Assembly: GCF_000719115.1 (NCBI RefSeq)
Contig: NZ_JOEA01000005.1
Coordinates: forward strand, 507,080 to 571,079
Length of the DNA: 64,000 nt
Origin: Lentzea albidocapillata
GTDB taxonomy: Bacteria > Actinomycetota > Actinomycetes > Mycobacteriales > Pseudonocardiaceae
Reading direction: 5' to 3'
In this document: piece by piece, positions 1-64,000 of the stretch
Position numbering within the stretch: the first letter of the stretch is position 1
Layout: each line of letters opens with the position of its first letter
Made by a program: the position numbers and the translations under genes
Notes under the pieces: model-generated
Databases searched by the model: none
Seen by the model: the letters and a program-made list of their open reading frames with translations, nothing else
Told to the model about the DNA's origin: nothing

Positions 1-738
1 ACCTCGTACCTGCGCCAGATGGAGAAGATGCGCAAGAGCGGCACGTCCGAGGACGAGGTGCAGGCGTTTGGTGCGCGCTGGGGTGGTCGCGGTGTACGGC
101 GATACGACAGCGCTGAAGGGTTGACGAACAGGCTGGGCAAGTCCGCGGTCCAGCCTGTCGAAGCCCTGGAGTCGCTGTGCGCGATGAACTGGGCGGAAAG
201 AGGATTCGAGACTGTCTGCGCGCGCTGCGGGCTGAGCAGCTTCGTACCGATCTCCGACGTGAGCTCAGTGGCTCGCTGTCCTGGCTGCAGAGCCGCCACC
301 TACTACACGTCCACCGATGCCGGCCTCACCTTGCAGTACAGGCTGAACTCCTTCATCGACTTGGCAAGTGATCAAGGAGTGATCCCGCATCTGCTGGTTG
401 TCGCCGCGCTGCACAAGCGCGAGCCGCACACCCACCTGCTGGGTGGCGTGCTCGCCACCTTCCAGAACGGCACGGTCAACGAGATAGATGTCCTCGGTGT
501 TCACGCCCAGCAGTTCATCGCCGGCGAGGTCAAGACCAAGGCTAGCGACTTCACCCCGGCCCAGCTCAAACGAGACCTCTCCGTCAGCTCACGCCTGGGC
601 GCCGAGACTCACCTGCTCGCCGCAGTCGATGAAATCCCCAGCGAAGTCAAGCGTACGAGCCAAGAGTTGGCAGATGCGGCAGGCTTGCGGCTACTTATCT
701 TGTCCAAGCACGATCTCCGCCCTGTCGATGATCTCTAG
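1..738 (+). CDS. C-terminal part of a zinc-ribbon / PD-(D/E)XK nuclease-like protein (5' truncated)
   Basis: The reading frame is open to the left edge of the window, so the true start lies outside; the first internal ATG is at 19. A four-cysteine zinc ribbon (CARCG ... CPGC) sits near residues 68-90. After it comes a region with EID, then GEVKTK about a dozen residues later, which is the acidic-acidic-lysine pattern of PD-(D/E)XK nuclease folds. Such domains occur in restriction and anti-phage proteins. With the GNAT-PIN gene and the OLD nuclease downstream, a defence role is plausible but inferred. No specific family was recognised. The stop at 738 lies next to a decayed peptidase gene on the other strand. 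Confidence 0.6.
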   Translation, partial: TSYLRQMEKMRKSGTSEDEVQAFGARWGGRGVRRYDSAEGLTNRLGKSAVQPVEALESLCAMNWAERGFETVCARCGLSSFVPISDVSSVARCPGCRAATYYTSTDAGLTLQYRLNSFIDLASDQGVIPHLLVVAALHKREPHTHLLGGVLATFQNGTVNEIDVLGVHAQQFIAGEVKTKASDFTPAQLKRDLSVSSRLGAETHLLAAVDEIPSEVKRTSQELADAAGLRLLILSKHDLRPVDDL

Positions 739-740
739 CG

Positions 741-1134
741 AGGCAGAGTGGTTCAGCACGCCTGTGTATCCCGAGGCGTTCATGCCCGGCCCGTCTGGAG
801 CCGCCGTCGAGGTGGGCGCCGAGCCTCAGCACGTGGTTCTCGTCCTCACCCAGCCAGTCCGAGACAAGGTTGCATCCGACCGCGCCGCTCTGTTCGAACA
901 CGTCGACGCGAGTCACGAAACCCTCGGCGTCCCGCGTGGACTTCACGTGGTCGATCGACGCCGCGAACCCTGGGCACGTTCGTGTGCCCTGTTGCCGCCG
1001 TTCTGATCAGCGATCGACTGAAACTTCCGAAGGCGGGGAACGATGTCCTGGTAGGTGACCGCCGGGACGTCGGCGGCGGCGCCGCTCGAACCGGCCACCA
1101 CCACGACACTCGCCAACGCGATAGAAAGTCGCAT
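741..1134 (-). pseudogene. Remnant of a secreted M28-family metallo-aminopeptidase
   Basis: Read from 1134 downward, the frame opens with a good signal peptide (MRLSIALASVVVVAG) and runs to NGGNRAH. There it shifts frame near 985 and continues as PGFAASIDHVKS, DAEGFVTR and LGAHLD, the order seen in actinomycete M28 aminopeptidases, where the His-Leu-Asp belongs to the first zinc-binding motif. A second shift near 790 leads to GMNASGY, where the family has a Gly-x-Asn-Asp motif. The rest of the catalytic domain is missing. Two frameshifts and loss of the 3' part make it non-functional. The family call rests on motif order only. Confidence 0.65.
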
Positions 1135-1328
1135 GTGTAGCGAAGCTAGAGAGTGGATGTCCTGAAAATGTCAGATTGTGGTCCGGAAATCGTGACGGTC
1201 GCTTCGGGTGAAAGCAAACGAACAGATGTGCGACTGGCGCCGCGATTCAGCTCGAACCGAACACTTGTGCGTCTGCAAATAGGCCTGTCAGGTGACTGAT
1301 CAGCGCATACGGGCCGAGGTCGGCGCAG

Positions 1329-3431
1329 GTGAGTCACACTGCGGTGATGTCGACGAAGTCCGCGAACGTGGTCATCGAGGTCGTGGCCGGTACCGACGCC
1401 GCGACGATCGAGCGTGCGGTTGAACTCGGCAACACGGCAAAGAAGACGCTCGGTCTCTTCCCGCGCGAAGCGTATTTCGAGTACGCGGCCAAACACTGCT
1501 TGCTCGGCGCGATGAGAGACGGCGAACTGGTCGGTTACGCGCTGTTTCGCTTGCCACGCAACGAGGTCACCCTGGTGCACCTCTGCGTCGACAAGCCTTT
1601 CCGGGAGAAGGGCGTGGCTCAGCTGCTCGTCGACGAGGTGAGCCGTCGGCACCGGGCGAGGTTGGGCGTTCGCGCGAAGTGCCGCGACAGCTACGCCGAC
1701 ATCCAGCGGGTGTGGCGTGGGCTCGGCTTCAAACACCTCGGACGTGCGCGTGGGCGTGGTGAAGACAAGGCTCCGATGACTGTGTGGTGGCTCGACCACG
1801 AGCACGCCAACCTGTTCACTCCGGTGGACGAGCCAACCGAGCTGGCCGTGGCGATCGACGTCAACATCCTGATGGACCTGCACACCCGCAAGGACCATCC
1901 TCAGGCGGAACGGTCCCAGGTGTTGCTCGCACCCGATGTAGCGGACCGGATCGAGATGGTCGTGCCGCACGGACTCGAACGTGACCTCGACCGGCACTCG
2001 GCCGAGTCGCGCAGCAGGTTGGCCGATGTCGCCGCGCGTTACCGGCGCCCGAGCGGGCCGCCGAAGCGAGCCGAAGAGCTGCACGAGGTGCTACTCGACG
2101 CGGTTCGAACGGCCGAACCTGACCGTGCGCTGACCCCGCAGGACAAGGGAGACCTGTGGCATCTCGCTGAGACCGCCGGGGCAGGCATCCAGGTGTTCCT
2201 GACCTGGGACGAACGACTGCGGTCTCAGATGGCCCCGTTGCTCCCCCGGCTCGTCGCGTTTCCCGAACTCATGGCATTGCGTGTGATCGACCCGCACCAC
2301 CTGGTCGTTCATCTCGATGAGCTGGCCCACTCGGTGGCTTACCAACCCAGGACGCTCGCCGGCAGTTCGTTCAGCACCGAGCTGGCGAACGCCCAGTCCG
2401 AGGCGGTACTCCTGACCTTCCTGGACCGGCGCGGCGGCGAGACAAAGCAGGAACTCAAGTCCCGCCTGAACGCACTAGCTCGTGCACCGCGATCTCACTC
2501 CATCGTGCGTGCAAGCGACGGGACGACCGTCGGCTGCTACGCGTCGATCGTCGACGACCACGTCCTCAAAGCACCGCTGCTACGCGTCCCGGATCACCCG
2601 GACGCCGACACCATGGCTCGCTACCTGCTTTGGACGTTGCGACTGGAAGCACGGAGCCACGGCGCCCACGTGGTACGCATCGAGGACCCCTATCTCTCCC
2701 CCGCCATCGAACGTGCGGCGAGCCACGAGAGCTACCAGCGCGTCAACGACACATGGCACAGCTGGGTGGTTGAGGCCGCCGGAACCGGCGCCCAGGTCAG
2801 CTCCGCTGTCTCCGCAGCGCAGGCCCAGGTCGGTCTCGGGCCTGCCGCCCTGCTTCCACCTCGTCTCGCCCCCGAATCAGCCGCGCAGTACGAACGGACC
2901 TGGTGGCCCGCCAAGATCACCGACAGCGACCTACCCCACTTCGCCGTCGCGATCCAGCCGCGCTGGAGCGCTGAGCTCCTCGGTGAGCCGCAGACCCTCA
3001 CCCACCGGCCGACCACGCTGGCCCTGGGACGGGAGCACGTCTACTACCGCGGCAATCACCCCAGCGTGCTCAAGGCCCCTGGTCGAGTTCTGTGGTACCT
3101 GACGCAGGACGCCACCACCGGTGGTGGACGGTTCATCGGCACGTCGCTTCTCGACGCGATCGACATCGGAGCGCCGCTGGAACTGCACGAACAGTTCGCC
3201 CACTACGGGGTCTTCACCCTTGCTGACATCGACGGCGCCGCAGGGCAACGAGGTAGCGCGCAGGCGCTCCGGGTGTCCTACACCGAGCTGTTCCCGCGTC
3301 ACATCCGCTGGTCCGAGTACCTCGACCTGATCCAATCGATGGACGGTCCGAAACGGATCCAGGGACCGGTTCGAATGCCGACCGCGACGTTCGCCGCGAT
3401 CTACGACATGGCGAACACGACGAAGCGGTGA
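1329..3431 (+). CDS. GNAT-PIN-GNAT-like-PUA/ASCH-like fusion protein, putative defence or toxin effector
   Basis: A 700-residue multidomain protein starting at GTG 1329 (ATG 1347 is an alternative). Residues about 15-158 form a GNAT acetyltransferase domain with a plausible acetyl-CoA loop (REKGVAQ). Residues about 170-320 look like a PIN ribonuclease: AIDVNILMD holds the first Asp and TWDERL a late acidic residue. Residues about 370-490 resemble a second, degenerate GNAT fold. The last 130 residues (from VYYRGNHP through GRFIGTS) look like a PUA/ASCH/EVE-type nucleic-acid-binding fold. An ASCH gene follows within 65 nt, so the two probably form one unit. GNAT plus PIN suggests modification and cleavage of RNA, but substrate and biology are unknown. 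Confidence 0.6.
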   Translation: MSHTAVMSTKSANVVIEVVAGTDAATIERAVELGNTAKKTLGLFPREAYFEYAAKHCLLGAMRDGELVGYALFRLPRNEVTLVHLCVDKPFREKGVAQLLVDEVSRRHRARLGVRAKCRDSYADIQRVWRGLGFKHLGRARGRGEDKAPMTVWWLDHEHANLFTPVDEPTELAVAIDVNILMDLHTRKDHPQAERSQVLLAPDVADRIEMVVPHGLERDLDRHSAESRSRLADVAARYRRPSGPPKRAEELHEVLLDAVRTAEPDRALTPQDKGDLWHLAETAGAGIQVFLTWDERLRSQMAPLLPRLVAFPELMALRVIDPHHLVVHLDELAHSVAYQPRTLAGSSFSTELANAQSEAVLLTFLDRRGGETKQELKSRLNALARAPRSHSIVRASDGTTVGCYASIVDDHVLKAPLLRVPDHPDADTMARYLLWTLRLEARSHGAHVVRIEDPYLSPAIERAASHESYQRVNDTWHSWVVEAAGTGAQVSSAVSAAQAQVGLGPAALLPPRLAPESAAQYERTWWPAKITDSDLPHFAVAIQPRWSAELLGEPQTLTHRPTTLALGREHVYYRGNHPSVLKAPGRVLWYLTQDATTGGGRFIGTSLLDAIDIGAPLELHEQFAHYGVFTLADIDGAAGQRGSAQALRVSYTELFPRHIRWSEYLDLIQSMDGPKRIQGPVRMPTATFAAIYDMANTTKR

Positions 3432-3495
3432 CGTGATCCACGATCATCGTGGTGCAACATCACTTCGACCCCGTCGACCGCTAAGGTCACCCCCT

Positions 3496-3969
3496 GTGAC
3501 TGCAACAGCGGTGGAATCGAGCGCGTGGACACCTGCTGTGCGCCCTTTGCTGATGTCGCTGCGTCCGCGATTCGCGGAAGCCATCCTGGACGGCACCAAG
3601 ACCGTCGAACTGCGGCGCACCCGACTGTCCGCGCCCGACGGAACACACCTGATCCTCTACGCCAGCTCACCGGTGATGGCCGTCGTCGGCACCGCGGTGA
3701 TCGTAGGCCGGGACACCGACACACCGGCACGGATCTGGCGGCGCCACCGCAAGCACGTCGGGCTGTTGCGACCCGAGTACGACGAGTACTTCGACGGTTC
3801 CGAACTGGCCACTGCCGTTTATGTGGGAGACCCGCGAAGACTGGCCACCCCTTGGCCATTGTCCGCACTGCGGGACACCGCCAAGTTCCAACCTCCCCAG
3901 AGCTACAGGTTCGTCTCCGACGACGACCCCGCCCAGCTACGCAACCTGGTGCCTGCGTACCCCCAGTGA
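3496..3969 (+). CDS. ASCH-domain protein
   Basis: About 157 residues. I chose GTG 3496 because an AAGGT sequence lies 8 nt upstream and the conserved domain begins soon after; an upstream in-frame GTG at 3433 adds 21 Arg-rich residues. The sequence MSLRPRFAEAILDGTKTVELR is the classic opening of the ASCH fold, a PUA-related domain thought to bind RNA or modified nucleotides, with the G-x-K-T-x-E-x-R signature. It lies directly behind the GNAT-PIN fusion gene on the same strand. Since that protein ends in a similar fold, the pair may sense or handle the same RNA species. That functional link is inferred. Confidence 0.7.
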   Translation: MTATAVESSAWTPAVRPLLMSLRPRFAEAILDGTKTVELRRTRLSAPDGTHLILYASSPVMAVVGTAVIVGRDTDTPARIWRRHRKHVGLLRPEYDEYFDGSELATAVYVGDPRRLATPWPLSALRDTAKFQPPQSYRFVSDDDPAQLRNLVPAYPQ

Positions 3970-4101
3970 GCAGCACTTCCCCATCTGATTCCAAATACAT
4001 GGTCAGCGTGGTCCGCCCTGCAGTGTGAGAGCCAACTGACCTGCCGTCCCTCCGCGCCACGGGCACACCCGACTTGGACAAGAGCGGCATGCGCGCCTCG
4101 A

Positions 4102-4401
4102 CTAGGCAACCTGCGGGAGAGCACCAACAGGCGACTGGGCCGTGTGCTCAGAACAGCATCTGCTGGTCAGATTTCGACTCGTCAGAGTGGTCTGCCCGTT
4201 GAGCGCGAACTTGTCTTCGACGGCCGCGTCGGGCGTGGGCAGACCGTGCTCCGCGATGATCGGCAGAATCCGGTCGCTCAGCCAAATCTGGCATCGCCGC
4301 GACGATTCGGACCCCTTCGAGCAGACCTCGGCGTAGCGGCTGACGAGGTCGGGCCGCACGCCGCCGGGCCTGGTCAGGAAGGCGTTCGGTCGATGCTCCA
4401 T
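4102..4401 (-). CDS. Unrecognised small protein or gene fragment
   Basis: A 99-codon minus-strand frame. Its first two thirds have the strong G/C preference at third codon positions expected of coding sequence here; the last third does not. The protein (start MEHRPNAFLTRPGG) matches no family I know. Coding-like sequence extends a few codons upstream of the ATG to a stop, so this may be a piece of a longer decayed gene. The rest of the 3970-4560 interval holds only the hairpin at 4513-4559. Confidence 0.35.
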   Translation of the reverse strand: MEHRPNAFLTRPGGVRPDLVSRYAEVCSKGSESSRRCQIWLSDRILPIIAEHGLPTPDAAVEDKFALNGQTTLTSRNLTSRCCSEHTAQSPVGALPQVA

Positions 4402-4512
4402 CGGCCAGCACCGATCGGCCTCGGACGAGTCTCACGCCACCAGCGAGTCCGGCGACCGAGGCTGGCGTGACGCGACAGGGCGAGCGGACTCGGAGGCCTG
4501 TCCACCGCCCTG

Positions 4513-4559
4513 CACGACCTGTTGGGGCGCGTTCTGCGGACGTGCCCCAACAGGTCGTG
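4513..4559 (-). terminator. Strong hairpin at the 3' end of the OLD-family gene
   Basis: A perfect 16-bp inverted repeat (4513-4528 pairs with 4544-4559, stem sequence CACGACCTGTTGGGGC) with a 15-nt loop lies immediately after the stop codon of the minus-strand nuclease gene. There is no clear T tract, which is common for actinobacterial terminators. Confidence 0.7.
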
Positions 4560-6917
4560 TCAACGTTCCTGGACTATGTTGACCTCGCGGTAGACCAAGG
4601 TGTCCAGTGCATCGCGGAACGCCTTGAAGTCATCGATCGGCTCGGTCGGTTCGTCCTCTAGCTGAAAGTTTCGTCGCATCCCTCGGATGTGGCTCTTCAG
4701 GTCTTCTGCGTCGATTGAGTTATCCAGGCTTGCCTCGACTTCTTCCAGCAGAAGCGTGGCCTCTTCCCGGGTGGCGGTGGCCGGGTGGTCGCGCAAGAAC
4801 GAACGCTTCAAGCGCTTGATCTTGGCGCTCGTCTTCTCGGTCGTGATCTCGCGCATCGCTTGACGCTGTCGAGCACCCAACTCCCGGAACAAGATGCGGA
4901 AGTTGTTGGCCATGACCTCTGCCGCGGCCTCGAAACCCGCGTCCTGCCGGGCCACCTCGAGCACGTTGCGAGAGAACCCCACCTTGTCGAGGTGGAAGCC
5001 TTCCAGCTTGCCCGCAGCTGCTTTCTCCAATGCGTCATGCGTACCGGAGCAGCCTGCGAAGGACACGTCCTTGGCGGTAAGGGTACGGATCTTCGCTGCT
5101 TGATCGGGTTCAAGGAAGTCGTGTGCGTACCGTCGCACCGCGGCGATCCCGATCTCCAGCGGAACGAGGTCCTCAATGGCAACAACCCCGTCGGGAAACG
5201 TGCTCACGAGTCCTTCACCAGTCAGATCACCGAGCTGCAGGACGAACTTGGACTCGATCAGTGGCATGCCGTCTGGCCCCTTCCGGAGCGCCTTGCACGC
5301 TTGGTTGCCCGCGGTGTCGCTGTCGAGCAAGGCGATCACAGCGGGCCGGTCGACGTCTCGTCCTCGTGCGAGGTACACCAGATACGGGACGTGGGAGGCT
5401 GAGCCTGCCGGCACCAGCGTCAAGGTGTTCAGGTCGAGGTTGTCCAAGGACGACGCCTTCTGCTTGCGCAGGTGCGCAGACATGCCCGCGAGCATGATCT
5501 GGTCGGACATGCCTTCCAGCATCAGGTTGCAGTTGCTGATGAAGGTCGTCTCGCCAACAAAGCTGCCGAACGCTGACCGCAGCGGCTCGTAGTGGTTTCG
5601 TGCGGCGTTGCGCACGACGCGGGTGCCTTCGTCACCCTCGCCCTTCTCCAGGACGCGGATCCGTTCACCGTGGTTCTTGTCGATCAAGAACGGGGAATGT
5701 GTCACGTAGACGACCTGGCACGCTGCCCGGTTCGGGTCTTGCGGGTTCGCGAAGTCCTCGAAGATGCGGAGGAGATCTTGCTGGCCCGTGCTGGACAGGT
5801 AGGCGTCCGGTTCGTCCATGAGAAGGATCTCGCGCGCACCGGACTTCGGCGCCTCGTGGGCGAGATACTGCACGAAGTAGCTGAGGAAGTACCTGAGCCC
5901 ACCGCTGCGTTCGTCAGCGGAGTACTCCGTACCGGTCCTGTCCCGGATCGTGAAGACCAGGTCCTGATCGCGCAAGGTCAACCGCAGCTCGAACTGGTGA
6001 TCCTGCGACCACCACTTCGGGAAGTTCAGCGACGCCGCGAGCTCGCGATTCATCCGCTCCACGATCCCGTTGGCGAAGCCGTCCTTGCTCGCGTCGACCG
6101 CCTTCAGCAGCTCCTCGAACGCCGTGCGGTCGATGCCGGCCACCTTCAGCAGAAGGTCGTCAGCAAGCGCGAGCTGCTCGTCGTGCTCCTCGGTCTCCAC
6201 ATCCACTGCCGCGAAAGCGCTCATGATGTTCGACGCCGCTGCTGCGACCTGCTCAGCTGAGCCGAACCACGACGACCCGTTCTCCAGGATCTCGTTGAGG
6301 AACGACTGCCGTCCCTTACGAGGACTGGTACGCAGCGACTTCCTACCGTGGGCGAGGTACTTAATCGGAACACTTTCAGGTAGCGCAACGTCAGCGTTGA
6401 TCTCAAACCACTGCGGGAGGGCACCGTCGAGTGCCTTCCTGTCCTTGACGGCAAGCTTCTTCCACTCGTTGTCCTGCTGGAGGTAGACGACGGGGTCAGG
6501 TCCTCCCATGCGGAACACCAAGAAGGAGTCCAGTTCGTCGTCCACTTCCGTCTTGCAGGCCTTGGCCAAGGCCGCTCGATCGCCTGCGTCCAAGCCCTTG
6601 AGCTCCACCCCGAAGTCGGGGAACGCCATGGTCTTGTTCACCGCGAAGTACTGCGAGTACCTGCAGAAGTCACCACGCTCGATGCCCTGGCCGGTGAGCG
6701 CGTGCTTCACCGCCCACAACAGCTGGCTCTTACCGGACTCGTTCGCGCCCACGACAGTGGTCACGCCATCCTCCAGCGGCACCCTGACGAAGGGGAACTC
6801 CATGCCATCCGACTTCAGCACGTCCCAAGGGTCGGCGACGAACCCCTCGTCAGCCTTGCGCAGGTAGTCGAAGTTGAACGAGCGGAAGAAGCGGATGTAG
6901 ACGGTGGCGATGAACAT
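4560..6917 (-). CDS. OLD-family ATP-dependent endonuclease (ABC ATPase plus TOPRIM)
   Basis: I start the gene at ATG 6917 (785 residues), which has GGAG 9 nt upstream and gives the usual OLD N-terminus (MFIATVYIRFFRSFNF); the frame is open 42 codons further upstream. The ABC-type ATPase has a P-loop GANESGKS near residue 57, a signature-like SGGLRYFLSYF, and a Walker B motif ILLMDEPDAYL near 365. A TOPRIM domain follows, with LMLEGMSDQ (catalytic Glu near 467) and LLDSDTAGN (Asp pair near 532). OLD proteins are DNA nucleases, often anti-phage. No GajB/UvrD-type helicase partner is adjacent, so this is a stand-alone (class 1-like) member rather than Gabija. A hairpin terminator follows. Confidence 0.85.
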   Translation of the reverse strand: MFIATVYIRFFRSFNFDYLRKADEGFVADPWDVLKSDGMEFPFVRVPLEDGVTTVVGANESGKSQLLWAVKHALTGQGIERGDFCRYSQYFAVNKTMAFPDFGVELKGLDAGDRAALAKACKTEVDDELDSFLVFRMGGPDPVVYLQQDNEWKKLAVKDRKALDGALPQWFEINADVALPESVPIKYLAHGRKSLRTSPRKGRQSFLNEILENGSSWFGSAEQVAAAASNIMSAFAAVDVETEEHDEQLALADDLLLKVAGIDRTAFEELLKAVDASKDGFANGIVERMNRELAASLNFPKWWSQDHQFELRLTLRDQDLVFTIRDRTGTEYSADERSGGLRYFLSYFVQYLAHEAPKSGAREILLMDEPDAYLSSTGQQDLLRIFEDFANPQDPNRAACQVVYVTHSPFLIDKNHGERIRVLEKGEGDEGTRVVRNAARNHYEPLRSAFGSFVGETTFISNCNLMLEGMSDQIMLAGMSAHLRKQKASSLDNLDLNTLTLVPAGSASHVPYLVYLARGRDVDRPAVIALLDSDTAGNQACKALRKGPDGMPLIESKFVLQLGDLTGEGLVSTFPDGVVAIEDLVPLEIGIAAVRRYAHDFLEPDQAAKIRTLTAKDVSFAGCSGTHDALEKAAAGKLEGFHLDKVGFSRNVLEVARQDAGFEAAAEVMANNFRILFRELGARQRQAMREITTEKTSAKIKRLKRSFLRDHPATATREEATLLLEEVEASLDNSIDAEDLKSHIRGMRRNFQLEDEPTEPIDDFKAFRDALDTLVYREVNIVQER

Positions 6918-7220
6918 CGGCGACTCGCTCCAGCTCGTGGACCTTCTGATGACCGGCATGCTACGTCCGGGGTCCGACAATTTCCGGCGGATAACGGACC
7001 CCTGCTGCCGAGACGTAGTGCCCCGCGGACCCAGGTTCGGCATTCATCGCCGTCATGAGGACGCTTCCGGTAATCAGGTAGGCCATTTCCAGCAGTGCGG
7101 AACTCCAGTACGTACATCGGTCTGGCCGACGAGGGTGTAGTGGGCAGAGGCGGTCGAGCTGTCGCGAGATGGACCACTGAGCGTCGAAGACGTGGCGAAG
7201 GCCGGCGGTCGCGGCACGAG
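6918..7220. other. Intergenic stretch with no recognised gene
   Basis: About 300 nt between the OLD nuclease start and the end of the next minus-strand gene. Frames here lack convincing codon bias, and no family or strong repeat was recognised. It should hold the promoter of the nuclease gene. Confidence 0.4.
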
Positions 7221-7610
7221 CTAGCAGGTGCCGTCCGTAGATCCCCGAAGTCGTGCGTGCAGGCACCCAACTACTCGGTGCTGCGTCTGGATCTCGCTTA
7301 ACCCGATCCGCAGAGCCTCGTCGTCGAGGTCCATGATCGCGCGCGTGCAGTGCGCTCCCGCCTGGCCCGCCGCCTCGACGAAGCCGTCCCATCGGCTTTG
7401 CATCCACGGGTTGTCGACGCGGAAGAAGCCCTGCCCGTCGCGCGCGGCGCGGGTTACATCGGTGCAGTGGCCTGCACGTGTGGGCGTCTCGACGTGGCCC
7501 TGCATACGGTCGATGTAGTCGAATAGGTTCTCAGCGGCCACGGCGTAGTGGACGAGCACTTCGCGGGCGCCCCGGTCGGCCATCACGCGACGAACACGTG
7601 GGCACCACAT
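7221..7610 (-). CDS. Hypothetical protein, 129 residues
   Basis: Codon third positions are strongly G/C through nearly the whole frame, which supports a real gene. The protein is hydrophilic and probably helical (REVLVHYAVAAENLF ... ALRIGLSEIQTQH), with no signal peptide or membrane segment. I do not recognise the family. Start alternatives are ATG 7610 and ATG 7583; neither has a clear ribosome site. It is divergent from the truncated gene at 7719. Confidence 0.5.
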   Translation of the reverse strand: MWCPRVRRVMADRGAREVLVHYAVAAENLFDYIDRMQGHVETPTRAGHCTDVTRAARDGQGFFRVDNPWMQSRWDGFVEAAGQAGAHCTRAIMDLDDEALRIGLSEIQTQHRVVGCLHARLRGSTDGTC

Positions 7611-7718
7611 GCTCGCCGGTTCAGCGAGGAGCTGGCGTGACTACCACGGCATGCAACGCCCAGAGCACCGGCGGCGTTGTCCTCCACACAGCGGAACCCT
7701 GGCGGGAGGATGAGCACT

Positions 7719-8249
7719 ATGGCACGTGCTGCCGGGGTCCAGGCCAGAGTAAATCAGCTTGTCGGGGATTTCCGCAGGTATGTGGAGGTTTACGACCGCG
7801 ATCCCGCATTCGCCGTCGCACAGAGGGACGCGCACCGAGCCACCATCGCCACAAGGTACGCAGCAGGCACAGTGCGCGATGCTGTCGGCGACCCGCAGTT
7901 CGTATCCACGCTGCACCGCACACTCAACGCATGGGGCATAGGGCATAGAAGCTCACGGCTCGCACCCATCACCGAGTTCGCCCAAGCCCTCCGCAGAGCG
8001 GAGCCTGCGGTCACAGAACTCGAGTCGCTCCACATTGGAGACGACGGCCTAGCGGCCGACATCGCCGACAAGCTCTGGAACATCTTGGAGTCGCTCAGCG
8101 TGGTCGACAACAAGGCCAAGATCGTGGCCGGCACGAAGACTCTGCACCACCTCTTACCGAACCTCGTCCCTCCGATGGATCGAACGTGGACCGGCGAGTT
8201 CTTCCTCCTCCACCCACCTGAGTGGCAGACACACCAACGGCGCACCTTC
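7719..8249 (+). pseudogene. N-terminal part of a hypothetical protein, cut at a recombination junction
   Basis: Coding begins at ATG 7719, 9 nt after GGGAGG. About 177 residues look like genuine protein: an N-terminal helical part, then VVDNKAKIVAGTKTLHHLLP and PPMDRTWTGEFF. The latter pattern (Asp-Arg-x-Trp-Thr near the C-terminus) occurs in an actinobacterial family of unknown function that normally continues about 60 residues further. Here, after QRRTF at about 8249, the frame runs into sequence of a different gene (integrase remnant). The open frame continues by chance to 8759, but that part is unrelated. It is best read as a 3'-truncated gene. Confidence 0.5.
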
Positions 8250-8261
8250 CACTCCCAAAAG

Positions 8262-8538
8262 CGGCACGGGACAACGAGGCGCCGCTACGACTACTTGTGG
8301 CACCGGCTCGGCAAGCACCTGCCGTGGGTCGCGACGCGGCAGGTGAGCACCCACTGTATCCACCCCACGCTCACGTGGGTCGAGCGGTACTTCGGCTATG
8401 CCGTCGCGCGGGCACTTCGGCAAGAGCGACGCAGGCACCACGACCACCTACGTCCGAGCCACCATCGACGAAGTCGCCACGGCACTCGCCTCGCTCACGA
8501 ACGAAGAACACCCGCTGGCCGTCGTCAGCCTTTCGTGA
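8262..8538 (+). pseudogene. C-terminal catalytic remnant of a tyrosine recombinase/integrase
   Basis: In the frame of the preceding gene the sequence reads RRRYDYLWHRLGKHLPWV, then LTWVERYFGYAVARA; after a +1 shift near 8408 it reads RGHFGKSDAGTTTTYVRATIDEV to a stop at 8538. This follows the end of phage-type integrases: the helix before the active site, the Ala-Gly-His box (here Arg-Gly-His), and a terminal catalytic Tyr (TTTTYVRA). The His-x-x-Arg box is damaged (THCIHPTLTW). The N-terminal two thirds are absent. It marks a former mobile-element boundary. Confidence 0.65.
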
Positions 8539-8617
8539 GAATGACTCGGCTCGTGTGTACGAATGCGGTGATAGGTGCTCGCGACGCCGACGCCAAACCT
8601 TCAACACGGCTCGAAGG

Positions 8618-9073
8618 TCAACCCCCGATCTGCCCAGACACGACGGGCTGGACGTGGTGCACGGTGCCGGCGGCGGAGGAGGTGAAGACCACCCCGCGCT
8701 CCACCAGCCGCTCACGCAGGTCGTCGACGCTTTCGACCAGCAGGTCGGGCAGGGCGTAGTACTCCTCCAGGATCGCGCGGGCCTGGTCGTTGTCGGTCAC
8801 CGCGCAGTCGTAGCGCACCTCGCCGTCTTCGATGGTGATGTCGAAGGCGAAGAACGCACAGCACGCCTTCTCCCTCGCGGCCAGGTCTCGCACCCACTCC
8901 TCCAAGCCGGGCTCGACACGGAACCGGAACCGAATCCCATCGGTGGTCCTTTCCCGGCCAAGGAAAGCCGCATGGGTGAACAGCCGCCGGTACTCGGCCA
9001 ACCTCTCGGCATCGGTGTCCGGGGCGTCGGTCATGTCGCACACGATCGGGGTGGCAGCGTCCGGGATCTGCAT
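8618..9073 (-). CDS. Small CC-motif protein of a MerR-controlled unit
   Basis: 151 residues from ATG 9073 with AAGGAG 8 nt upstream. The distinctive part is AAREKACCAFFAFDITIED, in which a double Cys sits between acidic/basic and Phe-rich segments. The same pattern (TAREAECCSFFRF) forms the C-terminal domain of the thioredoxin fusion at 48977 and echoes the remnant at 10754. The gene is divergent from a MerR regulator across a MerR-type promoter. A thiol role in metal or metalloid handling is inferred; the exact function is unknown. Confidence 0.7.
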   Translation of the reverse strand: MQIPDAATPIVCDMTDAPDTDAERLAEYRRLFTHAAFLGRERTTDGIRFRFRVEPGLEEWVRDLAAREKACCAFFAFDITIEDGEVRYDCAVTDNDQARAILEEYYALPDLLVESVDDLRERLVERGVVFTSSAAGTVHHVQPVVSGQIGG

Positions 9074-9115
9074 GGTCAGGCTCCTTGTCGTCGTCTTGTC
9101 TCCTGCCTAATCCGA

Positions 9116-9146
9116 CTCTAGAGTCTGGACCTGAGTCCAGAGTCAA
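9116..9146 (-). promoter_or_regulatory. MerR-type promoter/operator for the CC-motif gene
   Basis: On the minus strand, TTGACT (9146-9141) and CTAGAG (9121-9116) are separated by 19 nt, the long spacer typical of MerR-activated promoters. The spacer holds the palindrome TCTGGAC-N4-GTCCAGA (9124-9141). It lies between the CC-motif gene and its divergent MerR gene. Confidence 0.75.
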
Positions 9147-9157
9147 GAGGTGACCGC

Positions 9158-9532
9158 GTGAAAATCGGCCAAGTCGCCAATCAAGCCGGCGTAAGCATCG
9201 ACACCGTCCGCTTCTACGAACGCCGCGGTGTACTGCCAGCCGCTGACCGCAGACCGTCCGGCTACCGGGTGTTCAGCGAGTCCGCGGTAGAACGGATCCG
9301 TATGGCCAAAGCCCTGCAAGACATGGGTTTCACCCTGGACGAGGTCATCGATGCCTTGCACGCTCACGACACGGGCGATGCCACCTGCGACAGTGAAAGA
9401 TGGCGCCTGGAAGGCGTGGTTGACCGGATCGACGCCAAGATCGCCGACCTACAGCGCGCACGTCGCCACACGCAGGGGATCCTCGAAGGATGCCGAGCCG
9501 GCCAATGCCAACTCGCCCTCGGCAGCACCTGA
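9158..9532 (+). CDS. MerR-family metal-responsive regulator
   Basis: 124 residues from GTG 9158 (GAGG 8 nt upstream). The N-terminus (MKIGQVANQAGVSIDTVRFYERRGVLP) is a textbook MerR winged helix, followed by the dimerisation helix. Cysteines at TCDSER and in the tail (GCRAGQC) are placed like the metal ligands of MerR/ZntR/ArsR-type MerR proteins. It faces the CC-motif gene and probably controls it through the 19-nt-spaced promoter between them. The effector metal cannot be told from sequence. Confidence 0.85.
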   Translation: MKIGQVANQAGVSIDTVRFYERRGVLPAADRRPSGYRVFSESAVERIRMAKALQDMGFTLDEVIDALHAHDTGDATCDSERWRLEGVVDRIDAKIADLQRARRHTQGILEGCRAGQCQLALGST

Positions 9533-9683
9533 ACCGCGAGAGCTCATCACCATCACTGACCGCGCCACCGACCACATCGGACCTAGCACTACCGACAACC
9601 CTCCGAGCGGACACCATGAAGAACAACCGGCTCTTCGCAGCAGCCTCGCGACGAGCCGGGCCGATGCCGGCAACGCGCGCTCA

Positions 9684-9842
9684 GAAGCCGAGCAGCATGT
9701 GGAACAGCGGCTCCCGGTTGTTCCAGTTCGTACCGTTCGATCGGCGCTTCAATTGCTCGGCCGCGGCGCCGTCGAGCAGTAGGTGGATCGAATCGCGCGG
9801 TCGGTCGAGGCCTTTGCGAACGGCCTGCTTGTCCACGTTGCC
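9684..9842 (-). pseudogene. Fragment of a DinB/mycothiol-transferase-like gene (copy 1)
   Basis: About 50 codons reading VDKQAVRKGLDRPRD ... RRSNGTNWNNREPLFHMLLGF to a stop. They match the start of the second copy at 48424-48871 (VDKQAVHEDLNRARD ... RSNGTRWNDRQLLFHMLLRF). These are the first helices of a DinB-fold protein. The remaining three quarters are absent, and sequence upstream belongs to a different broken gene. Confidence 0.6.
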
Positions 9843-9867
9843 GGTGCGCCTCGCGGCCCCGAAACGC

Positions 9868-10445
9868 GAAGGCGCGGCTGTAGAAGGTCTCGACCAGCCG
9901 GGTATCTGCAAAGTCGGGGTCGTCAGGATGTGCGCCGTGTCCCGGGTTCTTCTGGGGACTATCGATGATCAGCAGTCCCGGCGCGCGTGCACCTTGCTCG
10001 TAGGCCACTTCCCACAAGGAGAGGTATCACGCGAGGCTGATCAGTACGAGGCCGCCGCTGCTCGCCGACGTATAGGGAAGTCCGCGTACGTACGGCATGA
10101 GCTTGTCGTCCAGCATCGGGTCGCGCAATTTCGGGTACCCAATGTCCGCCGGCACTTCGCCGAAGCGTTGGGAGAGCCTGCGCAGCACGGCAGCGGGCTC
10201 TGGACGTGCTGCAGCCAGGCGCCGCTCCGCACAAAGTCGTGACGCGTGACCAGAAAGCCGGTCAGCCTGCGCCTCTGCTTCGCGCACGCGCTCCCACAAA
10301 CGCTTGGTCTGCCTCGATTTGGGCAGTCCGCAGAATCCTCAGGTCATCACCAAGGCGAGTCCAGTAGTCGTTCAGCTCGTCAAGGCGACGTGTGATGGCC
10401 TTGAGCTCCGCTGAAGCACCGAAGGGCCCGGTCTCGTTGGCGCTG
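9868..10445 (-). pseudogene. C-terminal half of an SMC/AAA-type ATPase, broken
   Basis: From about 10445 downward a coiled-coil segment (ELKAITRRLDELNDYW ...) shifts frame near 10300. It then continues as FGEVPADIGYPKLRDP, LPYTSASSGGLVLISLA, an in-frame TGA at 10029-10027 where a Trp codon would fit (A-W-Y-L-S), and VAYEQGARAPGLLIIDSPQKN with the Walker B strand. The order of signature-like SSGGL and LLIIDSPQ motifs is typical of SMC-like ATPases. It is cut at ETFYSRAF (about 9868) and joined to the DinB fragment. At least one frameshift, one nonsense codon and deletions at both ends are present. Confidence 0.6.
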
Positions 10446-10629
10446 CGACGTCGCCTGTCCCTCCTTCCCATTCGCATGCGTCACAACGGTCGTATCCTCT
10501 GCGAGGCCGATGTGGCGCTGAGGTGAGCAGCAAGGCCCTAACCACTCGCTTTCTCGCCGGTCGGGGTGACAGCGAACCAGACTCCGTCAAGGCCATCTCC
10601 GGCTGCATCGCCGGCTTTCTCGTGTAGAC

Positions 10630-10876
10630 CGATCCGGTGCCCGCACGCCCAACATCCGGTCCGGTTCGGCGAGGAGTCCGGCCCGCCCGTAAAACCGCAG
10701 GGTCTGCCAGTTCACACCCGCAGCCTCGACAACCCTCTCGGCGCGCAATCCGGTCACGACGACATTCCTTCGACCGGCGCCGCGAGCGCCTCGAACACGT
10801 CGGCGACGCGCAGTGCACGCTCCTCGGTGGGCAAGGTGCAACCTTGTGGTGCCCAGGGCTCAGCTTCTGTGGTCAA
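10630..10876 (-). pseudogene. Remnant of a CC-family protein plus MerR regulator pair
   Basis: From TTG 10876 a 40-codon frame contains GCTLPTEERALRVADVF, close to ACTLPTADQPARLAEFD in the thioredoxin fusion at 48977, and stops at 10754. A GTGA overlap at 10757 starts a MerR-like helix-turn-helix (VVEAAGVNWQTLRFYGRAGLL) that decays after about 45 residues. The pair repeats the gene order of the intact unit at 48977-50150 and is clearly truncated. Confidence 0.55.
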
Positions 10877-10915
10877 GCTTCGACGGTAAGCCTGTGCCCG
10901 GATACCTGATGTAAG

Positions 10916-11803
10916 TCACTGACAGCCGCATCCGGCAGCGGATTTGGCTTCGGCCAACGTCACGCCCGGCTCGACCGCTTGCTCGGTCGGCGTGCAGCAC
11001 GCACTGACGCCACAGCACGACGCTTCACCCTGCGTCACAACAGGGATGTCAGCCGATTCGATCGGCTTGGTCGCGCGCACGATCGCTCCGTGCATCCCGT
11101 CCGCGGCCTCGAAGGTCGGCGTGATCTCGATGCCGGCGAAGCCAGCCGCCTGCAGACCTTCGCGGTACTCGGTGAAGGTGAGGGCCCCGGCGATGCAGCC
11201 GACGTAGGAACCCCGCTCAGCTCGCTCGGCGGGCGTGAGGTGGTCGTCGGCGACCACGTCGGAGATGCCGATGCGGCCGCCGGGGCGCAGAACGCGGAAG
11301 GTCTCGGCGAACACGGCGGGCTTGTCGACGGAGAGGTTGATGACGCAGTTGGAGATCACGACGTCGACGGTGTTGCCGGGCAACGGGATGGCCTCGATGT
11401 TGCCCTTGAGGAACTCGACGTTGGTGGCGCCGGCCTTATCCGCGTTGGACAGTGCGAGCGCGAGCATCTCGTCGGTCATGTCCAGCCCGTAGGCCTTACC
11501 GGTCGGACCGACACGGCGGGCGGAGAGCAGGACGTCGATGCCGCCGCCCGAGCCCAGGTCCAGCACCCGCTCGCCCTCGCGGAGCTCGGCAACCGCGGTG
11601 GGGTTGCCGCAGCCGAGTGAGGCGGCGACCGCCTCGGCGGGCAGCTGGTCGCGATCGGCCGCGGCGTAGAGCGTGGCGCCGAAGTTCTCGTCGATCTCCA
11701 TAGCCTCCGGGCCGCAGCACCCACCTCCCCCTTGGGCCACAGCGGTCGCTGCTGCCGCATAGCTGGCGCGAACCGTTTCCCGCAGCTCGGTCTGCTCGCT
11801 CAT
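10916..11803 (-). CDS. arsM: Arsenite S-adenosylmethionine methyltransferase ArsM
   Basis: 295 residues. The class I methyltransferase motif [18 protein letters not shown] lies near residue 80. The three conserved arsenic-binding cysteines of ArsM are visible in [16 protein letters not shown] and YVGCIAG. An N-terminal GGCCG and a Cys-rich tail (SCCGVSACC ... CGCQ) may add thiol sites. ArsM methylates As(III) with SAM to methyl- and dimethylarsenicals in the cytosol. The gene is divergent from an arsR across an 80-nt gap with repeated operator-like sequence. Its product could feed the organoarsenical pathway at 21-31 kb; that link is inferred. Confidence 0.95.
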
Positions 11804-11824
11804 GAGTGTCCTACCTCCAGGTTG

Positions 11825-11882
11825 TATTGAAGTCTGTCTATGTCATGTTGCACCTCGGGCGAAGAACAGTCAATATTGAAGT
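11825..11882. promoter_or_regulatory. arsM/arsR divergent control region with a 9-bp direct repeat
   Basis: TATTGAAGT occurs at 11825-11833 and again at 11874-11882, directly before the arsR ATG. The second copy overlaps the palindrome TCAATATTGA. Being this close to both genes, the repeats are the likely ArsR sites. The arsR message may be leaderless or nearly so. Confidence 0.55.
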
Positions 11883-12233
11883 ATGTCGAAGCAAGAGGGC
11901 GGTTGCTGCGAGCCCCTCTCCGAGGAGCCGCTCGCCGAAGTCCAGGCAGTCGAACTGGCGACGATGTTCAAGGCGCTCGGCGACCCGGTGCGCATGCGGC
12001 TGCTGTCGTTGATCGCCTCGCGACCCAGCGGCGAGGTCTGCGTCTGCGAGCTCACACCGGCGTTCAACCTCTCCCAGCCGACGATCTCCCATCACCTCAA
12101 GCTGCTCCGGCAGGCCGGTCTGGTCGATTCCGAGCGCCGGGGCACATGGGTGTACTACCGGGTGCGGCCGGAGACCACCGACAGGATGGCCGCCGTGCTG
12201 TCCAGCGTCAGCGGCGAGCGCACCGCGGTGTAG
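11883..12233 (+). CDS. arsR: ArsR-family arsenite-responsive repressor
   Basis: 116 residues. The winged helix carries GEVCVCELTPAFNLSQPTISHHLKLL, in which the Cys-Val-Cys pair before the recognition helix is the usual As(III)-binding site of ArsR proteins. An extra GGCCE lies at the N-terminus. It is divergent from arsM and very probably represses it and itself. The PHO box for phoX lies just after its stop. Confidence 0.95.
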   Translation: MSKQEGGCCEPLSEEPLAEVQAVELATMFKALGDPVRMRLLSLIASRPSGEVCVCELTPAFNLSQPTISHHLKLLRQAGLVDSERRGTWVYYRVRPETTDRMAAVLSSVSGERTAV

Positions 12234-12243
12234 GTCAGGCAGG

Positions 12244-12261
12244 GTTCGCCCGCTGTTCATG
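12244..12261 (+). promoter_or_regulatory. PHO box upstream of phoX
   Basis: GTTCGCC-CGCT-GTTCATG forms two direct-repeat units with an 11-bp period, matching the PhoP-binding PHO box of actinomycetes (consensus GTTCACC repeats). It lies about 100 bp before the phosphatase gene. Confidence 0.65.
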
Positions 12262-12361
12262 TTCGCGTCGCCAGCCGACCGGCACGACCACCTACTGTCC
12301 TGGATCGACATAAGCCGATCTACCGCGCTTGTCGTTCCCGATGGACTCGCATGGAGGTACC

Positions 12362-14440
12362 GTGCCGCCGCGTCCCACCACGGACCAGCGGATCATCCCG
12401 CTGCCGTTGGCGTCGACCAACCACGCCGGGCGTTCCGCCCTGACCTGCCGCTACCGCTGCGGCGACGCCTGCTTCCACGAGGCGCCCAACACCTCGGCCA
12501 ATCCCTACCTCGGCGACGTGATCGCCAGCGCATTGTCCCGCCGTTCGCTGCTGCGGTCGACGGCAGTGTTGTCGCTGGCTGCCGCCGGAACGGCCGCTGT
12601 CGCCGCACCTGCTTTCGCCGGCCCCGAGCCCGATGTCGAGCTGAGCCTCCATGGCGGCCGCGGTGCTCGCGGGCTCAGCTTCGAGCCGGTGGCGCACAAC
12701 AAGCTCGACTCCGTGGTCGTCCCGCCCGGTTACGAGCAAGACGTCGTGATCCGGTGGGGTGACCCGGTTCTACCGGGCGCGCCGGCATTCGATCCGGCCA
12801 AGCAGACCGCTGCGGCGCAGGCGAAGCAGTTCGGCTTCAACGTCGACTACCTCGCGCTGCTGGACCTCGACCACGATCGGCTCGTGCTGGTCGCGAACCA
12901 CGAGTACACCAGCGAGCTGGTGATGTTCGCCGGGTACAGCGCGGCCAACCCGACGCGTGAGCAGGTCGAGATCGCCTGGGCGGCGCACGGTCTGAGCGTT
13001 GTCGTGCTGGCGGAAGAGCGCCGCTCCGGCAAGCTCTCGCCGGTGAAGCACCGGCTCAACCGCCGGATCACCGCCACGAGCAAGCTGGAGTTCACCGGGC
13101 CGGCTGCGGGTAGCGCGCTGCTGAAGACCTCGGCGGACCCGGCCGGGCGCACGGTGCTGGGCACGCTGAACAACTGTGGTGGTGGCGTCACGCCGTGGGG
13201 CACGGTGCTGTCCGGCGAGGAGAACTTCAACCAGTACTTCGGCAACGCCGACCTGGTCACCGACCCGACCACGAAGGCGCGGCTCACCCGCTACGGGTTG
13301 CGGGGTACGGCGAGCGAGCGCAAGTGGGAGCGGTTCGACAAGCGCTTCGACGTGGCGCAGGAGCCCAACGAGACCAACCGGCACGGCTGGGTCGTCGAGA
13401 TCGACCCGTTCGACCCGGACTTCGTGCCGCGCAAGCGGACCGCGCTCGGCCGGTTCAAGCACGAAGCCGCCGAGCCGCGGCTCACCCCTGACGGCCGGGT
13501 CGTGCTCTACATGGGTGACGACGAGCGGTTCGACTACTTCTACAAGTACGTCTCCAAGAACAGCATGCGGCGCGGCAACAGCCAGGCCGCCCGCCGGCAC
13601 AACCTCACGCTGCTCGACGAAGGCACGCTGTACGTCGCCAAGTTCACCGGCGACAGCCCCGCCGCAGAAATCGACGGGTCCGGCAAGCTGCCCTCGGACG
13701 GCGCGTTCGACGGCACCGGCGAATGGGTCGCGCTGGCGAGCGGGAGCAAGTCGTTCGTGCCGGGCATGACCGCCGAAGAGGTCTACGTGTTCACGCGTCT
13801 CGCCGCAGACAAGGTGGGCGCGACGAAGATGGACCGGCCCGAGGACGTCGAGCCGCACCCGGACAACGGGACCGTCTACATCGCACTGACCAACAACTCC
13901 GACCGCGGCGTGGCAGGCAAGGCGGCGCCGGACGAGGCCAACCCGCGCACCCGCAACCGGCACGGCCAGATCATGGAGGTCATGGAGTCGCGCAACAACG
14001 CCGCGGCGACGAGCTTCCGGTGGCGGTTGTTCCTGGTGTGCGGCGATCCTGCGGACCCGAGTACCTACTTCGCCGGGTTCCCGAAGGACAAGGTGTCGGC
14101 GGTGTCCTGCCCGGACAACCTCGCGTTCGACCGCCACGGCAACCTGTGGATCGCAACGGACGGCAGCGCGCTCGGCTCCAACGACGGCCTCTTCGGCGTC
14201 GCTGTGGACGGTCGCTATCGCGGTCAGGTCAAGCAGTTCCTCACCGTGCCCGTCGGCGCGGAGACCTGCGGGCCAATCATTGAGGAACGGCGTGTCATCG
14301 TCGCCGTACAGCATCCCGGTGAGATCGACGGTGCGACGGTGGAGAAGCCCGGCTCGACCTGGCCCGGCGGACCCGGCACGATCGCACGCCCGTCCGTGAT
14401 CGCGGTGCGCCGGACGGACTGCGGCCGGATCGGCGACTAA
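12362..14440 (+). CDS. phoX: PhoX-family alkaline phosphatase, Tat-exported
   Basis: About 692 residues. I prefer GTG 12362, preceded by GGAGG (spacing 4 nt); ATG 12341 is in frame but has no ribosome site. After about 50 residues typical of PhoX (RSALTCRYRCGDACFH), the Tat signal SRRSLLRSTAVLSLAAAG appears. Family-typical stretches include PWGTVLSGEENFNQYFG, GDDERFDYFYKYV and RPEDVEPHPDNG. PhoX enzymes are Ca/Fe-dependent phosphomonoesterases that release phosphate outside the cell. The PHO box upstream and pst genes elsewhere in the window support phosphate-starvation control. Confidence 0.9.
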   Translation: MPPRPTTDQRIIPLPLASTNHAGRSALTCRYRCGDACFHEAPNTSANPYLGDVIASALSRRSLLRSTAVLSLAAAGTAAVAAPAFAGPEPDVELSLHGGRGARGLSFEPVAHNKLDSVVVPPGYEQDVVIRWGDPVLPGAPAFDPAKQTAAAQAKQFGFNVDYLALLDLDHDRLVLVANHEYTSELVMFAGYSAANPTREQVEIAWAAHGLSVVVLAEERRSGKLSPVKHRLNRRITATSKLEFTGPAAGSALLKTSADPAGRTVLGTLNNCGGGVTPWGTVLSGEENFNQYFGNADLVTDPTTKARLTRYGLRGTASERKWERFDKRFDVAQEPNETNRHGWVVEIDPFDPDFVPRKRTALGRFKHEAAEPRLTPDGRVVLYMGDDERFDYFYKYVSKNSMRRGNSQAARRHNLTLLDEGTLYVAKFTGDSPAAEIDGSGKLPSDGAFDGTGEWVALASGSKSFVPGMTAEEVYVFTRLAADKVGATKMDRPEDVEPHPDNGTVYIALTNNSDRGVAGKAAPDEANPRTRNRHGQIMEVMESRNNAAATSFRWRLFLVCGDPADPSTYFAGFPKDKVSAVSCPDNLAFDRHGNLWIATDGSALGSNDGLFGVAVDGRYRGQVKQFLTVPVGAETCGPIIEERRVIVAVQHPGEIDGATVEKPGSTWPGGPGTIARPSVIAVRRTDCGRIGD

Positions 14441-14489
14441 GACTCGGCTACCGATGGCCGGGATCGGTTAGTGGGAACGACTAACCAAG

Positions 14490-14519
14490 GTGGGGACCGT
14501 CCACGCGGGCGGTCCCCAC
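14490..14519 (+). terminator. Terminator between phoX and merR
   Basis: Perfect 10-bp stem GTGGGGACCG / CGGTCCCCAC with a 10-nt loop, between convergent genes. A smaller hairpin (GGTTAG / CTAACC, 14466-14486) precedes it. Confidence 0.8.
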
Positions 14520-14556
14520 TTCCGTTGAACACCAACCGCTTCGACCTGACAGCTGG

Positions 14557-14985
14557 TCACTTGTGATGAGCTGGGCGAGGCCGATGCCCAGCCGGGTTGA
14601 TGATCGTGCAGATGTCGTTCTCGGTACAGGTCGCCGGGTCGGTCACAGCACCTCGGCGGACAAGACCGCGGAGCGCGTCGCGAGTCTTGGTCATCTCGGC
14701 CAGGCGGCGCTCGATGTCGGCCAGGCGCTCGCTGATCAATGCGGTGACGTGACCACAGGGTGCCTGTCCACCATCGCGCAACGCGAGGACAGAGCTGATC
14801 TCGGCGAGCGTGAGCCCGGCGCTCTGCGCGTTGCGGACGAAGGCGAGTCGCGCGATGGCTTGCTCGGGATAGTCGCGGTAGCCGCCACTTGTACGTGGCG
14901 GCGCCGGCAGCAGACCGGACTGCTCGTAGAAGCGGATGGTCTTCGTGCTCAAGCCACTTGTCGCAGCAAGAGTCCCGATGCGCAT
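14557..14985 (-). CDS. merR: MerR-family heavy-metal regulator of merB
   Basis: 142 residues: winged helix MRIGTLAATSGLSTKTIRFYE, long dimerisation helix, then cysteines at APCGH and in the tail CTENDIC. Those positions fit the three-Cys Hg(II) or related metal site of MerR/CadR proteins. It is divergent from an organomercurial lyase gene, with a typical MerR promoter between them, so Hg(II) is the likely signal. Confidence 0.88.
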   Translation of the reverse strand: MRIGTLAATSGLSTKTIRFYEQSGLLPAPPRTSGGYRDYPEQAIARLAFVRNAQSAGLTLAEISSVLALRDGGQAPCGHVTALISERLADIERRLAEMTKTRDALRGLVRRGAVTDPATCTENDICTIINPAGHRPRPAHHK

Positions 14986-15002
14986 ACCCCGGACGCTACT
15001 CC

Positions 15003-15034
15003 TTGACCTTCCAGTGCGCTGGAAGGTCTAGCGT
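15003..15034 (+). promoter_or_regulatory. MerR-type promoter/operator for merB
   Basis: TTGACC (15003-15008), a 19-nt spacer, then CTAGCG/TAGCGT. The spacer region contains the perfect dyad GACCTTCCAG-N4-CTGGAAGGTC (15005-15028), the expected MerR dimer site. Confidence 0.88.
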
Positions 15035-15067
15035 CGTGGTGTATGGAACAAGGCTGGAGGGCACGCA

Positions 15068-16051
15068 ATGCGAATCACGGTGCTGACGGTTCCGGGATGC
15101 CCGAATGCGGCCCCTGCGCTCGAGCGGGTCACAGCTGCGCTCGCGGGCCGGGCCGCTGAGATCGAGTTGGTCGAGGTACACGACCAAGACCAGGCCTGTG
15201 CACTGGGGATGACGGGCTCTCCGACGATCCTGCTCGACGGCATCGACCCGTTCGCGGCTGCCGAGGCGGTGCCATCGGTGTCATGCCGCCTATACCGGGG
15301 CGCGGACGGAACGGTGGCAGGAGCGCCGAGCGAAGCCGCACTGAGGCAGGCGATCGACAGTACCGGCCTTGCGCAACCGGCCGCTGTCGGCGACTGCTGT
15401 GAATCGGATGCGCTCGACGTCGTCGGCCGTGGCGGGAGAGGGCGTCGCGCGCCCGACGCGCGCGGCCTGCGGGCGGTGCATCAGGCGGTGCTGCGCCAGT
15501 TCGCCGCCACCGGCGCCGCTTCCGCACTGGACGAGCTGGAACCGATCGCCGCCGAAGCGGGCCGGACGGCCGGTGACGTGCTGGAGGAACTGGCCCGCGA
15601 GGACTTCCTGACCTTGGACGGGCAAGGGCACATCCGCGCCGCTTATCCGTTCTCCGCCACGGAGACGCGCCACCATGTACGGATCGATGGTGGCGCCGAG
15701 GTGTGGTCGATGTGCGCGATCGACGCGCTCGGCATCCCTGCGATGCTCAACCGTGACGCCGAGATCACCTCCACTGACCCGGTGACCGGCGAGCCGATCA
15801 CCGTCACCACGCGGGACGGTAAGGCGACCTGGGAACCTGCCGGTGCGGTGGTGTTCGTCGGACAACGCCCAGGCGGCGGACCCGCGGCCACGGCATGCTG
15901 CGACGCACTTAACTTCTTCCGGAGCCACACCACCGCCCACGCCTGGATCAGCGAGCATCCCGAGGTCCCCGGACGCATCGTCGAGCAGTCGCAGGCGGAA
16001 GAGATCGCCGCGCGGACTTTCGGCCCCGTTCTCGCTTCCGGACCTTCATGA
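15068..16051 (+). CDS. merB: Organomercurial lyase MerB with an N-terminal thioredoxin-like domain
   Basis: 327 residues, GGAGG 7 nt before ATG 15068. The first 100 residues look like a glutaredoxin/thioredoxin fold (MRITVLTVPGCPNA; MTGSPTILLDGIDPF) with a single active-site Cys. The remainder is alkylmercury lyase: a winged-helix part, then WSMCAIDALGIP, holding the catalytic Cys and the Asp three residues later, and TACCDALNFF with the second catalytic Cys. MerB splits C-Hg bonds, releasing Hg(II). No merA reductase is in the window. The fused thiol domain may hand over Hg(II); that is inferred. Confidence 0.9.
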   Translation: MRITVLTVPGCPNAAPALERVTAALAGRAAEIELVEVHDQDQACALGMTGSPTILLDGIDPFAAAEAVPSVSCRLYRGADGTVAGAPSEAALRQAIDSTGLAQPAAVGDCCESDALDVVGRGGRGRRAPDARGLRAVHQAVLRQFAATGAASALDELEPIAAEAGRTAGDVLEELAREDFLTLDGQGHIRAAYPFSATETRHHVRIDGGAEVWSMCAIDALGIPAMLNRDAEITSTDPVTGEPITVTTRDGKATWEPAGAVVFVGQRPGGGPAATACCDALNFFRSHTTAHAWISEHPEVPGRIVEQSQAEEIAARTFGPVLASGPS

Positions 16052-16066
16052 ACGCCCTCGAGAAAG

Positions 16067-16702
16067 TCAGACGCGTGCCTCGACCCCAAGTTCCTGGAGG
16101 AGCTCACGCACGTGGCGCTCGATCTCGTCGCGCACGGGGCGAACGTCGGCGACGTCCTTGCCCGCTGGGTCGTCGAGCGTCCAGTCCAGGTAGCGCTTGC
16201 CTGGGAACACCGGGCACGCGTCGCCGCAGCCCATAGAGACGATCACGTCGGCGGCGCGGACGATCTCGTCGGTCCATGGCTTGGGGAACTCGCGGGAGAT
16301 GTTGATGCCGCGCTCGAGCATGGCCTCGACGGCGGCCGGGTTGATCTGGTTGCCGGGCTCGGAGCCGCCGGACCAGGCCACCGCGCGGTCCTCGGCGAGG
16401 TCTTCGAAGAACCCGAGCGCCATCTGGCTGCGCCCGGCGTTGTGCACGCAGAGGAAGAGCACGATCGGCTTGTTGTCCGTCACGTGTCCTTCGACCTTGG
16501 CCAGCGCGTGCAGCCTCTGGCGGGCGAACCGTTCTGCCAGCAGCGGCAGGAAGTTCGGGATGGTGCTGTTCGAGGCGAACTGGTCGTAGCTGGTGTTCAG
16601 GAACCGTTCGATGGTCTCGGTGCCGAAGATGCCGTGAAACTGCGACTGCAGGCGGCTGGCGGCGGTCTTGAGGGCGAGTTGCTGGTCGATGCTCAGGGTC
16701 AT
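16067..16702 (-). CDS. arsC: Arsenate reductase (LMW-phosphatase type) with N-terminal helical domain
   Basis: 211 residues from ATG 16702, which overlaps the stop of the ArsR-ArsC fusion gene by 4 nt, implying one transcript and coupled translation. An N-terminal three-helix domain (about 70 residues) precedes the phosphatase fold with LFLCVHNAGRSQMA, the Cys-x5-Arg phosphate loop, and SMGCGDACPVFPGKRYLDW, with the second conserved Cys. Actinobacterial enzymes of this build reduce As(V) to As(III), often with mycothiol and mycoredoxin; the electron donor here is not proven. Confidence 0.92.
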   Translation of the reverse strand: MTLSIDQQLALKTAASRLQSQFHGIFGTETIERFLNTSYDQFASNSTIPNFLPLLAERFARQRLHALAKVEGHVTDNKPIVLFLCVHNAGRSQMALGFFEDLAEDRAVAWSGGSEPGNQINPAAVEAMLERGINISREFPKPWTDEIVRAADVIVSMGCGDACPVFPGKRYLDWTLDDPAGKDVADVRPVRDEIERHVRELLQELGVEARV

Positions 16703-17388
16703 CGGTCTTCTCCAGACTGGTGAACGACGGGGGCCAGCCGGTCGACCCGGTCGGCGAGATCGAGGAAGGCGTGTTCGAAGGCGTCCTCGGTGCCGGCGCG
16801 GGCCGGGTCGGGAACCGACCAGTGCAGGCGGTCGAGGTGACTGTCGAGCTGTTCGTGGGCGTTGTCGCAGACGGCGACCACGAGGTCGTCCGGCCGCAGG
16901 ATGTCTTCGACGCGTGCGGTTCGGGCACGGGCGAGCGGCAGGCCGTGCGCCTTGGCGGTCGCGACCGCGAGCGGGTGCACTCCGTCCGCCGGCTTCGTAC
17001 CGGCGGAGGCGGTGGGAACGGTGCTGCGCTTCTTCCACAGCGCCGCGGCGAGCTGAGAGCGCGCCGAGTTGTAGGTGCAGACGAACACCACGCGCGGCGC
17101 TGTCCGGTTTCCCGCCGGGCCGAGCCCCGTCAGCGCGTCCGCACGCAGGCGCAGGTAGTTGCGGCGCTGGTCCCCTTCCGAGCGGATGCGCTCCAGCACG
17201 CCTGCCTGTTCGAGCAGCTTCACGTGGTGTGCCAGCAGGTTGCTGGGCAGGCCGAGCTCGCGGCCGACCTCGCTGGGCGAGGCGTCACCAAGAAGCAGCC
17301 GGTCGACGATCGCCAGCCGCGCGGGTTCGCCGAGCACCGCGTACAGCCGTGCCCGCTCCACCACCGAGGAAGACCACTCAATGTTCAT
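16699..17388 (-). CDS. ArsR-type repressor fused to an LMW-phosphatase/ArsC-like domain
   Basis: I start at ATG 17388 (MNIEWSSSVVERARLYAVLGEP), about 229 residues; longer in-frame starts run into the operator. Residues 1-95 are an ArsR winged helix (SEVGRELGLPSNLLAHHVKLLEQAG) without the Cys-x-Cys arsenite site. From about residue 105, VVFVCTYNSARSQLAAALW is the Cys-x5-Arg loop of arsenate reductase/LMW phosphatases, and VPDPA is the expected Asp-Pro segment. The fusion could join sensing to the reductase pocket. It sits first in a two-gene unit with arsC. Confidence 0.85.
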   Translation of the reverse strand: MNIEWSSSVVERARLYAVLGEPARLAIVDRLLLGDASPSEVGRELGLPSNLLAHHVKLLEQAGVLERIRSEGDQRRNYLRLRADALTGLGPAGNRTAPRVVFVCTYNSARSQLAAALWKKRSTVPTASAGTKPADGVHPLAVATAKAHGLPLARARTARVEDILRPDDLVVAVCDNAHEQLDSHLDRLHWSVPDPARAGTEDAFEHAFLDLADRVDRLAPVVHQSGEDR

Positions 17389-17390
17389 TG

Positions 17391-17408
17391 ACTCAATGAT
17401 GGTTGAGT
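17391..17408. promoter_or_regulatory. Operator-like inverted repeat before the ArsR-ArsC fusion
   Basis: ACTCAA-N6-TTGAGT lies 3 nt upstream of the chosen start, with a related CATTGACTCAATG palindrome overlapping it. It is the probable autorepression site of the fused ArsR. Confidence 0.6.
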
Positions 17409-17494
17409 ATTCTTCGGCTGTCAACGGTGCTGCGCTGCCACGACGCAACTCACAACGGCCACATGCCGTGGGGCCGGAAGGCGGAGATGAAAGC

Positions 17495-17752
17495 ATGACG
17501 GTCAACGAAGGACTCGTGACGACTCGAGCCGGTCGACCTGCGCGGTGGCGCGGCAGCGGGCTGGTCTCACTGCCAACGACGCACGCCGCCTTCGCCCCGC
17601 TACAGCCGCGACAACAGCTTCCGCGACCTGCGGCACAACCTGCGCTTCGCCACCATCACGGCGCCTGCTCGATCACTGGCGCGATGTTCGGCGGGCTGTT
17701 CCTCGCCGTCATCCTGCCGATCTCCGCGGCGAAATTGGCTCGTCACCACTGA
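17495..17752 (+). CDS. Small membrane-protein ORF, possibly frameshifted
   Basis: ATG 17495 follows GGCGGAG at 9 nt, a good start signal. The C-terminal 25 residues (GAMFGGLFLAVILPISAAKLA) form one credible transmembrane helix. The middle reads as low-complexity Pro/Gln/His in this frame but as YSRDNSFRDLRHNLRFATIT in another. That suggests the true small protein spans two frames and was shifted twice or is decayed. No family recognised. Confidence 0.35.
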   Translation: MTVNEGLVTTRAGRPARWRGSGLVSLPTTHAAFAPLQPRQQLPRPAAQPALRHHHGACSITGAMFGGLFLAVILPISAAKLARHH

Positions 17753-18374
17753 GCGCCTGCTGCGCGTGGCGGCACGCGCGCAGCAGATGAACGCCACAAC
17801 CGAGCCGAATCAGGCTCGCCAGTGCGGCCGTGATGGCCAAGACGCTGAGCCCGGCATCGGAACTGGTGGCCAGGACGGTGAGCATGCCGAGGTCCCCGAC
17901 CATGCAGCCCACCACGACCGCTGCAGCGCCAGCCAAGGCCCGCCGAGGGACAGCGGACGGCACCCAGCGCGTCAAACCGCCAGTGGTGGCAAGCACCAGC
18001 AGTCCTATGAGGACCGCGACACAGATCAACGGCAGCACCGGAATGCCTGCCGGTGAAGTCGGCGCGAGCAGAAGCAGCCACCAGACACCCACCAGCGGGC
18101 CGGTGACGACCAGCACCGTGACGACGTGGCGTGCCTGCTGCGTGACCAATTCCCCTGCAAACGCGGCAGCGACCTGGTCAACCGTGCCGAACTCGTCGAC
18201 GGCGGCTTCGGCGGCCGCTCGGGGTGGGCTACCGCTGTCGGTGTGGCGGGCGGCGGCTTCCGTCAAACCGTCGCGGAGTTCGTCGAGCACCGCGACGCGC
18301 GCCCGGCGCGGGCCTGGAAGACGAGTGGCGAGGGCGGCCAGATAACCCTCGATGATCAGGACGTCGCGGGCCAT
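17709..18374 (-). CDS. HAAS-domain membrane protein partnered with PadR
   Basis: 221 residues from ATG 18374, overlapping the end of the padR gene by 19 nt. Residues 1-85 (IEGYLAALATRLPGPRR ... AVDEFGTVDQVAAAFAGEL) fit the HAAS/permease-prefix signalling domain that often follows PadR genes. Four hydrophobic segments follow, ending in a basic tail. The pair is thought to couple membrane or ligand signals to PadR; the exact role is unknown. Confidence 0.7.
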   Translation of the reverse strand: MARDVLIIEGYLAALATRLPGPRRARVAVLDELRDGLTEAAARHTDSGSPPRAAAEAAVDEFGTVDQVAAAFAGELVTQQARHVVTVLVVTGPLVGVWWLLLLAPTSPAGIPVLPLICVAVLIGLLVLATTGGLTRWVPSAVPRRALAGAAAVVVGCMVGDLGMLTVLATSSDAGLSVLAITAALASLIRLGCGVHLLRACRHAQQALSGDEPISPRRSAG

Positions 18375-18694
18375 TGTCGCCTCGCCAGCAACGCTGACAC
18401 CGCCGTCGAGAACGTGTCCCAAACAACCCGTTCTGCCTTCAAGGCCTCGCGCCCGGCGAGCGTGATCTCGTAGGTGCGGCGACGCCGACCGCCAACGGTG
18501 TCCCACCGGCTGTGCACCAGTCCAGAACGCTCCAGCCGATGCAGCGCCGGGTACACCGTCCCGGTCGGCAGATCGAAAGTGCCGTCGCTGCCTTCCCGCA
18601 CGGCGTCGATCACCGCGTAGCCGTGTCGCGGCCCGCCTTCCAGGACCGCCAGCAGCAACGCGTCCAAGTGCCCCTTGAGCGTCTCGGGCCTCAT
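18356..18694 (-). CDS. PadR-family transcriptional regulator
   Basis: Starts at ATG 18694 (MRPETLKGHLDALLLAVLEG), about 112 residues, the size of class 2 PadR proteins. The winged helix contains GPRHGYAVIDAV and TGTVYPALHRLERSGLV. It is divergent from the rifampin-phosphotransferase-like gene, and the intergenic dyads are likely its sites. PadR proteins usually repress and are released by small toxic ligands. Confidence 0.88.
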   Translation of the reverse strand: MRPETLKGHLDALLLAVLEGGPRHGYAVIDAVREGSDGTFDLPTGTVYPALHRLERSGLVHSRWDTVGGRRRRTYEITLAGREALKAERVVWDTFSTAVSALLARRQWPATS

Positions 18695-18696
18695 AG

Positions 18697-18789
18697 GTAG
18701 CAACGCTACTCCGGCAGCTTGACAAAGTCACGACTTGCCAGTTCAAGGCCTTGGAGTAGCATCGCTACCTATAGCAATACTAGCTATAG
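18697..18789. promoter_or_regulatory. PadR operator cluster
   Basis: Three dyads lie between padR and the divergent gene: GTAGC-AAC-GCTAC (18697-18709), GTAGC-ATC-GCTAC (18756-18768) and CTATAGC-N7-GCTATAG (18769-18789). The last abuts the GTG at 18790, so binding there would block initiation. Confidence 0.7.
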
Positions 18790-20910
18790 GTGGTGGTGGC
18801 CGTGGACATCCTTCACCTGACCGAGGCGATAGACGTCGACCGCGAGGAAGCAGGCGGCAAGGCGTCCACGTTGGCCGAGCTGCTCGCGATCGGTTTCCCC
18901 GTGCCACCGGGCTTCGTCGTGCTCGCACGCGCCTTCGATCAGTCCGACACAGCTCTCGACGCCGCGTTGCTCGATGCCGCCGAGCGGCTGGGCAGCAGCC
19001 CATTCGCTGTGCGGTCCTCGGCTGCGGCGGAGGATCTCCCCGACGCGTCCTACGCCGGGCTGTACGAGTCGTTCCTCAACGTCCCCCTCGACGGACTCCC
19101 CGAGGCGGTCCGGGCCTGCCGAGCCTCGATGGCCGCCGCGCGCGTGACCGCGTACCGGGACACGCCGACGCAGATGGCGGTGCTGGTCCAGACGATGGTC
19201 GAAGCCGACGCCGCGGGAGTGGCGTTCACCGCGGACCCGCTCACCGGTGACCGGGACGACTTACTGGTCACCGCGGTCCGCGGCTTGGGCGAGCGACTGG
19301 TCGGCGGCGAGGCCGTCGGCGATCAGTGGACGGTGCGAGGCAGTGCGGTGCGATGTCAGCGGGTGACCGAACACGCGGTGGACGCCGATCAGGTTCGCGC
19401 GGTCGCAGAGTTGGGCCGCCGAGTCGAGGCCCACTTCGGACGGCCGCAGGACATCGAGTGGGCCTTCGCGGCGGGGCGGCTGTTCCTGCTGCAGGCACGG
19501 CCGATGACCGCCCTGCCCGATCCCGTCGACTGGCGCGCACCCGGTCCAGGGTTGTGGCAGCGCAACTTCCGGCTCGGCGAGTGGCTGCCGGAGCCGCTGA
19601 CTCCGCTGTTCGCCGACTGGGTGCTCCCCCGCATCATCGCCGGGTTCAACGAGGAGATGAAGGCGACGGCCGGCGTCTCGCTGCCGTTCGGGCACGAGCT
19701 CGTGCACGGCTGGTACTACACGACGCCGCACCCGGTCATCACACCTGCGCGGCTCGCCGGCGCTCTCGTCCGCGGCAGGCTGACGTTGCTGCGGTTCATG
19801 CGTCATGCGTTGGTCCAGCCTCTGGTGAACCCTTCTGCTGCTGACACTGCGCTTCTCGCGCAACTCCATGTCCGTTGGACGGAGTTGCGTACGCGTTACC
19901 AGCAGCTGGTCGACAGCACGGACAGCACGGTTGACGACATCGCCGTCCTCGCGGGCAAGTACCTGTGGCTGCTGGCCGTCGTCGGAGGCGCCGCGTGGAA
20001 GATGGAGGCCGCGCTGGGACGTTTCGCCCGGCGGTACCTTCCAGATCAGCTTCCTGACGGCATAGCGGTGTTGCTCGCCGGCTTGCCGGGCATCGAGACG
20101 GACATCCCGCCGCACGCGGTGTACTCGCTCGACTGGTACCACCCGATGACAACGCGATCCACAGTGGATGAATCGCGACGCGTCACGTCCGCCACAAACC
20201 GTGCGGCCGCAGAGAACCTGTGTCGCGACGCACTCACCAACCGGCCCTCGCTGCGGGCGAAGTTCGACGCGTTGCTCGCCGTCGCTCAGCGCTATGCCGT
20301 CATTCGCGAGCAGCAGGCGCGTGACCTCACGCTCGGCTGGCCGTTGCTGCGCCGCCTTGCCCTGCGTCATGGCGCGGAACTGCTATCCGGCGATCCGACC
20401 GACATCTTCTTCTGCACCCGCGCCGAGCTGAATGCCAAGGACAACAACCTCGCTGCGGTGATTCAGCGGCGGCGCACGACCTGGCAACGGCAACGTCGTC
20501 TGGCAGCACCGCTGCAGCTGGGTACCCCGTCCCGCCTGATCGGCGCGGTCATGAGCAGAGCAGGCGCTGCCCACTCCCCGACACCCGCCGCGGACAACTC
20601 GATCACCGGCCAACCGGCCAGCCCGGGGCGGGCCAGCGGCAGGGTCAGGATTCTGCGCGAGCCCAGCGAGATCGATCGGTTCGTCCCCGGTGAGGTGCTC
20701 GTCGCACCGACGACGACGCCTGCATGGACTCCGCTGTTCGCCATTGCGGCGGCGGTTATCACTGATGGCGGCAACCTCGCCGCGCACGCCTCGCTCGTCG
20801 CCCGCGAATACGGCATCCCCGCGGTCGTAGGAACCGGCAACGGGACCCGCGTGCTGTCCGAAGGACAAACTGTCGCGGTCGACGGCACCACTGGCGTCGT
20901 GAGCTGGTGA
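18790..20910 (+). CDS. Rifampin phosphotransferase-like / PEP-synthase-like dikinase
   Basis: 706 residues; several GTG codons (18790-18802) can start it. N-terminal ATP-grasp region: AGGKASTLAELLAIGFPVPPG, SPFAVRSSAAAEDLPDASY and FTADPLTGDRDD. The C-terminal swivelling domain has EVLVAPTTTPAWTPLF and TDGGNLAAHASLVAREYG with the phospho-carrier His. This layout is that of Rph, which inactivates rifamycins by phosphorylation, but the protein is about 150 residues shorter than typical Rph, mostly in the middle drug-binding part. A different substrate is possible. The PadR control and a HelR homologue elsewhere fit an antibiotic-response role. Confidence 0.75.
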   Translation: MVVAVDILHLTEAIDVDREEAGGKASTLAELLAIGFPVPPGFVVLARAFDQSDTALDAALLDAAERLGSSPFAVRSSAAAEDLPDASYAGLYESFLNVPLDGLPEAVRACRASMAAARVTAYRDTPTQMAVLVQTMVEADAAGVAFTADPLTGDRDDLLVTAVRGLGERLVGGEAVGDQWTVRGSAVRCQRVTEHAVDADQVRAVAELGRRVEAHFGRPQDIEWAFAAGRLFLLQARPMTALPDPVDWRAPGPGLWQRNFRLGEWLPEPLTPLFADWVLPRIIAGFNEEMKATAGVSLPFGHELVHGWYYTTPHPVITPARLAGALVRGRLTLLRFMRHALVQPLVNPSAADTALLAQLHVRWTELRTRYQQLVDSTDSTVDDIAVLAGKYLWLLAVVGGAAWKMEAALGRFARRYLPDQLPDGIAVLLAGLPGIETDIPPHAVYSLDWYHPMTTRSTVDESRRVTSATNRAAAENLCRDALTNRPSLRAKFDALLAVAQRYAVIREQQARDLTLGWPLLRRLALRHGAELLSGDPTDIFFCTRAELNAKDNNLAAVIQRRRTTWQRQRRLAAPLQLGTPSRLIGAVMSRAGAAHSPTPAADNSITGQPASPGRASGRVRILREPSEIDRFVPGEVLVAPTTTPAWTPLFAIAAAVITDGGNLAAHASLVAREYGIPAVVGTGNGTRVLSEGQTVAVDGTTGVVSW

Positions 20911-21371
20911 TGGCGATGGCCCTGCAAGTCCTGATCGTCGGCCACGTCCTGCTGGGCCTCATGGCCACGATCACCGGAGCCGCCGCCATGCTCAGCCCCA
21001 AGCGAGCCGGCCGACATCCCCGCCGGGGCTTGTTCTACCTCGCCGGACTCACGGGCGTCGCGCTGACCGGCAGCGTGATCGCCATGTCCGACTGGACGCA
21101 CCTGTGGCACCTCGCCACCCTCGGTGCCGCCGCGGCGGCCTTGGCCGCGATGGGCTTCGCCGCGCGACGGACGCGATGGCGCGGTTGGCTCGCCTGGCAC
21201 ATCGTCGGCATGGGCGGCTCCTACATCGCGATGCTGACGGCGTTCTACGTCGACAACGGCCCGCGCCTGCCGCTGTGGCAGCTTTTGCCGCCAGTCACGT
21301 TCTGGTTCCTGCCCGCGATCGTCGGGCTGCCGCTGATCGCGTTCTCCCTGCGCCGCTACGTCCGAACCTGA
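20907..21371 (+). CDS. Four-helix membrane protein (DUF2306-like)
   Basis: Starts at GTG 20907 or ATG 20910, overlapping the upstream stop (GTGA), so it is translationally coupled. About 150 residues with four transmembrane helices (QVLIVGHVLLGLMATITGAAAML; LATLGAAAAALAAMGF; WHIVGMGGSYIAML; VTFWFLPAIVGLPLIAF). The pattern of His residues in helices resembles small integral membrane proteins of unknown function. Its 3' end overlaps convergent mtnD by 16 nt. Confidence 0.6.
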   Translation: MMAMALQVLIVGHVLLGLMATITGAAAMLSPKRAGRHPRRGLFYLAGLTGVALTGSVIAMSDWTHLWHLATLGAAAAALAAMGFAARRTRWRGWLAWHIVGMGGSYIAMLTAFYVDNGPRLPLWQLLPPVTFWFLPAIVGLPLIAFSLRRYVRT

Positions 21372-21946
21372 TGGCTGGGAGCGAGCAGCCCGTCCAGCGA
21401 CGGCATCCGGGACGAGATGGTGTCGCCGGTGAACCCGGCGATCCAGCCGTCCTCCTCCTCGAAGAACCGGATCGCGCAGAACTCGGGCACCGTACCCATG
21501 TCGAACCAGTGCCGGGTGCCGGCGGGCACCGACATCAGGTCACCGGCCTCGCACACCACCGCGTAGATCCGGTCGCCCAGGTGCAGGTAGAAACATCCGC
21601 GTCCTTCGACGAAGAACCTGACCTCGTCCTCGTCGTGGGTGTGCTCGTCGAGGAACTTCTCCCTGGCGGCCTTGGCCTTCGCCGGCCACTCGGGATCGGA
21701 GTCGTCCGGACGCAGCCGGACCACGTCGACCAAGCGGAAGCCCTCGTCAGCGCGCAAGCGGTCGACCTCGGCGCCATAGGCGGCGAGCACTTCCGCCTGC
21801 CCCACATCCGGAGGCAGCTCGACTGTCGGCCACTGCTGCAGCGAGATGCCGAACCGCGCGAGTTCTTCGGCGATCAGACCGACATCCGTGGTCCGCAGCA
21901 GGACAGCGTTTCCGTCGTTCTCGGGAATGACCTGTAACAGAGCCAT
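21356..21946 (-). CDS. mtnD: Acireductone dioxygenase MtnD
   Basis: 196 residues, cupin fold. The metal site shows as EHTHDEDEVRFFVEG (His-x-His-x-x-x-Glu/Asp) and GTRHWF (last His). The enzyme oxidises acireductone to the 2-keto acid precursor of methionine, a late step of methylthioadenosine salvage. It is the last gene of the minus-strand run that begins with arsL and lies 25 nt after mtnAB. Enolase-phosphatase and MTA phosphorylase/nucleosidase genes are not in the window. Confidence 0.93.
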   Translation of the reverse strand: MALLQVIPENDGNAVLLRTTDVGLIAEELARFGISLQQWPTVELPPDVGQAEVLAAYGAEVDRLRADEGFRLVDVVRLRPDDSDPEWPAKAKAAREKFLDEHTHDEDEVRFFVEGRGCFYLHLGDRIYAVVCEAGDLMSVPAGTRHWFDMGTVPEFCAIRFFEEEDGWIAGFTGDTISSRMPSLDGLLAPSHQVRT

Positions 21947-21971
21947 GATCGTGCCTTCCGTACGCAGACGG

Positions 21972-23546
21972 TCATCGTTGGTCTGTGAGCAAGTGCAACT
22001 GGCACAACGCTTCCAGGCTTTCCAACCGGTTGCGTGCCTCGTCCAGCGTCGCGCCCCAGGCGGTGGCGCCGTGATGGGCGATCAACAGGACCGGCGGGCC
22101 TTGCCGGTCGGTCAGCCGCTGGGAGATCTCCGCCGCGATTCTCGGGACCTCGGCCCAGTTCGTGAACACGGGCACCTGTACGACAGACGTGGCGCCAAGC
22201 CCTTTGATGATCTCGAAGTCGGTGAACGTCACCGCTCCGGCTTCCGCTGCCAAGGCGGCGACCGCGGTGGTGTGAGGCGGGTGAGCGTGTACAACGGCAC
22301 CACAGTCCGGAAACGCGCGGTACAGCGCCGCGTGGATGCTTGCTTCCGCCGACAGAGGAGGTCCCGGGCATCGGGTCGGCAGACCGGACTCGGCGTGCAT
22401 CTGGACGATGTCGGCGGCGGTCAGTTCTCCTTTGCTGCGACCACTTGCCGTGATCAGCGCCTGGCCGCCCGGCAACCTGACCGACAGGTTGCCCGCTGTT
22501 CCGTCCATCCACCCTCTGGCGTGCAGCTGGCGCGCCAGTGCTGCCACACGATGTGCACTGCCGGCGGCCAGCACTCGCAGTTCGGTGACCACGGCGCTGA
22601 CCAGGTCGGCCGGGGTGACGTCGAAGGCGGGATTGTAAGCGGCCGCACCTGGGGGAGTAATGCGGCCGCCTACAAAGTTGAGGACTTCCTCTTCGTCGCG
22701 CTCCTCAATGGTGATCGCCGTACCGGCGTCCAGTGTTGATTCGGGAGCGGCGACGATGAAGGGGACACCGCTGCGCGCGGCGGCCAACGCGAGCGAGTAC
22801 GTGCCTATCTTGTTGGCAACGCTGCCGTTGGCCGTCACCCGGTCTGCTCCGACGACGACCACATCGACCACCCCGGCTGCGATGGCGGCCGGCGCGGCGG
22901 AGTCGACGCACACCCGGCACGGGATACCTGCCTCGGCCAGTTCATAGGCGGTCAGTCGAGCACCTTGCAGCAACGGGCGGGTTTCCGTGGCCAGCACCGA
23001 TTCCACATGACCCGCATCTGCAAGAGATCGAATCGCCCCGAGCGCTGTGCCCACACCGGTTGTGGCGAACCTGCCGGTGTTGCAGTGGGTGAGGATGCGC
23101 AGCGGTCGCCGTGTGGTCAGCTCGAGCACCACTTCGGCGGTTCTGTCCGCCACCGCGGCGGTGATGTCCGCGTCCTCGTGCAGGATGGTCAACGCCTCGG
23201 CCAGCATCGCGTCCGGGCCTTCCGGCAGACGCGTCAGCACCCGCTGGACCGCCCAAGTCAGGTTGACCGCCGTCGGCCGCGCGGCCGTGATGCGTACCGC
23301 GTCCGCTCTGATGGCGTCTGGGCCGGACCTCCTGCGGGCGGAGATCACGACCGCGAACGCTCCAGCCACGCCGATCGCGGGCGCACCCCTGATGGCCAGC
23401 CGGCGGATCGCGTCGACTATCGCATCCACAGTGGACAAAGTGATGAGCCGGTGCTCATGCGGCAGCAATGTCTGGTCGACCGCGATCAGCGCGTCACCAC
23501 GCCACACCAAGGACGGCCTGTCACTCAGTCTTGCCGTTGCGGTCAC
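21972..23546 (-). CDS. mtnAB: Fused methylthioribose-1-phosphate isomerase / methylthioribulose-1-phosphate dehydratase
   Basis: About 524 residues from GTG 23546 (GGGGGA just upstream; frame open to 23591). Residues 1-335 are MtnA: RGAPAIGVAGAFA, THCNTG with the catalytic Cys, and VGADRVTANGSVANKIGTY with the catalytic Asp. Residues 345-524 are MtnB, a class II aldolase fold: DGTAGNLSVR, zinc ligands in HAHPPHTTA, and AHHGATAWG. The fusion runs two successive steps of methylthioadenosine salvage. It lies 20 nt after arsP, in the same transcript as the organoarsenical genes. Confidence 0.93.
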   Translation of the reverse strand: MTATARLSDRPSLVWRGDALIAVDQTLLPHEHRLITLSTVDAIVDAIRRLAIRGAPAIGVAGAFAVVISARRRSGPDAIRADAVRITAARPTAVNLTWAVQRVLTRLPEGPDAMLAEALTILHEDADITAAVADRTAEVVLELTTRRPLRILTHCNTGRFATTGVGTALGAIRSLADAGHVESVLATETRPLLQGARLTAYELAEAGIPCRVCVDSAAPAAIAAGVVDVVVVGADRVTANGSVANKIGTYSLALAAARSGVPFIVAAPESTLDAGTAITIEERDEEEVLNFVGGRITPPGAAAYNPAFDVTPADLVSAVVTELRVLAAGSAHRVAALARQLHARGWMDGTAGNLSVRLPGGQALITASGRSKGELTAADIVQMHAESGLPTRCPGPPLSAEASIHAALYRAFPDCGAVVHAHPPHTTAVAALAAEAGAVTFTDFEIIKGLGATSVVQVPVFTNWAEVPRIAAEISQRLTDRQGPPVLLIAHHGATAWGATLDEARNRLESLEALCQLHLLTDQR

Positions 23547-23565
23547 CGCTCCCCCAGACACCTCG

Positions 23566-24615
23566 TCAGTGCACGAAGACCGCTGTGACAAGCCCGACGA
23601 GCATGCTGCCGAAGAAGCCGATACCGAGATACAGCAAGAAAACTCGGGTGGAGGCCAGCACGCGTACCGCGGCGATGGCGGGAATGGTCGTGACGGCGCC
23701 GCCGAGCAGGAACGTCGTCGCGGCCGCCGGGCTCATGCCCGTCGCCATCAAACCACCGACCACGGGAATCGCGCCGACACCGTTGAGGTACAGCGGTACA
23801 CCGATGGCGGCGGCGAGCACCACCGACAGCACGACGTTGTCTCCGAAGCCGGCGGACACGACCGAGGGCGGGACGAACTTGACGATGAGCGCTTCGGCCA
23901 GCACCGCGACGAGCATCCAGCGCCCGAGCAGCCACACGTCGCGCAGCACCTCGCTGCCGAACCGTCGTGCGCCCATCTGCGCCAGGCCTGCACGTGCCTG
24001 CGGCCACCACGGCTCGGGCTTCTGCTCCACGGGCGGGCTCGCCGGCTCGGATCCGCAGCAGCCTCCCGACTCGGCGGTGTCGTCCGCACGATCCGGAAGA
24101 GCTGTCCCTGCCGCCGACCGCGAGGCCGATCCCACGGTCACCGGGTCAGCGGCTTTCGCCGTCGTGGCCATCTCCAGCCGCAACGGTTGGTCAAGCCACC
24201 CGCGCCGCTCCATGAACAGGGTCACGAAGCCCGCCGCCAGGCTCAGCAGGAGCGCCCCGAGCAGCCGGGCCACCGCGACCGGCATCCCGAGCGCGGCCGC
24301 GGTGAGACCGAAGATCTCCGGGTCGATCGAGGGCGAGGCGATCCAGAACGCCATAGCCACCGAGACCGGCACACCGGCGGCGAGAAAACCGCGGATCAAC
24401 GGGATCACGGTGCAGGAGCACAATGGACTGAACGCGCCAACGGCCGTGCTGAGGACGATGGCTATGACCGTCCGTTTGCGAAATGATCTACCAACGAGGA
24501 CGTCGACCCTCATGTGCTGAAGCAGCACGCTGAAGACGACTGCGAACATGAACCAAGGAATCAGCCCCACGAGCCGGTTCAACGCGTATAACAGCAGCTC
24601 GATGACGACATGCAC
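23566..24615 (-). CDS. arsP: ArsP-type organoarsenical efflux permease
   Basis: 349 residues from GTG 24615, with AAGGGGA 6 nt upstream. Eight or more membrane helices in two blocks are separated by a loop with GGCCGSEP. The FSPLCSCTVIPLIRGFLAAG stretch is the signature of the DUF318/UPF0718 permeases, and its cysteines are needed in ArsP. Characterised ArsP exports trivalent organoarsenicals such as methylarsenite and trivalent roxarsone, not inorganic arsenite. Its place between arsR and mtnAB points to organoarsenicals as the cargo of this locus. Confidence 0.88.
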   Translation of the reverse strand: MHVVIELLLYALNRLVGLIPWFMFAVVFSVLLQHMRVDVLVGRSFRKRTVIAIVLSTAVGAFSPLCSCTVIPLIRGFLAAGVPVSVAMAFWIASPSIDPEIFGLTAAALGMPVAVARLLGALLLSLAAGFVTLFMERRGWLDQPLRLEMATTAKAADPVTVGSASRSAAGTALPDRADDTAESGGCCGSEPASPPVEQKPEPWWPQARAGLAQMGARRFGSEVLRDVWLLGRWMLVAVLAEALIVKFVPPSVVSAGFGDNVVLSVVLAAAIGVPLYLNGVGAIPVVGGLMATGMSPAAATTFLLGGAVTTIPAIAAVRVLASTRVFLLYLGIGFFGSMLVGLVTAVFVH

Positions 24616-24656
24616 AACGATTCCCCTTCGTTCGCTCCCCACGCGAGGTGAATCGA

Positions 24657-24688
24657 GTCTTACCGAGACATCGACGGCTGTCAATGTC
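24657..24688 (-). promoter_or_regulatory. Promoter and operator for arsP-mtnAB-mtnD
   Basis: On the minus strand, TTGACA (24684-24679), a 16-nt spacer and TAAGAC (24662-24657). An inverted repeat GACAT-N12-ATGTC (24667-24688) overlaps it and suits ArsR control by the gene just upstream. Confidence 0.65.
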
Positions 24689-24712
24689 TTGAACACCGGA
24701 TCTCCGGGAAAC

Positions 24713-25036
24713 TCAGGCGCCTGGCCGTCCGAGCGCGCTGAACTGCTGCGCAACGGCGTCCATCGCCCCGTCACGCAGGCGGTAGTAGACCCACACGCCG
24801 CGCCGTTCGCGGTCCAGCAGTCCCACCTCGTGGATCTTCTTCAGGTGGTGGCTGATCGTCGGCTGCGTCAACCCCGTGCCTTCGACGAGGTCGCACACGC
24901 ACGCTTCCTGATCAGGCGCGTCAGCGAGCAGTGCGATCAACTGCAGGCGCACGGGATCGGCGATGACACGCAAGACCTTCGCCAGGTCCTGCGTGTCGCG
25001 GGTCGCTGCGGGTGACAATCCTGCGGAGGCGCTCAC
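24713..25036 (-). CDS. arsR: ArsR-family repressor
   Basis: 107 residues. EACVCDLVEGTGLTQPTISHHLKKI carries the Cys-Val-Cys arsenite site at the recognition helix. It precedes arsP, whose promoter contains a dyad, so it is the likely local repressor. It sits inside the long minus-strand run, so the run may be read from more than one promoter. Confidence 0.93.
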   Translation of the reverse strand: MSASAGLSPAATRDTQDLAKVLRVIADPVRLQLIALLADAPDQEACVCDLVEGTGLTQPTISHHLKKIHEVGLLDRERRGVWVYYRLRDGAMDAVAQQFSALGRPGA

Positions 25037-25088
25037 AGCCTCGACTATAGGACCAGCCGCTGCCGGTTACCCAGAGATCAGCCGTCGC

Positions 25089-25469
25089 CTAATCCTGTGA
25101 CGCGGCCTCGCCTGTTTCCAGAGGAAGGCCCGCTGCGACCCAATCCTGTTTGCCTCCGACGTAACGGTGCACATCTCGGTAGCCGAGCACGTGCAGACTT
25201 CTCGCAACCCGCAAGGAAGCGTCACATGTGTCACTGCCGCAGTAGACGACAATGCGGGCGTCCAGATCGGGCAGTAGCACTTGTGGGAGCGTTTTGGCGC
25301 GCCGAGGCCGGATGTTCAGTGCTCCTGGAAGGTGCCCGGTCGCGAACACTTCCTCTGGAAGGGCTTCGACGAGCACAACCGCGCCCGAGGAAACACCCGC
25401 GGCCACGTCGTCACGCGCAATCTCCGGGATGTCGATCAGGTCGGTGTCGGACACTGGATCTGTCGTCAT
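25089..25469 (-). CDS. Single-domain rhodanese
   Basis: 126 residues from ATG 25469 (MTTDPVSDTDLIDIPEIAR). The rhodanese fold shows as VLVEALPEEVFATGHLPGALNI and the active-site loop VVYCGSDTCDAS, with the persulfide-forming Cys and a second Cys five residues on. Rhodaneses move sulfane sulfur and some act on arsenate or thiols. Here it lies between the ABC ATPase and arsR; a role in arsenic-thiol chemistry is inferred. Confidence 0.88.
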   Translation of the reverse strand: MTTDPVSDTDLIDIPEIARDDVAAGVSSGAVVLVEALPEEVFATGHLPGALNIRPRRAKTLPQVLLPDLDARIVVYCGSDTCDASLRVARSLHVLGYRDVHRYVGGKQDWVAAGLPLETGEAASQD

Positions 25470-25503
25470 GATGACCTCACGTGTGGTCGAACAAGGACTG
25501 GGC

Positions 25504-26199
25504 CTAGGGCACGGCGAGATCTGGCACACCGGAGGTGACCTGGACGACGCGGCCGCCGTCCAGCACGACACACCGGGTGCATCGCATGCCGACTTCCTCG
25601 GGACGGTGGCTGGACATCACCACACAGGTTCCGTTCTCGACGAGCTCGCTGATTCCGTCGAGCACCACCTGCGCGGTGACTTGGTCGAGAGCGGAGGTGG
25701 GTTCGTCGAGCAGCAGCAACCGCGGACGAGGAGCGAACGCTCGAGCGAGCGCGACGCGTTGACGTTGTCCACCGGACAGCGAGGCGGGATAGTCCGCGGC
25801 ACGATCGACGAGGCCGAGACGGTCCAACCAGGTCAGTGCCTCTGAGCGTGCCTTGTCAGCAGGCAATCCAGCGGCTCGGCAACCGAGCTCGACGTTGGTC
25901 AGCACGGTGCGTGTCTCGAACAGCGCGACCTCCTGCAGCACGGTGCCGGTGGATCGCCAGGCCTTGCGCGCCTCGTGGCGGTTGCGACCGGGCAGCCAGG
26001 TGCCGAGGTTGAGCACCCGGCCCTTGCTCGGCGGGCACAGGCCATTGATGGTGCGCAAGATTGTGGACTTGCCACAGCCGCTCGGACCGACCAGCAGCGT
26101 CCACTCGCACGTACCGCTGGTGAGGCTGACGTCGTCGAGGATGCAACAGTCCTTGACCCGGACCTCGACGTCCTCCAGGGCGATCGACGGTTCAGCCAC
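25504..26199 (-). CDS. Amino-acid-type ABC transporter ATPase
   Basis: 231 residues from GTG 26199 (GGAGG 9 nt upstream), overlapping the binding-protein stop by 8 nt. Motifs: [12 protein letters not shown] (Walker A), SLSGGQRQRVALARAF (signature), LLLLDEPTSALD (Walker B), SSH (switch His). It energises the two permeases encoded upstream. The family is polar amino acid uptake. Confidence 0.93.
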   Translation of the reverse strand: MAEPSIALEDVEVRVKDCCILDDVSLTSGTCEWTLLVGPSGCGKSTILRTINGLCPPSKGRVLNLGTWLPGRNRHEARKAWRSTGTVLQEVALFETRTVLTNVELGCRAAGLPADKARSEALTWLDRLGLVDRAADYPASLSGGQRQRVALARAFAPRPRLLLLDEPTSALDQVTAQVVLDGISELVENGTCVVMSSHRPEEVGMRCTRCVVLDGGRVVQVTSGVPDLAVP

Positions 26200-27052
26200 G
26201 GGGCCACACCTCCAGCTCACCCTGCACCGGCACGGGTGTGTTCGACGAGGGGCCGAACCACCGGTCGTAGATCTTTTGCCACTCGCCGGCGGCGGACAGG
26301 TCCTGAAGCGCGAAGTCGACGGCTGCCCGCATCTGAGAGTCGCCTCGGCGGATGCCGATGCCGTCGAGCTTCACGCCGATGGGCTGGTCAAGCACGACCA
26401 GCCCGGGATCGTTCTTGGCGAAGCCGGCCAGGATCTCGTAGTCCTCTGCGTAGCCGGCGAGGTTGCCCTGCCGAACCGACTCGGCCGCAGCCCGCTTGTC
26501 GCTGAACTCCTCGATCTTCGGTTCCCCGCTGTGCCCTTTCCCGCTCAGCCAGCTCTTCCAGTTGCCGATCGCGCTGCTGCCGCGGTCCATGGCGACGGAC
26601 TTGCCGACCAGGTCCTCGAGCGAGCGCGCGGTGTCCTTGCGGACGAGGAACGTCTGGAAGGACCGGAAGTAGGTCTGGCTGAAGTCGATCTTCTCGGCGC
26701 GTTTGCGGGTCTTGCTCATGCTGGCCACCGCGATGTCGATGGTGCCCTTCTCAAGAAAGCTGATCCTGGTCAGCTCGTCGACTTTGACGATCTCCAATCG
26801 CACGCCGAGGCTCTTGGCGACCGCGTTGGCGATGTCAACGTCGAATCCGACGTGCTGTCCGTTCGCGTCGATCGAGCTGTGTGGTGGGTTGTCCGACCGG
26901 ATGCCGGCTTTCAGCACGCCTTGTTTCTTGACGTGATCGAGGGTGCTGCCTCCGGCTGTGGAACCCGCTGACGATGTGCAGCCGGCCACAGCCAGCAGCG
27001 CCGCCAGCAACGCCACTATCCCCCAGCACCGTCTGTGTGAGATCACCTTCAT
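26192..27052 (-). CDS. Family 3 solute-binding lipoprotein of an ABC importer
   Basis: 286 residues from ATG 27052, overlapping the permease stop by 4 nt. Signal peptide with lipobox LAVAGC. GVLKAGIRSDNPPHSSID and FDVDIANAVAKSLGVRLEIV are typical of binding proteins for polar amino acids (SBP_bac_3). The ligand is unknown; in this operon it might be an amino acid or amino-acid-like organoarsenical, which is inference. Confidence 0.92.
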   Translation of the reverse strand: MKVISHRRCWGIVALLAALLAVAGCTSSAGSTAGGSTLDHVKKQGVLKAGIRSDNPPHSSIDANGQHVGFDVDIANAVAKSLGVRLEIVKVDELTRISFLEKGTIDIAVASMSKTRKRAEKIDFSQTYFRSFQTFLVRKDTARSLEDLVGKSVAMDRGSSAIGNWKSWLSGKGHSGEPKIEEFSDKRAAAESVRQGNLAGYAEDYEILAGFAKNDPGLVVLDQPIGVKLDGIGIRRGDSQMRAAVDFALQDLSAAGEWQKIYDRWFGPSSNTPVPVQGELEVWPRG

Positions 27053-27699
27053 GCCATGGCCCCCCTTCGAGTCCGTACCCAGCGTTCCAACACGTGAATT
27101 CCCGCCACCAGCGTCAGCGTCGCCGCCAGGTACAGCGCCGCTGCCGTGCCCAGCACCAGCGCCCACCGGCTGAAGCTGGCTTCCGCGCCCAGTGATCGTG
27201 CGACCGTCGTCAGCTCTCCGATGCCGACGATGGTCAGCGCGCCGGTGTCCTTGAGCAGCGACACCGCGTGCGTGCCAAGAGCTTCGAATGACCGCAGGAA
27301 CGTCCACGGCGCACGCAGCTGCAGCTCCCGTCGCGTCCACCCCATGCCCAGCACCAGCCCTTGCTCCGACATGTGGGCCGGGTAGGCCGCCAGGTAGGAC
27401 CGCAGGATCTCCCCGACGTGGGAGAGCGAATACAGCAGCAGTGCCACGAACCCCGCGATGCTCAAGATCAACGTCGAGGCCTGCGCGATGAAGAACACCA
27501 GCAGCAGCAACGGAACGCCGCGCAGCAGTGACAGACCGGCCTGCAGCACAACGCTTGCTCGCGGGAAGGCCGAGCAGATCGCCGCGTAGACGTATCCGAG
27601 CGCGAGAGCACAGCCGAGTGCGCCGGCCGCGAGCACGATGCTCAGCACCAACCCGCCAGGACGTTGGCCCGGGAAGCCGAGCAACAGGTTCTCGATCAC
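27049..27699 (-). CDS. ABC importer permease (His/Glu type), second subunit
   Basis: 216 residues from GTG 27699 (4-nt overlap with the first permease gene). Five membrane segments, and the EAA loop GLVLGMGWTRRELQLRAPWTFLRS with LLKDTGAL, typical of amino-acid permeases. Works with the subunit at 27696-28403. Confidence 0.9.
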   Translation of the reverse strand: MIENLLLGFPGQRPGGLVLSIVLAAGALGCALALGYVYAAICSAFPRASVVLQAGLSLLRGVPLLLLVFFIAQASTLILSIAGFVALLLYSLSHVGEILRSYLAAYPAHMSEQGLVLGMGWTRRELQLRAPWTFLRSFEALGTHAVSLLKDTGALTIVGIGELTTVARSLGAEASFSRWALVLGTAAALYLAATLTLVAGIHVLERWVRTRRGAMA

Positions 27700-28403
27700 G
27701 GCACCGGCACCGCCTGCGGCGTGGATTCCGGCACGGCGCGGGATGGAGGTCGCAGACGCGCCTCCAGCAGACGCGTGGAGATCCAGATCGCCTGGCTCAA
27801 CACGATGTAGATGACCGCGCCGAGCCCGGCGTACTGCGCCACGGCGAAGGTCTCGTTGCTCGCCTCCACCACTCCACCGAAGATCTCGACCACGGGGAAC
27901 AGCGCGGCGAAGCCGGTGTTGTGCAGGTGGTGGACCAGGCGTGCGCCCAGCGGCCCGAGCACCAGTGGCAGCACTTCCCGGCCCACGACGCGAAGCTGCT
28001 GGGACGGCGACAATCCCATGACGCGGGCCTGTTCGAGCCGCTTGCTGCCGACCGACTGCCAGGCCGTCAGGTAGATCACCGCGATGTGGCCGGCCGATCC
28101 CACGCCCAGTGCGGCCACGATGCCCCACGCGACGAACTGGAACTGCGGTGACGTACCGGGGAACACGACAGGAAGTGCCGGTACGTCACCAACCCGCATG
28201 CAGGCAAGGCCGAACACGATCACCAGAAGACTGGTGGGCACGCCTCGCGTCACGTGCATGGCGGCGGTGGCAGCGAGGCGGAACACCCTGTGCCTGCTGT
28301 GGGTGCCGACGGCGATGAGCAGAGCCGCGCTCATCGCCAGTCCAGCGCTCAGCACCCACAGCAGCAGGCTGCCCGAGATCCACAAGCCGATCTCGGCGTA
28401 CAT
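27696..28403 (-). CDS. ABC importer permease (His/Glu type), first subunit
   Basis: 235 residues from ATG 28403, with GGGGGAGG 5 nt upstream. Membrane segments, TRGVPTSLLVIVFGL near the middle, and an EAA-like loop ARVMGLSPSQQLRVVGREVLP. It forms the membrane core of the importer with the next gene. It lies 32 nt after osmC. Confidence 0.9.
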   Translation of the reverse strand: MYAEIGLWISGSLLLWVLSAGLAMSAALLIAVGTHSRHRVFRLAATAAMHVTRGVPTSLLVIVFGLACMRVGDVPALPVVFPGTSPQFQFVAWGIVAALGVGSAGHIAVIYLTAWQSVGSKRLEQARVMGLSPSQQLRVVGREVLPLVLGPLGARLVHHLHNTGFAALFPVVEIFGGVVEASNETFAVAQYAGLGAVIYIVLSQAIWISTRLLEARLRPPSRAVPESTPQAVPVP

Positions 28404-28435
28404 GTGACCTCCCCCAACTCTCGCTTCCGAGAGCA

Positions 28436-28930
28436 TCACGTGCGGGTCGTGGCCACCTCGCGCAGTACCTCAGGAGCCTCCACCAGTTGCCAGTCCACCC
28501 TGACCTCCACCGGAACGGCGCTGCGCACGGAGGCGGTGACGGTGCAGTGCTTCTCGAACACCTCCGCACACCGCTCCAGCCGCTGCGAGTCCGCCGGCAC
28601 GACGGGCCGGAGAACGACCTCGACGCGGCGGATGCGCGGCAGGCCCTCGTCGTTCGGCGCGACCACCGTGATCGCGTCGGCGGTGAAGCTCTGCACGTCG
28701 ACGTGCGCGTGCCGCAACGTCTCGAGCAGGCTGGCCGACAAGCAATGCGTCAGCGCAGCGCCGAACAGTGCCGGCGTCGCGTGCGCCGATGCCTCACCCA
28801 CCGGATCCGGCTCGTCGGACTGAATCGGCGCGCCGTGCAACCGGCCGTCCTCCGATGCCTGGCTGAGAAACCTGAATCCCCCGCGGTGTTCCAGGCGTAC
28901 CGCGAAGTTGCGTTCCTCTTGACCTCTCAT
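28436..28930 (-). CDS. OsmC-like thiol peroxidase family protein
   Basis: 164 residues from ATG 28930 (MRGQEERNFAVRLEHRGGFRF). The two conserved cysteines of OsmC/Ohr appear in ALTHCLSASL and FEKHCTVTAS. Such proteins reduce hydroperoxides by a Cys pair. In the arsL operon it could protect against oxidation or hold arsenicals; both are guesses. Confidence 0.85.
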   Translation of the reverse strand: MRGQEERNFAVRLEHRGGFRFLSQASEDGRLHGAPIQSDEPDPVGEASAHATPALFGAALTHCLSASLLETLRHAHVDVQSFTADAITVVAPNDEGLPRIRRVEVVLRPVVPADSQRLERCAEVFEKHCTVTASVRSAVPVEVRVDWQLVEAPEVLREVATTRT

Positions 28931-29077
28931 GTGCACGACGTGCTCCCCTCGGTGAGCCATCGTCGGCGGCCGATCCACCCCATGCCGAAGACGTCACGTG
29001 TCCCACACACGTGGCAGTCATGACCCAGGCAGTCGTGGCGGCGGCGACGACGGCGGTGAACTTCGTTTGCGTACGTG

Positions 29078-30292
29078 TCAGCTGTGCGCGAGCACAGGCT
29101 CCGCTCCGAACATCGACGCGCGCTGCGCGGAGTACTCCTCGAGCAGTCCGGCGACCTCGGGCCGCAGCTCCGGGTCGGTCATGATGAACGCCGAGCTGAT
29201 GTTCCGCGACTCGCAGCCGCGCACGATCTTGGCCTCGTGCGACCCCATGCCGAACTCGACCTGACGGACTCCCTCGGCGTAGGCGTCCGCGACCGGCAGG
29301 TCGAACATCAGCACGAAGTAGACGCTGCTGCGTTCCCCGAGTGCGGTGTAGTCGAAGCCGACCGACTTGATGTAGATGCGGTCGTGCTTGCGGAAGCCCA
29401 GGCACACACCGACGATCTCGTCACCGCGACGCCCGACCCAGCAGCGGACGTCGACGCCCTCGCTGAGAAGTTGCCGCAGCACGGTCTCGTTGTGTTCGAA
29501 GCGTGCGCTGGCGCCATAGCGTTGCCGGTTCATCATCGTCAGCTCGGCGACGCGTGCCGCGTTGTTCGCCAGTTCGTCCTTCTCGATGCGGTCGAACGTG
29601 ACCCCGGCGTCGACGGCCGCCTGGCGGTCCAGGTTCAGCCGGCGTCGTTTGCGGCTGGGCATGCGCGCCACGTGGTCGGCGTAGTTGTCAGCCGTCAACT
29701 GCAGGAAGTCCTCGGTCCCACGGAATCCCACCGCTGCTCCGAGCCGCTCCAGCGCGGTGACGAGGTGCTGATTGCCCATCCGGTCCGGGATCCACGGTGC
29801 CACAACACATTGCACACCGCGTTCCTGTGCGGCCTGCACGGACGCGGTGACCAGATGGCGGAACAGCTCCGGCGTCCAGAAGGTGAACGCCGCCTCGGTG
29901 CGATATCCCAACGGCGACCCCAGCATGAGCGCGGGGAAGAACGCGTCGACACCCAGTGCGCTCACCCGGTCCACTGCCGACTGGGGCAGTTCTGCCCCGC
30001 CGCAACACGCCTGAACGTCGGGCGAGGGTTGCCAGCCGAGATAGGTACGAGGATCGAAGTCGAGGTCCGGCGGTGTGGTGTAGATGTAGCCGGGCAGCAG
30101 GGCGTCCTCGTTGCGCAACCTGTGCGCGGTGGTGTGGAACGGTTCGCCCTCGGTCATGGCCGACTCCGCGGACCGCAGCCAGGTCGGCGTGATGTACGGC
30201 CACGCCTCCCTCAGGTTCTCGCGCTCGAACTCCCAGTCCCAGGACGGCAGTTCCGCTCCCGCCTGGGTCACGATGCGTCCTACTCCACCCAT
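29078..30292 (-). CDS. BioF2/FemAB-like GNAT acyltransferase
   Basis: 404 residues from ATG 30292 (AGGGGGAG 5 nt upstream). The C-terminal half has the GNAT layout of Acetyltransf_6 proteins: basic RKRRRLNLD, CWVGRRGDEIVGVCLGF, a long strand-helix segment IYIKSVGFDYTAL, and VEFGMGSHEAKIVRG. Homologues attach acyl or aminoacyl groups to amines. It directly follows arsL (37-nt gap), so a tailoring step on the arsenical amino acid, such as N-acylation or peptide-like coupling, is possible. No close family function is known to me. Confidence 0.65.
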   Translation of the reverse strand: MGGVGRIVTQAGAELPSWDWEFERENLREAWPYITPTWLRSAESAMTEGEPFHTTAHRLRNEDALLPGYIYTTPPDLDFDPRTYLGWQPSPDVQACCGGAELPQSAVDRVSALGVDAFFPALMLGSPLGYRTEAAFTFWTPELFRHLVTASVQAAQERGVQCVVAPWIPDRMGNQHLVTALERLGAAVGFRGTEDFLQLTADNYADHVARMPSRKRRRLNLDRQAAVDAGVTFDRIEKDELANNAARVAELTMMNRQRYGASARFEHNETVLRQLLSEGVDVRCWVGRRGDEIVGVCLGFRKHDRIYIKSVGFDYTALGERSSVYFVLMFDLPVADAYAEGVRQVEFGMGSHEAKIVRGCESRNISSAFIMTDPELRPEVAGLLEEYSAQRASMFGAEPVLAHS

Positions 30293-30329
30293 GATGCTCC
30301 CCCTGAAGTCGAGTGTTTCGCCTGCGCGG

Positions 30330-31586
30330 TCAGCATTTGACGCAGCAGCGGACCTCGCCGACGTCGACCGCTTCGCCGCGTCGTTCCTGCCACAGCTCCT
30401 CGACGCGGGGGTCGGAATGCGTCCACTCGAAGTAGAAGCCGCGGTCCTCCAGCGGAACCCCTTCGATCCACGGGGAGGTCAACAGCGGTGAACCCTTGAA
30501 CAGCAACAGCCTCGTCTGCAGCACCGTGGGAGCCGCGACACGGCTCAACCCGGTCTCCTCCAGGAAGTCCTCGAATCCCAGCAGTTCCTCGTACGTCACC
30601 CAGGGCGTGAACGGGATGAACGTCGGGTTGAGGACGACGCCGAGATCCTCGGCTGCCGCGATGGCCCGGCGGGTGTCGTCGATGTCGATGCCCTTGTCGA
30701 AGATCCGCAGGATGCGGTCGGAGGGGAACTCCAACGCCGACGTGATCACCTTCAGCCCGAGATCAGCCAGGTGCTTGATCTCCTTGGGGTACTGCAGGAT
30801 GTGATCGACACGGGTGGTGATCTCGTAGGTGTGCGGCTTGCGGCCGGTGGCGTTGATCGCCTCGACGACCTCGATGCCGAACTTCCGGGAGTTGAAGAAC
30901 TCCGCGTCGATGAAGGCGAAGTGCTCGGCGCCCTGCTCCTCCAGCACCAGCGCGTCAGCGACCACGGCGTCCACGGAGATCGGCGAGAACCGGCCCTCGT
31001 ACGCGCCGTACACCGAGCAGTAGGTGCACTTGTGGTGGCACCCGCGGCTGACCTCGATGTTGCCCATCAGCCCGAACTTGGTGTTGTGGGCCGGATATTC
31101 CGTGATCGGCGGGAATGCCGCGCGATCGGGACTGGCCCACTCCATCCGCGAGTTCGGTGGTCGCGGCTTGCCGCCGTCGCGGCTGAAGAGCCCCGGAATC
31201 TCGTGCCGGGCCGCGTGACCGCGAGCCAGGTCAGCGAGTCCCTTGGAGATCCGCTCGGGCTCGTCCATCGCGATGGCGTCGACGCGACCCATGAACGCCC
31301 GGGAGTTCATCTGCGCGTACTGACCAAAGGCCACCACCTGTCGCGCGACCGACGGGTCCTGCAACCAGTCCAGCAGCGCGATGCCGCGATCAAGGCCGGC
31401 GTACTGCTGCACTGACAGCAGTACCAGGTCGAACGGACCTTCCGGACGATCATCGGGAAACATGTGTGCGTCCCAGGCCTGCACGTTCAGGCCTTCGCGC
31501 TTCAGCGCGGCGACCGCGCTGGCGGCGGCGATGGGCTGGAGTTCACTCTCATAGGACGAGACGATTAAGCATGACGAATCAGACAT
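30330..31586 (-). CDS. arsL: ArsL-type radical SAM enzyme (organoarsenical biosynthesis)
   Basis: 418 residues. An N-terminal Rossmann/B12-binding-like domain (SSYESELQPIAAASAVAAL ... DLVLLSVQQYAG) precedes the radical SAM barrel with SRGCHHKCTYCSVYGAYEG, the Cys-x3-Cys-x2-Cys cluster site near residue 180. The extreme C-terminus is EVRCCVKC, matching the Arg-Cys-Cys-x-Lys-Cys tail of ArsL from arsinothricin biosynthesis. ArsL moves the 3-amino-3-carboxypropyl group of SAM to As(III), giving hydroxyarsinothricin and methylthioadenosine. It heads a twelve-gene run and is divergent from an arsR. Confidence is high for the family, lower for the exact product. Confidence 0.85.
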   Translation of the reverse strand: MSDSSCLIVSSYESELQPIAAASAVAALKREGLNVQAWDAHMFPDDRPEGPFDLVLLSVQQYAGLDRGIALLDWLQDPSVARQVVAFGQYAQMNSRAFMGRVDAIAMDEPERISKGLADLARGHAARHEIPGLFSRDGGKPRPPNSRMEWASPDRAAFPPITEYPAHNTKFGLMGNIEVSRGCHHKCTYCSVYGAYEGRFSPISVDAVVADALVLEEQGAEHFAFIDAEFFNSRKFGIEVVEAINATGRKPHTYEITTRVDHILQYPKEIKHLADLGLKVITSALEFPSDRILRIFDKGIDIDDTRRAIAAAEDLGVVLNPTFIPFTPWVTYEELLGFEDFLEETGLSRVAAPTVLQTRLLLFKGSPLLTSPWIEGVPLEDRGFYFEWTHSDPRVEELWQERRGEAVDVGEVRCCVKC

Positions 31587-31675
31587 GATCGACCCCCACG
31601 GCGGACACAGTTCAGGACTGTGGTGTGGTGCTCGTGGCTGACTCCCCGTCGGCCAGGCCCAAGCACCGGGCCACT

Positions 31676-31695
31676 ATTACACAGAACCATGTAAT
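31676..31695. promoter_or_regulatory. Operator in the arsL/arsR divergent region
   Basis: Inverted repeat ATTACA-N8-TGTAAT between arsL and the divergent arsR, the 6-8-6 layout common to other ArsR sites in this window. It could control both directions. Confidence 0.6.
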
Positions 31696-31707
31696 TAGGT
31701 AGTTAGA

Positions 31708-32088
31708 ATGGAAGCCATGGCGACTCCGATCCGCACCTCCGGCCAAGCCGAGGCCGCACCCCTGCGCGACCGCCCACTGCTCGACGACCACGAAGCAGCC
31801 GGCGTGGCAGCCCTGTTCAAGGTGTTGTCGGGGACAACACGACTGCGTCTGCTGCACGCGCTCAGCCGAGCAGAGGAAGTCCGTGTCAGCGATCTCGCGG
31901 CGGCGGTGGACATGAGCCAGCAGGGCGTGTCCAACCAGCTGCAGCGCTTGGTGGACCAGAAGATCCTCGCGACCCGCCGCGAAGGAACCAGCATCTACTA
32001 CCGGATCGTCGACCCGTGCGTGCCGCGGATGCTGGAGTTCGGCCTGTGTCTGCTGGAAAGTCCCGGGAACGCGTGCGGGCAGCCGTGA
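31708..32088 (+). CDS. ArsR-family regulator divergent from arsL
   Basis: 126 residues (ATG 31708 or 31717). The winged helix has VSDLAAAVDMSQQGVSNQLQRL, but the usual Cys-x-Cys is replaced by Arg-Val-Ser. Cysteines instead sit at the C-terminus (DPCVPRMLEFGLCLL ... NACGQ). A C-terminal thiol site may tune it to organoarsenicals, Cd or other metals. Its stop overlaps the next gene's GTG by 3 nt within GTGA. Confidence 0.88.
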   Translation: MEAMATPIRTSGQAEAAPLRDRPLLDDHEAAGVAALFKVLSGTTRLRLLHALSRAEEVRVSDLAAAVDMSQQGVSNQLQRLVDQKILATRREGTSIYYRIVDPCVPRMLEFGLCLLESPGNACGQP

Positions 32089-32837
32089 CGACGGACGATT
32101 CCGGGTGGTGGCACACGTTCTTCGACGAGTACTACCTGCGGACCTACGGACCGCGACAGACCTCGGAGGTAGCTTCACAGGAGGCTCTCGCGGCACTCGC
32201 CTTGGCCGACACTCCCCGCGGCGGGAGAGTGCTCGATCTGCCGTGCGGATACGGCCGGCACACCAGCGCACTCGTCGCCGCGGGCTATTGCGTGGTCGGC
32301 GCCGACTACTCGTGGGCCCAGTTGACCGAGGCGCGGCGGCGATGGCCACGTCCAGAGCTCGAACAGCTGGTGCGCGCCGACTATCGGCACATCCCGCTGA
32401 AGACCGGCGTGTTCGACACGGCCTTGTGCCTCTACAGCTCACTTGGCTACGTGGACGACACCACTGACCAGCAGGTCCTACGCGAGTATCGGCGCGTGCT
32501 CAAGTCGGACGGCAGGCTCGTCATCGAGACCATGCACCGCGACCGCACCTTGCTGACGTCACAGCCGAGAACGTTCTACGAGCTTCCAGATGGCGCGGTC
32601 CTGCTCGAGGAAGCACAGTTCGATCCGATCTCCGCGACACTCCACATCGGACAAACGTTCATCGCATCAGGTGAGCCATCACAAAAACGTCAATACTCCG
32701 TGCGGCTGTACACCGTCAGCGAACTCGTCAACATGCTGCACACCGCAGGGTTCCCGCGCGTCGACTGCTTCGGCGATCTCGAAGGTGCACCCTTCACACC
32801 GCGGACCCTGCTGACGATCGTCGCGCGCGCCAGCTGA
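32085..32837 (+). CDS. Class I SAM-dependent methyltransferase
   Basis: 250 residues from GTG 32085 (GTGA overlap with arsR). Motif I is GRVLDLPCGYGRHTSALVAAG; later GVFDTALCLYSSLGYV and FRRVLK-like (YRRVLKSDGRLVIE) motifs are standard. It lacks the three ArsM cysteines. Transcribed with the regulator that faces arsL, it may methylate an intermediate or product of that pathway. Substrate unknown. Confidence 0.8.
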   Translation: MTTDDSGWWHTFFDEYYLRTYGPRQTSEVASQEALAALALADTPRGGRVLDLPCGYGRHTSALVAAGYCVVGADYSWAQLTEARRRWPRPELEQLVRADYRHIPLKTGVFDTALCLYSSLGYVDDTTDQQVLREYRRVLKSDGRLVIETMHRDRTLLTSQPRTFYELPDGAVLLEEAQFDPISATLHIGQTFIASGEPSQKRQYSVRLYTVSELVNMLHTAGFPRVDCFGDLEGAPFTPRTLLTIVARAS

Positions 32838-32840
32838 AGT

Positions 32841-32993
32841 TCAGGCGAGTCGTCCGACTCGCTCAAGCACGTGCACGCGGGTCTGCTCGACCAGTGCCGT
32901 CGATCGGCACTCGGAGGTGCACACCTGACCGCACGAGTCGCAGAAGGTCACGCGCCCAGTCCATGCACGCCTGCGGCGGAACCACGAGAACAT
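32841..32993 (-). CDS. Small four-cysteine protein (50 residues)
   Basis: ATG 32993 with GGTAGG 6 nt upstream. The product begins MFSWFRRRRAWTG and carries VTFCDSCGQVCTSECRS, a Cys-x2-Cys-x3-Cys-x3-Cys cluster fit for zinc or another soft metal, then a helix. The length and strong start signal argue for a genuine short gene. It is antisense to nothing and fills most of the gap between the methyltransferase and the hydrolase gene. Function unknown. Confidence 0.6.
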   Translation of the reverse strand: MFSWFRRRRAWTGRVTFCDSCGQVCTSECRSTALVEQTRVHVLERVGRLA

Positions 32994-33040
32994 GTCGCCA
33001 CCTACCTAGATCGTTGCTCCAGTACCTCCGAGCGTCCTCC

Positions 33041-33080
33041 TTGATTAGATGAGTGTCAACTTAGATCGCTATCTAATCAA
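33041..33080. promoter_or_regulatory. Perfect inverted repeat before the ADP-ribosylglycohydrolase gene
   Basis: TTGATTAGAT (33041-33050) and ATCTAATCAA (33071-33080) are exact mirror images with a 20-bp spacer, 30 bp before the start. AT-rich half-sites like this suit an ArsR-type repressor; GTGTCAACTTAGA inside the spacer recurs before the arsR at 34006. Confidence 0.7.
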
Positions 33081-33109
33081 CTGTCTTCCTGACCGAATAG
33101 GGTGATCCC

Positions 33110-33964
33110 GTGCTTGTCCACCTTGCGATCGGCGACGCGTACGGCGCCGGATTCGAGTACGCCGACCCGGACTTTGTCGCCGCGCACAACACGGTTCGCG
33201 GATACGTGCAGAATCCGGGCCTGTCGGGCTTGCGGCCTGGGCGGTACACCGATGACACCCAGATGACCATCGCCATCGCCGAGATGCTGCTCTCCGGCGC
33301 ATCGTGGACCCCGGCGAACCTGGCCGAGCAGTTCGTCCGAACCTTCCACCGGGATCAGCGAGTGGGCTACGCGAGCAACTTCTACGACCTGCTGTGCGAG
33401 GTGAGTGACGGCACCGAGCTGCTGAGGAGGATCAGGCCGCACAGCGACAAGAGCGGAGCGGCGATGCGAGCCGGCCCGATCGGTTTGCTGCCCACCGCGT
33501 CCGAGGTCGTTCAGCACGCCGAGGTGCAGGCGCGGATCACCCACGACACGCCGTTGGGCATCGAAGCAGCACAGGCCGCCGCTCTGGCCGTGCACTACTG
33601 CCACTTCGAACTGGGCCCTCTCGCCGATGCCGGTCGGTGGATCGACCAGAAACTGGGCTCTGCAGACCGCTGGTCGGAACCGTGGAGCGGGCCGGTGGGC
33701 GCACAGGGCTGGATGAGCGTGCGGGCGGCACTCACCGCGTTGAGCTCGAACACCAGCCTCACCGAGATCCTGCACACCTGCGTGGCCTTCTGCGGCGACG
33801 TGGACACCGTGGCCACGGTGGCGCTCGCTGCCGCATCCCGGTCGTCACAGGTGGTCGACGATCTTCCTGCGGCGCTGCGCGCAGGCCTGGAGAACGACCA
33901 GTTCGGCCGCGACTTCCTGCATACCCTTGATGCCCGGCTTCTCGCCTGGGCGGAGAACAGGTAG
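33110..33964 (+). CDS. ADP-ribosylglycohydrolase (DraG-like)
   Basis: 284 residues from GTG 33110. AIGDAYGAGFEY and GRYTDDTQMTIAIAEM hold the first metal-binding Thr-Asp-Asp, and CGDVDTVATVALAAAS the second Asp-x-Asp-Thr. These enzymes remove ADP-ribose from proteins or nucleic acids using Mg. It lies behind a strong operator-like dyad and before an arsR gene, so metal-controlled expression is likely; its target is unknown. A second, frameshifted family member is at 54522. Confidence 0.88.
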   Translation: MLVHLAIGDAYGAGFEYADPDFVAAHNTVRGYVQNPGLSGLRPGRYTDDTQMTIAIAEMLLSGASWTPANLAEQFVRTFHRDQRVGYASNFYDLLCEVSDGTELLRRIRPHSDKSGAAMRAGPIGLLPTASEVVQHAEVQARITHDTPLGIEAAQAAALAVHYCHFELGPLADAGRWIDQKLGSADRWSEPWSGPVGAQGWMSVRAALTALSSNTSLTEILHTCVAFCGDVDTVATVALAAASRSSQVVDDLPAALRAGLENDQFGRDFLHTLDARLLAWAENR

Positions 33965-34005
33965 GCGGCTTGCTTACGCCGTCAGCACAGTGTCAACTTA
34001 GACGC

Positions 34006-34353
34006 ATGTCGAAACAGCGGGCGCGGTCCACGGCATCTCTGGCCGAGCGGCCGGTCACGCCCGAACGAGCCGCCGAGCTCGCCCAGGCCTTCAAAGCGAT
34101 CGCCGATCCAGTGCGATTGCGCCTGTTCAGCCTCATCGCCTCTCACCCCAATGGCGAGGTGTGCGTGTGCGACCTGACGGAGGCGTTCGACCTGACCGCG
34201 CCCACCATCTCCCACCACCTGAAGGTGCTGCGCAACGCCGGGCTGATCGACAGCGAACGGCGGCGCACCTGGGTCTACTACCGAGCCCTGCCTGACACCC
34301 TTGGGCAGCTGTCCGCCGCGCTCGCACCCGCCGTGGCCACCGCCGTCTCCTGA
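34006..34353 (+). CDS. arsR: ArsR-family repressor
   Basis: 115 residues from ATG 34006. GEVCVCDLTEAFDLTAPTISHHLKVL has the Cys-Val-Cys arsenite site. GTGTCAACTTAGACGC abuts the start and is related to sequence inside the operator at 33041-33080, so it may regulate the hydrolase gene as well as itself. Confidence 0.92.
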   Translation: MSKQRARSTASLAERPVTPERAAELAQAFKAIADPVRLRLFSLIASHPNGEVCVCDLTEAFDLTAPTISHHLKVLRNAGLIDSERRRTWVYYRALPDTLGQLSAALAPAVATAVS

Positions 34354-34370
34354 CAGCGCGACGTCCAGCC

Positions 34371-34730
34371 CTACTTCGGGACCGCCGAGGGAGTGAGCAT
34401 CATGGCGAGCTTGTTCACGGTGTCGGGCATCAACCAGTAGTACACCCAGGTGCCCCTGCGCTCGCCATCGATCAGTCCGGCCTGCCGGAGGATCTTCAGG
34501 TGGTGTGAGATCGTCGGCTGCGACAGCGTGAACGCCGACGTGAGCGCGCAGACGCACTCTTCCCCGTTCTGGTGCGACGCGATCATCGACAACAGCTTCA
34601 ACCGCACCGGATCACCGAGCGCCTTGAACGCTGCCGCCAGCTCGACCGCTTCGTCGTCAGCCAGTGGAGCCGACAGCATGTCTCCGCAACACATCGCTGC
34701 CAAGAGGTTCGGCGTGCTTTGCTTAGACAT
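34371..34730 (-). CDS. arsR: ArsR-family repressor
   Basis: 119 residues from ATG 34730 (MSKQSTPNLLAAMCCGD). EECVCALTSAFTLSQPTISHHLKIL carries Cys-Val-Cys; an N-terminal Cys pair is extra. It is divergent from the broken second arsM and convergent with the arsR at 34006. Confidence 0.92.
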   Translation of the reverse strand: MSKQSTPNLLAAMCCGDMLSAPLADDEAVELAAAFKALGDPVRLKLLSMIASHQNGEECVCALTSAFTLSQPTISHHLKILRQAGLIDGERRGTWVYYWLMPDTVNKLAMMLTPSAVPK

Positions 34731-34731
34731 C

Positions 34732-34753
34732 CATCTATATTGACGCTCATCTA
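34732..34753. promoter_or_regulatory. Repeat in the arsR/arsM2 divergent region
   Basis: CATCTA occurs at 34732-34737 and 34748-34753 with TATTGACG between them. Its place directly upstream of the arsR start suggests an operator. Confidence 0.45.
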
Positions 34754-34823
34754 GGTTGGGGCGCAAGATGAAGGTTGGCGAACGCCGTGTCCGAGCCGCT
34801 GTGGCATCGAGGAGGACATCCTG

Positions 34824-35573
34824 ATGGACGAGCAGGCTGCCGACTTACGTGAAGTGGTGCGCGCGAAGTACGCCGCCGCTGCCAGCGCCGTCAGCGCAGG
34901 CGGCACCGCGTGTTGCGACCCGCAGGGAATCGAGGTCGGCGAGAACTTCGGGGCGACGCTGTACGCCACGTCCGACCACACCGAGTTGCCCGCCGAAGCA
35001 GTGGCCGCGTCACTGGGATGCGGCAATCCGACGGCCGTCGCCGAGCTGCGCGAGGGCGAACGCGTCCTTGACCTCGGTTCAGGCGGCGGCATCGACGTTC
35101 TGCTCTCGGCGCGCCGGGTAGGCCCGACCGGTAAAGCCTACGGCGTCGACATGACCGACGAGATGCTCGCCTTGGCCAGGGAGAACGCGGCCAGGGCCGG
35201 CGCGACCAACGTCGAGTTCCTCAAGGGCGCGATCGAGGCCATCCCGTTGCCTGCCGACAGCATCGACGTGGTCATCTCGAACTGTGTGATCAACCTGTCC
35301 GTGGACAAGTCGGCGGTGTTCGCCTAGATCTTCCGCGTCCTGGCGCCCGGTGGCCGCATCGGTGTGTCGGATGTCGTGGCCGAGGACGACCTGACAGCAG
35401 AGGAACGCGCCGAGCGAGGTTCGTACGTCGGCTGCATCGCGGGCGTCCTGTCGTTCACCGAATACCGTCGAGGCTTGGAGAGCGCGGGACTCGCGGACAT
35501 CGAGATCACTCCGACCCGCGAAGTCACGGACGGCATGCACTCCGCGATCATCCGGGCTGTCAAGCCTTCATGA
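34824..35573 (+). pseudogene. arsM: Second arsM, interrupted by an in-frame amber codon
   Basis: The frame opens at ATG 34824 and is highly similar to the arsM at 10916 ([39 protein letters not shown]). At 35325-35327 a TAG replaces the Glu codon of the AETFRVL motif, after 167 residues. The same frame then continues for 82 codons (FRVLAPGGRIGVSDVVAEDDL; YVGCIAG with the third conserved Cys) to TGA at 35573. One point change explains the break. Unless suppressed, the truncated product lacks the third arsenic-binding Cys. A strong terminator follows. Confidence 0.85.
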
Positions 35574-35579
35574 GCGAAT

Positions 35580-35623
35580 GAGCCTCGGTGGCGGCCGGTC
35601 ACCACCAGCCGCCACCGAGGCTC
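35580..35623. terminator. Bidirectional terminator between arsM2 and acr3
   Basis: Perfect 16-bp stem GAGCCTCGGTGGCGGC (35580-35595) with its complement at 35608-35623 and a 12-nt loop, between convergent genes. Confidence 0.88.
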
Positions 35624-35629
35624 ACGACG

Positions 35630-36706
35630 TCAGAGTTCCGCTCGGGCGGCCCACCGGCGCCGCAGCCAAAGGCTCACGTAAACCAGGCCGACGAGCACGG
35701 GCACCTCGATCAGCGGCCCGACCACTCCGGCCAGCGCCTGGCCCGACGTCACGCCGAACACACCGATCGCGACCGCGATGGCCAGCTCGAAGTTGTTGCC
35801 CGCCGCGGTGAACGCCAGCGTCGTGGTCCGCTCGTAGGAGAGTCCCGACGCCTTGCCGAGCGCGTACGAACCCGCCCACATGATGGCGAAGTAGACCAAC
35901 AACGGCAGAGCGATGCGCACGACGTCCAACGGCCGGTTCGTGATGGTCTCACCCTGCAACGCGAACAGGATGACGATCGTGAACAGCAAGCCGTACAACG
36001 CGATCGGGCCAACGCGCGGCAGGAACTTCGACTCGTACCACTCGCGGCCCTTGGACCGCTCCCCCAGCTTGCGGCTGAGGTAGCCGGCCAGCAGCGGGAT
36101 GCCGAGGAAGATGAGCACGGACTTGGCGATCTCCCACGCGGAGAAGTCCACCGACGCGGTGTCCAGGCCGAGCCAGCCGGGCAGCAGGTCGAGGTAGAAC
36201 CAGCCGAGCACACCGAACATGACCACCTGGAACACCGAGTTGAGCGCGACCAGCACCGCGGCCGCCTCGCGGTCACCACACGCGAGGTCGTTCCAGATGA
36301 TGACCATGGCGATGCAGCGCGCAAGGCCGACGATGATCAGACCGGTGCGGTACTCGGGCAGGTCGGCCAGGAAGATCCACGCCAGCGCGAACATCAACGC
36401 CGGACCGAGCACCCAGTTCAGCACCAGCGACAACACCATCGTGCGCTTGTCGCGGGTGACGGTGTCGAGCTTGTCGTAGCGGACCTTCGCGAGCACCGGG
36501 TACATCATCAGCAGCAGACCGAGCGCGATCGGCAGCGAGACGCCGTCGATCTTCACCGCTTCCAGGACACCCTGCAGGCCCGGCACGAAGCTGCCGAGCC
36601 CGAGGCCGGCGACCATGGCGAGGCCGATCCACGCCGGCAACCACCGGTCCAGAAAAGACAGCCGGTGCAGGACGTCCTGCTCCTCCGTCGGGTTGGTGGT
36701 GCTCAA
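35630..36706 (-). CDS. acr3: Acr3 arsenite efflux permease
   Basis: 358 residues with ten membrane helices. VGLARCIAMVIIWNDLACGD contains the essential Cys of Acr3 helix 4, and FTAAGNNFELAIAVAIGVFG is the family motif of helix 9. Acr3 exports As(III) through the membrane. The start overlaps the stop of the upstream arsR by 4 nt, so arsR-acr3 is one operon, ending at the terminator at 35580. Confidence 0.95.
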   Translation of the reverse strand: MSTTNPTEEQDVLHRLSFLDRWLPAWIGLAMVAGLGLGSFVPGLQGVLEAVKIDGVSLPIALGLLLMMYPVLAKVRYDKLDTVTRDKRTMVLSLVLNWVLGPALMFALAWIFLADLPEYRTGLIIVGLARCIAMVIIWNDLACGDREAAAVLVALNSVFQVVMFGVLGWFYLDLLPGWLGLDTASVDFSAWEIAKSVLIFLGIPLLAGYLSRKLGERSKGREWYESKFLPRVGPIALYGLLFTIVILFALQGETITNRPLDVVRIALPLLVYFAIMWAGSYALGKASGLSYERTTTLAFTAAGNNFELAIAVAIGVFGVTSGQALAGVVGPLIEVPVLVGLVYVSLWLRRRWAARAEL

Positions 36707-36996
36707 CAGGGCCTCCTGGCATCGGAGTTGGCACGGTCGGCCAGCTCGTTAAGACTGTCGGCGATCCGGCGCAGTGCGTCGGGTCGCAGGCGGTAGTACG
36801 TGAAGCGTCCGCACGGCTCGGTGTCGACGAACCCGGCCTCTCGCAGCATCTTCAGGTGGTTGGACACGTTGCTCTGCGTCGCGCCGGTCTCGTCGACGAG
36901 GTGGCGGGTGCACAGGGCCTCGCCGGACAACAGCTGCAGGATCTGAGCGCGCAGCGGGTCGGCGAGGACCTTCAACACATCAGCATCGAGTGACAT
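36703..36996 (-). CDS. arsR: ArsR-family repressor of acr3
   Basis: 97 residues from ATG 36996 (MSLDADVLKVLADPLRAQIL). The helix segment ALCTRHLVDETGATQSNVSNHLKML has one Cys instead of the Cys-Val-Cys pair; TEPCGRF supplies another. This resembles the ArsR subgroup with different cysteine placement. Coupled to acr3 by ATGA overlap. Confidence 0.92.
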   Translation of the reverse strand: MSLDADVLKVLADPLRAQILQLLSGEALCTRHLVDETGATQSNVSNHLKMLREAGFVDTEPCGRFTYYRLRPDALRRIADSLNELADRANSDARRPC

Positions 36997-37011
36997 CAGT
37001 CCGGAATGATA

Positions 37012-37029
37012 CATCAGTCGGTTCTGATG
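37012..37029. promoter_or_regulatory. Operator of the arsR-acr3 operon
   Basis: Inverted repeat CATCAG-N6-CTGATG, 16 bp upstream of the arsR start, with a further CATCAG at 36994-36999 overlapping that start. Confidence 0.65.
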
Positions 37030-37052
37030 AGACGCAGGGGCAGGACAGCTTG

Positions 37053-37412
37053 TCAGTCGCAGCGGGAGGCGGGCGCGTCGCGGAGCGGCCCGCCGGGGCG
37101 CAGGAACTGTTCCATGGTGTCCAGCACTTCGTGGTCGACGCGGTACCAGCTCCACGTGCCGCGCCGTTCACGTTGCAGCACACCCGCGCTGACCAGGATC
37201 TTCAGGTGGTGGCTCAGCGAGGACTGCGGCATGTCGAACTCGTCGGCGAGGTCGCAGAAGCACGCCTCGCCGCTAGCCGCCTGTCTCACGAGCACGACCA
37301 GCTGGACCCTGATGGGATCCGCGAGAGCCTTGAAGAGACGTGCGGCGGAGGCCGGGTCGTCAGGCACCGCCACCAGCGCCTCCCTTCGCGCATCCAGGTC
37401 CGTTGTCGCCAT
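37053..37412 (-). CDS. arsR: ArsR-family repressor
   Basis: 119 residues. GEACFCDLADEFDMPQSSLSHHLKIL has Cys-Phe-Cys at the metal site; the wing is RRGTWSWYRVD. It lies between the response regulator and the acr3 operon on the same strand. Its own operator-like repeat is at 37421. Confidence 0.92.
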   Translation of the reverse strand: MATTDLDARREALVAVPDDPASAARLFKALADPIRVQLVVLVRQAASGEACFCDLADEFDMPQSSLSHHLKILVSAGVLQRERRGTWSWYRVDHEVLDTMEQFLRPGGPLRDAPASRCD

Positions 37413-37420
37413 GGTGACAT

Positions 37421-37440
37421 GTTCATCAAACAGGATGAAC
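37421..37440. promoter_or_regulatory. Operator before the arsR at 37053
   Basis: Inverted repeat GTTCAT-N8-ATGAAC starting 8 bp upstream of the ATG and overlapping the 3' end of the response regulator gene. Confidence 0.6.
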
Positions 37441-38172
37441 GTCCGGTGAACGCGACCCTACCGGCGGCACGCTGAACTGGTAGCCAAGGCCTCTCACGAC
37501 ACGAATCCACGTTGGATTGTGGTCGTCGTCACCCAGCCGCTTGCGCAGCCGCATGATGTGGACGTTCAGCGTGTTGCTCTTCGCCGAGGGCCGGTCCGCC
37601 CACAGAGCGGCGACGAGCTCGTTGCGGCTGACAACCGCGCCAGGTCTCTCGGCGAAGTAGCGCAGCATGAGGAACTCCATCGGCGGCAGCGGGACCAGGA
37701 CGCCGTCGAGCCAGAACTGCGGCACCGCACCGTCGACACGAAGCCGGCCGAGGTCGATGACCATCGGCCGGATCTCCACCGTGTCGGTCTTCGGTGCGAG
37801 CGATCCGAGGAACGCGAGCAGTTCACGGGTGCGGTAGGGGCGCGGCACCACCGCTGACACGCCCACCTCCGCGGCCCGCGCCGCGAAGTCGCCCGAGCCC
37901 GGTCCCGCGCCGACCACGATCGGCACGTCCGGATCGTCGGCGCGCACGATCGTGAGGAAGTCGATCGGGTCGAGCTTCCCCACCGCGGGACCGAGCAGCA
38001 CAGCGTCCGGACACGTCCGGCCGAGCACCAGCAGGGCCTCCGCAGGGTCAGGGCAGACCCGTGGCTCCACCGGCTGACCGGTGAACCCTTCGAGGAGCTG
38101 GTGCACGACGTCGGCGTCGTGGTCCACCACGAGGACGGCGAGCCGGTTCTGGACCCGGCTCTTGTTCGCCAT
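37426..38172 (-). CDS. OmpR-type response regulator with a degenerate receiver
   Basis: About 248 residues from ATG 38172. The receiver fold is visible (LAVLVVDHDADVV; VVGAGPGSGDFAARAAEVGVSAVVPRPY), but the position of the phospho-acceptor Asp reads AVLLGPAVG, so normal phosphorylation is unlikely. The DNA-binding domain is complete (MEFLMLRYFAERPGAVVSRNELVAALW; WIRVVRGLGYQF). It follows pstB by about 70 nt, probably in the pst transcript, and may be an atypical phosphate or arsenate regulator. Confidence 0.85.
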   Translation of the reverse strand: MANKSRVQNRLAVLVVDHDADVVHQLLEGFTGQPVEPRVCPDPAEALLVLGRTCPDAVLLGPAVGKLDPIDFLTIVRADDPDVPIVVGAGPGSGDFAARAAEVGVSAVVPRPYRTRELLAFLGSLAPKTDTVEIRPMVIDLGRLRVDGAVPQFWLDGVLVPLPPMEFLMLRYFAERPGAVVSRNELVAALWADRPSAKSNTLNVHIMRLRKRLGDDDHNPTWIRVVRGLGYQFSVPPVGSRSPDVHPV

Positions 38173-38244
38173 GCAGGCTCGCCGCCGCGTGTGGAACTGT
38201 GAGCTGTCGGACTCCCAAGCCCCCAACGCAGAGCCCGTCATGGC

Positions 38245-39144
38245 TTAACCGAATCGTCCGGTGATGTACGCCTCGGTCCGGGCGTCGGAGGGGTTGCCGA
38301 AGATGTGCTCGGTGGTGTCGAACTCGACCAGCTTGCCGGTGCGCTGGCCCTTCTCGTCGGCCTCCGCGGTGAAGAAGCCCGTGCGCTGCGAGACGCGGGC
38401 CGCCTGCTGCATGTTGTGGGTGACGATGATGATCGTGTAGGTCGAGGCGAGCTCGACCATCAGGTCCTCGATCTTCGCGGTGGCGATCGGGTCCAGCGCC
38501 GAGCACGGCTCGTCCATCAGGATCACCTCGGGCGAGGTGGCGATGGCCCGGGCGATGCACAGTCGCTGCTGCTGACCGCCGGACAGGCCGAACGCGTTCT
38601 GCTTGAGCTTGTCCTTCACCTCGTCCCACAACGCGGCACCGCGCAACGCCCGTTCCACCACGGTGTCCATGTCGGACACCTTCATGCCGGTGACCCGCGG
38701 ACCGTAGGCGACGTTGTCGTAGATGGACTTCGGGAAGGGGTTGGGCTTCTGGAACACCATGCCGATGCGCCGGCGCACCTCGATGACGTCGACGTCCTCG
38801 CCGTAGATGTCGACGCCGTGGTAGGCAACGGCTCCTTCGACGCGGGCGCCGGGCACGAGGTCGTTCATCCGGTTCAGGCACCGCAGCACGGTGGACTTGC
38901 CGCAACCGGACGGGCCGATCAGGGCGGTGATCTCCCTGCTGCCGAACGACATGTTGACGTCGGTGACGGCACGGAAGTCGCTGTAGAAGACTTCCAGGTC
39001 CTTCAGGGTGATCACGCCGTCCGGTGCTCCCTCCACGGGCGCGATGGTGTTCGAGCGCTCGATGGTCACCTGGTTCTCCGGTGTGGAGTCGCCCTTGGTC
39101 GTGCGCTGTCCGGTGGACACGGTTCGCTGCTCCGATCTGGTCAT
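38245..39144 (-). CDS. pstB: Phosphate ABC transporter ATPase PstB
   Basis: 299 residues from ATG 39144 (AAGGAG 9 nt upstream). [21 protein letters not shown] is the PstB form of Walker A, followed by [30 protein letters not shown] and [18 protein letters not shown]. An N-terminal 45-residue hydrophilic extension is longer than usual. It drives PstCA phosphate uptake, which also brings in arsenate. Confidence 0.96.
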
Positions 39145-39169
39145 GAGTTCTCGCTCCTTCATTCGCGTG

Positions 39170-40063
39170 TCACCAACGGCGCTGATAGCGGTTGCGCAAC
39201 CAGATCGCGAGCGCGTTCATGACGAGCAGCACGATCATCAGCAGCAGGATCGTGGAGTAGGCCAGGTCGCGGAACTCGATGCGATCGAGCGGCACCAGGC
39301 TGTAGATCTGCGTGGGCAGCACGGTGTAGCGGGAGAACACACCGTCCGGGTTGAACGTCAGGAACGTCGTCGCACCGACGAGCAGCAGCGGTGCCGCCTC
39401 ACCGATCGCACGGGACAGCGCGAGGATCGAGCCGGTCGCGATGCCGGGCACCGCCGAGGGCAGCACCTGCTTCCACGTGGTCTGCCACTGCGTTGCGCCC
39501 AGTGCGAGCGAGCCGGAGCGGATCTCCGACGGCACCGCGCGCAACGCCTCCCGACAGGTGATGATCACGACCGGCAGGATCAGCAACGCCAGTGCGATCG
39601 CGCCCGCGAGGAGCACCGCGCCGATGGACAGTGGGCCACGGACGACGAACCCGAGCGTCAGGATGCCGTAGATCACCGACGGCACCGCGGCGAGGTTCTG
39701 GATGTTGAGCTCGATCAGGCGGTTCCACCAGCGGGTGTTGTCCGCGTACTCCTCCAGGTACACCGCGGCCGCGATGCCCAGTGGCAACGCGATGAGCGCG
39801 GTCAGCACCATGATCCAGATCGTGCCGAACAGCGCGGACTTCACGCCGGAGGTGTCGGGCCGCAACCGGGACGGGTGCTCGGTGACGAGGTTCAGGTCGA
39901 ACCGCGCCAGTCCTTTCTGGATGATCACGGCGAGCACGAAGAACAGGAACGCGCAGATGATCGCCAGGCACGCCCACAGCGCCACGGCGAACACGGTCGC
40001 CCCCACGCCCTTGCGGCGGCCGGACTTCAGGCTCTGGTCAACGACCAGTGTCGTCGCGGTCAT
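39170..40063 (-). CDS. pstA: Phosphate transporter permease PstA
   Basis: 297 residues from ATG 40063, sharing one nucleotide with the pstC stop (TGATG). Six membrane helices; the EAA loop [24 protein letters not shown] and [14 protein letters not shown] are typical of PstA. Confidence 0.96.
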
Positions 40064-41046
40064 CAGTAGGCCTGCCTGTACTTGCGGACCAGCCGGATGC
40101 TGATCATGTTGATCAGGAGGGTGATCACGAACAGCAGCGCGCCGATCGCGAACAACGCGTAGTACGACGGGCTGCCCTGCGGGGTGTCGCCGCTCGCGGC
40201 CTGCGCGATGAAGCCGGTCATCGTCTGCGCACCCTTGAGCGGGTCCGCGGTGAACAGCGGCATGTTGCCCGCGGCGATCGCGACGATCATCGTCTCGCCG
40301 ATCGCGCGGGAGATGCCGAGCACGATCGCGGCGACGATGCCCGACAACGCGGCCGGGAACACGACGCGGACCGTCGTCTGCATCCTGTTGGCGCCCAACG
40401 CGTAGGAGCCCTGCCGCAGTGCCAGCGGAACGGCCGACATAGCGTCCTCGCTCAGGGAGGCGACCGTGGGCACGATCATGAAGCCCATCACGATGCCGGG
40501 CGAGATCATGCTGTAGATGCCCTCGATGCCCAGCAAGGGCTTGAGGATCGGCGTGATCACGGTCAGCGCGAGGAAGCCGTAGACCACGGTCGGCACGCCG
40601 GCGAGGATCTCGAGGATCGGCTTGAAGATCTTCCGCACCCGCTGCGAGGCGTACTCGCTGAGGTAGATCGCGGCGCCAAGACCGAACGGGACCGCCACCA
40701 CCAGCGAGATCAGCGTGATCATCAGCGTCGCGGTGACCAGCGGCAGAACGCCCCAGGACTTGTCGTCCCAGTTGAACTTGTCGCCGAACAGCGCCGTCCA
40801 CTCGGTGCCGAACAGGAACTCACCGAGGCTGACGTGGGTGAAGAACTCGGCGACCGGCGCGAACAGCGACGCGACGATGCCGACCGTGACGAGAACCGAC
40901 AACGCGGCCGCGCTGACCAGCACGGCCTTGATGATCTTCTCGCCGATGCGCGGGCTCTGCGCGGTCAGGTCGACCGGCGGCCCGTCCCAGACGACGGGGT
41001 GGCCGCCCGAACCGGGGCGGCCACCGTCGCGAGTCTTGGTGCTCAC
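40063..41046 (-). CDS. pstC: Phosphate transporter permease PstC
   Basis: 327 residues from GTG 41046 (GTGA overlap with pstS). Six helices; EVPFGLGAAIYLSEYA-like segment, ILAGVPTVVYGFLAL and SYALGANRMQTTVRVVFPAAL match PstC. Partner of PstA. Confidence 0.96.
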   Translation of the reverse strand: MSTKTRDGGRPGSGGHPVVWDGPPVDLTAQSPRIGEKIIKAVLVSAAALSVLVTVGIVASLFAPVAEFFTHVSLGEFLFGTEWTALFGDKFNWDDKSWGVLPLVTATLMITLISLVVAVPFGLGAAIYLSEYASQRVRKIFKPILEILAGVPTVVYGFLALTVITPILKPLLGIEGIYSMISPGIVMGFMIVPTVASLSEDAMSAVPLALRQGSYALGANRMQTTVRVVFPAALSGIVAAIVLGISRAIGETMIVAIAAGNMPLFTADPLKGAQTMTGFIAQAASGDTPQGSPSYYALFAIGALLFVITLLINMISIRLVRKYRQAY

Positions 41047-42020
41047 TTACCGGCGGCCTTCGCCTGCAGCGCGGCAAGCTCGTCCTTGGCCTTCTTCTTC
41101 TGGTCCTCGGTCAGCGGCACGAACCGAGCGGCCTTGACGATCTCGTCGTTGCTCGCGAGGTAGAACTCGACGAACTTCTCCACCTGAGCCTTCTTCAGGC
41201 CGGCGTCGGAGGGGTAGATGAACAGCGGACGCGCGAGCGGGGCGTAGGTGCCGTCCTGCGCCGTCTTCACCGACGGTTCAACACAGCCCTTGCCTCCGTC
41301 GATCTTCACGGCCTTGAGCTTGTCCGCGTTCTCCTCGAAGTAGGAGAAGCCGAAGTAGCCCAGACCCCCCTTGGAGCCGCTCACACCCTGGACGGTGATG
41401 TTGTCGTTCTCGGTCGGGTTGTAGTCCTTGCGGCTGTCGCCTTCCTTGCCGTTGATGGCACCGGTGAAGTAGTCGAACGTACCGGAGTCAGCGCCGGCGC
41501 CGTAGAGGTCGAGCTTCTGGTCCGGGAAGGACGGGTCGACCTCTTTCCAGTTGGCGACCTTCGAGTCCGGCTCCCACATCTTCTTCAGCTGCGCGACCGT
41601 GAGGCACTCGGCCCAGGTGTTCTCCTTGTGCACCACGACGGTCAGCGCGTCGTTGGCGACCTGCAGCTCGGAGTAGTTGACACCCTTCTCCGTGCAGACC
41701 TTGCCCTCCTCGGCCTTGATCGGGCGAGAGGCACCGGAGATGTCGGTCTCACCGACGCAGAACTTCTTGAAGCCACCGCCGGTGCCGGAGGCGCTCACCG
41801 ACACCTGGACACCGCTGTTCTTCTCCATGAACAGCTCGGCCGCGGCGATCGACAGCGGTTCCACGGTGCTGGAGCCGTCGATGACGACCGGGCCGGAGAG
41901 CTGTTCACCCCCGCTCTCGGAGCCACTGCCGTTGTTCTGCCCACCACAGGCGGACAGGGTCAGCGCGGCGACAGCCACGACGGACAACACGTGCGCACGC
42001 TTCACCTGGCGGATGGTCAC
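41043..42020 (-). CDS. pstS: Phosphate-binding lipoprotein PstS
   Basis: 325 residues from GTG 42020, with AGGAGG 8 nt upstream. Lipobox LTLSACGG. Phosphate-site motifs [31 protein letters not shown] and [10 protein letters not shown] are clear. It binds phosphate outside the cell; affinity versus arsenate cannot be judged from sequence. A PHO box lies upstream. Confidence 0.96.
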
Positions 42021-42108
42021 TGACGTGCCTCCTGCTCGGGACCCGGATCGGGACCGGGATCTTCGACGAGAACCCTCGTTCGAGGGCCACTGCATCGAAG
42101 AATCCCGT

Positions 42109-42126
42109 TCTAAACAGAAGGTGAAC
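42109..42126 (-). promoter_or_regulatory. PHO box upstream of pstS
   Basis: On the minus strand, GTTCACC-TTCT-GTTTAGA gives two units with an 11-bp period, close to the actinomycete PhoP consensus. It lies about 90 bp before pstS. Confidence 0.78.
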
Positions 42127-42176
42127 GTGGAGTGACCAGAACAACTATGGTTGAAAAATCTCGATCCAACCCGTGT

Positions 42177-42542
42177 TCACATTGAGCCAATCGGCTGACC
42201 GAGCAGCCGCCCGACCTCTTCCAGGCGCTCCGGGATCGCGACGTACCAGCCCCAGGTGCCGCGGCGCTCGCCGCGAACGAGGCCCGCTTCCGCGAGCACG
42301 CGGAGGTGATGACTCACGGTTCCCTGACTCAAGCCGACACTGTCGACGAGGTCGCAGACGCACGACTCACCGCTCGGGGCGAGCTGAAGCAGGCGGAGGA
42401 GTTCGAGGCGGACGGGACTGGACAGCGCCTTGAAGATCTCGGCGATCCGGCGCGCTTCAGCGGGATCCATGCCCTGGCCGAGTGGCACGCAGCGCTTGTG
42501 GCCGCCGCTGTCCATCTGGAGTTCATCCCGACGCTCCACCAT
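42177..42542 (-). CDS. arsR: ArsR-family repressor of the arsC unit
   Basis: 121 residues (ATG 42542; ATG 42515 is possible). GESCVCDLVDSVGLSQGTVSHHLRVL has the Cys-Val-Cys arsenite site, with a wing RRGTWGWYV. It is divergent from an arsenate reductase gene across a strong palindrome. Confidence 0.92.
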   Translation of the reverse strand: MVERRDELQMDSGGHKRCVPLGQGMDPAEARRIAEIFKALSSPVRLELLRLLQLAPSGESCVCDLVDSVGLSQGTVSHHLRVLAEAGLVRGERRGTWGWYVAIPERLEEVGRLLGQPIGSM

Positions 42543-42574
42543 GGCCCGAGGGTACGACCTAGATTGACAAAAGT

Positions 42575-42600
42575 CGATGCAAACGGTCTGCTTTGCATCG
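42575..42600. promoter_or_regulatory. ArsR operator between arsR and arsC
   Basis: Perfect inverted repeat CGATGCAAA-N8-TTTGCATCG. TTGACA at 42564-42569 may be the -35 box for arsC. Confidence 0.72.
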
Positions 42601-42625
42601 GTAATTCTCGGTCCAAGGAGACCTC

Positions 42626-43267
42626 ATGACCCGCGCAGGCGGACTTCCCCAGCACGAGCTCACCGCCCAGCTTCTCCGCATCACCGATGAGCTGGCTGAC
42701 AAGTTCCACGGCGTGTTCGGCCGGGAAACTGTCGAGCGCTTCGTCGACGAGACCTACGCCCTGCTCAACGAGAACGCCACGGTGAAGACGCACCTCGCGA
42801 CGCTGACAGCCCGATTCGCCAAGCAGCGCCTGCACGACTACGGCCGCGCCCAGGGCCTGACCAAGGTCGAGGTGCCGCAGGTGTTGTTCATCTGCGTGCA
42901 CAACGTCGGCCGGTCGCAGATGGCATCGGCGCTACTGGAGCACCACGCGTTCGGCAAGATCGCCGTGCGTTCCGCCGGCAGCCAGCCGAGTGGCTCCATC
43001 CCGTCGCAGATCACCGAGGTGCTGGCGGAGCTGAACATCCCGCTCACGCAGGCGTTCCCGAAGCCGCTCACCGACGAGGTCGTGCGTGCCGCGGACGTCG
43101 TCGTGACGATGGGCTGCGGCGACTCGTGCCCGGTCTATCCCGGCAAGCGCTACCTGGACTGGGAGGTGGCCGACCCGGTCGGCGCTCCGCTGCACCGCGT
43201 TCGCGAGGTGCGCGACGACATCGACCGGCGGGTCAGAAGCCTGCTGTCCGAACTTCTGGGCGACTGA
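42626..43267 (+). CDS. arsC: Arsenate reductase (LMW-phosphatase type) with N-terminal helical domain
   Basis: 213 residues, AAGGAG 6 nt before ATG 42626. The N-terminal helical domain (ITDELADKFHGVFGRETVERFVDETY) resembles that of the ArsC at 16067. Active loop LFICVHNVGRSQMASALL (Cys-x5-Arg) and TMGCGDSCPVYPGKRYLDW. It reduces arsenate to arsenite. Its stop shares a base with the next gene's ATG. Confidence 0.93.
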   Translation: MTRAGGLPQHELTAQLLRITDELADKFHGVFGRETVERFVDETYALLNENATVKTHLATLTARFAKQRLHDYGRAQGLTKVEVPQVLFICVHNVGRSQMASALLEHHAFGKIAVRSAGSQPSGSIPSQITEVLAELNIPLTQAFPKPLTDEVVRAADVVVTMGCGDSCPVYPGKRYLDWEVADPVGAPLHRVREVRDDIDRRVRSLLSELLGD

Positions 43268-43431
43268 TGTTGCAGGTCTTGCTGGTCACGCTGATCGGGA
43301 CGGTCGGGATCGTCGCGACGTTCGCGCTCGGCGTCTCGAACCTCTCTCAGGCCCGCAAGACCTTCGCCTGTATCTGGTTCACCGTGTGCGGAGCACTGGT
43401 TGTAGGCGGTCTGTACCTGTATGTGACGTGA
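43267..43431 (+). CDS. Small two-helix membrane protein
   Basis: 54 residues beginning at the ATG overlapping the arsC stop (TGATG). Two transmembrane helices (LLVTLIGTVGIVATFALGV; FACIWFTVCGALVVGGLYLY) with two cysteines. Coupled to arsC, but function unknown. Confidence 0.6.
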   Translation: MLQVLLVTLIGTVGIVATFALGVSNLSQARKTFACIWFTVCGALVVGGLYLYVT

Positions 43432-43438
43432 GGAATCG

Positions 43439-43472
43439 TGTCACCAACCGTTCACCTGGATCGGGCATTATC
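43439..43472 (+). promoter_or_regulatory. PHO-box-like promoter of the third arsC
   Basis: TGTCACC-AACC-GTTCACC (43439-43456) has the 11-bp unit spacing of a PHO box, and CATTAT (43467-43472) about 10 bp on could serve as the -10 box, a geometry seen where PhoP acts in place of a -35. Confidence 0.55.
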
Positions 43473-43506
43473 GAACCAAGGAAACGCCCGCCAGGAGGAG
43501 ATCGAC

Positions 43507-43908
43507 GTGTCCAAGACCCCCGAAGTGCTGTTCGTCTGCGTGCACAACGCCGGCCGCTCCCAGATGGCCGCCGCGTTGCTGCAGCACTACGGCATGGGCA
43601 GGATCGCGGTCCGTTCCGCCGGCTCGGCCCCGGCCGAGAAGGTCAACCCCGCAGCGGCCGAGGCGCTCGCCGAGTGGGGCCTGGACATCACCGCGGAGGT
43701 GCCCTCGAAGCTGACGACCGAGGACGTCGAAGCCTCTGACGTGGTGATCACGATGGGCTGCGGTGACACCTGCCCGGTGTTCCCCGGCAAGCGCTACCTC
43801 GACTGGGAGCTCGAGGACCCGGCGGGCCAGGGCGTCGATTCCGTCCGTCCGATCCGCGACGACATCGACCGCCGAGTGCGCGGCCTGGTCGCCGAGCTGC
43901 TGGACTAA
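43507..43908 (+). CDS. arsC: Arsenate reductase (LMW-phosphatase type), short form
   Basis: 133 residues from GTG 43507 (AGGAGG 8 nt upstream); it lacks the N-terminal helical domain. LFVCVHNAGRSQMAAALLQ (Cys-x5-Arg), TMGCGDTCPVFPGKRYLDWEL and a final DDIDRRVRGL are intact. It overlaps the convergent MFS gene by 4 nt. A PHO-box-like element upstream suggests control by phosphate status. Confidence 0.93.
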   Translation: MSKTPEVLFVCVHNAGRSQMAAALLQHYGMGRIAVRSAGSAPAEKVNPAAAEALAEWGLDITAEVPSKLTTEDVEASDVVITMGCGDTCPVFPGKRYLDWELEDPAGQGVDSVRPIRDDIDRRVRGLVAELLD

Positions 43909-45092
43909 CGCGGAACGCTGGCGGTCGACAACGCGGCCGCCAGCACCCCAATCGCCCCCAGCACGACGAACACCGCCGGGTAGCCGCCGAGCCACGAGGC
44001 CATGGCACTGCCCGCCCACGGCGCGATCGCGGCGGTCAGCATCACCGGCACCGCGAGCAGCCCGCTCAACTGTCCGTAGTGGACCGCACCCCAGCGATCG
44101 GTGATCGCCGTCGCCTGCACCAGCGTGAAGATCCCGCGTGCGACACCGGCGAGCACCGAGCCCGCGATGAGCAGCAATGCCGGGCCGGGCACCACACCCA
44201 GCAACGCGGTCACCACGGCGCTCGCCAGCAAGATCAGTGCTGTTCTTGTGCGCACCGACGTCTTCGCGGTCAACCTCGCGTACCCCAGCCGCCCGAGGAC
44301 CTGGCCCACCCCACCGAGGCCCAGGGCCACCGCGGCCATTGACGTGGACATGCCGCGTTCGGTCAGCAGCGGCACGAGGTTGACCACCACCGCGTAAACG
44401 CTGAACGCCGCCAAGCTCATCGCCAGCGTCAGCACGAGGAACGGTCTGCTGCGCGCGATCGCGGACGGTTGATGCTCCGCCTCGTGCTCGATCTCCGGCC
44501 ACGGCAGTCGCAAGCCGAACAGATGCAGCGGAACCGTGGTGACAGCCAGGATTCCGGCCAGCACCAGGTACGTTCCGCGCCAGTCCAGATGTGTGTTCAG
44601 CACGGCGGTCAGTGGCGCGAACACCGTGCTGGCCAGCCCGGCCACCAACGTGAGCGCGGTCAGCGCCGACACCCGCCTCGGCCCGAACCAGCGGGTCAGT
44701 GCCGCGAACGCGGGGGCGTAGAACACCCCGGCCATCGCGACTCCGATCAGCAACCATGCCGCCGTGAACCACGCCAACGACTGCGCGGTGGCCACCATGA
44801 CGAGTGCGGGTACCGCGATGATCGAACCGGTGGTCATGATGGCGCGAGGACCACGACGATCGAGCAGCTTGCCCACCGGCACGCCGACGATCCCTGCCAC
44901 GATCTGACTCGCCGAGAAACCCGCGGTGATCGCGGCCAACGACCACCCCGTCCGCGCGCCGATCGTCGGCAGCAGCACGGGGAACGCGTAGTAGAGAATC
45001 CCCCAGCTGATGATCTCGGTGCTGCACAACACGATCAGCACGCGACGCAGCCCGCCGTCAACGCCGGGCCGCGTCGTTGTTTCAGCGTGCAC
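43905..45092 (-). CDS. MFS efflux transporter in the arsenic island
   Basis: 395 residues from GTG 45092, 12 predicted helices; GKLLDRRGPRAIMTTG is the MFS loop 2-3 motif. Its start overlaps the flavoprotein stop by 11 nt, so they are co-transcribed. MFS pumps in ars clusters include ArsJ (needs an adjacent GAPDH gene, absent here) and ArsK (trivalent arsenicals). An ArsK-like role is possible but unproven. Confidence 0.75.
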   Translation of the reverse strand: MHAETTTRPGVDGGLRRVLIVLCSTEIISWGILYYAFPVLLPTIGARTGWSLAAITAGFSASQIVAGIVGVPVGKLLDRRGPRAIMTTGSIIAVPALVMVATAQSLAWFTAAWLLIGVAMAGVFYAPAFAALTRWFGPRRVSALTALTLVAGLASTVFAPLTAVLNTHLDWRGTYLVLAGILAVTTVPLHLFGLRLPWPEIEHEAEHQPSAIARSRPFLVLTLAMSLAAFSVYAVVVNLVPLLTERGMSTSMAAVALGLGGVGQVLGRLGYARLTAKTSVRTRTALILLASAVVTALLGVVPGPALLLIAGSVLAGVARGIFTLVQATAITDRWGAVHYGQLSGLLAVPVMLTAAIAPWAGSAMASWLGGYPAVFVVLGAIGVLAAALSTASVPR

Positions 45093-46413
45093 TGGCAGTG
45101 AGCCCGATCGTCAGCTCGCCGTGCTCCGGTGAGCCGCAGCAGCCACCCTCGTTCTTCTGTTCCTCGGGCGCGTCGAACACGCCAGCTCCGCCGCACACCC
45201 CGGTCTCGGGCAGCACGAGCTCGACGCGCCCGGCGGCCTCGTGGTCGCCGGCGATCGCCGCGACGACGGACCGCGCCTGCTCGTAGCCCGTCAGCGACAG
45301 GAACGTCGGCGCCCGGCCGTAGCTCTTCATGCCGACCAGGTAGACGCCTGGTTCCGGGTGGCGCAGCTCGTTCTCACCGTGCGGGTAGACGGTGCCGCAC
45401 GAGTGGACGTTCGGGTCGATCAGCGGCGCGAGCTTCGTCGGCGCCTGCAGCACCGGGTCCAGGTCGAGGCGAACCTCCGACAGCCACGACAGGTCTGGCC
45501 GGAACCCGGTCAGCACCACGACCTCGTCGATGTCCTCGACCTGGTGGCCGTCGAACGACTCCAGCGTGAGGCTGCCGTTCGTCGTACGTTCGAGTGCCGC
45601 CGTGCGGAACCCGGTGGCGGTCTCGATGTGACCGGCTTCCACAGCCTTCTTGGCTCGCAAGCCCAACGCACCGCGCGCCGGCAGCTGGTCGGCCTCCCCG
45701 CCACCGAAAGCGTTGCCAACGGCGCCACGGCGCAATAGCCACACGATCTTCGTGCCGGGCTCCTGCTCCGCGAGTTCCGCCAGCACCACCAACGCGGTCA
45801 GCGCCGAGCGCCCGCTACCGGCAACCGCGATCCGCTTGCCCGCGTAGCGAGCGCGTTCGGCCACGAGGTCCGGCACCCGGTAGGCGATCTTCTCGGCCGC
45901 CGCCTTCTCCCCCACCGCTGGAAGGCCGTCTCCGCCCAGCGGGTTCGGCGAGCTGTAAGTGCCGGAAGCGTCGATCACCGCACGAGCCGAGATCCGCTCC
46001 TCGCCATCCGCAGTCTGCACGTGCACCGTCAGCGGCTCGTCCTCGCGCCCAGCGTCAACGATCCGGTCCCGCCCACGCCGAGCCACCCCAACCACGCGCG
46101 TGCCGAGTCGCACCCGGTCACCGAGCACCTCGGCCAGCGGCTGCAGGTAGCTCTCCACCCACTCCCCACCGCTCGGGTAGGCGTCACCGTCCGGCCGCAC
46201 CCAGCCGGCTTCCTTCAACAGGCGCTCGGCAGCGGGATCAACGAGCTCGCTCCACTGCGAGAACAGCCGGACGTAGTTCCACTGCGACACGGCTGCACCG
46301 GCACGATCGCCCGCCTCCAGCACGAGCACCCGCTCGCCCCGTTCCACCAAGTTCGCCGCCGCGGACAAACCCGCAGGTCCGGCACCCACCACGACGACTG
46401 GCAACTCGCTCAC
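45082..46413 (-). CDS. FAD/NAD(P)-binding oxidoreductase with cysteine-rich tail
   Basis: 443 residues from GTG 46413. VVVVGAGPAGLSAAANL binds FAD; IAVAGSGRSALTALVVL is a second Rossmann site; TGFRPDLSWLSEVRL is the typical late motif. The C-terminus adds VCGGAG and EGGCCGSPEH, soft-metal-binding cysteines not found in ordinary family members. Related flavoproteins (ArsO/ArsH-like roles) sit in actinobacterial ars clusters. Oxidation of a trivalent arsenical is a reasonable guess. Divergent from the ArsR-ArsN1 gene. Confidence 0.75.
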   Translation of the reverse strand: MSELPVVVVGAGPAGLSAAANLVERGERVLVLEAGDRAGAAVSQWNYVRLFSQWSELVDPAAERLLKEAGWVRPDGDAYPSGGEWVESYLQPLAEVLGDRVRLGTRVVGVARRGRDRIVDAGREDEPLTVHVQTADGEERISARAVIDASGTYSSPNPLGGDGLPAVGEKAAAEKIAYRVPDLVAERARYAGKRIAVAGSGRSALTALVVLAELAEQEPGTKIVWLLRRGAVGNAFGGGEADQLPARGALGLRAKKAVEAGHIETATGFRTAALERTTNGSLTLESFDGHQVEDIDEVVVLTGFRPDLSWLSEVRLDLDPVLQAPTKLAPLIDPNVHSCGTVYPHGENELRHPEPGVYLVGMKSYGRAPTFLSLTGYEQARSVVAAIAGDHEAAGRVELVLPETGVCGGAGVFDAPEEQKNEGGCCGSPEHGELTIGLTASAR

Positions 46414-46476
46414 CGCACACCCCTTGTATCGACACATTTCGAATCAACACTGGGACTCTATCGACCCCTATCGATT

Positions 46477-46498
46477 GACGCAACCATCGATTTGCGTC
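46477..46498. promoter_or_regulatory. Operator of the divergent flavoprotein / arsR-arsN1 pair
   Basis: Inverted repeat GACGCAA-N8-TTGCGTC. Four copies of ATCGA surround it (46427-46503). Located 12 bp before the arsR-arsN1 ATG. Confidence 0.68.
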
Positions 46499-46510
46499 GA
46501 TACTTCACCC

Positions 46511-47347
46511 ATGACGACCACAGCGGCCACGCCGGCCGTGCTGCCGACCGACGACGCCGCGACCTACGCGGACTGGTTCGCGTGTCTCGCCGAACCGACC
46601 CGCGTTCGCCTGCTGCACGCCGTCGCCACCGCGGCACGGTCGATGACCGTCGGCGAACTGACGGAGCTGCTCGGCATCAGCCAGTCCACCTGCTCACACC
46701 ACCTGCGCAAGCTGGTCGAGGTCGGGTTCCTGCGGCAGCACAAGGAAGGCACCGCCACACATATCAGCGTGAATCCTTCATGCTGCACCGGCCTGCCCCA
46801 CGCCGCGGACGTCGTCATGGGCGTACTCGCACCACGCCCGTGCTGCCCAGCCAACCTCCCGGCAGACGTGCTGGTCCGTCCGCTGGAGGTTGCGGACTGG
46901 AACGCCGTGCGCCGCATCTACAGCGAGGGCATCGCCACCGGCGACGCGACCTTCGAAACCGAGGTGCCCCTGCGCAGGGCACTCGACGCCAAGTGGCTGC
47001 CAGACCACCGCTGGATCGCCGAGATCGACGGCGAGGTCGCAGGCTGGGCTGCCGCGACCGCGGTGTCCACACGGGACTGCTACGCAGGCGTCGCCGAGAC
47101 GTCCGTCTACGTGGGCGCGGACTTCCGTGGCCGAGGCGTCGGCAAGGCCTTGGTGCACAAGCAAGTCAGCGCCGCCGACGACGCTGGCCTGTGGACGTTG
47201 CAGACCTCGATCTTCCCCGAGAACCGCGCCAGTCTCGCGCTGCACCACTCCATGGGCTTCCGCACCCTCGGCGTCCGCGAACGCATCGCGCAACACCACG
47301 GCGTGTGGCGCGACACCGTTTTCCTCGAACGCCGCACAGCCAACTAA
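46511..47347 (+). CDS. ArsR regulator fused to an ArsN1-like N-acetyltransferase
   Basis: 278 residues from ATG 46511. Residues 1-95 are an ArsR winged helix (TVGELTELLGISQSTCSHHLRKL) lacking Cys-x-Cys but with NPSCCTG and PRPCCPAN in the linker. Residues 118-275 are a phosphinothricin-type GNAT: VRPLEVADWNAVRRIYSEGIATGDATFE, YVGADFRGRGVGKALV (acetyl-CoA loop) and LHHSMGFRTLGVRERIAQHHGVWRDTV. ArsN1 enzymes acetylate the amino group of arsinothricin and give resistance. The Cys-rich linker may sense the arsenical. With arsL in the window, it is the likely self-protection gene. Confidence 0.85.
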   Translation: MTTTAATPAVLPTDDAATYADWFACLAEPTRVRLLHAVATAARSMTVGELTELLGISQSTCSHHLRKLVEVGFLRQHKEGTATHISVNPSCCTGLPHAADVVMGVLAPRPCCPANLPADVLVRPLEVADWNAVRRIYSEGIATGDATFETEVPLRRALDAKWLPDHRWIAEIDGEVAGWAAATAVSTRDCYAGVAETSVYVGADFRGRGVGKALVHKQVSAADDAGLWTLQTSIFPENRASLALHHSMGFRTLGVRERIAQHHGVWRDTVFLERRTAN

Positions 47348-47367
47348 CACGCCATCTGACCGCTCAT

Positions 47368-47389
47368 CCGTCGCCGTGCTCGGCGACGG
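47368..47389 (+). terminator. Hairpin after arsR-arsN1
   Basis: Perfect 9-bp stem CCGTCGCCG / CGGCGACGG with a 4-nt loop, 20 nt after the stop and 16 nt before the next ATG. It may attenuate rather than fully stop transcription into the flavoprotein gene. Confidence 0.5.
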
Positions 47390-47405
47390 CTACTTCGAGG
47401 TGCCC

Positions 47406-48431
47406 ATGAACAGCCACGACGCCATCGTGATCGGCGCCGGCCAGTCCGGCCTCGCCGCAGCCCATGCCCTTGTCACACAAGGCCTACGGCCACTCGTACT
47501 CGAAGCCGGCGACGAACCCGTCGGCTCCTGGCCGCACTACTACGACAGCCTGACCTTGTTCTCGCCAGCCAGATACAGCGCCCTGCCAGGCCTGAAGTTC
47601 CCCGGCGATCCCGAGCGCTACCCGCGCCGCGACGAAGTCGTCGACTACCTCCGCACCTACGCCGCACACCTCAACACCGACATCCGCACCGGCCAACGCG
47701 TCACAGGGGTGACACGCGACAACGGCTTCCGAGTCACCACGACCGACGGCACCAGCTTCACCGCACCCATCGTCATCGCCGCCACCGGCGGCTTCGGCAA
47801 CCCACACCGGCCCGCACTGCCCGGCCTCGACACCTTCCCCGGCACCGTCCTGCACGCCGCGCAGTACCACTCGCCCGAGCCGTTCGACGGCCAGCGCGTC
47901 ATCGTGGTCGGCGCCGGCAACTCCGCGGTTCAGATCGCGGCAGAGCTCGCCGAGCACGCCCACGTCACTCTCGCGACCCGCAGACCGGTGAAGTTCTCCG
48001 CCCAACGCCCGTTCGGCCGCGACCTGCACTTCTGGCTCGACCGCACCCGCCTCGACCACCTGCCGATCGGCCCCTGGCTGCCCGACGGCTTCACCACGCC
48101 GGTTCTGGACACCGGCGTCTACCGCGCCGCCCTTGAACGACACCGCCCGGACCGCCGCCCGATGTTCACCGCCCTGGAAGGCTCGAAGGGCATCTGGCCG
48201 AATGAGCAGCGCGAACATGTCGACGCGATCATCCTGGCCACGGGCTACCGCCCCGACCTGCCGTACCTCCGCGGAGTCGGCACCGAGCACGACCGAGGTG
48301 TGTCCCGCCGGCATCCGGGTCTTGGCTTCGTCGGACTGGAATGGCAGCGCAGTCTCTCGTCGGCGACCCTGCGAGGCGTCGGCCGCGACGCCGCCCACGT
48401 GGCGCGCCGCCTGCTGAAGGGAGTTAGCTGA
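47406..48431 (+). CDS. Flavin-dependent monooxygenase-like protein (ArsO-like)
   Basis: 341 residues from ATG 47406. IVIGAGQSGLAAAHALV binds FAD, GSWPHYYDSLTLFSPARYS is the FMO-like strand-loop, VIVVGAGNSAVQIAAELAEHA binds NADPH, and ATGYRPDLPYL is the C-terminal motif. Proteins of this size beside arsR/arsN genes are often called ArsO. Oxidation of organoarsenicals is suspected, not shown here. Its 3' end overlaps a DinB remnant on the other strand. Confidence 0.8.
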   Translation: MNSHDAIVIGAGQSGLAAAHALVTQGLRPLVLEAGDEPVGSWPHYYDSLTLFSPARYSALPGLKFPGDPERYPRRDEVVDYLRTYAAHLNTDIRTGQRVTGVTRDNGFRVTTTDGTSFTAPIVIAATGGFGNPHRPALPGLDTFPGTVLHAAQYHSPEPFDGQRVIVVGAGNSAVQIAAELAEHAHVTLATRRPVKFSAQRPFGRDLHFWLDRTRLDHLPIGPWLPDGFTTPVLDTGVYRAALERHRPDRRPMFTALEGSKGIWPNEQREHVDAIILATGYRPDLPYLRGVGTEHDRGVSRRHPGLGFVGLEWQRSLSSATLRGVGRDAAHVARRLLKGVS

Positions 48432-48871
48432 GCGAGAGCTGGTTCCGGTGGAAGTCGAAGTGCTGCACAGGAAAGCGGTACGGGTCCGCCACCGTCATGA
48501 ACTCGCGGAAGCACCGCCCGGCGAGGCATGACGCTGCCACCAAGCCAAGAACCGGCGAAGTTGACGACGTCGAACGGCCTCGTACCCGCGTTGAGCCGTC
48601 GCGCCCACGCCGAACCGGCCCATCGCGGCACGCTCGCGACGATCCGGACCAATACCAGCAACGCGCGCATGATCAGGAAGCGGAGCAGCATGTGGAACAG
48701 CAGCTGGCGGTCGTTCCAGCGCGTGCCGTTCGAACGGCACCGCAACTGCTCGGCGACGGCACCGTCGAGCAATTGGCGGAACGTGTCGCGTGCTCGGTTG
48801 AGGTCCTCGTGAACTGCCTGCTTGTCCACGTTGCCACTGTGCGCCTCGCAGCTCAGTTCCACGAACGGCAT
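48424..48871 (-). pseudogene. DinB/mycothiol-transferase-like gene with an internal deletion (copy 2)
   Basis: From ATG 48871 the frame reads VDKQAVHEDLNRARDTF, RSNGTRWNDRQLLFHMLLRFLIMRALLVLV and FDVVNFAGSWLGGS. It then jumps, by deletion and a shift near 48525, to MTVADPYRFPVQHFDFHRNQLSLS and a TAA at 48426-48424. Intact relatives have about 60 more residues between these parts. Start and end are preserved, the middle is lost. The N-terminal part matches the fragment at 9684-9842. Confidence 0.7.
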
Positions 48872-48904
48872 CGAAGCGACCCCGTCAACGTGACATAGGT
48901 CTCC

Positions 48905-48936
48905 TTGAATCCTGTACCTAGGTATCGGCTTAGCGT
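48905..48936 (+). promoter_or_regulatory. MerR-type promoter of the thioredoxin-CC gene
   Basis: TTGAAT (48905-48910) and TTAGCG/TAGCGT (from 48930/48931) with a 19-20 nt spacer containing the palindrome ACCTAGGT. This is the geometry of the other MerR promoters at 9116 and 15003. Confidence 0.72.
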
Positions 48937-48976
48937 TGTGTTGTTGGCCCTGGTCGGACCTCCGGAGGTAGGGGAT

Positions 48977-49720
48977 ATGGCGATCGAAGTCACCGATGCG
49001 ACGTTCGAGCAGGAGGTCGGGCTGTCGCAGCAACCGGTGGTGATGGAGTTCTATGCGACGTGGTGCGGAAACTGCCGGAGGATCGCGCCGGTTCTCGACG
49101 AGCTGGCCGTCGAGTTCACGACGCGCGTACAGCTGGTGAAGGTCAACGCGGACGAGAACCCGGAGCTGGTGTCCCGGTTCGCGGTGACCTCGACCCCCAC
49201 GTTGTTCGCGATGGCAGGTGTCCGGCAGGTGGCGTCCACGGTTGGCGCACAACCGACACCGATCTTGCGCGCCCTGTTCGAGTCCGCCGCCGATACCACC
49301 AGTAGCGGGACCGTCTCGGGATGCGGATGCGGACCAACCTGCGGATCAGGTTCCAGCGAGATCGCCAAAAGGGGAACCGACCTGATCAGCGGATGGGCGC
49401 CCGCGGAAGCCTGCACGTTGCCAACCGCTGATCAACCGGCGCGACTCGCCGAGTTCGATCGGCTGTTCTCCTCGTCGCTGCGCGAAGTACGCCGCGAGGA
49501 GCCAGGCTGGCTCCGCCTGCGTCTACACGGCGGTGCGGAGGTGGAGGCCACCGCACGGGACCTGACCGCACGAGAGGCCGAGTGCTGCTCGTTCTTCCGC
49601 TTCACAGTCAGTCGCACCGGCGACGAGGTGCTCGTCGACGTACGGGTGCCTGCGGACAAGGAAGTCGTGCTCGACGGCCTCGCCGCCCAAGCCGAGACAG
49701 CGCTGGCCGCACGGGTATGA
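48977..49720 (+). CDS. Thioredoxin domain fused to a CC-motif domain
   Basis: 247 residues from ATG 48977, with GGAGG upstream. Residues 1-105 are thioredoxin: VVMEFYATWCGNCRRIAPVLDEL with the Cys-x2-Cys active site. A linker carries GCGCGPTCGSG. From residue 150 comes ACTLPTADQPARLAEFDRLF and TAREAECCSFFRF, the same double-Cys domain as the protein at 8618. A MerR promoter drives it, with merR following by 14 nt. A role in reducing or relaying soft metals or metalloids is inferred. Confidence 0.8.
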   Translation: MAIEVTDATFEQEVGLSQQPVVMEFYATWCGNCRRIAPVLDELAVEFTTRVQLVKVNADENPELVSRFAVTSTPTLFAMAGVRQVASTVGAQPTPILRALFESAADTTSSGTVSGCGCGPTCGSGSSEIAKRGTDLISGWAPAEACTLPTADQPARLAEFDRLFSSSLREVRREEPGWLRLRLHGGAEVEATARDLTAREAECCSFFRFTVSRTGDEVLVDVRVPADKEVVLDGLAAQAETALAARV

Positions 49721-49733
49721 GGAGTGAACAACG

Positions 49734-50150
49734 ATGAGGTCTGGAGAACTGGCCGCGGCGGCCGGCGTGAACGTACAGACGCTGCGGTACTACGAACGGC
49801 GAGGTCTGCTGCCAGAACCAGACCGCTCACTCGGCGGGCACCGAGACTACGACGAGGACGCCGTCGCCCTGCTGCGAGTCGTCAAGGCGGCCCAGCGGCT
49901 CGGCTTCACCCTCGACGAGGTCGCTGAACTCATCGACACGGGCAGGCAACGCCACCCGTCTCCAGACCTCCAGGTCCGGGCACGCGCCAAGCTCGAAGAG
50001 GTCGACCGGCGGATGGAAGACCTCAACAAGATCCGCGAAGGCCTAGTCCGAGTCATCGACGCCCGCTGCGACAGCCTGACCAACTGCACCTGCCCGGACT
50101 GCCCCATCCCGTTCATCGCGCTCACCACCGTCACGAAAGGTCTCACATGA
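49734..50150 (+). CDS. merR: MerR-family metal regulator
   Basis: 138 residues. The HTH reads MRSGELAAAAGVNVQTLRYYERRGLLPEPDRSLGGHRDY. The tail ARCDSLTNCTCPDCPIPF is rich in Cys, as in Hg(II)-binding actinobacterial MerR proteins. It sits inside the operon it probably controls, between the thioredoxin fusion and a MerT-like gene. Confidence 0.9.
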   Translation: MRSGELAAAAGVNVQTLRYYERRGLLPEPDRSLGGHRDYDEDAVALLRVVKAAQRLGFTLDEVAELIDTGRQRHPSPDLQVRARAKLEEVDRRMEDLNKIREGLVRVIDARCDSLTNCTCPDCPIPFIALTTVTKGLT

Positions 50151-50452
50151 GCACCCCGGCAACCCCCGGTTCCGACTCCGTCCTCCCCGTTCACGTCGAC
50201 CAGCACGAACAGGCCGGTCCGCCGAAACGAAGCAAAGTGGTCGCGTTCCTCGCCGCGATCGCCTGCGTCGGCTGCTGCGCATTGCCATTGCTGGTCCCGC
50301 TCGGCCTGCTCGGCGGCGCGGGCGTCGCCGCGGCCACGACCGGCTTGCTCGTCGTCTCAGCCGTCCTGTTCGGACTCGCCGGCCTGCTGTGGTTCCTCCA
50401 CCACCGCCAGAAGTCCAAGCACTCCTGCGCTCAGGGCAACTGCTCGTGCTGA
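50147..50452 (+). CDS. MerT/MerC-like small membrane protein
   Basis: 101 residues, ATGA overlap with merR. Two helices: VVAFLAAIACVGCCALPLLVPLGLLG and TTGLLVVSAVLFGLAGLLWFL. The Cys pair in helix 1 is the Hg-binding feature of Mer transport proteins, and the C-terminus ends KHSCAQGNCSC. It likely moves Hg(II) or a similar ion inward; no merA is seen nearby. Confidence 0.72.
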   Translation: MSTPATPGSDSVLPVHVDQHEQAGPPKRSKVVAFLAAIACVGCCALPLLVPLGLLGGAGVAAATTGLLVVSAVLFGLAGLLWFLHHRQKSKHSCAQGNCSC

Positions 50453-50538
50453 CCATCACGTGACCGCGTCCGTCCATCAACGGAGAGCGTCGGGAAAGAT
50501 GAACTACCGCAAGTGACACATGGTCGAAGGGCAGCTTG

Positions 50539-51525
50539 ATGCAGGGCACACGCGACCTGGTCTCGCAGATGGAGCGCCACCAGGTCCCGATCTACGTCGG
50601 CGCCATCGCGGCCGGCATCCTCGTCGGCCTCCTCGCCCCAGGCGCCGGACCAGGCCTCGAAACCGCGATCAACCCGGTCCTCGGCGTCCTGCTCTACGTG
50701 ACCTTCCTGCAAGTCCCGGCACGCGAACTGCTGCGATCACTACGCGCGGGCCGCTTCCTGGCCGCGGCCCTGGTCGTGAACTTCGTCGTCGTGCCCCTCG
50801 TCGTCGCGGCCATGTTCGGCTTCCTGCCCTCCGACGACGCGGTGCGAATCGGCGTGCTGCTCGTGCTGCTCACACCATGCGTGGACTACGTGATCGTGTT
50901 CAGCGGTCTTGCCGGCGGCAGCAGCGAGCGTCTCCTCGCCGCGACGCCGCTGCTGCTCATCGCCCAGATGCTGCTGCTACCGCTGTTCCTGCTGCTGTTC
51001 CTGGGCTCCGATCTCGCGAACATCGTCGAACTCGGCCCGTTCCTCGAAGCGTTCCTCGTGCTGATCGTGATCCCGCTCGCGCTGGCCTGGGCGACCCAGG
51101 CATGGGCGGCACGGCACCCTTCCGGAGTCACCTTCTCCAACAAGGCCAGCACCACCATGGTGCCGCTCATGGTCGCCACGCTGCTGGTGGTCGTCGCCTC
51201 GCAGATCCCCAAGCTCGGAGACGACGTCAGCGCCGTCTTCGGCGTGATCCCGTTCTACGTGGTGTTCCTCGTAGTGATGGCCGTCCTCGGCCTTGCCGTC
51301 GCACGCGTGTTCCGGCTCCGCACCCAGGACGGCCGCGCCATCGTGTTCACCGGCGCCACCCGCAACTCGCTGGTGGTGCTGCCACTCGCACTCGCACTGC
51401 CCGACGCCTTCGGGGTCGCGGGCATCGTGATTGTGACCCAAACCCTCGTCGAGGTCGTCGGCATGGTCATCTACGTCCGCGTCATCCCCAAGCTCATACC
51501 CGGACATAGCAAACCTTCGCCTTGA
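50539..51525 (+). CDS. Arsenic resistance permease of the BASS/Acr3 superfamily
   Basis: 328 residues from ATG 50539. Ten helices; LLTPCVDYVIVFSGLAGG holds the conserved Cys of helix 4, and FTGATRNSLVVLPLALAL matches helix 9. It is more distant from Acr3 than the protein at 35630 and belongs with the bile-acid/arsenite permeases. It lies 86 nt after the MerT-like gene, so it may be expressed with the MerR unit. Confidence 0.82.
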   Translation: MQGTRDLVSQMERHQVPIYVGAIAAGILVGLLAPGAGPGLETAINPVLGVLLYVTFLQVPARELLRSLRAGRFLAAALVVNFVVVPLVVAAMFGFLPSDDAVRIGVLLVLLTPCVDYVIVFSGLAGGSSERLLAATPLLLIAQMLLLPLFLLLFLGSDLANIVELGPFLEAFLVLIVIPLALAWATQAWAARHPSGVTFSNKASTTMVPLMVATLLVVVASQIPKLGDDVSAVFGVIPFYVVFLVVMAVLGLAVARVFRLRTQDGRAIVFTGATRNSLVVLPLALALPDAFGVAGIVIVTQTLVEVVGMVIYVRVIPKLIPGHSKPSP

Positions 51526-51801
51526 GTTTGGCCCCAAGAACAGCTCGACTCGTCGACGGCCTAGTCGAGCGCAAGCCCTCGGTGACTGAAGCCCACACGG
51601 CAGTTCGTCTCCCTGCCTTGGCCGTCCGGGGATCCGTTTCCGAGCCCTGTTCGCCGATGACACAAGCGCCTTGATGCGTTCGCAAAAGAGAGGCACGCAG
51701 CTGCTCATCACCGCCGCAATCGTCAACTCACAGCCGTGGCTGGACACCCGCAACCGGGTGACTCAGCTCAGTAGACACGAGGGCCGTCTCCGGTGCCGCG
51801 A
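51526..51801. other. Intergenic stretch with no recognised gene
   Basis: About 275 nt between the permease stop and the end of the nucleotidyltransferase-like gene. No frame shows convincing codon bias or a known family. No strong hairpin or repeat was noted. Confidence 0.4.
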
Positions 51802-52383
51802 TCATTGATCGAACAGCATCCGAATCGGACTCAAGCAGATCGGGCGAACCCGAGTTGGGCTGCTGTCGTTCTGAAGTCGTTGCCGCAGTTCGGCGTACGC
51901 ATCAGCGCGGGCGAGGTCTTTGGGCCGTGGCGGATCCGGAACGCGTTTGAGCACCTCGCGGGGATCGCACACCCACACCGGAGTCCCGGCCAGTTCCAGT
52001 TCGGTGGCGCCCGTCCGCAAGTGGGCGTACGTGCCGGTGAGCTCCGGTGGCACGTCGAGCATGCCCAGGCGCGTGACGAACAGATGATCCAACTGCTCCA
52101 GTGTCACCGGTTCCGGCTGCCAGCTACGGCATTGTGCTTCTGTGAGCCCGTTGCGCCAGCTCGGGTCGTAGGCGGGCACCGCTTCCAGTTCCACCAGCAG
52201 GTCCGCGATGCGCTGGAGGTTGTCCGGGGCCGGCGACGGCACGACGTCGAGATCGTTGGGCTGCACGTCCGCGCCGTAGACGGCTAGAACGACGGATCCG
52301 CTCATCACCCAGTCGACGTTGTGGCGATGCGAACACCTGCAGCGGAGATCGTTCGGGAGTGGGCGTGGGGCCGAGGTCGTCAC
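51802..52383 (-). CDS. Nucleotidyltransferase-fold protein
   Basis: 193 residues from GTG 52383. VDWVMSGSVVLAVYG then NDLDVVP gives the Gly-Ser ... Asp-x-Asp pattern of the polymerase-beta-type nucleotidyltransferase fold. A helical segment and a conserved-looking WVCDPREVLKRV near the end follow. Such proteins occur in toxin-antitoxin pairs (MNT, AbiEii) and antibiotic modification. No partner toxin gene is adjacent. It is divergent from helR across the shared palindrome. Confidence 0.65.
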   Translation of the reverse strand: MTTSAPRPLPNDLRCRCSHRHNVDWVMSGSVVLAVYGADVQPNDLDVVPSPAPDNLQRIADLLVELEAVPAYDPSWRNGLTEAQCRSWQPEPVTLEQLDHLFVTRLGMLDVPPELTGTYAHLRTGATELELAGTPVWVCDPREVLKRVPDPPRPKDLARADAYAELRQRLQNDSSPTRVRPICLSPIRMLFDQ

Positions 52384-52401
52384 GAGGATCAGTCATTCAT
52401 T

Positions 52402-52424
52402 CTACTCTAACGTGAGGGTAGACT
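52402..52424 (+). promoter_or_regulatory. Shared palindrome, site 1 (helR)
   Basis: CTACTCTAACGTGAGGGTAG (52402-52421) is a near-palindrome centred on ACGT; TAGACT (52419-52424) reads as a -10 box at its edge. The same element recurs at 57016, 59991, 60534 (half) and 62682. Confidence 0.7.
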
Positions 52425-52446
52425 CCGTGCGACCTGGAACCCGGAG

Positions 52447-54525
52447 ATGGCCTTGACCGACGAGCACATTCGAGATGACGAACAAGAGCGGGAGCATCTG
52501 GAGGCGACAGTTCGCCTGTTGAGAGCGGAACTGGACCTGCTGAATAACTCCATCGACAAGTCCGCCAGGACGATCAAGGACCAGAAGGAGCACATGTGGG
52601 CGTACTGGCGGGATATGGACAGCGCGGAGAAGGCCGGCTTCCGCACTGAAATCAACATGTCGGTCCTTCAGGGCGAGCACGCGGTGCTGCGGCGGCAGCG
52701 CATAGAGCGCCTGCTCGAGTCTCCGTACTTCGGGCGTGTCGACTTTCGCCGGGTCGAGGACGCGACGACCAGGGCCTACTACATCGGTGTGCACAACCTC
52801 TCCGCGCCCGACACTCAGGATGTCGTTGTCCACGACTGGCGGGCCCCCGTGTCGAGTCTCTACTACGACTTCGAGTCCGGGGACGCGTCGTTCGCGGCGC
52901 CGAAGGGCATCGTGCACGGTGAGATCACCGGCAAACGGCAGTACAAGATCCAGGGCGGGCGCCTGGAGTACATGTTCGAAAGCGCGCTGAACATCGGTGA
53001 CGACGTTCTGCAGCGCGAACTGGGCCGGTCGGCCGACGACAAGATGAAGAACATCGTCGCGACCATCCAGCGCGAGCAGAACGCGGTGATTCGCAACGAA
53101 ACCGCGAACGTGCTGATCCTGCAGGGCGTAGCTGGCTCCGGTAAGACGTCGATCGCTCTGCACAGGGTGGCGTTCCTGCTCTACCGGTTCAAGGACACCC
53201 TCTCATCGGACAACGTCATGATCCTGTCCCCCAACAGGGTTTTCGGCGACTACATCGCCAACGTGCTACCCGAACTGGGCGAAGAGCAGGTCAAAGAGAT
53301 CCACTTTGACAAGATCGCGGAGAGGTTCCTCGCCAAGGTCACCGCATACGAGACGTTCAGCGAGCAGGTGGTGAAGCTGCTCGATCATGCTGACGAGGCT
53401 TCCGCCGAACGGATGCGCTACAAGGCCACGCCGGAGTTCGTCGCCCGCCTCGACGCCTGGATCACTTCGCGTACCGACGAAGAGTTCGAGGCCGCGGACA
53501 TCGAGCTGAAAGGCACGCGGCTCACCGCCGAGTGGGTCGCGGACATGTTCCACGAGTCACCGGGTCTACCGGTCTTCACCCGGCTCGACCGCGTGGCGAA
53601 CAGCGCTGTCCACCTGCTCAAGCACAAGGTTGTGGACAAGGGCGGGAAGTGGGCCGCCGCCGACACAGCGAACATTCGCAAGCAGGTCGGTTCCATGTTC
53701 CCGTACAAGGACGCATACGCGGTGTACAAGGCGTTCTACGACGATGCGGACCGCAAGGGTCTGTTCAAGCCGTTGGGGCGCAAGAGGATCGAGTACGCCG
53801 ACGTCTTCCCGTTGATCTACACGATGATCAGGACGGCCAGGCAGGACACCTACGGCCACATTCGCCATCTGCTGATCGACGAGATGCAGGACTACATGCC
53901 CGTCCAGTACGCCGTGGTGCGTGAGCTGTTCTCCTGCAAGATGACGATCCTCGGTGACGCCAACCAGTCGGTGAACCCGTTCAGCTCCTCGTCGCTGCCG
54001 ACGATCCGCAGCATGTTCCCGGAGGCCGACTGCCTGGAGCTGTGCAAGAGCTACCGTTCCACCACCGAGATCACCGAGTTCGCCCAGAAGATCTCCCGCA
54101 ACGACAAGCTCGTCCCCATCGAGCGGCACGGACCGCCGCCTCAGGTCATCGCTTGCGCAGACCAGGCGGCACAGATCCTGAAGCTGATCAACGAGCACGA
54201 GAGCAGCGATCACCGCTCGCTCGGCATCATCTGCAAGACGGTCGATCAGGCGGAGAAGCTGTACGGCGCACTGTCGGAAGACGGCGTCGAGCTGACCTTC
54301 ATCGACTACGACAGCACGGCCTTCGCCGGCGGCATCATCATCACGTCCGCGCACATCGCCAAGGGGCTGGAGTTCGACGAGGTGATCGTCCCGGGCGTGG
54401 ATGACACGAACTACGCCACCGAGATGGACAAGTGCATGCTCTACATCGCCTGCACCAGGGCCATGCACCACCTCCACCTGACCCACGAAGGGTCAGCCTC
54501 GCGTTTCCTGGAGTTCACCAGATGA
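52447..54525 (+). CDS. helR: HelD/HelR-type RNA polymerase recycling helicase
   Basis: 692 residues. An N-terminal coiled coil (EREHLEATVRLLRAELDLLNNSI) precedes UvrD-like helicase motifs: LQGVAGSGKTSIALHR (Walker A, near 225), DEMQDYMPVQYAV (Walker B), LGDANQSVNPF, CKSYRSTTEI, SAHIAKGLEFDEVIVPG and YIACTRAMHHL. HelD proteins pull stalled or drug-bound RNA polymerase off DNA; HelR versions protect from rifamycins. GGAG touches the ATG, so the leader is very short. It carries the shared palindrome rather than the rifamycin-associated element known from other helR genes. Confidence 0.92.
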   Translation: MALTDEHIRDDEQEREHLEATVRLLRAELDLLNNSIDKSARTIKDQKEHMWAYWRDMDSAEKAGFRTEINMSVLQGEHAVLRRQRIERLLESPYFGRVDFRRVEDATTRAYYIGVHNLSAPDTQDVVVHDWRAPVSSLYYDFESGDASFAAPKGIVHGEITGKRQYKIQGGRLEYMFESALNIGDDVLQRELGRSADDKMKNIVATIQREQNAVIRNETANVLILQGVAGSGKTSIALHRVAFLLYRFKDTLSSDNVMILSPNRVFGDYIANVLPELGEEQVKEIHFDKIAERFLAKVTAYETFSEQVVKLLDHADEASAERMRYKATPEFVARLDAWITSRTDEEFEAADIELKGTRLTAEWVADMFHESPGLPVFTRLDRVANSAVHLLKHKVVDKGGKWAAADTANIRKQVGSMFPYKDAYAVYKAFYDDADRKGLFKPLGRKRIEYADVFPLIYTMIRTARQDTYGHIRHLLIDEMQDYMPVQYAVVRELFSCKMTILGDANQSVNPFSSSSLPTIRSMFPEADCLELCKSYRSTTEITEFAQKISRNDKLVPIERHGPPPQVIACADQAAQILKLINEHESSDHRSLGIICKTVDQAEKLYGALSEDGVELTFIDYDSTAFAGGIIITSAHIAKGLEFDEVIVPGVDDTNYATEMDKCMLYIACTRAMHHLHLTHEGSASRFLEFTR

Positions 54526-55479
54526 CATCAGAGCCTGTTGTCCCCAGCCACGACATGGCGTTCGGCCTGCTGGTCGGCGGCGCACTGGGCGACGCTTTGG
54601 GGGCCCCTTTCGAGGGCCGGGAGACGGTCGAACAGAGCGACTTGGACGCACATGAGGGGGGCGGCCACCCGCCTGACTCATACCGATGACACAGCACTGG
54701 CGCTGGTTCTTGCCGCCCACCTGGCGAGGCGCCGCGTCGAGCGTGGGCTTGATCGTGACGTGCTGGCCCTCGAGTTCGCGGCGGCGTGGCGAGCCGAGCC
54801 GTGGCGTGGATATGGCTCGGGTGCCGCACAGGTGCTCGGCCTGATCGGCGATGGGGCGTCGTGGCGCAGCGCGGCCCGCGCGACATTCGGAGGGCAAGGT
54901 TCCTACGGCAACGGCGCTGCCATGCGCGTGGCGCCGGTCGCGCTGGTGGCAAGCAGCGTGCATCACGCGGCCGAGTTGGGACGACAGAGCGCCGAGGTGA
55001 CGCACGGACACGAGCACGGCCAGTTAGGTGCTGCGTGCCAAGCGGCAGCGGCGTACCTGGCACTGCACGGCGATCGGAGGCACCGGCTCGATGCCACCCG
55101 GTTCCTCCAGGATCTTGCCAGGGTGATCCGGTCCCGGCCGTGGCACGAGCGGTTCGACCGCATCAGCGAACTGATCCGGCACGACGCCTCGCCCGCACAC
55201 GCGGCACGCGCTCTCGGCAACGACGTGTCCGCGTTGGGGTCGGTTCCCCTGGCGCTGCTGGCCTTCCTGACACGACCTGACGATGCGGCGGCGGCAATCC
55301 GCTTCGCGGTGCTCGGTGGGGGCGACGCCGACACCATCGCGTCCATGGCTGGAGCACTGGCAGGTGCTCGCAACGGTGCACAGGTGTTCTCCGAGTCCTG
55401 GATCACGCGGCTCGAAGCGGCTGAGCCGCTTTCCCGCCTGACGGATCAGATGGCCGGACCACTCCCGGCCCGGCCTTGA
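54522..55479 (+). pseudogene. ADP-ribosylglycohydrolase gene with a one-base frameshift
   Basis: ATG 54522 overlaps the helR stop (ATGA). The first 45 residues (AFGLLVGGALGDALGAPFEG) are a clean family N-terminus, but the frame ends at 54690. Removing one G from the six-G run 54656-54661 would join it to LTHTDDTALALVLAAHLA and the long second frame, with GGGDADTIASMAGALAGA as the C-terminal metal site, about 318 residues in all. Either the gene is inactivated, or the G run is a sequencing error or a slippage site. It would be translationally coupled to helR. Confidence 0.8.
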
Positions 55480-55516
55480 CCGCGAACCCGCACCGGCCAT
55501 CGCCCGGAGGAGGCGC

Positions 55517-55801
55517 ATGCAGGTTCAGATGCCGCCAGGACGTGACGCAGTGCGCGCACTGGCCGCGGCCGACGGCCGCTTCCTGCTGTCGGAGAACGAC
55601 TCGATGCGGATCACGGCCAGCGCTGTGCTGCCAGTCAACAGGGACGCTTTCGTGGTCACCGTGTCGAGCGACGGCCGGCGCACAGAGCTGATGTTGTGGT
55701 GGCGCAGACATGTCTTGGAACGGCATGAGGGCGAACCTGCCTTGATGTGCCGCCGCGCGCAGGCATGGACGGACGAGTTGGAGCAGGGCCGCGTCCCTTA
55801 G
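55517..55801 (+). CDS. Hypothetical protein, 94 residues
   Basis: GGAGGAGG lies 4 nt before ATG 55517, a strong start. The product (MQVQMPPGRDAVRALAAADGRFLLSENDSMR ...) is soluble, ends in a Trp/Arg-rich helix, and matches no family I know. It follows the ADP-ribosylglycohydrolase gene by 37 nt and is probably in the helR transcript. Confidence 0.55.
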   Translation: MQVQMPPGRDAVRALAAADGRFLLSENDSMRITASAVLPVNRDAFVVTVSSDGRRTELMLWWRRHVLERHEGEPALMCRRAQAWTDELEQGRVP

Positions 55802-55913
55802 CAGCGGCCGGTGCGCAGACGCCGGATGCCTGTTCCGCACAACCGAAGACGCCGCGAGTCCGGGCAGGTGGCATTGCGGTCGAGGCAGCCGCACCGATGG
55901 ACGTCGGTGCGCC

Positions 55914-56993
55914 TCATCGTGGACCGAACGAGGTCGGGTTCGGTGCCGGTATCGCGTCCGGCCAAGCGGTGGTGATCCACTTCGCCACCGGTCGTTCCAC
56001 AGCACGGGTGAGCAACCAGCCGAGAGCGATCGAGGCGGCGACCATCGCAGCGCATTGGGTTGTCGGTGATGCTCCGGCTTGCTGCAGCTGGTACATCACG
56101 GTGTAGCCGATGCTGTGGTTGACCAGGTAGATGCCGTAGGAGATTCCGGCCAGCCAGATGAGCGGGCGCAAGGTGGGGTGTGACCAGTCCGGGCCGGTCG
56201 CGGCAGTGGCGATCAGGCCGCATGCCATGCCCAGTGCCAGGGATGAGGGCAGGTCCTCGGTGTGGAAGTGGTGTGCGCCCACGGCGGCGGGGATCAGCAG
56301 CAGGAGCGTGGGGCCGGCGCGGCCGGTGGCCCACAGCCACAGTGCCGCGCCTGCCGCGAACAGGTGCGTGCGATGTACTCCGAGGTCGCCGTGCAACGCC
56401 GCGAGCCTTCCGCTGTCGTCCAGTGGGAGCACGACCGCGCTGATCACGATCGGAGCGATGACGGCCGCCCACAACACCATCCGCAGGCGCCATCCGTTCC
56501 GGCTCCGCGTCCGCCACAGCACCGCCGCGGTGACGAACGCCAGCACCTGCAGCGGCACCGTCCAGTAGCTCGGGTCGACCAGGTCGAGCTCGGCTGACAG
56601 GCCGGGCGGCAGGACGAGCAGCGTGGCGACCAGGTCGTCGCCGTCGCGACCCAGGGCGTCAGGCCCGAACCATCGGGTCACGGCGTAGGTGATCACGGAA
56701 GCCACCGCGAACGGCGGCAACATGCGACCGAGACGGTTGCGCAGCAACAGCCACGCTCCCGACGAGCTCAGTGTCTGGCAGACGAAGTAGGCGGAGATCA
56801 CCATCAGCGTGCTGGCGCCCACCTGGACGCTCATCTCGAAGGGCCGGGTACCCAGTTCGGGCATCAGCAGCGGACCACCCCACGTCGCATGTTGCAGGAC
56901 GACCAGCAGGATCGCCACTGCCCGCAGAACATCCCAGCTGCTTCGCCGCGGTGTTGTTGGCCGGGCGCTACTTACCACGACGCTGCCGCGCAA
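55914..56993 (-). CDS. Acyltransferase family 3 membrane protein
   Basis: 359 residues from TTG 56993 (GTG 56978 also possible). About ten helices. RAVAILLVVLQHATWGG carries the family His (usually Arg-x10-His), and LAGISYGIYLVNHSIGYTVMY is the conserved late helix. Such enzymes O-acylate sugars, cell-wall polymers or antibiotics at the membrane. Its promoter overlaps the shared palindrome at 57016-57047. Confidence 0.8.
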   Translation of the reverse strand: MRGSVVVSSARPTTPRRSSWDVLRAVAILLVVLQHATWGGPLLMPELGTRPFEMSVQVGASTLMVISAYFVCQTLSSSGAWLLLRNRLGRMLPPFAVASVITYAVTRWFGPDALGRDGDDLVATLLVLPPGLSAELDLVDPSYWTVPLQVLAFVTAAVLWRTRSRNGWRLRMVLWAAVIAPIVISAVVLPLDDSGRLAALHGDLGVHRTHLFAAGAALWLWATGRAGPTLLLLIPAAVGAHHFHTEDLPSSLALGMACGLIATAATGPDWSHPTLRPLIWLAGISYGIYLVNHSIGYTVMYQLQQAGASPTTQCAAMVAASIALGWLLTRAVERPVAKWITTAWPDAIPAPNPTSFGPR

Positions 56994-57015
56994 AATAAGA
57001 AAATCCGGACATACC

Positions 57016-57047
57016 GCAACTCTACCCTGACGTTAGATTAGAGTTGC
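57016..57047 (-). promoter_or_regulatory. Shared palindrome, site 2 (acyltransferase)
   Basis: GCAACTCTA-N14-TAGAGTTGC is a perfect dyad centred on ACGT (57030-57033), containing CTACCCTGACGT. The minus-strand TAGAGT serves as -10. It overlaps the last codons of the MFS gene. Confidence 0.75.
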
Positions 57048-58315
57048 TTGGCGGCCGCCTCCATGGGTGCCGGCTCAATCGGGCGGACCGCAGGCGGCCG
57101 TACGAACAACGCGGCCACTCCGAGGACCAACGGCAGCGGCAGCGAGGCCAGGAGAGCCGGGGTGTAGCTGCCGGTGAGGTCGTGCAGGAGCGCGAACATC
57201 AGCGGCCCGAAAGCGGTGGCACCGACGTTGATCGCGGTCACGGTGCCGCGGATGCCGCCAAGGTGGAGGGTGCCGAAGTAGCGGGGGAACGTGGCCGCCT
57301 CCAGCGTGCGCATGCCACCGCTGCCGGCTCCCAGCAGCAGGCCGAACAGCACCGCGGAAAGACCTGGCGCAATTGCCGTACCTAGCAGGAGAGCACCGAG
57401 CAGCGCGGCCATGGACGCCGTCATCAGCACCCGGCTGTCGACTCGGTCGACGAGCAGCCCCATGACCAGCGTGGCGACGAGACTCGCCGCGGTCTGCGGC
57501 AGGAAGTTCGCCGCCGCCGCGGTCGCGGTGAGTCCACGTTCGGTGAGCAGGCTGACCTGATGGAAGTTGACCGCTGTGCCGAACAGGCCGCATGCGGAGA
57601 TGCCACCGGTCACCACCCAGAAGAACGGAGTGCGCAGCGCCACGGCACGGGTCACTCCCCAGGCGATGTGTGGCGGCGAGCCGATGTCCCGCACGGTCCC
57701 GTCAGGACGCTGGCCGAGATCGGCTGGCCGGTCGCGCAGCGCGAACCACGCCACCGGCAGCACGACGACCAGCACCACCACGCCTTCGGCGAACCAGACG
57801 CGACGCCAGCCCCAATCCGCGATCAGCGTTTCCAGCAGGAGCGGTGCCGATGAGATGGCCGCCGCGCCGATCGCGCTCACCAGGCCGAGCGCGGTTCCCC
57901 GGCGACGTTCGAACCACAACGCCACGACAGTGGTGGCGGCCAGGCCCAGCGCGCCTTGACCTGCCATCCTGATCGCGACGAAGCCGATGGTCAGACCGAC
58001 GATGGAACTGACCGCCGCCATCGCGCACAACGCGGCGCCGAACACCAGCCCGATCACCGCCAGGACGCGGCGGACACCGAAGCGGTCGAGCGCACGACCG
58101 GCCCACGGCATCGCGACGGCACCGGTGAGAGTGCCCACCAGGTACGCGGTGGACACTGCGGACCGGCTCAGGCCGAGATCGGAGATCATCGGGTCGACGA
58201 ACATCGACACGGCGGCGGTCTGCCCAGGCGCTGTGAGCGCGACGAGCAGCGTCGACCAGCCGACGACGTGCCAGCCGTAGAAGCCGGACGGCGTGAGCGA
58301 GCGGAATGAGATCAG
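57038..58315 (-). CDS. MFS transporter with a probable CTG start
   Basis: About 425 residues if translation starts at CTG 58315. The first ATG/GTG (58210) would cut through helix 1 (GWHVVGWSTLLVALTAPGQTAA), which lies upstream in frame. GGGGGAG sits 5 nt before the CTG, no other start exists between it and the in-frame prfC stop, and the gap to prfC is 24 nt. Twelve helices and the loop GRALDRFGVRRVLAVIG mark an MFS pump of the monocarboxylate-like group. It is likely co-transcribed with prfC. Confidence 0.78.
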   Translation of the reverse strand: MISFRSLTPSGFYGWHVVGWSTLLVALTAPGQTAAVSMFVDPMISDLGLSRSAVSTAYLVGTLTGAVAMPWAGRALDRFGVRRVLAVIGLVFGAALCAMAAVSSIVGLTIGFVAIRMAGQGALGLAATTVVALWFERRRGTALGLVSAIGAAAISSAPLLLETLIADWGWRRVWFAEGVVVLVVVLPVAWFALRDRPADLGQRPDGTVRDIGSPPHIAWGVTRAVALRTPFFWVVTGGISACGLFGTAVNFHQVSLLTERGLTATAAAANFLPQTAASLVATLVMGLLVDRVDSRVLMTASMAALLGALLLGTAIAPGLSAVLFGLLLGAGSGGMRTLEAATFPRYFGTLHLGGIRGTVTAINVGATAFGPLMFALLHDLTGSYTPALLASLPLPLVLGVAALFVRPPAVRPIEPAPMEAAAKQL

Positions 58316-58339
58316 GACTTCTCCCCCAGCGAAGAACGG

Positions 58340-59953
58340 TCAGTCGTCTGTTCCTGCGACGAGGGGCTCCAGTCGCACCTCGGGGTGCAGGCGCCGCATG
58401 ACGCCCAGCGCGGTGGAGTCGACGAACAGGGCGAGGTCCACGCCGTCGGTGCGGGTGAGTACCTCGCTTCGGCCGCTGTCCACGATGGACCGTTGTTTGG
58501 GGTCGGCCAGGCGGCGCACGACGGTGTAGGGCAACGGTTCGAGCCGCACCGGCGACTTGAACTCCGCCTCCAGGCGGTGTGCGGCGACCTCGAACTGCAT
58601 GGGGCCGACCGCGGCGAACACCGGCGCTCCGTCGCCGCGACGCAACGAACGCAGCACCTGTACGACGCCCTCGGACTCCAGTTGCTCGATGCCTTTGCGG
58701 AACTGCTTGGAGCGACTGAGGTCCGCCGGTCGCGCGACGGCGAAGTATGCCGGCGCGAAGCTGGGCAGACCAGGGAAACGCACCACGGGTTTGCCCGCGT
58801 GCAGGGTGTCGCCCACGCCCAGCGCGGTGGCGTTGACCAACCCGATCACATCACCGGGAAAGGCCGTGTCCAAGGTGGAGCGTTGCTGGCCGAAGACCTG
58901 TTGCACGTACTTGGTGGCGAACGGCTTGCCCGTGGCGGCGTTGGTCACGACCATGCCTCGCTCGAACACGCCGGAGCACACACGCGCGAACGCGACCTGG
59001 TCTCGGTGCGCACGATCCATGCCCGTCTGCACCTTGAACACGAACGCAGAGAACGGGGCGTCCAGCTCGCGCGGGTTACCGGCGGCGTCCGCCCGCGCGG
59101 TGGGGCGCGGCGCGATCTCGACCAGCAGGTCGAGCAGCTGCCGCACACCGAAGTTGAGCACCGCCGACCCGAACAGCACCGGTGTCGCCGTGGCTTCGAG
59201 GAATCGCCCGAGCTCGAACCCACCGCCGGACGCGCCGAGCAGCTCCGCCTCCTCGCACGCACGCGTCCACTCCACGCCTTCTTCAGCCTCCGCCTGCCCC
59301 GGCGGCAAGTGCTCTTCACCGGCGACCGTGGCGCCACCCGCGGTGCGCTGATAGCGCACAAAGCCCCCGCTGCGCCGGTCGAGCACACCGCGGAAGTGGC
59401 CCGCATCGCCCACCGGCCAGGTCAGCGGCATTGGCTGCAACCCGATCCGTTCCACGAGCTCGTCGCACAGGTCCAGCGCGTCGCGGCCGGGACGATCCCA
59501 CTTGTTGATGAACGTGATCACGGGGATGCCGCGGTAGCGGCAGACGTCGAACAGCTTGAGGGTCTGCGGCTCCAGGCCTTTGGCCGCGTCGAGCAGCATG
59601 ACCGCACAGTCCACCGCCGACAGCACCCGGTAGGTGTCCTCGGAGAAGTCGGCGTGGCCGGGAGTGTCCAGCAGATTGATCACGCAGTCGCGGTAGGAGA
59701 ACTGCAACGCGGCGGACGTGATGGAGATCCCACGGGCTTTTTCCATCTCCATCCAGTCCGACACCACACCGCGCCGACCGGCCTTGCCGTGCACCGCGCC
59801 AGCCTCGGAGATTACCTTCGCGTGCAGTGCCAGCGCCTCAGTCATGGTCGACTTGCCCGCGTCCGGGTGGCTGATCACCGCGAAGGTGCGCCTGCGTTCC
59901 GCTTCCGCGAGCACGGTTGCGGACGAGGCGGTCGCCGGGGTGGCGGTGGTCAT
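58340..59953 (-). CDS. prfC: Peptide chain release factor 3-like GTPase
   Basis: 537 residues. GTPase motifs: ISHPDAGKSTMTEAL (G1), RGISITSAALQF (G2), LLDTPGHADFSEDTYR (G3), FINKWDRPGRD (G4). The RF3-type C-terminal half has GPMQFEVAAHRLEAEF. RF3 frees RF1/RF2 after peptide release; related GTPases also protect ribosomes. It is transcribed from the shared palindrome at 59991 with an MFS pump behind it, which hints at a stress or drug response. Confidence 0.92.
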   Translation of the reverse strand: MTTATPATASSATVLAEAERRRTFAVISHPDAGKSTMTEALALHAKVISEAGAVHGKAGRRGVVSDWMEMEKARGISITSAALQFSYRDCVINLLDTPGHADFSEDTYRVLSAVDCAVMLLDAAKGLEPQTLKLFDVCRYRGIPVITFINKWDRPGRDALDLCDELVERIGLQPMPLTWPVGDAGHFRGVLDRRSGGFVRYQRTAGGATVAGEEHLPPGQAEAEEGVEWTRACEEAELLGASGGGFELGRFLEATATPVLFGSAVLNFGVRQLLDLLVEIAPRPTARADAAGNPRELDAPFSAFVFKVQTGMDRAHRDQVAFARVCSGVFERGMVVTNAATGKPFATKYVQQVFGQQRSTLDTAFPGDVIGLVNATALGVGDTLHAGKPVVRFPGLPSFAPAYFAVARPADLSRSKQFRKGIEQLESEGVVQVLRSLRRGDGAPVFAAVGPMQFEVAAHRLEAEFKSPVRLEPLPYTVVRRLADPKQRSIVDSGRSEVLTRTDGVDLALFVDSTALGVMRRLHPEVRLEPLVAGTDD

Positions 59954-59987
59954 TCGCGATCCTTCAGGTAGGCAACATCCGACCAGA

Positions 59988-60013
59988 ACTCTACCCTCAC
60001 GTCACGGTAAGCT
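59988..60013. promoter_or_regulatory. Shared palindrome, site 3 (prfC / merR divergent)
   Basis: CTACCCTCACGTCACGGTAA (59991-60010), centred on ACGT. TAGAGT on the minus strand (59993-59988) fits prfC, and TAAGCT on the plus strand (60008-60013) fits merR. One site may control both. Confidence 0.72.
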
Positions 60014-60101
60014 GACTCCTACCCGGCGGCACGAGTGGGGCACGAGCACGGGGCGTGATGCCAGAATGGCTAGTGATCGTGGCAGTTCGGGAAGGGATGT
60101 T

Positions 60102-60485
60102 GTGGGCGAGCACATGCAGATCGGCGAGGTGGCCGAGCGAACCGGTCTGTCGTTGCGCACAATCCGGTACTACGAGGAGGTCGACCTGGTGGTGCCGAGC
60201 GCGCGCAGCCAGGGCGGTTTCCGTCTCTACACCGAGCCTGACGTGCAACGCCTCGACGTGATCAAGCGGATGAAACCGCTCGGCTTCCAGCTCGAGGAGA
60301 TGCGCGAGCTGCTCGGCATCCTCGACGCGCTGTCCGCCGGTGACGATCCCGATCGCGACAAGCATCTCGACCGCCTGTCCGGGTTCTGGACCGCCGCCGA
60401 CGAACGGTGCCAGCAGCTGCGCGCGCAGCTGCGCATCGCCGAGGACTTCGCCACGACCCTGCGGTCCCACCTGCCCTCGAACTGA
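60102..60485 (+). CDS. MerR-family regulator, likely controller of the palindrome regulon
   Basis: 127 residues from GTG 60102 (GAAGGG 6 nt upstream); ATG 60114 is the alternative. HTH: MQIGEVAERTGLSLRTIRYYEEVDLVVPS. The C-terminal helix has no Cys cluster, so it is not a metal sensor of the usual kind; the BmrR/Mta drug-sensing branch is more likely. It is flanked by palindrome sites on both sides, which is why I propose it as their binding protein. Confidence 0.8.
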   Translation: MGEHMQIGEVAERTGLSLRTIRYYEEVDLVVPSARSQGGFRLYTEPDVQRLDVIKRMKPLGFQLEEMRELLGILDALSAGDDPDRDKHLDRLSGFWTAADERCQQLRAQLRIAEDFATTLRSHLPSN

Positions 60486-60533
60486 CGGACATCACGCCTG
60501 GCCCGCGTCGCCGATTTCCTCTCACCGGCAACT

Positions 60534-60553
60534 CTCACGTAACGTGAGGGTGT
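60534..60553 (+). promoter_or_regulatory. Shared palindrome, half-site 4 (RNase J)
   Basis: ACGTGAGGGTG (60542-60552) matches the right half of the element; the left half is different and forms CTCACGT-A-ACGTGAG. It ends at the GTG/ATG of the RNase J gene, implying a very short or absent leader. Confidence 0.5.
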
Positions 60554-62234
60554 GACCATGGCTCGAACGTCCACCCCTCCGCCCGCACTCGCCCCGGATG
60601 CCCTGCGGGTCATCTCCCTCGGCGGCCTCGGTGAGATCGGCCGGAACATGACCGTGTTCGAGCACGAGGGCAAGCTGCTCATCGTCGACTGCGGGGTCCT
60701 GTTCCCCGAGGAGCACCAGCCCGGCGTCGACGTGATCCTCCCGGACTGGAGCTGCATCCGGGACCGGCTGGCCGACGTGGTCGCCATCGTGCTGACCCAC
60801 GGCCACGAGGACCACATCGGGGGCGTGCCGTACCTGCTGCGGGAACGACGCGACATCCCGGTCATCGGCTCCCGGCTCACGCTGAAGTTCCTGGCCGCCA
60901 AGCTGGCCGAGCACCGGATCAAGCCCGTCCTGGTCGAGGTCAAGGAAGGTGAACAGCTCACTCGAGGGCCGTTCGACCTGGAGTTCCTCGCCGTCAACCA
61001 CTCCATCCCCGACGGTCTGGCCATCGCCATCCGCACCGACGCCGGTCTCGTGCTGCACACCGGTGACTTCAAGATGGACCAGTTCCCGCTCGACAAGCGG
61101 ATCACCGACCTCCGCGGTTTCGCCCGCCTCGGCGAGGAGGGTGTCGACTTGTTCCTCGTCGACTCCACCAACGCCGACGTGCCCGGCTTCACGACCTCTG
61201 AACGCGATCTCGCCCCCGCGATCGACGAGGTGTTCCGCACCACGCCGCGCCGGGTGATCGTCTCCAGCTTCGCCAGCCACGTGCACCGCATCCAGCAGGT
61301 CCTCGACGCCGCGGCCGCGCACGGCCGCAAGGTCGCCTTCGTCGGCCGCTCCATGATCCGCAACATGGGCCTGGCCACCGAACTGGAATACCTGAAGGTG
61401 CCCGACGGGCTCGTCGTCGACATCAGGGACGCCAACCGGCTTCCCGCCCACCAGGTGACCCTGGTGTGCACCGGGTCGCAGGGAGAGCCGATGGCCGCTC
61501 TGTCCCGCATGGCGGCCGGCGAGCACGAGATCACCATCGTCGAGGGCGACACCGTCCTGCTGGCCAGCTCGCTCATCCCCGGCAACGAGAACGCCATCTA
61601 CCGCGTGATCAACGGCCTGACCGACCTGGGCGCCAACGTCGTGCACAAGGGCAACGCCAAGGTCCACGTCTCCGGGCACGCCAGCGCCGGTGAGCTGGTC
61701 TACTGCTACAACATCGTGCAACCGGCCAACGTCCTGCCGGTGCACGGCGAGGCACGCCACCTGCGCGCCAACGCCGAACTGGCCGTCAAGACCGGCGTCG
61801 CCCGCGACCAGGTGCTCGTCGCCGCCAACGGCCACGTCATCGACCTGCACGAGGGCCGGGCCTCGGTCACCGGCCAGGTCGAGGTGCACAACATCTACGT
61901 CGACGGCCAGACTGTCGGCGGCGTCACCGAGGACTCCCTGGCGCAGCGCCGCACGCTGGGCGAAGAAGGCATGATCACCGTGGTCGCCATCATCGACACC
62001 GACACCGGGCGGCTCGACGACGCACCCGACTTCATCGCCCACGGCTTCGAACACGACGCCTCGACGTTCCTGCCGGTGATCCCCGCCATCGAGAAGGCCC
62101 TCGCGGGCGCCGCGGAGAAGAACACCACCGACGTGGCGGAGCTCGAACGTCTCATCGGCCAGCAGGTGCAGATGTGGGCACAACGCACCTACCGCCGCCG
62201 ACCGGTGGTCATCCCGGTCGTCATCGAAGCCTGA
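60552..62234 (+). CDS. rnj: Ribonuclease J
   Basis: About 560 residues (GTG 60552 or ATG 60558). Metallo-beta-lactamase motif LTHGHEDHIGGVPYLL, LAVNHSIPDG, LHTGDFKMD and DSTNAD, then beta-CASP features with CTGSQGEPMAALSRMA and VSGHASAGEL. RNase J is both an endo- and 5'-3' exoribonuclease in mRNA decay and rRNA maturation. Here it lies outside the usual dapA neighbourhood and behind the shared element, so it may be a second, stress-linked copy; that is inferred. Confidence 0.94.
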   Translation: MTMARTSTPPPALAPDALRVISLGGLGEIGRNMTVFEHEGKLLIVDCGVLFPEEHQPGVDVILPDWSCIRDRLADVVAIVLTHGHEDHIGGVPYLLRERRDIPVIGSRLTLKFLAAKLAEHRIKPVLVEVKEGEQLTRGPFDLEFLAVNHSIPDGLAIAIRTDAGLVLHTGDFKMDQFPLDKRITDLRGFARLGEEGVDLFLVDSTNADVPGFTTSERDLAPAIDEVFRTTPRRVIVSSFASHVHRIQQVLDAAAAHGRKVAFVGRSMIRNMGLATELEYLKVPDGLVVDIRDANRLPAHQVTLVCTGSQGEPMAALSRMAAGEHEITIVEGDTVLLASSLIPGNENAIYRVINGLTDLGANVVHKGNAKVHVSGHASAGELVYCYNIVQPANVLPVHGEARHLRANAELAVKTGVARDQVLVAANGHVIDLHEGRASVTGQVEVHNIYVDGQTVGGVTEDSLAQRRTLGEEGMITVVAIIDTDTGRLDDAPDFIAHGFEHDASTFLPVIPAIEKALAGAAEKNTTDVAELERLIGQQVQMWAQRTYRRRPVVIPVVIEA

Positions 62235-62241
62235 CCTGCAC

Positions 62242-62607
62242 GTGGTGATGACCATGAGCAGCCCGCGCCGATTCGAAGCGGCGAGCCACTACAACGCCGC
62301 CTACCCGCAGTGCGCCCTGCCTGCCGACCCATCCCGACTGCGGGGCTATCACGCCGCCATGCAGGGCGTCGAGGACGATCTGACCGGTGAGTCCGTATCC
62401 ATGACTGTGGAGTTCCTGCCCGGCGGCGCTCCCGCACCTGGCGAGGCGGACCGCCTCGGCACGGTCGTGGCGACCCATTGGGGGCAAGGCCCGGTGCTCG
62501 TGCTCGCCGAGCACGTGTCGCTGCGGACAGCGTGGCAGTTGATCGTCCAGCGGTGGCCTGTGCGCCTGTCCGAAGTACGGGCCGCGCTCGACATGACCAT
62601 GTCGTGA
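62242..62607 (+). CDS. Hypothetical protein downstream of RNase J
   Basis: About 120 residues (GTG 62242 or ATG 62248), 7-13 nt after the rnj stop. It has a short acidic-aromatic N-terminus, TVVATHWGQGPVLVLAEHVSLRTAWQLIV in the middle, and no membrane segment or known motif. Good codon bias. Family not recognised. Confidence 0.6.
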   Translation: MVMTMSSPRRFEAASHYNAAYPQCALPADPSRLRGYHAAMQGVEDDLTGESVSMTVEFLPGGAPAPGEADRLGTVVATHWGQGPVLVLAEHVSLRTAWQLIVQRWPVRLSEVRAALDMTMS

Positions 62608-62675
62608 CCGCAGTGTCCCTGAGGTGAACATCGCGGTCGAGCCGGAGAGCTTGCTCACGATCAAGCCGTTCACAA

Positions 62676-62704
62676 TTGGACCTACAGTGACGTCACGGTA
62701 GAGT
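62676..62704 (+). promoter_or_regulatory. Shared palindrome, site 5 (sulP promoter)
   Basis: TTGGAC (62676-62681), 17-nt spacer, TAGAGT (62699-62704). CTACAGTGACGTCACGGTAG (62682-62701) fills the spacer and is nearly perfectly palindromic around ACGT. It is 300 bp before the sulP start; the rest of the 62608-63007 gap holds no recognised gene. Confidence 0.72.
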
Positions 62705-63007
62705 CCACTGGGGTTGCGCCGGAGATGCCGCGGCCCGTCATGTGAGCCCCGATCGCTTGTGACACCACGTACAGCGCGGGCTCTCCCGGACTTCGAGAGG
62801 CACCCGGACGCATGAGTACCGCCAGGGAGGGACGCAGGGCCTAGCTCCACGCTCTGCGGACCCGAACAGTTCGCGGCACCACCCCATCACACGTGATGCC
62901 GACGTCGACGTCGGCACTCTCCCTGCGCGCACTGGGGCGCGCGGACCCCAGTCCTGTTCACCACGCGAGCCTCTGCCTGCTCGCGCGCACAACCCTGAGG
63001 TGTCGAT

Positions 63008-64000
63008 TTGTCCTCACACGTGGCTGCGCCGCGTCCCTCGCTGCTGACGAGGGTCCGCACGACCTGGTTCTCCAACCCCCGCGCCGACCTGCTGTCCGGC
63101 CTCGTAGTCGCGCTCGCGCTGATTCCCGAGGCGCTGTCGTTCTCCATCATCGCCGGCGTCGACCCGAAGGTCGGCCTCTACGCCTCGTTCACGATCGCGA
63201 TCATCATCGCGTTCTCCGGCGGCCGTCCCGGCATGATCTCCGCCGCCACCGGCGCCATGGCCCTGGTGCTCGTGCCGCTGGTGCGCGACCACGGCGTTGA
63301 GTACCTGTTCGCCGCGACCATCCTCACCGGCGCCTTCCAGATCGTGTTCGGTCTCGTGGGCGTACACAAGCTGATGCGGTTCGTGCCCCGCACCGTGATG
63401 GTCGGCTTCGTCAACGCGCTCGCGATCCTGCTGTTCACCGCGCAGATCCCGCACATCACCCAGGGCGGCTGGCCGGTCATCGCACTGGTGCTGCTCGGCC
63501 TGGGCATCATCTACCTGCTGCCGAAGCTGACGAAGGCGATCCCCGCGCCGCTGGTGGCCATCGTGGTGATCACCTCGCTGACGGTGTTCCTGCACGTCGC
63601 CGTGCCGACCGTCGGCGGGATGGGTGAGCTGCCCACCGCGCTGCCCGGTTTCGGCCTGCCGATGGTGCCGTTCACGCTGGAGACCTTCACCATCGTCGCG
63701 CCGTTCGCGCTGACGCTGGCGGTCGTCGGCCTGATCGAGTCGCTGCTCACCGCGCAGCTGCTCGACGACCTCACCGACACCCCGTCGAAGAAGGGCATGG
63801 AGGTGCGCGGGCAGGGCATCGCCAACATCGCCACCGGCTTCCTGGGCGGCATGGCGGGCTGCGCGATGATCGGCCAGTCCATCATCAACATCAAGTCCGG
63901 TGGCCGCACCCGGCTGTCCACCCTCGCGGCCGGTGTCTTCCTGCTGATCCTGGTCTTCACCCTGGGCCCGGTCGTCTCCCTGATCCCGATGGCGGCACTC
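63008..64000 (+). CDS. SulP-family anion transporter (3' truncated by window end)
   Basis: 331 residues are visible from TTG 63008 (GAGG 7 nt upstream; GTG 63020 possible). [27 protein letters not shown] is the classic SulP start, and [25 protein letters not shown] is the conserved second half motif. About eight helices are seen; any STAS domain would lie beyond the edge. Members carry sulfate, bicarbonate or other anions. Selectivity is unknown. Confidence 0.92.

Follow-up and report, generated by a model that had tools for sequence, protein, structure and literature searches.

Within the 64,000-nucleotide stretch of Lentzea albidocapillata DNA that was analysed (the window), positions 21356-31586 hold twelve minus-strand genes, the first encoding an ArsL-type radical SAM enzyme and the last being mtnD. 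All twelve reading frames are open, and neighbours either overlap slightly or lie no more than about 150 bases apart, the exact distance varying with the starts chosen. An independent, codon-scored gene call recovered 11 of the 12, the short rhodanese gene being the sole miss, which confirmed the twelve-gene run described in the first-pass annotation. The features of the locus and its surroundings are listed in Table 1.

Table 1 Genes of the arsL locus and arsenic-related features elsewhere in the window.
Feature	Position	Strand	Evidence
MtnD acireductone dioxygenase	21356..21946	-	PF03079 97.9 bits, HTHDEDE and PAGTRH motifs
Fused MtnA-MtnB (methylthioribose-1-phosphate isomerase / methylthioribulose-1-phosphate dehydratase)	21972..23591 (start may be 23507)	-	TIGR00512, TIGR03328, motifs, tree
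ArsP_1-family permease	23566..24639 (start uncertain)	-	PF03773 139.4 bits, cut-off 32.3
ArsR/SmtB repressor, CVC motif	24713..25036	-	NF033788 89.6 bits
Single-domain rhodanese, two Cys (77, 82)	25089..25469	-	PF00581 53 bits
ABC importer ATPase	25504..26220	-	PF00005 106.8 bits
Family 3 amino-acid binding lipoprotein of ABC importer	26192..27052	-	PF00497 128.7 bits
ABC permease 2, divergent	27049..27699	-	PF00528 17.3 bits, NF007028 46.8 bits
ABC permease 1, polar amino-acid type	27696..28439	-	PF00528 36.3 bits
OsmC-like protein	28436..28978 (start may be 28930)	-	PF02566 37.6 bits
FemX/BioF2-like transferase, 404 aa; predicted aminoacyl/acyl transfer to ArsL product	29078..30292	-	PF13480, PF04339, predicted fold
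ArsL-type radical SAM enzyme, 418 aa; predicted to move 3-amino-3-carboxypropyl from SAM onto As(III)	30330..31586	-	NF040542, tree, Cys triads, AF2 model
Divergent ArsR/SmtB regulator facing arsL	31708..32088	+	NF033788 80.8 bits
Class I SAM methyltransferase, by profile not ArsM	32085..32837	+	PF13649 60.2 bits; best NCBIfam 63.9 bits, under cut-off
arsM, broken by in-frame TAG at 35325-35327	34824..35327	+	One TAG within NF008823 match
ACR3 arsenite efflux pump	35630..36706	-	TIGR00832 457.4 bits, cut-off 282.8
Second ArsM, intact	10916..11803 (start may be 11701)	-	NF008823 305.6 bits, above cut-off, no internal stop

The first gene of the run had been proposed to head an organoarsenical locus as arsL. 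Against the NCBI ArsL model, NF040542, its product scored 441.8 bits (441.4 in a genome search) and narrowly missed the cut-off of 450; six Streptomyces relatives scored 482-490 bits. The Cys-x3-Cys-x2-Cys site and the RCCVKC tail noted earlier were both located exactly, at Cys183/187/190 and at residues 413-418, and an alignment of 41 ArsL sequences has 57 invariant columns that include both Cys triads. Among the matches listed, CX3CX2C was kept in 120 of 120 proteins (the window's own included), RCCVKC was present in the window and in 112 of 119 proteins from the window-type search, and RCCLKC was present in all 120 from the Vogesella-type search. Relative to the RCCLKC named in NF040542, the tail of the window enzyme retains the three Cys and the Arg and carries Val in place of Leu. 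The AF2 model (pLDDT 92.5) has a cobalamin-type radical SAM fold. The head gene is well supported as ArsL-type, although its score lies under the cut-off of the model.

In the tree, the window enzyme fell within a well-supported actinobacterial group. It shares about 39% identity with the ArsL of two Burkholderia other than strain GSRB05, and a closely similar arsL (78-79%) is present in a Pseudonocardiaceae metagenome-assembled genome. The analysis, in which branches are long, neither established nor rejected (AU p 0.154) a single ArsL clade that includes the proteobacterial ArsL and excludes the CCAEP family, and two tree attempts gave no clean rooted ArsL clade. Because of this result and the profile score just below 450, we use the name 'ArsL-type'. 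At 94 positions with very little variation among 120 non-actinobacterial ArsL, the window enzyme keeps 70 residues and differs at 24, many of the differences being clade-wide; clade-specific replacements at otherwise fixed positions include 60, 255, 327, 357, 363 and 383. A CCAEP protein retains 57 of these residues, not many fewer than the window enzyme, and the substrate or product could therefore differ.

The gene behind arsL had been called a BioF2-like acyltransferase. This agrees with its matches to PF13480 and PF04339, but the predicted structure, which contains the tandem GNAT fold of FemX, is closest to FemX-type aminoacyl-tRNA-dependent enzymes. Sequence identity to these transferases (FemX and Sbb17-Sba18) is 10-14%; the window protein, whose use of tRNA is predicted, differs from them in a vicinal pair, Cys96-Cys97, that is a feature of the arsL-linked group. 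In 22 of 23 other actinobacterial loci the gene directly behind arsL is FemX-like.

Methionine salvage enzymes are encoded at the far end of the run. One fused reading frame matched both mtnA (TIGR00512, 347.9 bits, cut-off 279) and mtnB (TIGR03328, 155.7 bits, cut-off 137), and the last gene scored well above the ARD/MtnD cut-off of 27. The motifs that we take to be catalytic in MtnA, MtnB and MtnD are all present. The local pathway is incomplete, since neither MtnP (or MtnN plus MtnK) nor MtnC is among the twelve genes. A second salvage set, which includes the only MtnC in the genome, lies on another contig (C15), and the best match to the MTAP profile across the genome reached 79 bits (cut-off 275). 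MtnA at C15 is 66% identical to MtnA of Amycolatopsis pretoriensis and 33% identical to that of the window.

Of the 23 other actinobacterial loci, 10 have mtnA no more than 12 kb from arsL, and the arsL-near mtn genes belong to two distant lineages with differing gene order. Linked mtnA was absent from 13 of the 23, and three of these 13 genomes, those of loci L012, L013 and L028, gave no mtnA match. All six arsL genomes among 199 Streptomyces carried mtnA within 12 kb of arsL, but mtnA is common in this genus anyway (175 of 199 genomes). In the MtnA tree, in which some rows are partial, including the C15 and A. pretoriensis copies, four Streptomyces copies from a single branch, none of them linked to arsL, separated from the arsL-linked copies. 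The identity values given above support the kinship of the C15 copy with that of A. pretoriensis. The window MtnA-MtnB found no match in the flanks, some of them short, of seven proteobacterial arsL loci. The recurring linkage is consistent with aminocarboxypropyl transfer to arsenic, which would release methylthioadenosine. arsL itself is sporadic, since a phylum-wide sample (E<=1e-100) yielded it in 1 of 396 genomes, the window's own; in a family sample 3 of 297 genomes, again including the window's, exceeded 400 bits. The Streptomyces draw was centred on, and included, a genome already known for arsL (G297), so that 5 of the other 198 is the less biased count. As the Streptomyces loci are closely related, counts of arsL loci overstate independent events.

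Between the FemX-like and salvage genes lie those for an OsmC-like protein (Cys at 63, 121 and 129 of the 164-aa form), a rhodanese and an ABC importer. In the order sample, permease 1 found no counterpart at E<=1e-20 among the 396 other genomes, each of them scored for at most seven candidates. Permease 2 scored under the cut-offs of both PF00528 (26.4) and the GlnP-type model NF007028 (303; E 3e-12). The best solved relatives of the binding protein were AncQR (E 1.5e-35) and CDT-type proteins (E 1.9e-35). The Arg and Asp that presumably grip the ends of the alpha-amino acid are kept, and a Glu that we take to belong to the side-chain pocket of AncQR is Arg in the window protein, a hint that may lead toward an acidic ligand. 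A search of 45 regions surrounding other arsL genes with the two permeases, the binding protein, OsmC and the rhodanese gave no match (E<=1e-5). Comparison with other arsL loci separated two parts of a gene set that the first-pass annotation did not know as described in an actinomycete: the arsL-femX pair and the mtn linkage recur elsewhere, so that the locus as a whole is not unique, but the ABC, OsmC and rhodanese genes, which stand here in place of the usual cobW-arsM pair, were found beside this arsL only among those examined.

Pfam supported the ArsP_1 domain of the putative organoarsenical pump, but among NCBIfam models the best match of the pump, under the cut-off of 300, was the SO_0444 Cu/Zn exporter family (113 bits); an organoarsenical substrate is for this reason a prediction. 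The ArsP_1 family occurs in 10 of the 23 other loci. An imperfect palindrome (31685-31704) lies in the intergenic region shared by arsL and the divergent ArsR/SmtB gene. The locus is set within an island densely packed with resistance genes, among them ACR3, several ArsR, ArsM, and ArsK- and ArsO-like genes. The operon contains neither cobW nor arsM, the usual partners of arsL; the ArsM genes nearest to arsL are those at 34824 and 10916. The former was rejected as a tailoring enzyme on account of its internal stop codon; the latter, about 19 kb from arsL, is a candidate methylator of the product. The methyltransferase next to the divergent regulator, which had no match in the other arsL loci, is a possible alternative. 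An ATP-grasp amino-acid ligase is linked to arsL in 17 of the 23 loci, and ArsM and this ligase stand beside ArsL in actinobacteria and Vogesella alike. No such ligase was detected in the window; the genome has two matches elsewhere, of which the one at C2 (39%, 123 bits) is the better.

The arsQML arsinothricin cluster of Burkholderia gladioli GSRB05 (PMC8552651) likewise combines an ArsL-type enzyme bearing CX3CX2C with an arsenic-resistance setting. The tail of the window enzyme is RCCVKC, not RCCLKC; the window has no adjacent arsM, profile searches matched neither ArsM nor a GntP-type ArsQ among the twelve genes, and the FemX-like, mtn, ABC, OsmC and rhodanese genes are additional. Streptomyces clusters such as L010 (arsL-femX-cobW-arsM-arsR-ATP-grasp-mtnA-B-D-C-P) share with the window the FemX-like gene right after arsL, same-strand mtn genes downstream and a linked mtnA of the same tree group. 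Unlike them, the window lacks cobW, an adjacent arsM, the ATP-grasp ligase, mtnC and mtnP, and has a fused MtnA-MtnB, the ABC importer, OsmC and rhodanese. The bisenarsan (bsn) cluster of Streptomyces is also an actinomycete organoarsenical pathway within a resistance region but is described (PMC12159101) as making its As-C bond without SAM-dependent enzymes, unlike the route predicted here.

These comparisons suggest that the locus probably builds an arsenic-containing amino acid from SAM and recycles the leftover half of SAM. We favour, with fair confidence, an arsenic-responsive actinobacterial ArsL-type locus for hydroxyarsinothricin synthesis, methylthioadenosine recycling, FemX-like capping and efflux; the hydroxyarsinothricin product and the antibiotic function are what we infer from its genes. 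The ArsL-type enzyme would break the C-gamma-sulfur bond of SAM reductively and attach the released 3-amino-3-carboxypropyl group to As(III). Its products would be methylthioadenosine and trivalent hydroxyarsinothricin, a glutamate analogue that contains arsenic. Burkholderia ArsL was shown to form its product in cells, and the mechanism is a proposal. Methylthioadenosine would return to methionine with the help of the MtnA-MtnB fusion and MtnD, both encoded here, and of MtnC from the C15 set. The FemX-like enzyme, judging by its predicted fold and constant place behind arsL, would attach a cap to the arsenical amino acid at its free amino group; the cap would most likely be an amino acid supplied by aminoacyl-tRNA. 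By family, the ArsP-type and ACR3 pumps would expel organic and inorganic arsenic and the ArsR proteins would switch the locus. More speculatively, the ABC system, as an amino-acid importer, may retrieve the acidic product or bring in glutamate, and OsmC and rhodanese may keep arsenic-binding thiols reduced.

The strongest alternative, though an unlikely one, is that the locus serves detoxification only, As(III) being converted to an organic form, capped and exported with no antibiotic role. The surrounding resistance island is consistent with this, as is the position outside the operon of the arsM needed for a methylated antibiotic; a review (PMC12159101) reports low toxicity for the actinomycete organoarsenical bisenarsan and suggests detoxification. 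Yet the nearby efflux and methylation genes already do this job, and the FemX-like protein and, elsewhere, ATP-grasp ligases resemble biosynthetic tailoring enzymes. It is improbable that the mtn, ABC, OsmC and rhodanese genes form a sulfur/methionine uptake and salvage operon lying by chance downstream of a small arsL-femX unit. The importer, OsmC and rhodanese genes, unmatched near other arsL genes, would allow it, but mtn genes recur near arsL in distant lineages and different orders, ArsR and ArsP sit between the ABC and mtn genes, and the salvage set at C15 disfavours a housekeeping mtn operon. We give little credence to an actinobacterial clade functionally apart from Burkholderia ArsL that acts on another SAM fragment or metalloid and uses the same Cys tail for its substrate. 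The clade-specific replacements, the ambiguous tree relation to CCAEP and the narrowly missed profile cut-off point that way; the ArsM and ATP-grasp neighbours common to actinobacteria and Vogesella argue for the same kind of amino-acid product, and the mtn linkage fits aminocarboxypropyl transfer, not 5'-deoxyadenosyl chemistry. A decaying, non-functional island, as the interrupted arsM might suggest, is very improbable, given that all twelve genes are open, that key motifs are present in those checked and that a closely similar arsL exists in the Pseudonocardiaceae genome noted above.

Beyond hydroxyarsinothricin synthesis at this locus, a wider and more tentative possibility, which we regard as doubtful, is that actinobacterial ArsL clusters make peptidyl arsinothricins. 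ArsL would supply the warhead, a FemX-like enzyme an aminoacyl group and, mostly, an ATP-grasp ligase a second residue, with dedicated salvage of methylthioadenosine to SAM; the window would be a divergent member making aminoacyl hydroxyarsinothricin with its own amino-acid importer. Bialaphos, phosphinothricyl-alanyl-alanine, is made by NRPS enzymes from a phosphonate and would, by analogy, be the phosphorus counterpart of such a peptide.

The 2021 ArsL paper left undecided whether the wider-spread relatives of ArsL serve arsinothricin synthesis (PMC8552651). The recurring methionine-salvage link is a genomic sign of methylthioadenosine release by these enzymes. FemX-like and ATP-grasp partners predict peptide products, which would escape a search that relied only on arsinothricin standards. 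This little-studied group of arsL gene blocks may make arsenic-based peptide antibiotics, and the Streptomyces strains and an Amycolatopsis with fuller clusters are named candidates for a possible new class of arsenic antibiotics.

The twelve minus-strand genes from arsL to mtnD described by the first-pass annotation are present in the window sequence (source assembly 8.64 Mb, 126 contigs), and an independent codon-scored gene call recovered 11 of them, missing the short rhodanese gene. The locus is real and its enzyme is ArsL-type, a radical SAM enzyme predicted to transfer 3-amino-3-carboxypropyl (ACP) from SAM to As(III). The gene families assigned earlier stood in general, with three amendments: the protein labelled BioF2-like is FemX-like by predicted fold, the pump, a candidate organoarsenical exporter, is ArsP_1 by Pfam, and permease 2 is divergent and falls below every profile cut-off. 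MtnA and MtnB form a single fused ORF. The imperfect palindrome between arsL and a divergent arsR is a possible operator.

Coordinates of features in the window and around other arsL genes
Feature	Stretch	Position (nt)	Strand
Twelve-gene locus, arsL to mtnD	Window	21356-31586	-
Imperfect palindrome	Window	31685-31704	
arsM with in-frame TAG stop	Window	34824-35327	+
arsM, stop-free	Window	10916-11803	
MerB-like fusion gene	Window	15068-16051	+
PEP-synthase-like gene	Window	18790-20910	+
Response regulator, ABC genes, PstC-type permease	Window	37426-42020	-
ArsK- and ArsO-like genes (under cut-off)	Window	beyond 42020, up to 48431	
Streptomyces cluster	L010	9983-21028	
Nonomuraea solani cluster	L031	10016-17469	
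Vogesella fluminis cluster	L034	2249-7876	

Against the NCBI arsinothricin ArsL model, whose cut-off is 450 bits, the enzyme scored 441.8 bits; the CCAEP/CUAEP-tail family model gave 237.6 bits. It shares 79% identity with P0002, a protein of a Pseudonocardiaceae MAG, 39% with the ArsL proteins of Burkholderia cepacia and B. oklahomensis, and 27-29% with two CCAEP proteins. At 94 reference positions that are at least 97% conserved across 120 non-actinobacterial relatives, the window enzyme keeps 70 residues and a CCAEP protein 57; many of the 24 changed positions are changed throughout the actinobacterial group. Among the matches listed in the window-type search, CX3CX2C was present in 120/120 (the window's own protein included) and the tail RCCVKC in 112 of the 119 other proteins, while RCCLKC was found in 120/120 listed relatives of the Vogesella protein. 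A 54-row tree placed the enzyme inside an actinobacterial group of 30 rows (support 100/100). When distant outgroups were used, the analysis, which had long branches, neither recovered nor rejected a single ArsL clade separate from CCAEP (AU p 0.154). The AF2 model (pLDDT 92.5; tail residues 416-418 of low confidence) resembles AprD4 as well as radical SAM enzymes of the cobalamin type, OxsB and TsrM among them.

A scan of GTDB species genomes yielded 34 arsL loci: 23 actinobacterial (L009-L031), 7 proteobacterial (L032-L038) and 4 remote or partial (L039-L042), the last excluded from all counts. The actinobacterial loci are not independent, because 14 are Streptomyces, and neighbour-gene counts are lower bounds, because some contigs end early. 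A FemX-like gene was the next same-strand gene after arsL in 22/23, the exception being L031; the examined flanks held CobW in 22, ArsM in 20 and ArsP in 10. An ATP-grasp ligase, near L-amino-acid ligases by Pfam (the LAL_C2 score exceeds its cut-off in the Vogesella locus but not in L010), occurred in 13/23 initial flanks and in 17/23 when longer stretches of L009, L015, L016 and L017 were added. It also lies beside arsL in the proteobacterium Vogesella fluminis, and the ligase link therefore spans phyla. Other genes at that locus are an ArsM of the AST type, which exceeds the NF040539 cut-off, and a pump that by eye looks MFS-like. A recurring actinobacterial cluster pairs arsL with a FemX-like transferase; an ATP-grasp ligase is often part of it, as is a set of methionine-salvage genes.

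In 10 of the 23 actinobacterial loci (L009, L010, L011, L014-L019 and L022), arsL had a same-strand mtnA no more than 12 kb away (gaps 5.0-11.4 kb). In the remaining 13 mtnA was unlinked, and a search at E<=1e-20 found none in the genomes of L012, L013 and L028. Window MtnAB had no match in the examined flanks of the 7 proteobacterial loci. In 199 genomes drawn from the genus of Streptomyces narbonensis (itself included), arsL was found in 6 and mtnA in 175. All 6 arsL genomes, 4 of them also among the 23 loci, carried mtnA downstream of arsL at a distance of 6.1-11.2 kb; mtnB, mtnC, mtnD and mtnP were matched in the same stretches (in G306, mtnP in two pieces). In L010, MtnA, MtnB, MtnC and MtnP exceeded their cut-offs; MtnD, with no meaningful NCBIfam match, was named by 57% identity to window MtnD. 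Linked mtnA copies fell into two distant tree groups, some rows being partial: one joins the window's copy to those of Streptomyces (96/96) and also takes in an unlinked, long-branched copy from Amycolatopsis; in the other, the A. pretoriensis copy sits with divergent sequences, among them that of C15, another contig of the window's genome. C15 carries mtnA-C-B-D, so the cluster mtn copies are extra. According to PMC10491745, enzymatic ACP transfer from SAM expels methylthioadenosine, and we read the arsL-mtn linkage as its disposal.

Other arsL loci shared the arsL-FemX-like pair and, less often, a linked mtnA. Particular to this window are its permeases, binding protein, OsmC and rhodanese: a search at E<=1e-5 of 45 regions flanking other arsL genes matched none of them; the ABC ATPase falls in a broad cluster. 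For permease 1, the order sample of 396 further genomes gave nothing at E<=1e-20 (<=7 candidates scored per genome). Both cobW and an adjacent arsM are missing from the window's arsL locus; stop-free ArsM genes lie elsewhere in the window and on contig C25. Also near the arsenic genes, a MerB-like lyase domain (85.7 bits, under cut-off) is fused to an N-terminal DF-family domain, and the PstC-type phosphate permease (over cut-off) and its neighbours adjoin them. The large PEP-synthase-like protein (706 aa) stayed below every cut-off of the models it matched, which include prodigiosin ligases and rifamycin phosphotransferase.

PMC8552651 reports that arsL alone yields hydroxyarsinothricin in E. 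coli, places arsQML mainly in Proteobacteria and gives the role of wider ArsL relatives as unclear. PMC12159101, which cites Yao 2024 on ArsL, describes actinomycete bisenarsan as formed without SAM-dependent enzymes. Among the papers listed, titles and abstract beginnings gave no report of actinobacterial arsL clusters or arsL-mtn linkage; we do not claim their absence from print, because subscription papers were mostly outside the literature covered.

In Nonomuraea solani (L031), a divergent arsL (50%) without a FemX-like gene is followed by a 485-aa protein (no NCBIfam match) and a P450-like protein, with an additional hydroxylase-like and an ArsR-like gene by eye; this gene content may reflect a more elaborate organoarsenical pathway. 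The Streptomyces clusters (L010, L073, L075, L076 and L102-L107) carry arsL-femX-cobW-arsM, an ATP-grasp ligase and mtnA-B-D-C-P, which makes them more suitable than the window as first test cases. Comparison across loci gave the most useful result, the recurrence in actinobacteria of the cluster of arsL and the FemX-like gene, often with ATP-grasp and often with salvage genes.
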